NCBI GenBank assembly: GCA_013115145.1
Contig: JAAPAO010000388.1
Location: 1-33,832, forward strand
Source: Perkinsus chesapeaki
Lineage: Eukaryota > Perkinsozoa > Perkinsida > Perkinsidae
Direction of reading: 5' to 3'
DNA: 33,832 nucleotides
The notes below the pieces were generated by a model, which worked only from the letters and a program-made list of their open reading frames with translations, did not search any database and was not told where the DNA came from. Below are positions 1-33,832 of this stretch, in pieces (position 1 is the first letter of the stretch; each line of letters starts with the position of its first letter). Both the position numbers and the translations under genes were made by a program.

Positions 1-945
1 GAAACGGAAATGAAACCGCGCTCGCATGAGCGAAGCGAAGTATCACAGATATACAAACGTCATGCATCTACAGCGCTGATACCGTCAGCCTGAGTCAGCG
101 GCTGACTCACACCGCACATGCCCGAGCTAACCGAGTCATAATAAACGAAACGTCGATAATTTGGTAACCAGACTGAACCGGAGCATCTTCAAGCGGCGGC
201 TTGAGCCAGGCTCCCTGCCTCAATCGAGGCCTGTAACCCGGTATCCAGTTATTAATTGCTGTGATGTTACTCTAACGCGTAAATGAGGAGATGAAGACAG
301 TACGATAATCGTACTACGATAGTGGACTATCTTAGAGGCATGAAATGATCTCTAGATTGAACCTTCAGTAGAGTTCATCAGATGGCAACTGCAGGGCGGC
401 GGCCACTAAACCCAGTTAACGCATCCCCTCACGAGCATGTGTGGAGCAAGTCGCATTAGTCTAGAATCTAGAGCGCTACGTCACGTGTAGACAAGGCACC
501 ATGGAGCCATTATGCGGAGCCACTATAGCGGCTATAGTATAGCCTTATCGTGTCACCTTGTATACAGTGCTCCCTCTCCTGCATTCTGTCTATACACGCA
601 TATTCCTAGCTATGAGTGACGTAGGATAAGCTACAGCTTAAATCACTCCTTAATTACAAGGTTTTTATTTTCTCCATCACCCAACCCCTTGGGACTTTGG
701 TTTGTTACCCTACACATGATACCACTCAGCCTTGATGACTATGCCTGCCCAATCCTTCATTGATTGCTCATCCAAGTCTGTTCCATCGATCGATCTTCAT
801 TTCCCGCAATTCTTTCGCTTCGACCCCTGGTGGATCCCGATCTCCCAGCGAAGGTCAAGGCGCACCGTTAGCTCCGGTGTATGAGACTGTGACTCTCTCC
901 GTGCGATGTGATTGAACTTAGTGGACAGTGAACCTATTGTTTGGA
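1..945. other. Intergenic region, no gene recognised
   Basis: I see no exon with a recognisable protein motif here. The stretch holds a short hairpin around 524-545 built from repeated CTATAG units, and a GAGCGAAGCGAAG motif near position 28 that resembles a 12-base motif found later in the window. It probably carries the upstream region of the gene that starts at 946, but I cannot point to a promoter element. Confidence 0.4.
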
Positions 946-1675
946 ATGACATCAAGTCTCTGCTGCCTTCCCGTCTTTATTGGCATTATCCTTGGCTTGG
1001 GAGCCGAGCAACAACAAGCTGGTCTGCGTGGTCTTCGACCCCCAAGAGGTAAGCTGACTGCTAGGGAATTCAGCGCGCCGAACACCGATCTTGTGAAAAC
1101 TCACAGTGTGCCTCGGTACTGGAATATTCATCCTTGCCTTCCCAACCACATCTACATCCGGGTAATATCTCCAAAGTTGATAATGAGTCTTGGTTACTCC
1201 CAAAAGTCTTTTGGGATGTAATATGATTATAACTTGTAACTTATAACCCTCAGGCACAATATCCGCCACAAAGCCTTGCATCTCCAGAATCTCCTTCCGA
1301 ACAGCTGTTTATAGCATATTTGTGGAAATCTGGACGCTCACAGGCGTCCTCTAGAAAAAATTTGGTTTGGGTTCTTACTGCTTCATATGGTGCCTCGCGG
1401 CGGTCAAGACAACGTTGCTGAGGTCTCCATGCCGTTTGTTCAGAGGTCGTCGTGCACTTTCACAGTGAACTTCCGCTACCATACGACACCTTCCATCCTC
1501 ATCGGGGTTGTGTCGAGTTGCAAGGTAATTATCAACTGTTAATTAAACCCAGGAATCCTGTACCCGAACGCCAGAGCGAAGCGTAACTCCGAGGTGATCG
1601 GAATAAGAATGTCACACATTCAGTCGCCTTGATGACGGGCAACTGTCGAAGGTCCAACGCTTATTGACTGACTAG
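946..1675 (+). CDS. Small predicted secreted protein, six exons
   Basis: Not recognised as a known family. The ATG at 946 opens a hydrophobic leader (residues 1-20, CLPVFIGIILGLG core) followed by a polar stretch, so a signal peptide is likely. A phase-consistent model is 946-1052, 1107-1161, 1254-1321, 1344-1524, 1553-1593 and 1624-1675, giving about 167 residues and ending in TAG. Introns would be 54, 92, 22, 28 and 30 nt. The first would be GC-AG (AA|GCTGAC); the nearby canonical GTAAGC site at 1049 puts exon 2 in another frame that stops at 1311. The 22-nt intron could instead be a 37-nt one starting at 1307. Exon 4 (1344-1524) is the most convincing coding stretch. The exact splice pattern is uncertain. 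Confidence 0.5.
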
Positions 1676-2438
1676 ATGCAATGACACAAGAAGATCACAG
1701 TCGAAGCATGACTCTATGTACTCGTGTGAATCGACATCGGCCATTGGCATTCGCTGTACAACTGTTGCCGCTTCTTTTCCTAGTCCTTCCCAAATGAATT
1801 GTCAACACAGTTCTCCCTCCCTTGGCGATCATGCTGATACCGAGTATTAGTCTGTATAAACTGTCAACTTGTGAGGGTTGAACTTGCCCTACGCCGAACT
1901 TGGACTCTCACGATCATCCAACACTCGGCGAGACCTCCTCCGGGTGGTTGTGGGTTGGTTGAAAATCTTCCGCTTGAACGGCAACGCAGCTGACTTGACC
2001 ATCTGCTCGTACAAAGGATGCCTCGAACCTGAAGTTATTCACGGTGATTCAATATTGGTACCTTGACAAGGTAACCTTGTATTTCCTCAACGCGTTCCTA
2101 TTATAACACAAACTGTCGGGTACGGCCCCCCGACCGTCGACACAACTTGTGTGGCACGGAATGGCAAGAGTGTTATGTGGACACAAGTTGTGTCCCCATA
2201 CACTGTTGACACTGTTGCCATTCCGCTTTACAGTTGTACTGCACAACACTGCGTGTTCTTTCACACACAATCGATGACACATACGGAGACGTGACGCGAG
2301 TCGATGAGCGAGTAAGCCGGTTAGATTCGAGCGACAGTGTTTCCTTGGCTTATCTACCACTCTTAAGTTAACTCCAGACCCCTGTGTCTCATCTGTGGGA
2401 GGATTTCTTCCAAAAGGAGGAGTTTAAGATTTCCTCAC
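1676..2438. other. Intergenic region with inverted repeats
   Basis: No coding exon is firmly supported. An open plus-strand stretch at 1878-2066 might be an exon but shows no motif. The stretch contains a 7+1+7 palindrome at 2066-2080 and two interleaved inverted repeats at 2139-2224, listed separately. Confidence 0.4.
2139..2224. repeat. Two interleaved inverted repeats
   Basis: Arms 2139-2152 and 2181-2194 are perfect 14-bp inverted copies. Each arm is itself nearly palindromic around one base (ACACAA-C-TTGTGT and ACACAA-G-TTGTGT). A second pair, 2158-2167 (GGAATGGCAA) and 2215-2224 (TTGCCATTCC), is interleaved with the first, so the two stems cannot form together except as a pseudoknot. 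Confidence 0.8.
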
Positions 2439-3242
2439 ATGAAGTCCACCCTTCCCTTTCTAGAGTGTATCGTTATCGCCATTAATCTTCGGTTAATTTC
2501 GAGCCTATTTGTAAACCGGGACGCTACTGAACTTAAGTACAGGCCTGCCGAGGACGGCGATCTCATGAACGGAGCTCCAATAGCATCGTCTTTGCCGGGG
2601 ACCCGCAAGTTCGTTGCCATCGACAACAGTGTCAGACCAGAATTCGTAGGAGCAGCATGAGCATCCGTCGTGAACGGCGATCCCATTCTCAGAGAGTGGT
2701 TGCATTCGTGGAGTTTGTGGGGGATCAGGAGCCACCAGACTACATCCTACGAAAACTGTCGGTTAATCTACCTACTGCGAGCGATAGTTACGCCCGTCTA
2801 CTCAGATCCGGTGCGGAGAAGCGTAAAAAGTTTTTTAAGATTGCTGAGGTGTTCGTCGCGAAACCCTGGAGGGGGCGGGGGGTTGGGTCCATAATGCTAC
2901 CACAAGCCCTCAAATGGGTAGGCCAACAGTAGACCTTGCCAGGCTGGATTTATCCGCTATCAGATTAAATCGGAGAACTCTGGCACCGCTGCAGTCTACC
3001 TCAGTGTCAAACCAGGAAATAAGAATGCAATCAAATTATATAAGAAAACTAACTTCACTCTTCTGTCTACCGGTAGAGTCGTTGAGGTCACTTCTCCGCT
3101 CGGAACGGACCGTTTCCAAATTGTCATTATACAATGCAACCGTTGCTCATCAGGTTCCCTGCAGACTCAGGTTTTCCTGTACAAGTATTCGGATTCCAAT
3201 GGCACCGAGACACTTTCACAGGGATCGCAAGAGCATGATTGA
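2439..3242 (+). CDS. GNAT-family N-acetyltransferase
   Basis: Three exons fit: 2439-2645, 2693-2917 and 2943-3242 (about 243 residues, stop TGA). Introns are 47 nt (GTAGGA..TCTCAG) and 25 nt (GTAGGC..GCCAG), both phase 0. Exon 2 carries GNAT motif A, RGRGVGSIMLPQALKW, the acetyl-CoA pyrophosphate loop and following helix. Exon 3 carries motif B with the typical PGNKNAIKLYKKTNF, where the conserved Asn and Tyr near the active site can be seen. The two motifs lie in different frames and join cleanly only if the 25-nt intron is removed. Family knowledge: GNAT enzymes move acetyl from acetyl-CoA to an amine. Substrate is unknown. The start codon and the hydrophobic N-terminal 30 residues are less certain, and an upstream exon is possible. 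The next gene points the other way (tail to tail). Confidence 0.78.
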
Positions 3243-3474
3243 GGAACGATGTCAGTCTATTTTTGCTCCTGATTTATATTAACACTCGACTGCTCGACTT
3301 GAGTTGCCACAGATACCTTCATCAGGGTTGTGAGATCCACTAGTATAGACCGCACAGTGCTTTGCGAAACGAGCGCTTTTTCACGATGAGAACTTCACTC
3401 TTTGAGTGGCTAGAGGGTCAACTTGATGGAACTCAAAAGACTGATGATTGGAAACCGTTTTACTAATTAAATTG

Positions 3475-4650
3475 TCATGCTGCCGGGACCTCCTCTCGGC
3501 AAATTTCTTCGAGTATCTTTTGCGCGCTGTTCCTACTAGCCGTCGTAATGCCGATGAGGCCAGCTCTGACTGTGTGGTCCAAGGTGTAACGAAGATTTAC
3601 AACTGAAACGGGAGAGAAGATATCTAAGGAGGGCGACTGATTTGACGAACGTTCATCAAGGAGACTAGCGATTTCCTCTTCATCCAGTTCATCCCACAAA
3701 CTTGCACAATTGACCCCTAACAAAGGTGCATTTTGAACCGTTCATCGGAGTTTGGGGTTGGTACTTATATAAAGATATCTGTTCTCTCGATCAGGCTGTG
3801 GCCCGCCAACCTTCGCGGGAACGCTGTGCAGAAGATCTCTACACTCCTTTGGGAACGAGACTTCTAAAAAGGTAGACACGTACTTGGAGACTCAACAGTA
3901 AGAATGAGTTCACCTTCTTCCCCGACCGAACAAAGGTTGATCACAACGGAAGACTCAACGCCTCCTTCTAGTAGTCTTCCGGCACCTTTGAGGGATAAAG
4001 ATAACCAACCTACAGGCTTGGTAGCCGTTTACCAGCTTACCGTGAGCTTTGATTGCCGCCTCTAGCAGAGACCACCCGACTTCTGGGTTAATTCGCCGAG
4101 CCTGCAAACGCGGCAGCATAATGCTATCGGAGACAGTGCCTCACTGGCATTAGGGAGACGAGCCCCAGCAGTTTCCTGCTCTGATCAGTCCACGCTGCCA
4201 AGTTAGGATGGAGCAAGTTACAGTTGACCATCTGGTCTACTGCTTCGCTTGCTTTTGGAGGACTGCAGCTCACCAATGACCTGAGCGGCTTTACCGTAGC
4301 AAACTGAAGTGGACGTACTGAAGGGTGCCGAAGAGCCAAGAGGATAGTATCCTTGTTCTTGCTTGCATTAGCTCCGATAGTGCATTCTTATCCCGGAATG
4401 ACCTGAGGCATTTCGAAGTCGAACGTTCAACCTGGGGCCCGGGTTACCGTGGGAGCTTCAGCCTCACACCGACTGACCCTTCTAGAGATGATACGTCTGA
4501 GAACATATCCCGCAGAGTGGAGTTGGCGAATGAAGCTACGGCAGATGGGAGAATATACGGACCTGAGGGAGCATTCGCTCGGACCAGGTAGCCATTGAGG
4601 AACTTAAGGTACTTCACGAATGAATGAATATTTCCTATCGAGAGCTCCAT
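3475..4650 (-). CDS. Unrecognised protein, seven exons, about 310 residues
   Basis: I do not recognise the family. On the minus strand a phase-perfect model runs 4650-4448, 4402-4295, 4262-4145, 4101-4041, 3985-3884, 3863-3765 and 3716-3475 (stop TGA), 310 residues in all. Introns are 45, 32, 43, 55, 20 and 48 nt, all GT-AG. The 20-nt intron (3864-3883, GTACGT..TTTTTAG) has strong borders. A 31-nt version of the fourth intron is also in frame and would add eight residues. The sequence is mostly amphipathic helix-like (for example WSLLEAAIKAH and LDEEEIASLLDERSS), with no membrane segment. It might be a helical-repeat protein, but that is a guess. The neighbour at 4772 reads in the same direction, 121 bases upstream. 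Confidence 0.6.
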
Positions 4651-4771
4651 TCCTCCTGTTCACTAAAGGAATTCTGGGATTCAGAATCGATCCTAGAATC
4701 GCATCTTACGGCCATAAAACGTTTATTCAACGACTCCATTGTATCTCAACACGAGGAACCCTTTACGGTCA

Positions 4772-5480
4772 TCATATATCTACGAGGCCAGGTGACTCCC
4801 TGACGGAGCCAACGTACCAGCCTTTTGCGTAGGTTTTAATACCGATTGAAGGAAGTGAGGAGAGACAAACTACCCCACCGAATGACTTACATCTAATATC
4901 AACTATAATGAAGCGATCTGCGGTCCAGCTGAGGGCATAGGATATCGAATCGAGATCCTGCACAATGGTTTCTGCGCGCGGAGGCGATTTGCCAGCTCGA
5001 CAACTAGCGAAGCACTGAAAGACAAACGCGTGTTACATCGAAGAGTTCGTTGTGATACTTCATCCAGCTTGTGGCTGAGAACCAAATGCTCTGCATAGTG
5101 CGGTGATCGGGTGACCGAAGCGTCCATAGACATACTGTGGGAGACGGCAACCATGTCGACAAGCAATGGCAAGAAGCCTCAGCTAGGAGGACTAATGCTA
5201 AGTCAAAGAAGAGTTAATGTTAGTCTATAATACCGTAACAACGCAGCTTTCATTCTTTCGATCGATATCTTGAGTAACCCTCTCCGGTCCACGACGACCT
5301 CTACGTTACTCTGGACTGAGAGGTACACAATCAACTGGGCTCCTACAATTCCTCCATCAGATTTTCTCCCGCTGATGACGGATTCCCGCGCAGGTATTTC
5401 ACAAGTGTAAACTGCCTTGCATAAACTCACTTCACCCAGTCAAGGGATCCACTCGGTTAAACCAAGTCAGTTGGCTGCTA
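4772..5480 (-). CDS. Unrecognised spliced gene, 5' end unresolved
   Basis: Two 3' exons are clear: 5014-4891, encoding a stretch with AETIVQDLDSISYALSW and TADRFIIVDIR, and 4821-4772 ending WYVGSVRESPGLVDI then TGA. The intron between them is 69 nt (GTAAGT..AAAAG). The intron upstream of 5014 is either 44 nt (5015-5058) or 22 nt (5015-5036), depending on which frame the previous exon uses. Farther upstream a stretch with SDGGIVGAQLIVYLSVQS (around 5371-5210) reads well and follows a GTGAGT..ATCAG intron. The join between these parts has two in-frame solutions and I could not choose. No known domain was recognised. Confidence 0.45.
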
Positions 5481-5981
5481 GTGAAGAGAGGCCTACAAAG
5501 AGTTAACGAATTCTCCAAAGCTCCTGACCATAATGGTTTGTATTATATATCAATATGGTGATTCACGCCATTGATATCTATGGAGATGCACCTGGCTTTC
5601 GCGTAAAACTGTTTCACGCCAGTGTAAAACCGCATGAAGCTTTACATAACACAGGTGCATCTCCTATGTACGTATATTGTATGTAAATCATTCTCTACAT
5701 TTAGTGAACATATATATTACTATCTAGTCTGGTTAGTCACATTATATGAAAAATACCCTCCTTAAGACACAGCTGTAACAACTCAAATGCCTCCAAATAC
5801 CTGTCTGGACACTAGATGGTGATTCTCGTATATAAATGAATCGTAGAAAAATGTTGGTATCACAGAACGCTGTCTGACGCGTTCAAATCGGTTGAGCTCA
5901 GAATGGTAGAAATAGTGAACTATACTGAGAAAGAATTGTCAACCGTTTACGTGATATTTACAGAGCAGCAGTAATGGCAGT
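5481..5981. other. Intergenic region with hairpins
   Basis: No coding exon seen. The stretch holds the two inverted repeats at 5547-5664 and AT-rich sequence downstream of the FUSC gene, which ends at 5982 on the minus strand. Confidence 0.5.
5547..5664. repeat. Two neighbouring inverted repeats, MITE-like
   Basis: The first pair has 8-bp arms, ATATCAAT at 5547-5554 and ATTGATAT at 5570-5577. The second has perfect 13-bp arms, GGAGATGCACCTG at 5582-5594 and CAGGTGCATCTCC at 5652-5664, around a 57-nt centre that contains a degenerate direct repeat (GTAAAACTG / GTGTAAAAC). Size and form resemble a very small non-autonomous inverted-repeat element. No target-site duplication is obvious. Confidence 0.7.
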
Positions 5982-8686
5982 TTAATCAGAGGACTCGGTC
6001 ATTGAGGAGTACGACTCGACGCTGGTCATGTCTTCTGACTCACCAACAAGTGCCGGACGAGATTTGTTTTTCTCAGCAGCGTCGATAGCAGCTAAAGTGG
6101 TAAGCTCGCCAGCGGACGGCTCACGGTGAAGCAGGGAACCCTCGAGATTGTTCCACTTCTCCGCGAACTTGCCCAAGGCATAGAAAGTGTGATAGAGTTC
6201 GAAGCACTGCTCCGTCCTGAGCGATGCGGGAATGTCGCCTCTTTCAAGCATCGCCGCAACAAAGCGCTCTCTGATATCGAGGAACTTGTCGATGAACTGC
6301 TGAATAGTAACATGGACATCATCCGGCATACCCTCAAGATCATCAACTTCATTCTGAGATGCAAGCCTCTCGGAAATGCGAGTGGCAGAGACCCTCAGCG
6401 CTTCAGAGAACTCGGCGATCTTCTCCCACATTGGGTGCAATATTCTAGCAAACCTGTTGTAGGACTCGGTGTCGCTGAGGATGGGGTGGCTGACCAGAGA
6501 AGTGACCAGAGCAGAGTTGTACAGGTTAATGCTGTAGGTTAAAACAGTCTTGATGGCCTCTTGGTTTCTAAGAACCTCCTTGCTGACCTTCGGCACGGCA
6601 TGGGGAATCTTGCTGTATACGATGACCTCGGGCTTCGCATCGGCGGCGAGGGCATGCATTCTGACGATGTTCTGGAACACGCTTGTGTCCAGTATGTCTT
6701 CCTCGGCGTACATAGCACCGCTCGATTGAGTGACGAACTTGCCGGCAACTGTGTCGGATAAGCCGCTCTTGGTACGAACCATGTCATCCAAGGATTTGCT
6801 AACTTTTTTAGATATCTTCAACATAGTCTCCGCCGACAACTTATTAAGCTTCTTGCAAGCCATATCCGGGAAGAAGGTCGCAGCTATGAAGGACGTGGCC
6901 AAAGTGCCACCGAAGGTGAAGATAAATCTCCACCCGGCCTGCTTGAGCATCACATCATCGCTCAGAGGCGCTTGGACTGATGTGAAACCGACAATATGCC
7001 AAGTCAGGGAGTACATCCAACCAGCGTACCAGATAGGTTCGTATAAGCTGACCAACTTGGCGCTGAACATGAGCAACAGGAGCTCACAGAACCAAGCAGG
7101 TTTATTGTGGGGGTTGATGGCAACGCACGCAAGAGCCATACAAGCGCCGAGGAAGGTACCAATGATACGATAGTTGCCCTTGACAAGAGTGGCACCCGCA
7201 GTCGGCATGAAACAGACAAATGTAGGAATAATAGACCAGAAACCATGGAAGGCTACGTTGTTGCTGTAGGCGGTGCCGATGACCAAAGGAAAGGCTATGA
7301 TGAAGTAACAGACCTGCTGACGGATAGCATACTGATATCTATCCCAGAAGGAGTAGGTGCCCTCATTGTCCAACCAGAAGGGCTTCTTCCACCAATTCAC
7401 CGCGGCCTTCCATATCTTCTTTGAGATGCGGACGGTAGCCATTCCGGCAGTTTCCTGACACAACAAGTCCGTTAAACATCAACTCGACTATTATTGTCAC
7501 TTACTTGACTTTGCAGCTTCTTCTGCTTTGTTTCCTCAATCACCTCTTCCACAAGGGCCTTGCGGAAGTTCTCGGTCAAAATGGCCACATAAAGCATTGT
7601 GCCCACAGCATAATGGAACCTCAGCAGCTCGGCAGCAGAAGGGAACTGAGTGTGACCACGAGCGCACTCTGCGTTGCTCTCAGCAATACACTCAAGCAAG
7701 TATTCTTGGCAATGCTTGGCCTGTTCGCTCAAATCATAGCTGGAGGCTTCGGCCTTGCCATTTGCACAGTCCCGTAGGACCTGGGATACCGTAATGCGCA
7801 GATTACTGAAATCGGCGCAAAACGGTTTCCAAACATACTTGATCATCCCTTCGCTGAACTCGCCCTCGGACAAGCAATCACGTAGTGACGCAAGTTCGCT
7901 TGTTATGGTGAAAGCGGTAGCCTGGACCTTCGGGGGGAGCGGTATATTCACCAGCTTCTCCACAGCTTGCTCAAGATCCTTATGATAGGCCTCAGCGACA
8001 TCCGCACCCATGTTGACGTCAGGGAATCTCCCGCTCTCCTGCTCGAAGACGTTGGCAGCCGCGTCGGCGAAGGCTGAGATTGGCCCCGGCCCAGAGTGCG
8101 GAAGGAGCTTGGTGACCTTCAGTATCGTAACCACGGAACACATAACGACGAAGCCGAAGGTAGCCCAGGTGCCCGCTGCCGCTAGGGCCACATAGACGTT
8201 TCCAGGAGGGTAGAACATGGCTCCCAAAGTGCCAGTAACAAAGATACCCTCTGGCATGATCCAATCTCTGAGTTTGTTATTCATAGGCTTGAATGCCAGT
8301 GACCAAAACCATGCTTCTGGGAGCCAGAGGAGGAACGACCAAACACGGTTCCATTGGCCTGGATCAGCGGCATCAGCGATGACATGGACCAAACATGCGT
8401 TGGCGATACCAATCCACAGACCGAGAACTCCCTTCACAGACATCTTGATGAGCACCTCCCAATTCAGCATAAGCATCGTAGAGCAATACGGCCCGAGGAA
8501 CTGACACGAGAAATCCAATCAATAGCCAAAGAGGGAAGAAAGGCTTACCCCGATAGCAGCATACAGAGGATTCTTCAATGGATTAAAGAAGTACGGGAAA
8601 GAGGCTATTGCCGCACATAGCATGGCAAAGAATGCCGTCCAAAGCTTATAGGCCGACACCGACGCTTGCGGCTTTGGGTAAGGCAT
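5982..8686 (-). CDS. FUSC-type (aromatic acid exporter-like) multi-pass membrane protein
   Basis: Three exons: 8686-8549, 8500-7505 and 7454-5982, separated by 48-nt and 50-nt GT-AG introns, both phase 0. The product is 868 residues and stops with TAA. Two membrane modules are visible. The first, in residues 14-200, includes LWTAFFAMLCAAIASF and ATFGFVVMCSVVTIL. The second starts near residue 400 and has PLVIGTAYS, FWSIIPTFVCFMPTAG and YRIIGTFLGACMALAC, typical of the FUSC fold. Each module has about six helices and is followed by a long soluble helical region. Known for the family: FUSC proteins resemble bacterial aromatic-acid and fusaric-acid exporters. The substrate here is unknown. The acidic Ser-rich tail (ESEDMTSVESYSSM) could be phosphorylated. 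Membrane location is an inference from hydrophobicity. Confidence 0.82.
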
Positions 8687-9021
8687 GCTTTATATTACTT
8701 TACTGAATAACAAAACCTCAACACATTCCCGTTCGCTATAGAACTCTGTTCTCTTGGGGAAATACAACACAAACAGACGGCGGCGGCGGCTTAGCTTCGG
8801 CGCGCAGACGAGCAAGCTAACTGAAATGGAACCTGGCAGCATCGAGCAACTCTAATATTGAAATAGCCATCTCCGAATACACAGTGATACAGGCAGCAAG
8901 AGCGTGTTATTGGGGAGAACAATACAAGGCCCCCAAACGGTCACATTGATAGAAGTCACGGAATAGCTTTAATCACAAAACAGCTTTCGGCATACTAGAA
9001 AATGCGCGCGCTAAAAAATCT

Positions 9022-9097
9022 TCCGACACAGCCGAGTGGTAGAGCACTCGACAAAAGATCAAAGCATCCAGGTTCGATGCCACCATCAGACATTTTT
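9022..9097 (+). ncRNA. tRNA-like sequence, possibly a decayed tRNA
   Basis: It has an A-box-like stretch AGCCGAGTGGTAGAGC at 9030-9045, a near-consensus B box GGTTCGATGCC at 9071-9081, tRNA-like spacing between them, and a run of five T at 9093-9097 that could end Pol III transcription. The cloverleaf is poor: the D stem has mismatches, and the T-arm region pairs best as GCATC-CAGGTTC-GATGC, with the loop out of register. I could not assign an anticodon. It may be a pseudogene or a tRNA-derived repeat. Confidence 0.3.
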
Positions 9098-9779
9098 AAA
9101 TTCACCGCGACTATTGGCAACCGTGTTAACCGCCCTAAACAAAATATAAGCAAGCTTACCAACGATCCTCTAGTGGTCAGTTTCAATACGGCTGAAGCGG
9201 AATGATCTTCTCAGAAAGACACTGGCAGTGTGTTTTATACAACTACTCAAAAGCTGCAAAATGGTCGCTAAGAACCGCGTGATGTTCTCCGACGTGCAAA
9301 CTCACAGTGCGATGTCTAGGTCGTCTAGCTCAACAAATAGCGTTTCCACGCTCCTTTCTTTACTCAGAGAGAGCAATTCCAATAGATATGATTGACGCCT
9401 TGCCCTTGCCCTCCTTAGTGGAGGAGGGAGGCCTTAACTAGCGCAACACTGCTCTGCACTGCTGCAAACACCTCAGTCTACAATCTCTCTAAAAGGATTG
9501 TGAAGGCCAATAACAACAACCTTCTTAATAGACAGACGAGAAGGTTTACGAAAGCGACGCCGACGTCCCATCCAAAGTGACGCTGCTATATTATACAGAA
9601 GAACTACGGTATGCACGCATGCGCAAGACCGTTTATATAGAACAAAGAAGTCCAAGGCTACTGCGTCCAACTCCTTTGTTTGTGCCAAACTACTTATGGC
9701 GACAGTAATGTCATAGCCGAGAACGACAAAGATATTGAAATAAATGGGACAATGTTATAGGAATTATTATCCTTCATAA

Positions 9780-9943
9780 ACGGGAAAACAACAGCACCAA
9801 CAGATTTTCGCTCGGGTAGCAGCTAGTCTCCAAGCTGGACCACTAGCTTATGGCTCAGGCGTCCAGGACTTGGCAGTGGTATTGCTCTCTCTCGAGCGAA
9901 TATCCATTTGGAAATCGGCTTCTTGTGGAGCACGGTCGACCCT
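9780..9943 (+). CDS. Possible isolated exon
   Basis: An open frame with protein-like content (for example VQDLAVVLLSLERISIWK) follows a TAA at 9777 and ends at a plausible splice donor, CCCT|GTAAAT. I found no partner exon or start codon, and no domain is recognised. It is listed only so the region is not taken as empty. Confidence 0.22.
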
Positions 9944-10021
9944 GTAAATGCTGTCGGCCAACTGTAAATAGCATTCGTATCTGTGAAAGTGAAATCCCTT
10001 TCGAAACCACTTTCGGTGGAC

Positions 10022-12640
10022 CTACTCTACACGCAGAGGAGTCGTATCATAGTGATAATGGCCGGCCATCTTGTCATTGAATCCATGAGTATGTATGTCT
10101 CTAAGATCAAGGTCGGCAGGAGGATTCGTGACGACTGAAAAGGACAGAAATGCCGCCCCGACCAGGAATCGAACCCGGGTGATTCGCTTACAAACTGTGT
10201 AGTTGGTAAATGGCGTCTCGGCCTCCTTCATTCTTAGCCAATCACAATCGATGAACTTCTGCGTTCTAATAGGCTTCACCGTGAAGTCGTGCATCACATG
10301 AATCATCACTTTTCCTACAACCAACAAACCATCAACCTCAACCGAATACACTTTAAATATTCTCAAATAACTCTACACCCGAGAAGAGCTAAATCCTCAT
10401 CCTCAAAGATATGTTACACACGTTATACTTTGGGCAATAATATTATTAATAAACCTTACATCAATTAACTTATTACTTATCAAGTTTATACTAACTTAAT
10501 ATCAAAGTTATTACTTATTAAGTTTATACCGACTTAATATCAAAGTTATTACTTATTAAGTTTATACCGACTTAATATCAAAGTTATTACTTATTAAGTT
10601 TATACTAACTTAACATCAAAGTTCTTAATATTAATAGATTCTCACCTTTCCTAACCAACACCACTCCACCCATCCCCAAAACCGAATGAGGGAATGCCTT
10701 CTCCAGAATCGACTTGAGCGTTCCAACTATATCCGACCCAACTTCAGGATCCATTCGCGCACCAGCGCGCACTCGCAGCACCTTTCCCGGTGCTCCAGTG
10801 CACTTGAACACATTACAAATAGGCTGAAATAGGAGGTGCATTCCCAAGCTGAGAATATTGAATAACCCACCCCAGACAGATACGAATGATATTCCCTCCT
10901 CTCGGGCATGGTATCTTCTCCAACTGTGCCGCATTCAGAATGAGGCTCTCCCTCCTCGCTGCAGTTAATCGCCAACTCGCCATTCTGATAGAAAAACCGT
11001 CAAATCTCCTTCTGACGGAAGGCGGCCGAAGGTCAGTAGAGAGAATTAATAAGCATTCTCATCACATACACTATTAACAAATATCCCCCACTGCGCCTAC
11101 AGACTTAATAACCGTAACAAGTATCAAGCAATAGTGCTCATATATGATACTCATTCTCATTACTCAACATTGTTCAACGTCATACAACAATACCACATGT
11201 TTCCAGATCGCATTGGTCCAGTGGCATTCGATGATGCTTCCTTTTGCCACCGAAATCTCCATTCCATCATGAACACTCCCCACTCCCCCATGGCTGAACG
11301 ACTCCATGAGCGAATAACATATTTCGGAACCATCAGTCTCACTACCACACAGCTTAATAACTTAATTCACACTATCTTAATCTAGACTGATAACTATAAA
11401 TTATACCACTCCGCCACCATTCGACTAACCAGAACTGTGCGACTGGCATCCTCACCACCACGATATCCTCCGCTCCATATAACTCCCAAGTTCAACATCA
11501 CCAACATCCAATCCACACTTCACCAATAAATACATACTAATCACACCGCCATTTCCCCCCGATATCACCTGCTGTGTGACAGAGTAAGCGCAAGATCCTG
11601 CCCCAAGAATGTGGAAGGCATGGTTATGCGGGTCCGGTTGCAGCGAATCTTGATGATCGATTGGGCTGCCGGCTGATGAGGTAGTGCTGGAGGGAGGGTA
11701 AACTGAACGAAGGAGCAAGGTGAGAATAAATTTATACGTTGATGAGAACCAAGTGACGTTCCAATATACTCCTTGAATGAGTAATACTCGTACTGATAAA
11801 AGCTTACTCAACGAAAGGCAGCTGGCATAAAATTGGCTATTTGGTATCCGAAGCACACTACTATATAAACCAAGTCGCGGGTGGAGACTTTCTACGCCGT
11901 AACAACTACACAGTCCCAGCCGCCACTGTAATTTAGCGTGCGCCTCGAACTAGACGAAATCGTTGGTATATTCTGAATCGCGGTGTTTTCCTTCATACGT
12001 TGGTTTAAAAGTTAAAACCAGGACTCATTATTATTATTATGTCCAACTATTTAAAATGGAAGTAAATGGACGACAATTCTACGATGACGATATGGGTCTG
12101 TGAGAGTATACAGCCATAGAATAGTCCGGATAAACGGTTGATCGATTTACATATCCTTCCTCGCTGTGTGCTCTAGATTAACACTTAATCTAAGCCGTCA
12201 TTATAAACTTGGAATTTGAACTCTCCCGTTCTACGAAAGTTTAGGCTCGTCAAACAGCCACTCGACAGCCGACGAGAAATCATAAAAAAATGAAATATTC
12301 TATTTCATCAGGGAGGGCTGGATTAGCCAGTGGTACAGTACTGGAGCCATCTTACTAGTGCTCTCCACGTCGGAATGTCCCCCATTATGCGGATGATCAT
12401 CCACTATTGATGCTATCTGCCTCATATCATACTCCTTAGTCAAATCGACTTTAGGGTAGAGTAATGCCACTCCTCCACAGTCCACGACAGCACCCTCGTG
12501 AGGATCTAAATATAACATCCCCATCCAACCCAGAGGAGGTCCATCAGCTCACTTCCGAGGCCCGGTTTACAGCAGGAAAATGGTGCCTCCCGCAGATCTG
12601 GGCAGTCGACTACGCCCACCTTAACCTGTGCAGCATAAAT
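10022..12640 (-). CDS. C11orf54/DUF1907-type ester hydrolase homologue
   Basis: Resolved exons on the minus strand include 12625-12553, a long one from 12505 to about 12360, about 11660-11569, 10984-10871, 10823-10646, 10314-10192 and 10134-10022 (stop TAG). Residues match the human C11orf54 (PTD012) family through the length: VGVVDCPDL near the start, DCGGVALLYPKV, the glycine turn HILGAGSCAYS, APGKVLRVRAGARM, LGMGGVVLVRKG/KVMIHV, and the diagnostic end HTHGF..MAGHYHYDTTP. The His-rich end is known to bind zinc in this family, which hydrolyses small esters in vitro. Introns of 47, 47, 57 and 331 nt are clear; the last holds a 38-bp satellite. The exon between 10985 and 11568 and the N-terminal exon are not resolved, and an insertion of roughly 25 residues before HILGAG is possible. 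Confidence 0.72.
10467..10617. repeat. 38-bp AT-rich tandem repeat, about four copies
   Basis: Units at 10504-10541, 10542-10579 and 10580-10617 are nearly identical (start AAAGTTATTACTTATTAAG, end CGACTTAATATC). A diverged copy precedes them at about 10467-10503. The array sits inside the 331-nt intron of the C11orf54-like gene (10315-10645), which explains why that intron is longer than its neighbours. Confidence 0.9.
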
Positions 12641-13021
12641 AAAGGCAAGGAAGCTTGATAGGCTTAATTATACAATATAAAAAAGGAATGCCTGTGAAAA
12701 CCTACAATAGTTTTTATCGGATCAAATTCACACGAAGCTTAGTAAAGCCAGCGTTGAAGCGATAAAAGTCGAAGAAAGTTGTCCAAAAGTCCCTCCCCCC
12801 TCACCAACGAATGCATGATGTAAAATATAGCTAATAGGAAAGTAGCAGAACTCTCAAAATTGGCCGAGAAATGAAAATCCTAGTGATTTCGTGAGAAGGC
12901 AATCACCTGTTGAGAGTCGGGTTTATTACATTCTTAAATATATCGGTTAGACCTTCCTTTATAGCGACGGCAACCTCCTCGATGGAAATCGATGTATTAA
13001 GGGGATATACCTGAAGTTGAG

Positions 13022-13311
13022 TAGGATACGTTAATAAGAGGACGGAGCGGTATGACCATATAGGATACGTTAATAAGAGGAGGGGGCGGTATGACCATAT
13101 AGGATACGTTAAGGGAAGGGAGCGGTATGACCATATAGGATACGTTAAGGGAAGGGAGCGGTATGACCATATAGGATACGTTAATAAGAGGAGGGAGCGG
13201 TATGACCATATAGGATACGTTAAGGGAAGGGAGCGGTATGACCATAAAGGATACGTTAAGGGAAGGGAGCGGTATGACCATATAGGATACGTTAAGGGAA
13301 GGGAGCGGTAC
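13022..13311. repeat. Minisatellite with 36- and 39-bp units
   Basis: Seven complete units plus a partial eighth start at 13022, 13061, 13100, 13136, 13172, 13211, 13247 and 13283. Each begins TAGGATACGTTAA and ends GCGGTATGACCATA. Lengths are 39, 39, 36, 36, 39, 36 and 36. The minus strand reads open through the array as a repeated 12- or 13-residue peptide (MVIPLPSLNVSY or MVIPxPPLINVSY). No promoter, start context or partner exon shows that it is translated. Confidence 0.95.
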
Positions 13312-13670
13312 GATGATGTTCACATATATAAGTAACCCATACTAATTGTGTGATATTATTTACGAGCTAGGTATTACTGCATCCCGCAGACCATTGATGA
13401 TTACTCTAAAAGGCCCTATTTATATAATAGTTCACTCCCGGGAAACCTTCTGATTAAAACCAGACGGGTCAATGTTTTACAAACAAAAGCTTTAATGAGG
13501 AAATCGGGAATCGGCAAGTCTCCCTATTCTACTGCATTTTGCTAGTTCTAAACATCAAAGGCACCATTAAGAAAAACTCTATAAACAAACTAACAGTGCA
13601 CAAGGTAGAAAGATACGTGACATCAATAGGTGCTTCCGATCTTATTAAAGAGCAATAATCTCCCTTTTAC

Positions 13671-13748
13671 CTCGACTGGCAAGTCCTTTGGTTCCAGTTT
13701 GCCCACAGCTCCAAAAACATCGTCGAAGCTGTCCTGTTCAACTGACAT
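13671..13748 (-). CDS. Possible first exon of an unresolved gene
   Basis: An ATG at 13748 opens 26 codons (MSVEQDSFDDVFGAVGKLEP and onward) ending exactly at a donor, GTCGAG|GTAAAA. The composition is protein-like and acidic. I could not find the next exon between 13300 and 13640, so the gene model is incomplete. Confidence 0.3.
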
Positions 13749-14556
13749 TATAACGATTAAAAACCCCTGCAAAAAGAATTTCGAATCTTTTCGGCTCAGT
13801 TCCGATATCATAGCAAATCATTCGGCTTGATTTCTGTATCATACTTGATCGGTTTGAACACCGATAGATCGTCTCTGCGTTTATTTTTCGCCTAACTCGG
13901 CTAGTCGACCATAGAATCGCACTTTGCTCGCAAAAGCAGCCTATTGGAATTTAAAACTTCCATTTTGAAGGATTTTACTGTTCAGCTGCCAGACAAGAAT
14001 CGAACTTCTTGGGCAACGTCTTATCGTTCGGAATTTCTCAATGACCCGAAACTAGCGAAGCCGAGAAAACGTCGCATCAACCTAAGATTCTCCAAGTAAG
14101 CAAGATTTGCTTGAGACGCAAGCCCAAGGCGAAGATGGGGACGGTTTTCATCGCAGTGGGAATACCACGCAAACTATCCTCTCCGATGCCTTAATTCTTC
14201 GAGAACAAATTCGAAAAATGGTCGAGAAGTGGAGCTCCGTTTCACGTCGACTCTTGTTGACCAGCCACTTTGTTACTAGCCACGCACTTCACCGCTTTAT
14301 GTACCCTCTCTTGCGAACTGGAGTTCACTACTCGTCCCTTACGCGATTGCTTCCTTTGGCGTATCTTTTGAATATCTTCTCAAGCAACTCTTGAAATAGG
14401 TCTGAAAGCGCGGTTATGTGGGCTCTTGTTGAGGTTTGTAGGTTCGAGTCCAACGCTGCCGGTTCCCAGTTCAGTTGCACTGGTATTCACTTACTTGTAG
14501 AGGGTGCTTGCTGAGCTCCCTTATCACTCTTGGCTTTATAGTTCGCGTCCGATCGC

Positions 14557-16059
14557 ATGTCTCTGCTGCGAAAGAGGACTGATTCTCTTTCCTCGGCATC
14601 ATCATCAGCTGCTGGTCCCTCAAGTCGGTCGAGGCAGGCTTCCATCAGCAGCATTCTCGGCCTGGCTACACCGTTCCCAGTTGTCGAGCTCTTGCCTGGA
14701 AGGTTCTACTTCACCGTAGCAGAAGGCAGCTTCCTTGCGGTCAACTCTGAGCAGCACGGTGGCTTCTCCTCTCGAAAGCCCCATGTTTTCACCATCGACC
14801 ATGAACTTGTTTATGATCCCTTTGCGATGGACTTTGGTCCGTTGAATCTTGGCATGATACACAGTTACATGGAGAAAGTAAGCCTTCTATACTATTCCGA
14901 GGACTAGGCCGCTGTGTCGGTATTTGCATTAAAAATATGTTTTTGATTCAAATCGGTATCTACGCTCTTCAGGTTCATTCGCTCATCCAAGGTCAACGGC
15001 GGCCTCTGGTTCACTATTGTTCAAGCGAACCGAGGAAGCGTAAGCCCGGGAATGACAGAACAAGCTGCATTTTCCCTTCAGGTTCCAACGCGGTATTTCT
15101 CGCTTGCGCGTATCTCGTCATTCACTGTAGCGTCCGGCCTCAGGAGGCTTTCTCCAGGATCGTCAATGGTGGCTATACTTCCTTTTTGCCATTTCGAGAC
15201 GCTACTAGCGGTCCTTGCTCCTACAAGTGCACGGTGAGTCCGGGGATTTTTTGTGGGGAGAAATCTCTTCGGGCAGATACTAGACTGTTTGGAAGGTCTT
15301 CACAGAGCGCGGCGTATTGGGTGGTATGTGCCGTCCCATTTTGATAAAGAGCAATACCAGTACTACGAGAAGGTCGAAAATGGCGACCTGAATTGGATCA
15401 TTCCCGGCAAGTTCCTAGCCTTTGCCGGACCCCATCCGAATCGGCATGATGCCCATGGATACTTGACGTTGATGCCGGAAGATTATTATGACGTTTTCAA
15501 GGATCTGGGCGTCACGCTGGTTATCAGGCTAAATAAAAAATCGTACGATCGATCGAGATTTACTGAAGGTGGATTCGCGCATGCTGATCTGTATTTTCCA
15601 GACGGCAGTTGTCCTCCTCAAAATATAATAAACTCATTTCTGTCTCTTTGTGAGAGCGCTCCCGGAGCCATCGCGGTGCATTGTAAGGCTGGCCTCGGGA
15701 GGACAGGCTCTCTGATTGGCATCTATGCGATGAAACACTATGGATTCCCGGCTCGAGCTTGGATCGGATGGAATAGGATTTGCCGGCCTGGCTCGGTTCT
15801 AGGGCCTCAACAACAGTTCTTGTGCGATATGGAACGTCTTGTTCTACGACGAGCGTCGTTGGATCGCTCCCCTAGCGAAACCCTGAAACCATTAAAAATT
15901 GATGTTAAGCTGAGTCAGCATGAGGCAAAGGAGGATACGGGGCAAGGCGAGCGGTTGACCAGCGCAAAGAAGACTGGTCAGTTGGCGAGGAGACTGAGCA
16001 ACTCCACGTCGCCCATCAATTCCTCCACAATACGTGGATTTTTCGGACGTGTTTTATGA
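14557..16059 (+). CDS. CDC14: CDC14-type dual-specificity protein phosphatase
   Basis: Four exons: 14557-14877, 14973-15039, 15082-15233 and 15277-16059 (stop TGA), giving 440 residues. Introns are 95, 42 and 43 nt, GTAAGC, GTAAGC and GTGAGT donors. The catalytic loop is VHCKAGLGRTG, with Cys316 and Arg322 of the C-x5-R signature, and is followed by the CDC14 hallmark ICRPGSVLGPQQQF. The N-terminal half has the degenerate first phosphatase-like domain (for example RPLVHYCSSEPRK). The WPD-loop Asp is probably in LYFPDGS. Known for the family: it removes phosphate mainly from Ser-Pro sites set by CDKs and acts in mitotic exit, cytokinesis or cilia depending on organism. A basic Ser-rich tail follows residue 370. 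The start ATG gives a Ser-rich leader of about 40 residues. Confidence 0.93.
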
Positions 16060-16561
16060 GGATCTTATTGGAGAAAGTCTTGATGTTTTAGAACTTGTCA
16101 GCAACAACAGCAACTCTGGCTTTAATACCATGCCATGGACGCTTTGCCGTCTTTATACGTGTTGATGGTGGCTCAACGTGTGCTGTTGTGTTGGCAGTAA
16201 GAATCATCAGCTCTTGTGAACCAGTGCTCAGGGTGATAGGCGAGTTGCGGTTCACCGCAATGGGAGACTGAGCAAAGTTTGCTCAGCAAACCCTATCCAC
16301 AAATAGTCCGTTTGTCGATCGATATCAATATGGTCGGTTTGCTGCACGTATGATGTGCGGGCGGGCTAACAGCATCAAGCATCAAGGAAAGATCCGAAAC
16401 TTGATCTCGAGCCTCGGATATAACTCAGAGCCCGAAGTCTTCGGTTTCATCAGCTTTCATAACATCTTCCTATATCTATTTCGCTAGGAAGTCTCTATTG
16501 TGACGCCTCAGTCTTTCGCTTGGCCGTAGCAGTTAGGAGACTCTTCAGTGTGTTTTTATTA
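16060..16561. other. Intergenic region between CDC14 and the FAH gene
   Basis: No exon seen. It contains a perfect 9+1+9 palindrome at 16268-16286 (CTGAGCAAA-G-TTTGCTCAG), the first of the dense set that continues to the right. Confidence 0.6.
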
Positions 16562-19500
16562 ATGAAAGCTATTTTCGAACCATCGCTCCGCCTTGTCCCA
16601 GTTGTCGGATCGGACGCAGGCTTTCCGGTGAGGAGAGTCTATTGCATCGGGCGGAATTATGTCGAGCACGCTCTGGAGGTAAGCTCTGATATGGCTATAA
16701 TTACCCCCGTCCAGGATTCGTCCTCGTTTTGCTGCCCTCCTCAGATGAATGCCGATCCTATTCGAGAACCGCCCTTTTACTTCATGAAACCAAGTGACGC
16801 TGTGACGCCGTGTGTTAGTAGACAGGAGAGTGTCACGGAGGTGCCGTATCCTAAATGTGAGCCAGTGTAGGTTTGCCGGATATAATATGCTGTTGAAGCG
16901 CGAGCGTCACTTTTTTGACAACAAAAATTGAATCTTCACGGGATTCTTTTGCCTCTTGCCAATTCGGGTTAATGTCCTTATGTGGCAGTCTGTGGAATTC
17001 TGTGCGTTGACGGCTTCAATTCGAAGCCCAGTGTCTAATACGGTATTATACGGTATTAGTAATACCATTGGCTCGACGGTTAAGCGGACATTGATTACCA
17101 ATGGATTGGCTAATAGAATTCCGTCGTTGAGCTGGAGGGTGGAGAAGCCAGTACACAAGAAATAGTTATAATCTATTTTAAATTGACAACTTCACACAAT
17201 TCGAATGACGTATGGGATTTGCTAGTTCGCCCGGGCGAACCTCACGAGAAAGCGTAAGAGCGATACGGCAATACAAAATTGCTATTATAGCTCACGTAGT
17301 AGCTGGACTCACTAAGAAAGATTGTTCGGATTTTCCGAATCACAAAGAAGTGAAATCCAGTCGTTCTCCTCCGATAGTGATGTAAAGACTTGATATAGTT
17401 GTGAATACAACGTTAGTAGAGCCACTACGTCTCAACCCAAGCTGCGGGCACCAGAATCTGACGTACCTCGCAAACCGAGCGACCCTGTCACGGGGAGCCA
17501 ATTCGTAAGTCTCGAACTCTAGAGAGTCGCTCTTAACGAGATTGAATGATGTTCGAGGCACGGTTCTACGGCCACATGAAAGGTCCAATGTAGCACTGCC
17601 TTGATGCTGGGCGGTGAATACCATATTGACATCACTAGAGTGCTTTCCTAGGTAGATGTAGCGGCCCGCTTGTGGTGGGAGTGCACGCCTTACAAAATCG
17701 AGTCTTCTACCTTCGATAGTGACATAGAGTGAATCGTCAGTCGTGAAAGTTAGAGTTGTCAAGTCACCAGCTTTAATATTCAAACGCAGGTTTGCCAGCA
17801 GGAATCTGTACCACTCGTTGAGAGCTGTAAGACCGAGGTAATACACATTCGAACGTCCCGGGCTAAGGGGGGAGGTGAGGCGCCTCGCTGATGCGGCACC
17901 ATTGTCCGGGTCCGGGATGTCGATGAGTAAATAGACCATCCTGCTTGTGTAGTCGGGAATAATGAAATCGAGAGGGTACAGTATCTCGTGCCCGGAACTA
18001 TTGGCGCCGACGACGGAACCGCTGTAAAAACCTGGTGGCTGGGCCAAGGCTTTGAGCAACATTTGGGCAGCTACGACTGACCAAGTATATGAGAATATCA
18101 TGTTTTATTATGAAACCAAAAGCAATCAACCACTTAAATAATTGCCTTTCGCGGTATTTCAGCACTTCCGCCCGGGAACCCGGCTCTTGCGGGACAACAT
18201 TGGCTGGACTACTGGGACGAAGTGTATTGGAAATTCACTCTTACTGAGCATTACCCAATTTCTGACTTTTAGTACAAGGCTTGTAGTACGATGGATGATA
18301 GCAGTGACTGCTCAGCATTCACTTGAAAGCCCACTGGGCTTAGCCCAGGCTCATCGAACTCTCTCCTATCAGACAACGTCACGGTGGCGCGCCGTTTTGT
18401 GACGATGTCGCCTCTGCCGGGAGAAGTGCAGTGTCAAGACTGAAGGGATCTTGGTAAAGGGTCTCGTAAATCGGCTAGAATTAGATGTTCAGACCATATA
18501 TGACATATCACGTACACCATCAATGACCGCTGGCCACTGACCAGTTCGAAAACTGCATACCAAATTTTCCTATTCTCGTAGTGTGACGCGAAAGTCGCGT
18601 CGGGGCTGTCCCATTGTGACATCCGATGTCACACATCGTGGTGGTGAAGCGCATCGTTACAAAGTTGGTAACCTTTCTGATCCTGCTTGGCTCAGCAACA
18701 GTTCCACATTACCGAAATGTATCATCCGCATTGCGGTCCGCAATTTGCGGATTCCTCAACTGAATTAGCCCAATATGGTTGCAAGCCAGCGTATTAGGCT
18801 ATATCAGCTGTGCCACGGATATCATATCAGTGATATCGATATGATATCACTCAATAAGGCATCTAATACATGCCTTGTATTAGATGATTCTCGTTCTGAT
18901 AGCTCTCGCGAGGTACAAATGATGTTCATCACGAGGCAGAGCTCGTTGTATGTCTCGGTCCTGGCGCCAACAGCAGAATCTGTGAGGAGCTTAGCGATAC
19001 GGAGTTGCTTGCAAAGTGCATCGTTGGTTATGCTCTCGGAATTGACCTTACCAAGAGGGATGTGCAAGCGAAGGTGAGGAATAGGAGTTCCCAGCCTGCT
19101 GTATACTGTATCACTGAGTGTTTCATGCTTCCGACGAGTCATCAATGTAACCTCAGGCAAAGTCGATGCGGCGGCCGTGGGAAGAGTCCAAGGCATTCGA
19201 CCATTCTGCTCTTATAGGCCCGATCTACCCAATGGTCGGGGCCCTACCTTGGGATAGAGCTCTTCTCTGCCTCAAGTTAGTTCAGCCACAATGAGGCCTC
19301 GTGAATATAGCGTCTCGATATTAGGACAAACGGAGAAGTGAGACAGCAGTCTACCCTCGATAAGATGATATGGCCGGTAGTTGACATCATTAAGTACATT
19401 GCAGAAAGAAACGAAATTGCACCCGGTGATATGGTGAGTCCTCCGCTCGTTTATTCCACAAATATCTTCTACGCATCGCTCATTTCAGATATACACGGGC

Positions 19501-19632
19501 ACCCCAGCAGGCGTTGGGCAATTGAAGATCGGAGATTTGTGCGAAGTCGAGCTCGTTGATAAGGATGAGGCGAACACTCCTATCATCGCTGGAATTGAAT
19601 GTTCTATGAGATTGACCCAGTCTCTTCAATGA
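16562..19632 (+). CDS. FAHD1: FAHD1-like acylpyruvase / FAH-fold hydrolase
   Basis: Six exons: 16562-16678, 16745-16856, 18913-19073, 19157-19275, 19325-19433 and 19489-19632 (stop TGA), 253 residues. Motifs follow the FAHD1 order: VYCIGRNYVEHA, PPFYFMKPSDAV, HHEAELVVCLG with the two metal-binding acids, GYALGIDLTKRDVQ with the third metal ligand Asp, TNGEVRQ and IYTGTPAGVG. Known for the family: it cleaves acylpyruvates or decarboxylates oxaloacetate with Mg2+ or Mn2+, often in mitochondria. Four introns are 49-83 nt. The second is 2,056 nt (16857-18912) and holds an antisense gene plus many palindromes. Joining exons 2 and 3 restores the normal PYPKC|TNDVHHE sequence, so the gene appears intact if this intron is spliced. 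Confidence 0.9.
17035..17066. repeat. Odd-length palindromes near the 5' part of the FAH intron
   Basis: TAATAC-G-GTATTA (17036-17048) is followed by GGTATTA-G-TAATACC (17052-17066). The same two sequences recur in the 61-nt palindrome region at 21904-21980. Confidence 0.85.
17340..18101 (-). CDS. Predicted secreted protein nested antisense in the FAH intron
   Basis: A single uninterrupted 253-residue frame from ATG 18101 to TGA at 17340. The first 20 residues (MIFSYTWSVVAAQMLLKALA) look like a signal peptide; no other membrane segment is seen. There is an internal repeat: FTTDDSLYVTIEGRRLDF at residues 119-136 and FTTISSLYITIGGERLDF at 233-250, the second lying at the C-terminus. Four Pro in the first 53 residues and few Cys are also visible. 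I do not recognise the family with certainty. Lack of introns contrasts with every other gene here and could mean retroposition or recent arrival with the surrounding intron DNA. Confidence 0.68.
   Translation of the reverse strand: MIFSYTWSVVAAQMLLKALAQPPGFYSGSVVGANSSGHEILYPLDFIIPDYTSRMVYLLIDIPDPDNGAASARRLTSPLSPGRSNVYYLGLTALNEWYRFLLANLRLNIKAGDLTTLTFTTDDSLYVTIEGRRLDFVRRALPPQAGRYIYLGKHSSDVNMVFTAQHQGSATLDLSCGRRTVPRTSFNLVKSDSLEFETYELAPRDRVARFARYVRFWCPQLGLRRSGSTNVVFTTISSLYITIGGERLDFTSL
18301..18890. repeat. Palindrome cluster at the 3' end of the FAH intron
   Basis: Perfect one-base-centre palindromes lie at 18327-18341, 18334-18348 (overlapping), 18615-18633 (TGTGACATC-C-GATGTCACA) and 18730-18744, with shorter ones at 18300-18312 and 18738-18750. 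From about 18815 to 18890 there are also repeated GATATC/ATGATATC dyads and the stem CATCTAATACA..TGTATTAGATG with a 5-nt loop. Confidence 0.85.
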
Positions 19633-20023
19633 TCTCTTTCCTTTTCATTCAGTGTGTTTGTTGTCCGATAAATGCCATTACCGATAACATAAATTAGGCT
19701 CTCCCAGCCTGGAAAAGTTCCAGTGGAACGGAGTCCCAGGAACTCCCAGGACCGAGTTGTTTCCGGATTTTTTTGTGCGACGGATTATAAAACGCTACGC
19801 TCAGCATAGCTGCTATACTACTGTATAGCAAGTCATTAACTTGTATGCTATACAACTTTTTCCATTATCCACGGCCTGCAAGGGAACCTCTTCAAGAGAC
19901 TAGTATATAGTACAAACGGTACCATCATATCGGTCCCGTTTTGGGAGTCCTGACATGTACAGGGTATCTAAAATGCCAGGGGCGTAAATTGCGCCGCGCA
20001 ATGGTAATGAATTATACACTATG

Positions 20024-20071
20024 AATAACGAGTCGTTATTAACGACACTGTCGTTACGACAGTGAGTCACT
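20024..20071. repeat. Chain of four overlapping odd palindromes
   Basis: Perfect palindromes with one central base tile this stretch: 20024-20040 (8+1+8), 20032-20046 (7+1+7), 20046-20064 (9+1+9) and 20061-20071 (5+1+5). Each overlaps the next, so the right arm of one becomes the left arm of the following one. Confidence 0.92.
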
Positions 20072-20217
20072 GGCAGCGACTATTAAATGAATATTATCCA
20101 TCAAGTGGCAAAGAAAATATAGGCTATTATAGCCTGGCTATAGTATAACCGCTATACTGTATAATCACCACTATCGAGAGTCTCAATCTAAGACTCATGT
20201 CACAGTGTGACACTGTC

Positions 20218-20270
20218 ACTTGTAAGACTCATGTGACCGTCACAGTGACAGTCACATGAGTCTTACAAGT
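20218..20270. repeat. 20-bp-arm inverted repeat
   Basis: Arms 20218-20237 (ACTTGTAAGACTCATGTGAC) and 20251-20270 are perfect reverse complements around a 13-nt centre. The centre itself contains GTCAC-A-GTGAC. Related AAGACTCATG and TCACTTGTAA words flank it on both sides. Confidence 0.92.
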
Positions 20271-20424
20271 CACTTGTAACAAGTGCTATCGTCTCTATGA
20301 CTGCTGACTATCTCTCGCATTATGAATTTTGCATTATATCAAACGAAGTTTAGCGCGTGAAAAACGGCATCCACAAGGTGATCAACAGCAGCGTTTCAGC
20401 AACTATTAGTAGCTGAAACGCTTA

Positions 20425-21110
20425 TCAGTAACGGTTATATCCACTGGATATTAGTCTAAGATCTACGCGATCTTCCCTCTCTACTGACTGAGAGCTTGCA
20501 GGCCTAGAAAACTTTTCTGATAACCTGTTGGACGAACTTCGTTCAACGAAGCAGATGTCCACAAACATGACTTTTCTCCCATTCGAGTCCATAGTCGTAA
20601 CCAGCCGATCGCACAGCCTGTAACCACAGAAGAACTCGACGATTTCATTGAAATCCAGACCCTCGGTTACCACAGGGGGCTTCTCAGTCAAGTCGTGCCC
20701 TCCACGTGGGGCCCTGGGCAACGCCTTGGTGATAACGCCTTGGCGGCTAACTAGTCTGCCCCGGGCAAACTGCCCCTCAGATCACCACCTAGTCGTTATG
20801 ACGCCAAGTAAGTCTATAGTCGTCAGAGTGGTTGCCGAAGATATACGATTCATCGTCCGCCTTGAGAATTGGGTCATGGGAGGAGATTGTCGGGATACCA
20901 ATGCCATTGGTATGATACTATCATACGATTAAAATCCGGGCTCTCCGCGACTGAGGGGTCGCCTGTCGGACCAAGTGGGGGTGAAGTTCTTCCAGTCAAA
21001 AAAAAACTCGCTGTGAACACCAGTGTCGGTACGACACCATTTTCAGACGATTTCCAAGGATGTCTGGCAAAGGCAACGCATTGAAGTACCTCGGCTATAG
21101 TTCTCGCAAA
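20425..21110 (-). CDS. Unrecognised spliced gene
   Basis: Two minus-strand stretches read as protein. The upstream one (about 21100-20950) includes AFARHPWKSSENGVVPTLVF and FFFDWKNFTPTW. The downstream one (about 20790-20425, stop TGA) includes GRLVSRQGVITKALPRAP, LDFNEIVEFFCGYRLCDRLV and GRKVMFVDICFVERSS. Between them lie two overlapping palindromes (20895-20926), consistent with an intron, but I could not fix the splice sites. No family was recognised. It converges on the FAH gene. Confidence 0.35.
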
Positions 21111-21323
21111 CGGGCCCGACTCGGGCCGCCCGGGCCTTTCCGCTCAGGGAATTCGGGTTCAGGACTTCATTCGGGACCTCAACAGCTTCGGTTTACGGAA
21201 TCAACTTACCGCCGGTAACTTACCGGAACTTCACACAGAAAGTCTGGGGTCGGGTGAGTTCATCTCTGTTGAACAACTCCCACCGGGTTGGATACCCAAG
21301 ATCTGGGTGCCAGTTGTACCCTG

Positions 21324-21506
21324 GCAAGACTCGTCCGAGTCCCGAATAGAACCTCTCAGGACCATTAGTCAACCCCAACCCAGTTAGTCCCCGGGGCATC
21401 CGGCAAGTAGTATCCCGCCTATTCGGAGCTCGCAAGACTCGTCCGAGCCCGGGTAGAACCTTTCAGGACCATTAGTCAACCCCAACCTAGTTAGTCCCCG
21501 GGGCAT
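21324..21506. repeat. Direct repeat, two 75-76-bp copies
   Basis: Copy 1 is 21324-21399 and copy 2 is 21432-21506. Both start GCAAGACTCGTCCGAG and end AGTCCCCGGGGCAT; they differ at a few positions and by one base in length. They are 108 bp apart start to start. Confidence 0.93.
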
Positions 21507-21903
21507 TTCTAGGAAAAGGCACAAGAATTTCTTGTCAAGAAACCGCCTGGGCGACCGAGATTGGTTACTTGACATTTCACGACATACCTTGAATTACTTG
21601 AGTGTTAGCTGTAACCCTTCGCTCCGCCCTTGTGTTTGCGTGCACGGTGTTCTGAGCATTAGCTATATTTCATATTCCGTCTCACAAGCTCCTGCTGACC
21701 TTGTGTTCTGCGTACGAGTAAGAATACTGCAACATTAGCCAAATCTCGAAATCTTGCATTCTCACTATTCTTTACTAGATTATACTAGGACCTAGTAACT
21801 AGGTTATAGCTGACATGGCAGAATATCTGAATCTTATCCTTGTTCTGGATACACCACTCGACAGCAGGCTGCTGATAGCAGCTGTACTGGTATCTTGCGC
21901 TCT

Positions 21904-22019
21904 ACTAATACGGTATTAGTCCAAATTTTGGACAACTGTTAGGGTATTAGTAATACCCTAACAGTTGTCCAAAATTTGGATAACTGTTGGAGTAACCAAT
22001 TCGGATTCCAAATTGGTTA
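21904..22019. repeat. 61-nt perfect palindrome with flanking palindromes
   Basis: 21920-21980 is a perfect palindrome with 30-bp arms and one central G (21950). It contains smaller palindromes, for example TCCAAA-T-TTTGGA and GGGTATTA-G-TAATACCC. It is joined on the left, sharing base 21920, to ACTAATAC-G-GTATTAGT (21904-21920), and followed by TAACCAATT..AATTGGTTA near 21993-22019. Confidence 0.95.
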
Positions 22020-22491
22020 ACACAAGTCATATGTAATTTCCAGCGCAACGAGAGCAATGAAAAACTTTCATGCAAATGCAAGAGACTTGATTCCGAATCT
22101 TGCGCTCTTGTGTTTACCTCTCCATGATTCTAAAAACACAGAAATGCCCAATGGCCGTCACCCAATCACATACAACCTTTATAAATTGGTGTAACGCTTT
22201 TAGTATTCAATTGTAATTCCCATTGCTCAGTGGCTTGAGACTGAGCACTACAGAACAATCGCATAGAGTGCCCTAGAACGCCCATCTAAATGCCATTTAA
22301 CATGTCTCATTTACTATGGCAAGCAGCTCAGCACTGTGTTAGTCTCTTCACTGGCAATTATCATTCAGTTATCGAATATAATTCCTGTCAGCTAACCTGT
22401 CTTTGAGTATACATTCGAGTCACCTTGTTATTACGCTCGAGAAAAAAGCGAAATTGCTCGGGTATGTGATGATTTTCCCTCAGTGTTTGAT

Positions 22492-23881
22492 ATGCTCTCT
22501 AATTCCCTAGCGGCTAACGGCGGCACTACATCTACTCGGCTGCCCAGGATTCCCCAGGCAATTGAGGGAAGGCCTCCGAAGCAGTCGCCTCACTTCAAGT
22601 TCGTTCTTGCGGTCATCGGCGTCATTGCCTTCATATACTGCGGTTTTGTTTTCGGTCTCTGGTGGCCGGCTCTTGGCGGCCGTTGGTCTCGGCTAATGAT
22701 GCTCATTTTCAACACCTTCGTCTGCCTTATGCTCTTGGCTTTCTTCCAGAGCTGCACTACCGATCCTGGTGGGGTCCCTCAATACTGGGGGTTCCACATA
22801 GGTGATGATGCTAAGAGGCGAAGGTACTGTAAAATGTGTCATGTTTGGAAGCCGGAAAGATGCCATCATTGCTCGGCATGTAATCGATGTAATCTTAATA
22901 TGGACCATCACTGCCCATGGCTCAACAACTGTGTTGGTTTCTACAACAGGAAGTTCTTCATCCAACTTCTTGTTTATGTCTACATTTGCATCGCTCTTGT
23001 CCTCCTATTTGGATTCCCTCGGGTAATAGCCATCCTCGACGAGCGTCTCAATCACGAGAGTGGTTTGATTCTTATGCACCCTCGTAGCTGTCTCGGTCTG
23101 TTCTCCTACGGCCTGTCGATACTACTGGCGATTTCTCTGTTTAATTTCGTTAAGTTTCATCTTGGGCTGGTTGCTGATAACTTCACGACGATTGAGAACT
23201 TCGATAGAGAGCCTGGAGTGAGGTCTAAGTATGACATTGGAAGGCGGGCTAATGTCGAGGAGGTAGTAGGGGGATATACTGGGGAAGGGTCGTTCAAAGG
23301 TACCGTACGCAATAGATGAGGATATGTTGGTATGTAGGAGGTCTTAAGCTTTTCTTTGATAGCGTTAAAAATGCAAAGTGCGGTAGTGGATGTGGTTAGA
23401 CTGTGCCGAATGGTGACTGGAAACGCAAGAGTTTTTAACGAAACCTCTCTCAATTCGTCGATCTTTGTCGCACTGTTATATGATAAAATAATTGCGGAAA
23501 GGAAATCGACTTTTTTCCACTGGCCAAATGTAGAGCCGGAGATCCATGGACGACCGGTGTGTCGTGTTAAGGAAGTCTTAGGGGAATTTCACAAGTTTCC
23601 GATCGTATTCGAATCGAGTTACTGTAGCGGAAGTGGTAGTAATGTTGCAGGTAATGGGCCCGACACCTTGGCTTTGGTGGCTGCCGTTCCACACTAGGTT
23701 GAGCGAGCCTGTTGGTGATGGCGTTAATTGGCGGATTCGGACATCTGATGGAGGAATCGGTATGAGCGCTACGAGCTCGATAAATGCAGGAAGCAAGAGT
23801 ACGACAGTAGCTCATCCGGTGACATCAGTGTCATCGGCAACCGATGCGGGGAGGGCTCCGGATTGGGCGATGCGGGAATGA
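22492..23881 (+). CDS. DHHC-type protein S-palmitoyltransferase
   Basis: Two exons, 22492-23262 and 23651-23881 (stop TGA), about 333 residues. The Cys-rich domain has CKMCHVWKPERCHHC then the catalytic DHHCPWLNNCVG, with Asp138-His139-His140-Cys141. Two membrane segments precede it (FVLAVIGVIAFIYCGFVF; LMMLIFNTFVCLMLLAFF) and two follow (LLVYVYICIALVLLF; LGLFSYGLSILLAISLF). The TTxE motif is present as TTIE. The C-terminal exon begins VMGPTPWLWWLPFHTR, which matches the usual post-TTxE region. Known for the family: it transfers palmitate from palmitoyl-CoA to protein Cys at Golgi, ER or plasma membrane. The 388-nt intron is long for this window. A Ser/Thr-rich tail ends the protein. ATG 22492 is the first in-frame Met. 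Confidence 0.92.
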
Positions 23882-24141
23882 GGAAAGAATGCAGTAACAT
23901 TACAAGCTTTTCGATCAGCGAGTTTCTTAGCGGAGCGAAGCTGAGTTGCCTAGGCGGGGTTTTGAACGAGGACAATCGGAATTCGTAAATAGTTGCATTG
24001 GACAAAGCGAGGGAGGGCTTGTTGCTCAGTAGGACGCGTCCATGGCTTGCATGGTCTTAATATAATGAATAATGATATAGTACTTTATCTCTTCTATTGA
24101 GGTATTGATGTGAATGCTATTAGCAGCTGTTTAAAACTGTA
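23882..24141. other. Intergenic region
   Basis: No exon seen. It contains one of three exact copies of GCGGAGCGAAGC (23930-23941). Confidence 0.5.
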
Positions 24142-27100
24142 ATGTCAAGCTTTCGGTCATCAACAACGGTGTTGAACAACAATGACTGTGATGTCTCGGC
24201 GGCTTCAACCAGTATAGGGGGAACACCCCCGAGAGATGCCATAGATGATCTTGAAATTGGCGCGTCCGAAGGGGAGCGGAGTCGGAATCAACAGGGCCAT
24301 AGCGGTAATAAGGGAAACGCGAAATGATTGTTACGAGCTTTGGTGTAGATGATAGGAGACGATCTAACAGGAGAACGGTAAGACGTAATTTGCTGAGGAG
24401 GATAAATGATTACACCAAATGTATATTTATGATGTTCTGTGGATTATTAGCCCTCACTTTATTAGTCTTAACAGGTAGGGGAGGGCGGGGAGAGAGGGAG
24501 ATCGGTGATCTAGTGCACGCAGTGACGCATATATCGTAGTCTATTTGATGTTCCTTAGAACTGTAACCAACTCAAACGCGCAAAGCAATAAACCAGATAC
24601 TTGTCCTTTGAGGCCTGCGTTCTAGAAACCGAGTAGAGTCGATAGCCAGAACGGAGGGGATCGATGAGACGAAACAATCACTGGGTTAGCATATATCGTA
24701 GTCTATTTGTTGAATATACCTAGGCAGATGTATGCCGTACCCACAGATGTCGGCGAAAAGTACTCAATATGGAATATGAAAATTCTATGGAATTCCGGCC
24801 AACTTTTTACGCATTTTAAAATGTATATAGTGTCGATTGGTAAAGTAGAATAATGAGGAACAGTGACGGATATGCCACCACTGTAGCCATAAAGCCGTGG
24901 GAGCTTAGAGGGTAAATATGATTCAATTCATAGTGGTCGGTTGAATATGGGCCTATTGGGTCCCAGTGAGCTATGCTCCAGAGGCGTCCCTGAGGTATTC
25001 CTACTAAGGATAAAGTATATTTTAATATCATTTAGTGCAGCTAATTATCTCATTATAACTTTACATTATTGTCATTTGAAGTCTATTACATTTCAGGTGT
25101 TACTGTATGGGCTATATTTGTTGTTGAGAAGAGCGATATGGTCTGTGACCGTCCGTTAAGAACGTAGTATGAGATGGACAGCGGAGCGAAGCGTTTTTTG
25201 TATGCAGGTTTTTGCTAGTTTATTTCGTCGGTGTCATATACGGCATATTAAAGTCCATCATCACTCGTGTCTTACTGTGCTATAATCCTAATACTAACCC
25301 CGAGAAGCCATTGAGGGTTAGAATACACGACGCTCTATTCACTGGTAATAAAGGGAGGGGGAGCTCAGTTCTGGCAGTTACGGCCCAGTGTCAGCTAAGG
25401 AATTCTCTAAAAAGAGTTGGGTGGCTCTGTCGGGTGAAGTGGCTGGGCGGCGCAATCGTTCTGGGCTATAAAAATAAAATTGGTGACAAGTACTGTACCG
25501 GAATACTACTGGTTCTGGTCATACTCCGGAGGCCAGCTGTGAGAGAATTTGGGTATTTAGAGGTACTACCTATATAATAGGTAGATGGTATTAGTAGGAA
25601 ATGCGTGGTGTTAATTGATAAAATAATGACGGGGTTATTGATCTGTCGGGCGAGAGGAGCTGCGGCCTAAGGGAAGAATATGCATTAAAGGAATGGTAGA
25701 GGTTTGATGAGCATAGTTGCTAAGAGCTACGAGGCTCCGTCGGGACATTTTATCTGCGCGCAGGGACTGACGAGGAGATCTGAATTTTGGGTTCAAAAAA
25801 TTGGCCTTGGCAGCCTTTGAGGTGTGATATGCCTTCTAATCATTTTAATAAGAAGTTAAATGAAGCTAACTAATCGGTCGTGGGCCTTTGAATACACCCT
25901 TTCATAGATGACCTTCCAGCCGACTGGATGACCATTTCTTCATTGCCTTTCAGCTTTCTGTTTTGCCTGGCCTATAATCGGTGTGGTGTGGCTTGCCTCC
26001 TCTGAAACATGCAGTACAACAGCGCCTACGCTCTTTGCAGTGTCAACGACAGTAAGGGAGGTGTCGTCGAGTGGAGGGTTGTTATTGTTGATGGTGGTGG
26101 TTTTGGTAGATTGTAGTATTGTTGATAGTGGCGTGGGTACTCACGTTATTGGGTCCACCGATAATGATAGGGATATTGATGTTGGCGATAAGAAGAGGCC
26201 ATATTAGAGTGGCAAAGGAGAGACAGGTTAAGGTTGATAGGGTAAGTGGCCCGAGGTGGGTATGTGGGTATTCATAAGGATAATACCAATAGTGGAGTAA
26301 TTTATGTATTTGAATGATATGAAACTCAACTGGATAGAATGAAGGGGTCCGAACATGTGTGATACCCATTCTGTATCCAACTCAAATAGGCTCGGGAAAA
26401 GGCTGCGAAACTTAGGGGCATTCCAGTCACGGTTTTCCCGCGCTGAACCGTGTCTCTACCTTACTAACGAAGACAAGGGCGACAGGTTTAGTGTAAACTC
26501 CGTAGATGATGGCGAATATATGATGCAAGTGTTGTTTTTTCGGGTAAGCTGTAGCGTGGCGGTATCTGTGTTGTTCAGGTCTTATCAGCATTACGTATTG
26601 TATCAGCCGATGATGCCGCGAAGGTGGCTGGCGAGTGCAGTGTTTGTTTGACGGAGTAAGAATGGGATGTTATGGTGTAACGGCAAAGCGCTGAGTTTTT
26701 CATTCATGAAGTTGTGGGTTCGAATCTATACTATAGCATTTTATTGTTTTCAGCTTTGCCGACGTTTCCAGTCGAGCCGAGGTTATCAGGGAGACTCCTT
26801 GTCAGCACTACTTCCATCATAAGTGTTTGGAGAACTGGGCAAAAGTAGGCGACGCGAGTTCGATCCCTGCTCCCTGCATTTTCTTTCCATAGAAAATCTC
26901 TTGTCTAATGTTTTATCTTGTATTACCTGATTTTATAAAGTTATTCATTGCTTCGTGTTACTTTACAGTAAAGTCTTCATTTTATAGGGTTATCCATTAT
27001 TCTTTGTTGCTTTATTTTATGAGGTTATTTATTAATTTTCATTACTTCCCAAGCAATACTATAGTAGCGATATATCCATAGTTAAATATCCTTGTGAAAA

Positions 27101-27413
27101 CGTTATTAAAAACGTTTTCCTGGCCTATGAACCTGTGTACTCAACAAGATCACTCCCCGTCAAGTTGGGTCTCCGATAAAATACAGACGTCTGCTTTCCA
27201 CGAGTTCTCGTCAACTATTGGGCAACAGGCTCTGAAACTGAGTAGTGGCGATTCGTGTGGGGGTAATCGTAGTGTGAATATGTTAGTGATGTTGATGATC
27301 AGGTTGGAAAGATGTCATGTCCGCTATGTCGAGCCGCGCTTGATCCCGAGGATCCAGAAGATGATGCTCTCTCAGTAGACGATCAGTCAGCCGCAGTGCC
27401 TTCTACCTATTAG
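24142..27413 (+). CDS. Multi-pass membrane RING-H2 protein, probable E3 ubiquitin ligase
   Basis: Clear exons: 24142-24304, 24349-24474, 25208-25344 (likely), 25954-26051, a part ending at 26543, 26579-26655, 26754-26844 and 27303-27413 (stop TAG). The N-terminus is acidic and Ser-rich, then a basic stretch and a membrane helix (CIFMMFCGLLALTLLVL). The 25208 exon adds LVYFVGVIYGILKSI. The 25954 exon has FCFAWPIIGVVWLASSETC, like membrane RING proteins of plants and protists. The RING-H2 is spread over three exons: GECSVCLT, then PCQHYFHHKCLENW, then MSCPLCRAAL, giving Cys3-His2-Cys3 zinc ligands. Known for the class: such proteins recruit E2 enzymes to ubiquitinate membrane or cytosolic substrates. 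The exons between 24475 and 26360 are incomplete, so whether 24142 and the RING belong to one gene is an inference from matching orientation and architecture. Confidence 0.7.
24527..24709. repeat. 21-bp direct repeat 162 bp apart
   Basis: GCATATATCGTAGTCTATTTG occurs exactly at 24527-24547 and 24689-24709, inside a presumed intron of the RING-H2 gene. The spacing and exact match could reflect an insertion flanked by direct repeats or an unequal duplication. Confidence 0.9.
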
Positions 27414-27704
27414 TAAACCATGTACAAAATATCGAAACATACATCATTTTTCAGACGGAGCGAACCTCTTGACGTCTTAGAACGACTTGTTCTTGAAAGG
27501 TTAAGGAATTCCCATGGCCGCCGCCGCACCACTCTTTTGTATGTATTCCCTCTGTCATAATCGACTGGATGTTTTACGCGCATCTAGTGCTTCTCTCTAA
27601 GTCGTTATTATTGTTATTATTATTACTAGCGGAGTCCTCAAAAGGAGAGTTGTGTTGTAGTCGAAGCCACTCGCAGATTCGATTGAGTTTCATATCCTTC
27701 TAAT

Positions 27705-28720
27705 ATGTCTACTGCGCGTCGACCCACTGATTTCTCTTTTGTAAGTTTCGGACGCTCTCTCTCTGATTCGCATAGGGCATCCAAATGACCTTTTCTGAAT
27801 CTTTGTTAGTGGGATCACAATCGGCTCTTGTGTGGAAGACGGTTACGATAAGTTTTCTCGAACTCTAAAAATTTATGATCCTCCAAATTCTACCAAATTT
27901 AAGATTGGTTTTTGTTTGTTTGTTACTGATAGACGGTAACGTATTAGACCCCACATGGCCATGTCACGGTGGCCCACCGTCGGCGGCCCAATTATAACGA
28001 AGCCGTGGAAATTGCCGGGTTCCGGGCAAGTTCTTGTTCTTGACTGTACGACAGATTTGGCCATGAGTTCTATGCAAAGCACGGAGAATCAGAATCCGAT
28101 TGTATGTGTCTTGAGCGTGGAGCGAAAGCTGGCATGGAAATTTCCCCTTGGCCTCGGAAGTCTTTCATTAAATTAGATATCTATCGTGGCCCAGACTCAT
28201 GGGGCATCATTTGTGCTACTACGGAGTATGACAGATTGTTAATTCACAATAGAAATAATCATTTCATTTTAGTATTGCAGAGCGTATCATTTTTCTCCTT
28301 CAGGTGATGATACCTGCATCACCATCGCAACCTATGCGAGTGTTGAGGGGACCACAAGTGAAGGCGAAGAATGATGACGAGTTCCTAGATGGAGTTAGGG
28401 AACAGTTCCATCAAAACCATAATGAAGTTGCTATTGACAAGTGATGCTTGCAAGTTAACCTAGAAAATATCTTACGGTTTCAGAAACGCGCTTATGGCTC
28501 ATTTGTCCGGTGAATCCAAGATTGACACCAACGAGCTCATGGAAACTGCTGCCAAGGTCCGCGCTTCCGACCCCGACACAGCGCGGTATTTCTTGTTCAG
28601 ACGGTCCCCAAGCTTCGTATTATTCCGCTTGCATTTGCCGCCCCGGAGAGCGAACATCGTGGGGTGCAGATGTACGCTGATGATAACGCTGGAGATGCTG
28701 GGATGAAGGAGAACGGGTAG
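27705..28720 (+). CDS. Unrecognised intron-dense gene, 11 exons, about 194 residues
   Basis: I do not recognise the family. A phase-consistent chain is 27705-27740, 27776-27808, 27853-27907, 27933-27968, 28003-28029, 28055-28101, 28177-28225, 28304-28341, 28370-28440, 28484-28556 and 28601-28720 (stop TAG). Introns are 35, 44, 25, 34, 25, 75, 78, 28, 43 and 44 nt, all GT-AG. Convincing stretches are FSRTLKIYDPPNSTKF, IISIVAQTHGASFVLLR, SDDTCITIATYAS and TVPKLRIIPLAFAAPESEHR. Weaker points: donors GTTTTT, GTTCTT and GTTGAG are poor, and reading through 28341 instead gives an alternative C-terminus ending at a TGA near 28371. The 5' ATG is a reasonable start. The product looks soluble. Confidence 0.5.
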
Positions 28721-29044
28721 GGTGATCGAAATTGTGTAAATCTCGAACTTCCTTAACGGAAATAACATGGTGCACTGGGATTATCAGAATGACTAAATGT
28801 CGGTTTGGCTTTCCCGAAGATCCTACAAGAGGTGGCCACGAGAGAAGCACTGTGAAATTATGGTACTGGACTGAGGCAGTCCAGGACATATACTAACGTC
28901 CCGAAGTTGGGTTAATTAGGGCTCCATAGTGCGCGTTGTAGAATATATGCCCCTCCGACCTCTTAGTCTCGGCTTGCTCCGGTTACAACGCTCATTTTGT
29001 GACCCTTTTAGCAGTGAGCCTCATATGTTCGAAACTTGGCCATT
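28721..29044. other. Intergenic region
   Basis: No exon or strong repeat seen between the stop at 28720 and the ATG at 29045. Confidence 0.5.
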
Positions 29045-31390
29045 ATGAATAATCTCTCTCGACCTTCAGACGAGCGGAAGGCATTGCGGCAATTTGCGGA
29101 TGCCCCCGAAGACCTATCCGAGGCGACGTCTTCATCAGCAGAGTGTTCAGTGACGGTCAGCACTGGTGGAGGTAGGCTAGTTTTGGCGGAGCGAAGCGAT
29201 CTACATGTATTCCGTTTTTATGTAGGGAGGATTTCGAGATTGCGGATATTCGCCCGAGTGCGGAATGGATTCAGACGGCGCACAAGGTGAAGACTAGGTT
29301 CGAAGAGGAGACGAAAGCCGCTATGGAGAATGCACCGGATCCGCTAGCCGATCTTCCCGAGGGTAAGATTGGGTTACCCATTCGTGCCGGCTCATTATAT
29401 TCTTTGTATACCGCTGTTTTGCTCTTCACTTTCACCTCTCCTGCATGTTGGACACGACCAATTGGTGGTCATCTCCTACCACCCTCTGGTTATTAAGTTG
29501 AAGCATCGCATAGATGTATAAAACGCTCTAGTAGCGTTGCCACTACAGCGGTCTGGCCTTAGGTTATTACAACTTGGAACAAGTTGACGAGGATGATGAA
29601 GGAGAGGCCCAGACAACAGAAGTGGGCACCGTAGCTGCACGCAAGGCACCTATGGTTAAGAAGCCAACACCGAGGCCGGAGGATATGGGCGCCTTAGATA
29701 GCAATACTTATAGAGATAACTATAAGTTCCGTCAGATGAAGGATAAGGTGAGAAGGCGAGAGATCGATCGGTAACAACTTGAAAAATACTTATAAAATTC
29801 CTATATCATTGATATAGGAATTATAATTGATATAATATCAATATTGAATTTGTTCGCAGCATGCCATAGCTGTCCATATTCATTATGAATGCCTAGTAAT
29901 ATGCCTTCGTGCGTACGGCGTGTATACGCCATGGTGTAACCTATGATATGGAGTGTCCTATTAGGACATGCTTAGTATTACTAAGTTAGTAAGCTTGTAT
30001 CACGCGCCATATAATGTCCAACTGCGGTCATGTTGATCATCCCGATGGATATATGGGTTCCGGGAGCGCGATCCTCCTTATCGTACCGCTCCGAAATAGT
30101 CGTGTCATGATGCCAGTCCATCTCGAGTGACCAACGCGCGTCTGTCGGCGCGAATGTCGAGTCAAGAATGCTCGAACATGGCTGGTAGGCTTTTGCCAGC
30201 CGTGTTTCGCCATTATTTGGCTCAGTAGCTCCATCGGAACGGCGGTCACCAACCGACGTAGGGGGCGAAGAGAAATGAGGAAAAGAAGTTCTTATCCTAG
30301 ATTTGTCCCCATTGGCGGTTGCAGGAATGTTGCTGTCGTGTAACACACGATAGAAGACCCTTGAGAAGTCTCACCATTAGTGACGAGTTGCCAGTAATGG
30401 CGAGAGCTTGTCTAGGGAAGCGGTCGTTACTAGCGACAGCTTCTGGGGCAACAAAGACTCTTAGGTTTCAACCAAGTTGTTAAGGCGGAATTGTTGGTAT
30501 AGGAGGGCCTCCTGCAAGGCTGAGCGTTGAGCGGCTGAACGGCGAGCCCTGAGCCGACTCGCGGCGCTGCACGAAACGCTGCTCTAACTGGGCAACAATC
30601 TACAATCGGTTATCGTGTACCCAAAAAGGTACTGGTGAATCCACTTTGTTGATAAAATTGGTATCTCATAACTTCATGAACAAGTTACGTCAGTTCTCAT
30701 ACGTGAGTTTCATCCGCGAGAATTTGCCACTGGCCAATTGCCAGTGTAATTTCGCTGGAAGTCCCGGTCTTCCGAGTCGGAAGTTCCGACTCTACTCATG
30801 AATCAATGCCCATTTGTGTATTGTGTAAGGGGTTCATGATGAAATCATCATGACTCAAATCTATCAGATGATGAACGGTTCATCATCTGATAGATTTGAG
30901 TTCACGTAGATGCTCAAACTTTGAGCCGACTTTAAGTCGACTTTAAGTCGACTACGTATGTGTCTCTGATTGCAGAAGTTGCTCATCCTTCCGACCACAC
31001 GTGCTGGGCTTAAAGAAATCCGCACGAACCATAATATGGGATATGGGCCCTGTATTCTTATTTACTGCTACGGTTACCTTAGATAACTGTAGCGATCGAA
31101 GTCGACGACGATATCCGCGAGGATGATGTCCGAGTTAATGTCAGACCTACCCATCTGACAGTCAGAATCACGGGCGCCGATGGTTTCGACGGTAAGTCTG
31201 ATAGCGTAGTCTCGATATTGGGGTATTGGCAGGCGAACTGAATGGCAAAGTAGATCCGCGAAAGTCTACTTGGGAAGTTGATGACGGCGAGGTTAAGATT
31301 ACTTTACAAAAGGCTGCCATCAGCGACCCTGAGGATGAGGACAGAACATGGTTCGACTGGTGGGGAGACCTCTGGGCTAAGAAAATGTAA
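29045..31390 (+). CDS. CS-domain (NudC/p23-like) protein
   Basis: Five exons: 29045-29175, 29226-29362, 29563-29747, 31083-31191 and 31233-31390 (stop TAA), 239 residues. The C-terminal half is a CS domain: NYKFRQMKDK|ITVAIEV at the start, HLTVRITGADG and FDGELNGKV in the middle, and STWEVDDGEVKITLQK then a Trp-rich WFDWWGDLW end. Known for the fold: CS domains act as HSP90 co-chaperones or in NudC-type dynein and protein-stability roles. The N-terminal half is acidic and probably disordered. The first intron is best read as GC-AG (29176-29225) and carries GCGGAGCGAAGCG. The third is 1,335 nt (29748-31082), phase 0, splits the CS domain, and is full of palindromes. The last is 41 nt. Confidence 0.85.
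29796..29992. repeat. Palindrome cluster, 5' part of the 1,335-nt intron
   Basis: Perfect one-base-centre palindromes at 29796-29822 (13+1+13), 29826-29842 (8+1+8), 29954-29968 (7+1+7), 29971-29985 (7+1+7) and 29978-29992 (7+1+7). The last two overlap. Confidence 0.92.
30774..30953. repeat. Palindrome cluster with a 49-nt perfect palindrome
   Basis: 30774-30792 (9+1+9, GAGTCGGAA-G-TTCCGACTC), 30853-30901 (24+1+24), 30912-30926 (7+1+7), 30927-30939 (6+1+6) and 30935-30953 (9+1+9). An 8+2+8 palindrome at 30837-30854 (CATGATGA-AA-TCATCATG) touches the 49-nt one. All are near the 3' end of the 1,335-nt intron. Confidence 0.93.
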
Positions 31391-32584
31391 GTTGGTTGAA
31401 TGTTTTTAGTGGAATAACGGGTTGGCTTTCGCTTTCGAATTCCAGTATCAGCTCTCACGAGTAGCCGGTCACTCATTGTAAATTATGATCTATAATCCGC
31501 CATGCTGTTAGAGTTGAATAATTGAACCCCGGCATATCTGCGTTATCCCTCAGCAATACCCTCTACTATATCACTTACACTTTTCCTGTTTTCTTCAGTA
31601 TTTCGGTCATTAGTATGTGTTGTCTGTGGCTCGTATCGAGTCCCGAAGCTGTGTCGTCTAACGTGAGTTTTTATTGGTTTGCGCTGACCGGATATTTCAT
31701 ACCTGTGTCGGAGAATTGAATTACGCGCAGAAGATTCGTTTGGGTTGGCGCGCGCCCGCGTATATGTGAAAGTATGCTATCGGATATTTGAGTGATAGTC
31801 GGAACTTTTGAGATGCACGAATTGAACGGATATCAGTATGACTGTACTCGTCGGATATTGCAGATGACCGAATCGGATAAATGCATGCTGGTTGTAAATA
31901 AAGGTGACGCAATATTTGCTTGCTACCCCTCGGAAATACCAATGCGTATATCGAAAACATGACCGGGAAAAGCTGCAGACTCCCTATAAATATCTAAGAA
32001 ATTCCATAAACTAATGTTCAGACTCGGGTTGGCTATTTTTCTTAGAGTCGCCAGCGAGATGGAATGCTTTTGAGCATCCACACTTCATCGTTTAAAACTG
32101 TCCTCGTATGATTCTCATTGTCAGGTAACTTTCAGCATTCCCTCAACATTCCTTGGTTACTGTCCAGCAATACGTCTACTAGCGCTCATACACTTAACTT
32201 CACGTCTGATTTGAGTTGTTAGATAGGCAAGAGTATAAGGGGAACATCAGTGTTATTCGCGAATTCGAAGTGAAGACAAGCTCCGATAGCACGTTCAAGT
32301 TGAACGGTTCAACCGTAGGTGATGAATAGTGTGGGCCTCACAGTGTGAGGCATTTAACGCTGCTCTGGAATAGCGGCTTATGCAACATTTGGTCAGTATG
32401 GGAGGTACGAAGCAAGGAGCATTACCGGGCAAGGAGCATTCGGGTTAGGCTGGGAGCTTCCATGATTGTTAATAGTTTGGCCGGCTTATCGAGCAATGCG
32501 TAGCTGGCTACAAGCTAATGTCTACTGAGTTCAACTTTAACGTGATTTTATCGTTCTTTTGCGCTCATCTCTCCGCAAGCTTAC
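31391..32584. other. Weakly coding region with palindromes
   Basis: A possible last exon at 32223-32329 (contains YKGNISVIREFEVKTSSDS, stop TAG) follows a TTGTTAG acceptor, but it has no clear partner and its end overlaps two palindromes (32292-32306, 32304-32316). Another palindrome, GCCTCACA-G-TGTGAGGC, lies at 32335-32351. A GTGAGT donor after a short open stretch near 31665 may mark another exon. I could not build a gene. Confidence 0.3.
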
Positions 32585-33832
32585 ATGAGTTCTGATATTC
32601 ATCGTCCTGGAGCTAGCGAACTGCGGAGTCGTGATGTTATGCAGGGAGGTGCCGGTGATGACTCTCCAATCACGGTAAAACTTCGAAAACCTGGATTATC
32701 ACCATATGCAGTCACGTCAACGCTAATGAGGTTATTTCACTCTTGTGAGGTTTATCGCCCTAAATGTATGTCATGGTCCACGAGGTTGGTTCAGATCTGC
32801 CGAAAATCATTTGCGTGCGAGAGTTCAGATATTTCGCGTCATCAAATCAGATGAATAGCTGCGTTCCGGTTGCATTTTCAACTTTCTCTCTGCGTTCGGA
32901 ATTCAGTTTGTGATGTGAGAATACGCAGGTACTTCTGGGTTACCAGTACGCCAGTGGCCATAGGCTACTTCTACAGCTTTATAAGCTTCGATAAAAATAA
33001 TCCCACTACCCGGGGAATGAAATTGGTTGGTCTTCAGGTAGCCTCGAGCTTCAGAAGCTCCTTATCTGCTCGGGGAGCCTCAAACCGAACGATTCTGACC
33101 TCGAACGAACTAGACGACCTATGTGTACAAACCGTACTAGAACGATATCCCCATCACAATGTCACCGGAGGTATCGAACCGTTCGAGGAGAAATATCAAT
33201 GGGACACACAAGATGTTTGGCCAACCTTAAGCGCTTTCGGAGCGTGCATGCGGCCAGCTTCATCGTCTGCCTGCTCTGAGAATGAAAGCCATTCGTCTAT
33301 AAGGCTTCACAGCTCGCCTCCGAGTGTTTCCGGGACGCGAACATTAGCTGACATAGAGACGATACTGAACCAGCTAGATCGCCCCGTAGAGCCGCGCAGA
33401 ATGCGCGATAGTGTTGAGCCGCCACCAAAAGACAGCGCTGTGGGAATGAGTCTCGAGGGAGTACGCTTCTTGGAGGCACTGTCCGCGAAGAGGATACAGA
33501 GGAGCTGGCGGGCCTATATGAAACGACAAGAGATAGTAAGCAGGGGAGTGACTATTTCCACCCATTCCCGAGGCGAACCTCGGAGGTTCAACCTCCCTTT
33601 ACGGCACTGTAGTAGCAGTTGCTATCACACATGTTCTAGAATCATTTTAGTAGAATACGGCAGGCTTCACTTTCTTACCATGGTCAGACGAAAATGTACG
33701 AGAGGACAGCGGAGCGATGCAGGCAAATGGTAGAGGCAACATTGCTCCAGACGGCCATGCAGAATAGCAGGCAAATCGAGAAGGAACTTCTTGCATTGAA
33801 AGTGGGCCATAACCTTGCTCCTAAAGAGTCTG
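32585..33832 (+). CDS. IQ-motif protein, 3' end beyond the window
   Basis: The large exon 33038-33535 follows a GTCTTCAG acceptor and ends at a GTAAGC donor. It encodes 166 residues with a Ser-rich acidic region and, near the end, an IQ motif (AKRIQRSWRAYMKRQ) that would bind calmodulin or a related light chain. After a 152-nt intron (33536-33687) the next exon starts at 33688 and stays open to the window edge with coiled-coil-like sequence (MYERTAERCRQMVEATLLQ). A likely first exon begins at ATG 32585 and ends at 32674 before GTAAAA, but exons between 32675 and 33037 are unresolved. The product may be a centrin- or cytoskeleton-associated protein; that is an inference from the IQ motif alone. 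Confidence 0.6.
33568..33596. repeat. Adjacent hairpins in an IQ-gene intron
   Basis: CCGAGG-CGAA-CCTCGG (33568-33583) overlaps GGAGGTT-C-AACCTCC (33582-33596). Both are inside the 152-nt intron 33536-33687. Confidence 0.9.

What the first reader, a model, noticed from the sequence alone, without database searches (positions are those of the whole stretch)
16268..33596. Large excess of perfect palindromes with exactly one central base
By eye I find 28 perfect inverted repeats with arms of at least 7 bp separated by a single base: 2066, 16268, 17052, 18327, 18334, 18615, 18730, 20024, 20032, 20046, 20121, 20895, 20910, 21212, 21904, 21920, 29796, 29826, 29954, 29971, 29978, 30774, 30853, 30912, 30935, 32292, 32335 and 33582 (start positions). 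Chance would give about 2 in 33.8 kb (33,832 divided by 4 to the 7th). Arms reach 30, 24 and 13 bp. Nearly all lie in introns or intergenic DNA, and only one lies in the first 16 kb. The central base varies (A, C, G or T), so this is not one repeated sequence but a repeated form. Palindromes with no central base do not seem enriched to the same degree. A mechanism that copies a strand back on itself around one base, or a transposon/introner family defined by such ends, could explain this.
Basis: partly seen in the sequence, partly recalled or inferred. Interest (0 to 1): 0.9.

Follow-up and report, generated by a model that had tools for sequence, protein, structure and literature searches.

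The report
Thousands of hAT transposon excision scars
The odd little mirror-image sequences are scars left where 'hAT' jumping genes were cut out of the genome of the clam parasite Perkinsus chesapeaki; they appear to number in the thousands, mostly share one stereotyped 22-base form, and so record past jumping-gene activity although the jumping genes themselves now seem rare.

Summary
The genome is Perkinsus chesapeaki. Arms jump at exactly 7 and centres pair exactly 7 bp apart, giving a 22-bp unit N0-X6-M1'-X6'-N0'-X6-M1. This is what hAT excision predicts: an 8-bp target duplication, flank hairpins tipped by the complement of the base next to the element, opened >=8 nt away, overhangs annealed. 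The 8-mers follow nTnnnnAn; six perfect footprints at five paralogous sites give a 14-bp difference or the same empty site; 8 of 241 other palindrome pairs share the 8-mer, 7 exactly. hAT transposase fragments exist, but no responsible element was identified, and 43 of 232 palindromes lack a partner end. About 5,000 perfect footprints, 15,000 with <=2 changes, are extrapolated. The chemistry is known from Ac/Ds; I found no report of a uniform product accumulated at genome scale.

The parts
300..321 (.). 22-bp double footprint with 1 change
523..544 (.). Perfect 22-bp double footprint, target 8-mer CTATAGCC
2059..2080 (.). Perfect 22-bp double footprint, target 8-mer TACCTTGT; the paralogue L006 lacks exactly 14 bp here and has a single 8-mer matching at 7 of 8 bases
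16270..16291 (.). Perfect 22-bp double footprint, target 8-mer GAGCAAAC
17035..17066 (.). Palindrome centres 17042 (arm 6) and 17059 (arm 7) share target CTAATACC: read as a two-hairpin, end-joined footprint; 17045-17066 alone also reads as a double with 2 changes
18327..18348 (.). Perfect 22-bp double footprint, target 8-mer AAGCCCAG
18617..18638 (.). 22-bp double footprint with 1 change
18730..18751 (.). Perfect 22-bp double footprint, target 8-mer ATTGCGGA; lies inside an older footprint (1 change) that appears when it is collapsed
19981..20002 (.). 22-bp double footprint with 1 change
20025..20046 (.). Perfect 22-bp double footprint, target 8-mer ATAACGAC
20041..20062 (.). Perfect 22-bp double footprint, target 8-mer AACGACAG (overlaps the previous one: a repeatedly hit site)
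20121..20142 (.). Perfect 22-bp double footprint, target 8-mer AGGCTATA
20136..20157 (.). 22-bp double footprint with 1 change
20264..20285 (.). Perfect 22-bp double footprint, target 8-mer TACAAGTG
20530..20551 (.). 22-bp double footprint with 1 change
21113..21134 (.). 22-bp double footprint with 1 change
21205..21226 (.). 22-bp double footprint with 1 change
21521..21542 (.). Perfect 22-bp double footprint, target 8-mer ACAAGAAA
21783..21804 (.). Perfect 22-bp double footprint, target 8-mer TACTAGGT
21904..21980 (.). Two-hairpin, end-joined footprint: palindromes centred at 21912 (arm 8) and 21950 (arm 30) share target CTAATACC; explains the 61-bp palindrome
29796..29842 (.). Two-hairpin, end-joined footprint: palindromes centred at 29809 (arm 13) and 29834 (arm 8) share target TATATCAA; 3 bases between them unexplained
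29971..29992 (.). Perfect 22-bp double footprint, target 8-mer CTTAGTAA
30723..30744 (.). 22-bp double footprint with 1 change
30769..30790 (.). Perfect 22-bp double footprint, target 8-mer CTTCCGAC
30853..30901 (.). Long one-base-spacer palindrome (arm 24) with no partner end found; not explained individually
32292..32313 (.). Perfect 22-bp double footprint, target 8-mer CGTTCAAC
33575..33596 (.). Perfect 22-bp double footprint, target 8-mer GAACCTCC (inside a 292-codon stop-to-stop frame of unknown status)
22492..23878 (+). Palmitoyltransferase gene, exons 22492-23271 and 23648-23878; none of the window's 40 doubles with <=2 changes lies in it. (The 17 doubles with exactly 2 changes are listed and not repeated here.)

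Best explanation
The palindromes are excision footprints of hAT-superfamily transposons. SHOWN by sequence: the common unit is (first 7 bases of an 8-mer) + (reverse complement of the 8-mer) + (last 7 bases of the 8-mer), 14 bp longer than the empty site. INFERRED mechanism: (1) a hAT element inserts and duplicates 8 bp, N0 X M1. (2) On excision the transposase nicks one base outside each end (recalled), and the freed 3' end attacks the other strand at the element boundary. Each flank becomes a hairpin whose tip is the complement of the base next to the element; that tip is the 'one central base'. (3) A host nuclease opens the hairpins eight or more bases from the tip. (4) The two 3' overhangs carry complementary copies of the 8-mer and anneal, and flaps are trimmed and sealed, giving the 22-bp double palindrome. 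In a minority the opened hairpins are joined end to end, giving two separate palindromes with longer arms (up to 30 bp in the window) that still share the 8-mer. Footprints seem to have built up over a long time up to the recent past.
For: Arm lengths 5-9 at spacer 1: 236, 83, 112, 29, 17, a jump at exactly 7; spacer 2: 112, 35, 11, 3, 1. Centres exactly 7 apart: 42 perfect pairs, none at 6 or 8. Target length 8 gives 42 fully explained products with the expected middle; lengths 6, 7, 9 and 10 give 0 of that product (2, 1, 3 and 0 other explained ones), and three shuffles give none with 2 or more bases between the two ends. Replication outside the window: 27 perfect doubles in 182,404 bases of 20 loci and 17 in 35,723 bases of twelve loci not used to derive the model; at the >=13/14 level spacing 7 has 43 and 27 there, other spacings average 0.9 and 0.7. 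Target 8-mers (n=59): T at position 2 in 28 (p=4e-4), A at position 7 in 34 (p=7e-7), both in 15 against 4.2 expected; nTnnnnAn is the Hermes target (PMC10368747, passages; PMC2803484, passages). Paralogues: six perfect doubles lie at five alignable sites; at four sites the other copy lacks exactly 14 bp, at the fifth both copies carry different overlapping footprints that reduce to the same empty site. Palindrome pairs (arms >=6) up to 150 bp apart at spacings other than 7: 8 of 241 share the 8-mer, 7 exactly and 1 with one mismatch; my arithmetic expects fewer than 0.1. Two perfect footprints are nested in older ones with 1 change. ORFs >=200 codons: 4 palindromes in 32.7 kb against 170 in 183.5 kb outside. 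hAT dimerisation domains in the genome: 4, all four re-found by Pfam. [quoted passage not shown] hAT hairpins form on the flank (PMC6900584, passages).
Against: No element family that made these footprints was identified. The TSD8+TIR12 scan found 0 at >=11/12 and 1 at 10/12 (L009); hAT transposase hits are few; DUF659, zf-BED and hAT RNase-H profiles found nothing, but those searches rang in no control genome either and do not show absence. Of 232 palindromes in three sets, 166 lie in doubles with <=2 changes, 11 in doubles with 3 changes (where background is not small), 12 have a partner end within 150 bp, and 43 have none. Of 22 palindromes with arms >=10, 8 have no second target copy within about 60 bp beyond the palindrome, including the one at 30853. 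The short palindrome at window 2179 is present, with a shorter arm, in the paralogue too, so it tests nothing. At L016:9747 the empty 8-mer in the other copy matches at only 5 of 8 bases. One perfect double lies in a 292-codon frame. Short plant-like footprints are not clearly above chance, so nearly all recognised products are of one type, unlike the varied Ac/Ds footprints; partly this reflects what can be recognised.
Confidence: 0.93

Rival explanations
1. Strand copying around one base: polymerase template switching or fold-back synthesis makes palindromes directly.
For: Would make perfect palindromes of varying sequence; 43 of 232 palindromes have no partner end.
Against: Predicts no fixed arm of 7, no 7-bp centre spacing, no shared 8-mer between separated palindromes, no constant +14 bp and no nTnnnnAn bias; all are seen. 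A one-base fold-back loop would also be strained (general knowledge).
Confidence: 0.03
2. A family of tiny mobile elements or introners defined by palindromic ends inserts these sequences.
For: Dispersed, depleted in long frames, and an insertion relative to paralogues.
Against: The inserted 14 bp are predicted by the target 8-mer at each site, so no element sequence is left over; the 59 target 8-mers of the perfect doubles differ.
Confidence: 0.02
3. Same excision chemistry, but by a domesticated hAT-like transposase in a programmed or quantitative removal of elements (comparable to Kat1 in Kluyveromyces, PMC4763223 passages, or to internal eliminated sequences in ciliates, recalled), which would explain why footprints outnumber elements.
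For: About 5,000 perfect and 15,000 near-perfect footprints extrapolated, against 4 hAT dimerisation-domain hits; one product type dominates.
Against: The substitution spectrum suggests gradual accumulation; low-copy active elements could leave many footprints over time; the genome searches are lower bounds by the tool's own statement; nuclear dimorphism in Perkinsus is not known to me (recalled).
Confidence: 0.1
4. Sequencing or assembly artefact.
For: The assembly is fragmented (884 contigs).
Against: Nothing I know of in assembly would choose nTnnnnAn targets, avoid long ORFs, show graded decay by substitutions or differ by exactly 14 bp between paralogues.
Confidence: 0.01

Closest known systems
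Ac/Ds (hAT) excision footprints with palindromic P-nucleotides (PMC5873905, passages seen; S. cerevisiae and Arabidopsis results as cited there)
   Same: Palindromes centred on the complement of the base bordering the element; hairpin opening; microhomology-guided joining; yeast arms reported up to 20 nt.
   Different: Those footprints are varied (28 kinds among 128 in Candida), recovered from induced excisions. Here one 22-bp product with full 8-nt overhang annealing dominates what can be recognised and has accumulated across a natural genome.
Hermes / hAT transposase chemistry (PMC10368747, PMC2803484, PMC6900584, passages seen)
   Same: 8-bp duplication with nTnnnnAn; hairpins on flanking DNA.
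   Different: The Perkinsus transposase responsible is not identified; the one-base offset of the nick is recalled, not seen in a paper here (the Hermes structure paper was not held).
V(D)J recombination P-nucleotides (RAG/Transib; recalled, with PMC6900584 passages for flank hairpins)
   Same: Flank hairpins opened off-centre leave palindromes.
   Different: RAG cuts exactly at the border (PMC6900584 passages), which should give palindromes without a central base, and Transib duplicates 5 bp (recalled); here a central base is present and the duplication is 8 bp.
DNA-transposon excisions compared between two rice species (PMC4423477, abstract and passages seen)
   Same: Genome-scale catalogue of excision footprints.
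   Different: 94 putative excisions found by species comparison, nearly all with deletions and/or filler; here the footprint can be recognised in a single genome without comparison.

Membership tests
hAT excision footprint | 8-bp target site duplication | tested here: met
   Only target length 8 gives the expected middle (42 against 0 for lengths 6, 7, 9, 10); empty paralogues have one 8-mer
hAT excision footprint | Palindrome centred on the complement of the base bordering the element (one central base) | tested here: met
   Excess at spacer 1 only; centre bases complement the outer bases in the double unit
hAT excision footprint | Target preference nTnnnnAn | tested here: met
   28/59 T2, 34/59 A7, 15/59 both against 4.2 expected
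hAT excision footprint | Insertion relative to the empty site explained by the target alone | tested here: met
   Six perfect doubles at five paralogous sites: 14 bp missing in the other copy at four, same reduced empty site at the fifth
hAT excision footprint | hAT transposase in the genome | tested here: met
   4 hAT dimerisation domains over cut-off; 2 DUF4371 hits, one at the same C379 locus as a dimerisation domain; none shown to be active
hAT excision footprint | Resident element with TIRs and 8-bp duplication, able to make the footprints | tested here: inconclusive
   Candidate C779:8146-11774, duplication TATGCTAC, ends CTGAGCANTG around a hAT domain; its end is single-copy, and the number of duplication+TIR candidates at length 8 (9) is not above length 7 (17), so chance is possible
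hAT excision footprint | Occupied and footprint alleles at the same site | not testable with these tools
   The genome tool states that G000 has no relatives held
RAG/Transib footprint | Palindromes without a central base (recalled) | tested here: not met
   Spacer 0: 20 observed, 12.7 in shuffles, against 174 at spacer 1
RAG/Transib footprint | 5-bp target duplication (recalled) | tested here: not met
   The duplicated unit is 8 bp in paralogues; target length 5 itself was not run (6, 7, 8, 9, 10 were)

The most novel reading that the evidence does not exclude
Perkinsus removes hAT-type elements almost completely, by a dedicated or unusually uniform excision-and-repair pathway that opens flank hairpins beyond the 8-mer and anneals the overhangs, so that footprints outnumber resident elements by perhaps a thousand to one. 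The genome then carries a self-dating record, since each scar holds three copies of the same 6-mer, of an otherwise vanished transposon population.
Probability: 0.12. Interest if true: 0.85.

Novelty: new variant of a known kind. Interest (0 to 1): 0.66.

Why it matters
Excision footprints are usually seen in genetic experiments or inferred by comparing genomes. Here they can be recognised in a single genome from internal symmetry alone and are common enough for statistics. They give an estimate of past excisions, target preference, repair outcome and relative age (from substitutions among three copies of X) even when the elements are not found. The same scan (odd palindrome pairs with centres at target length minus one) could be run on any genome to look for hidden hAT activity. 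In Perkinsus it also points to a host repair habit, hairpin opening far from the tip followed by annealing, that appears more uniform than what PMC5873905 reports for Candida, yeast and Arabidopsis.

Tried and rejected
Template switching / fold-back replication: rejected because of the fixed 7-bp centre spacing, fixed arm, shared 8-mers and constant +14 bp.

Mobile palindromic element or introner: rejected, since each insertion is predicted by its own target.

Short plant-like footprints (0, 1, 2 bases between the two ends): 7, 4 and 1 fully explained against 5.7, 1.3 and 0 per shuffle (17, 4 and 0 over three shuffles); not clearly above chance.

A 'reversed sequence' control is uninformative, because the structure survives reversal; I do not use it.

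Looking for the element: TSD8+TIR12 scan, 0 at >=11/12, 1 at 10/12; shorter ends gave the C779 candidate, single-copy. A repeat matched by 29 of the 32 hits has inverted ends CTACAGCATTTCCC but no clear 8-bp duplication in the two copies whose ends I compared (L039, L041); not counted as hAT.

Not testable: the footprints at L016:1562-1569 lie in a part of the paralogous repeat that does not align, so they were left out of the paralogue count.

Possible bias: the 20 loci are contig starts, and L005 and L011 are mostly N. The extrapolation uses those 20 loci only, not the window; its bootstrap interval is wide (2,600-8,500 perfect; 8,300-23,300 with <=2 changes). The twelve later loci surround hAT hits and are denser, so they are not a random sample. 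The classes with 4-5 changes are dominated by background and are not used. The ORF test depends on the cut: palindromes inside/outside are 39/135 at >=100 codons, 8/166 at >=150, 4/170 at >=200; near-perfect doubles 15/49, 4/60, 1/63.

Protein search 9 was used to name the organism; protein search 69 to see relatives of one hAT-like protein. Literature: ten searches, all used. Of these, some bear on whether such a footprint catalogue is in print; I saw none in their listings, but several listings were cut to the best rows and the library lacks most subscription papers.
Full report
WHAT WAS CLAIMED. All 28 are there. The full count in the window is 59, with 8 in the first 16 kb. Spacer 0 has 1, spacer 2 has 2, spacer 3 has 6 maximal repeats. 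In the window plus 20 ten-kilobase stretches from other contigs, spacer 1 has 174 while spacers 0 and 2-20 have 11-26; three dinucleotide shuffles average 11.7 at spacer 1. The excess is therefore real, not limited to this window, and confined to spacer 1.

WHERE IT IS. The window is contig C321 (33,832 bases) of a 35.4-Mb, 884-contig assembly. A palmitoyltransferase encoded in it is 100% identical to a Perkinsus chesapeaki protein recorded on a contig of the same length. Its exons (22492-23271 and 23648-23878) hold none of the window's 40 doubles with up to two changes (list).

THE SHAPE. The arm-length histogram at spacer 1 does not fall smoothly: lengths 5, 6, 7, 8, 9 number 236, 83, 112, 29, 17, whereas spacer 2 gives 112, 35, 11, 3, 1. 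The natural arm is thus 7, with most longer arms by chance extension. Successive centres lie exactly 7 bases apart 42 times and never 6 or 8. With up to one mismatched pair in 14, spacing 7 has 64 cases and every other spacing from 2 to 21 has at most 5. Two 15-bp palindromes with centres 7 apart form a 22-bp unit: N0 X M1' X' N0' X M1, with X of 6 bases and primes for complements. Read differently, it is the first seven bases of an 8-mer, the reverse complement of the 8-mer, and its last seven bases.

WHAT MAKES SUCH A SHAPE. hAT transposons duplicate 8 bp on insertion and leave hairpins on the flanking DNA on excision (PMC10368747, PMC6900584, passages). [quoted passage not shown] If both hairpins are opened at least 8 bases from their tips, the overhangs carry complementary copies of the 8-mer; annealing them yields exactly the 22-bp unit, 14 bp longer than the empty site. 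The one-base offset of the first nick, which gives the single central base, is recalled from the Hermes literature; that paper was not held.

TESTS OF THE MODEL. (a) Target length: only 8 gives the product (42 fully explained; lengths 6, 7, 9 and 10 give none of it, with 2, 1, 3 and 0 other explained arrangements; shuffled sequence none with two or more bases between the ends). (b) Target preference: of 59 perfect doubles, T at position 2 in 28, A at position 7 in 34, both in 15 against 4.2 expected, which is nTnnnnAn. (c) Empty sites: self-comparison of the sampled DNA gave paralogous repeats. Six perfect doubles fall in their alignable parts, at five sites. At L016:1320, L016:9747, L006:4191 and window 2066 the other copy lacks exactly 14 bp; its single 8-mer matches at 8, 5, 7 and 7 of 8 bases. 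At L016:1252 and 9375 the two copies carry different, overlapping footprints that reduce to the same empty site. (d) End-joined products: among 241 palindrome pairs (arms >=6) up to 150 bp apart at spacings other than 7, 8 share the 8-mer, 7 of them exactly, where my arithmetic expects fewer than 0.1. They include the 61-bp palindrome at 21920 with its partner at 21912, and 29809 with 29834. (e) Nesting: collapsing 59 perfect footprints to their empty sites uncovers two older footprints, each with one change. (f) Selection: ORFs of at least 200 codons hold 4 of 174 palindromes and 1 of 64 near-perfect doubles although they make up 32.7 of 216 kb; the depletion is weaker at lower cuts, where chance frames enter (39 of 174 at 100 codons). 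A 14-bp insertion shifts the frame. (g) Replication: the 20 loci (27 perfect doubles in 182,404 bases) and twelve loci fetched later for the hAT search (17 in 35,723 bases) repeat the pattern.

HOW MANY AND HOW OLD. In the 20 loci, doubles with 0, 1 or 2 changes number 27, 23 and 29. Scaled to 35.4 Mb this is about 5,200 perfect (bootstrap 2,600-8,500) and about 15,300 with up to two changes (8,300-23,300). Over all 251,959 bases the classes 0-3 hold 59, 43, 59 and 103 against a Markov background of 0, 0, 1.6 and 28.9. That is roughly level, as expected for long, steady deposition continuing to recent times; this is inference.

WHAT IS NOT EXPLAINED. The maker is missing. Profile searches of the whole genome found four hAT dimerisation domains and two DUF4371 matches, one with internal stops and one at the same C379 locus as a dimerisation domain; three other hAT-linked profiles found nothing, but rang in no control genome either, and these searches are lower bounds. 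One candidate element, C779:8146-11774, has an 8-bp duplication and matching ends around a hAT domain, but its end is single-copy and chance is possible. Of 232 palindromes, 166 lie in doubles with up to 2 changes, 11 in doubles with 3, 12 have a partner end nearby and 43 have none within 150 bp; 8 of 22 with arms >=10 have no second target copy close by. Decay, deletion or a lost second end may account for them, but this was not shown. Why one product dominates over the varied footprints known from plants and yeast is also open; annealing of long overhangs is the simplest reading, and other products would be harder to recognise.

VERDICT. Excision footprints of hAT transposons, in an unusually uniform form and number. 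The chemistry is known. The points I take as new are the dominant 22-bp annealed product, its genome-scale accumulation, and that it can be read and relatively dated from one genome. I saw no such catalogue in the listings of my literature searches, which cover only open-licence papers.

Noticed in passing
L016:9461-9618, window 31830-31978 (-) and other places in G000 (29 of the 32 matches, inverted ends counted apart): A repeat of about 157 bp whose ends (CTACAGCATTTCCC...) occur as inverted pairs about 210-600 bp apart in L039, L041 and L042; looks like a MITE, without a clear 8-bp target duplication in the two copies compared (L039, L041).
   Followed up: partly
window 21920-21980, L004:8188-8248, L006:4641-4701: Three long one-base-spacer palindromes all measure 61 bp by ungapped extension (98%, 95% and 89% identical to their own reverse complement, the window one differing only at its centre); the window one is explained by its partner at 21912, the other two were not resolved.
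   Followed up: partly
window 10470-10634 and 13044-13310: Tandem arrays with 38-bp and 36-bp units.
   Followed up: no
window 5982-8518 (-): Two adjacent long frames; the first matches FUSC/ALMT-like transporters, the second no Pfam family.
   Followed up: no
window 17340-18104 (-): 254-aa frame with an internally repeated motif and no Pfam match.
   Followed up: no
window 17035-17066 and 21904-21980: Two separate end-joined footprints in the window use the same target 8-mer CTAATACC with different flanks.
   Followed up: no
window 2157-2225: Imperfect inverted structure around GACACAAGTTGTGTC; its palindrome at 2179 is also in the paralogue L006, next to a 40-bp stretch that L006 lacks.
   Followed up: no
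L016:772-1176: About 405 bp present in one copy of the paralogous repeat and absent from the other, with no obvious target duplication.
   Followed up: no
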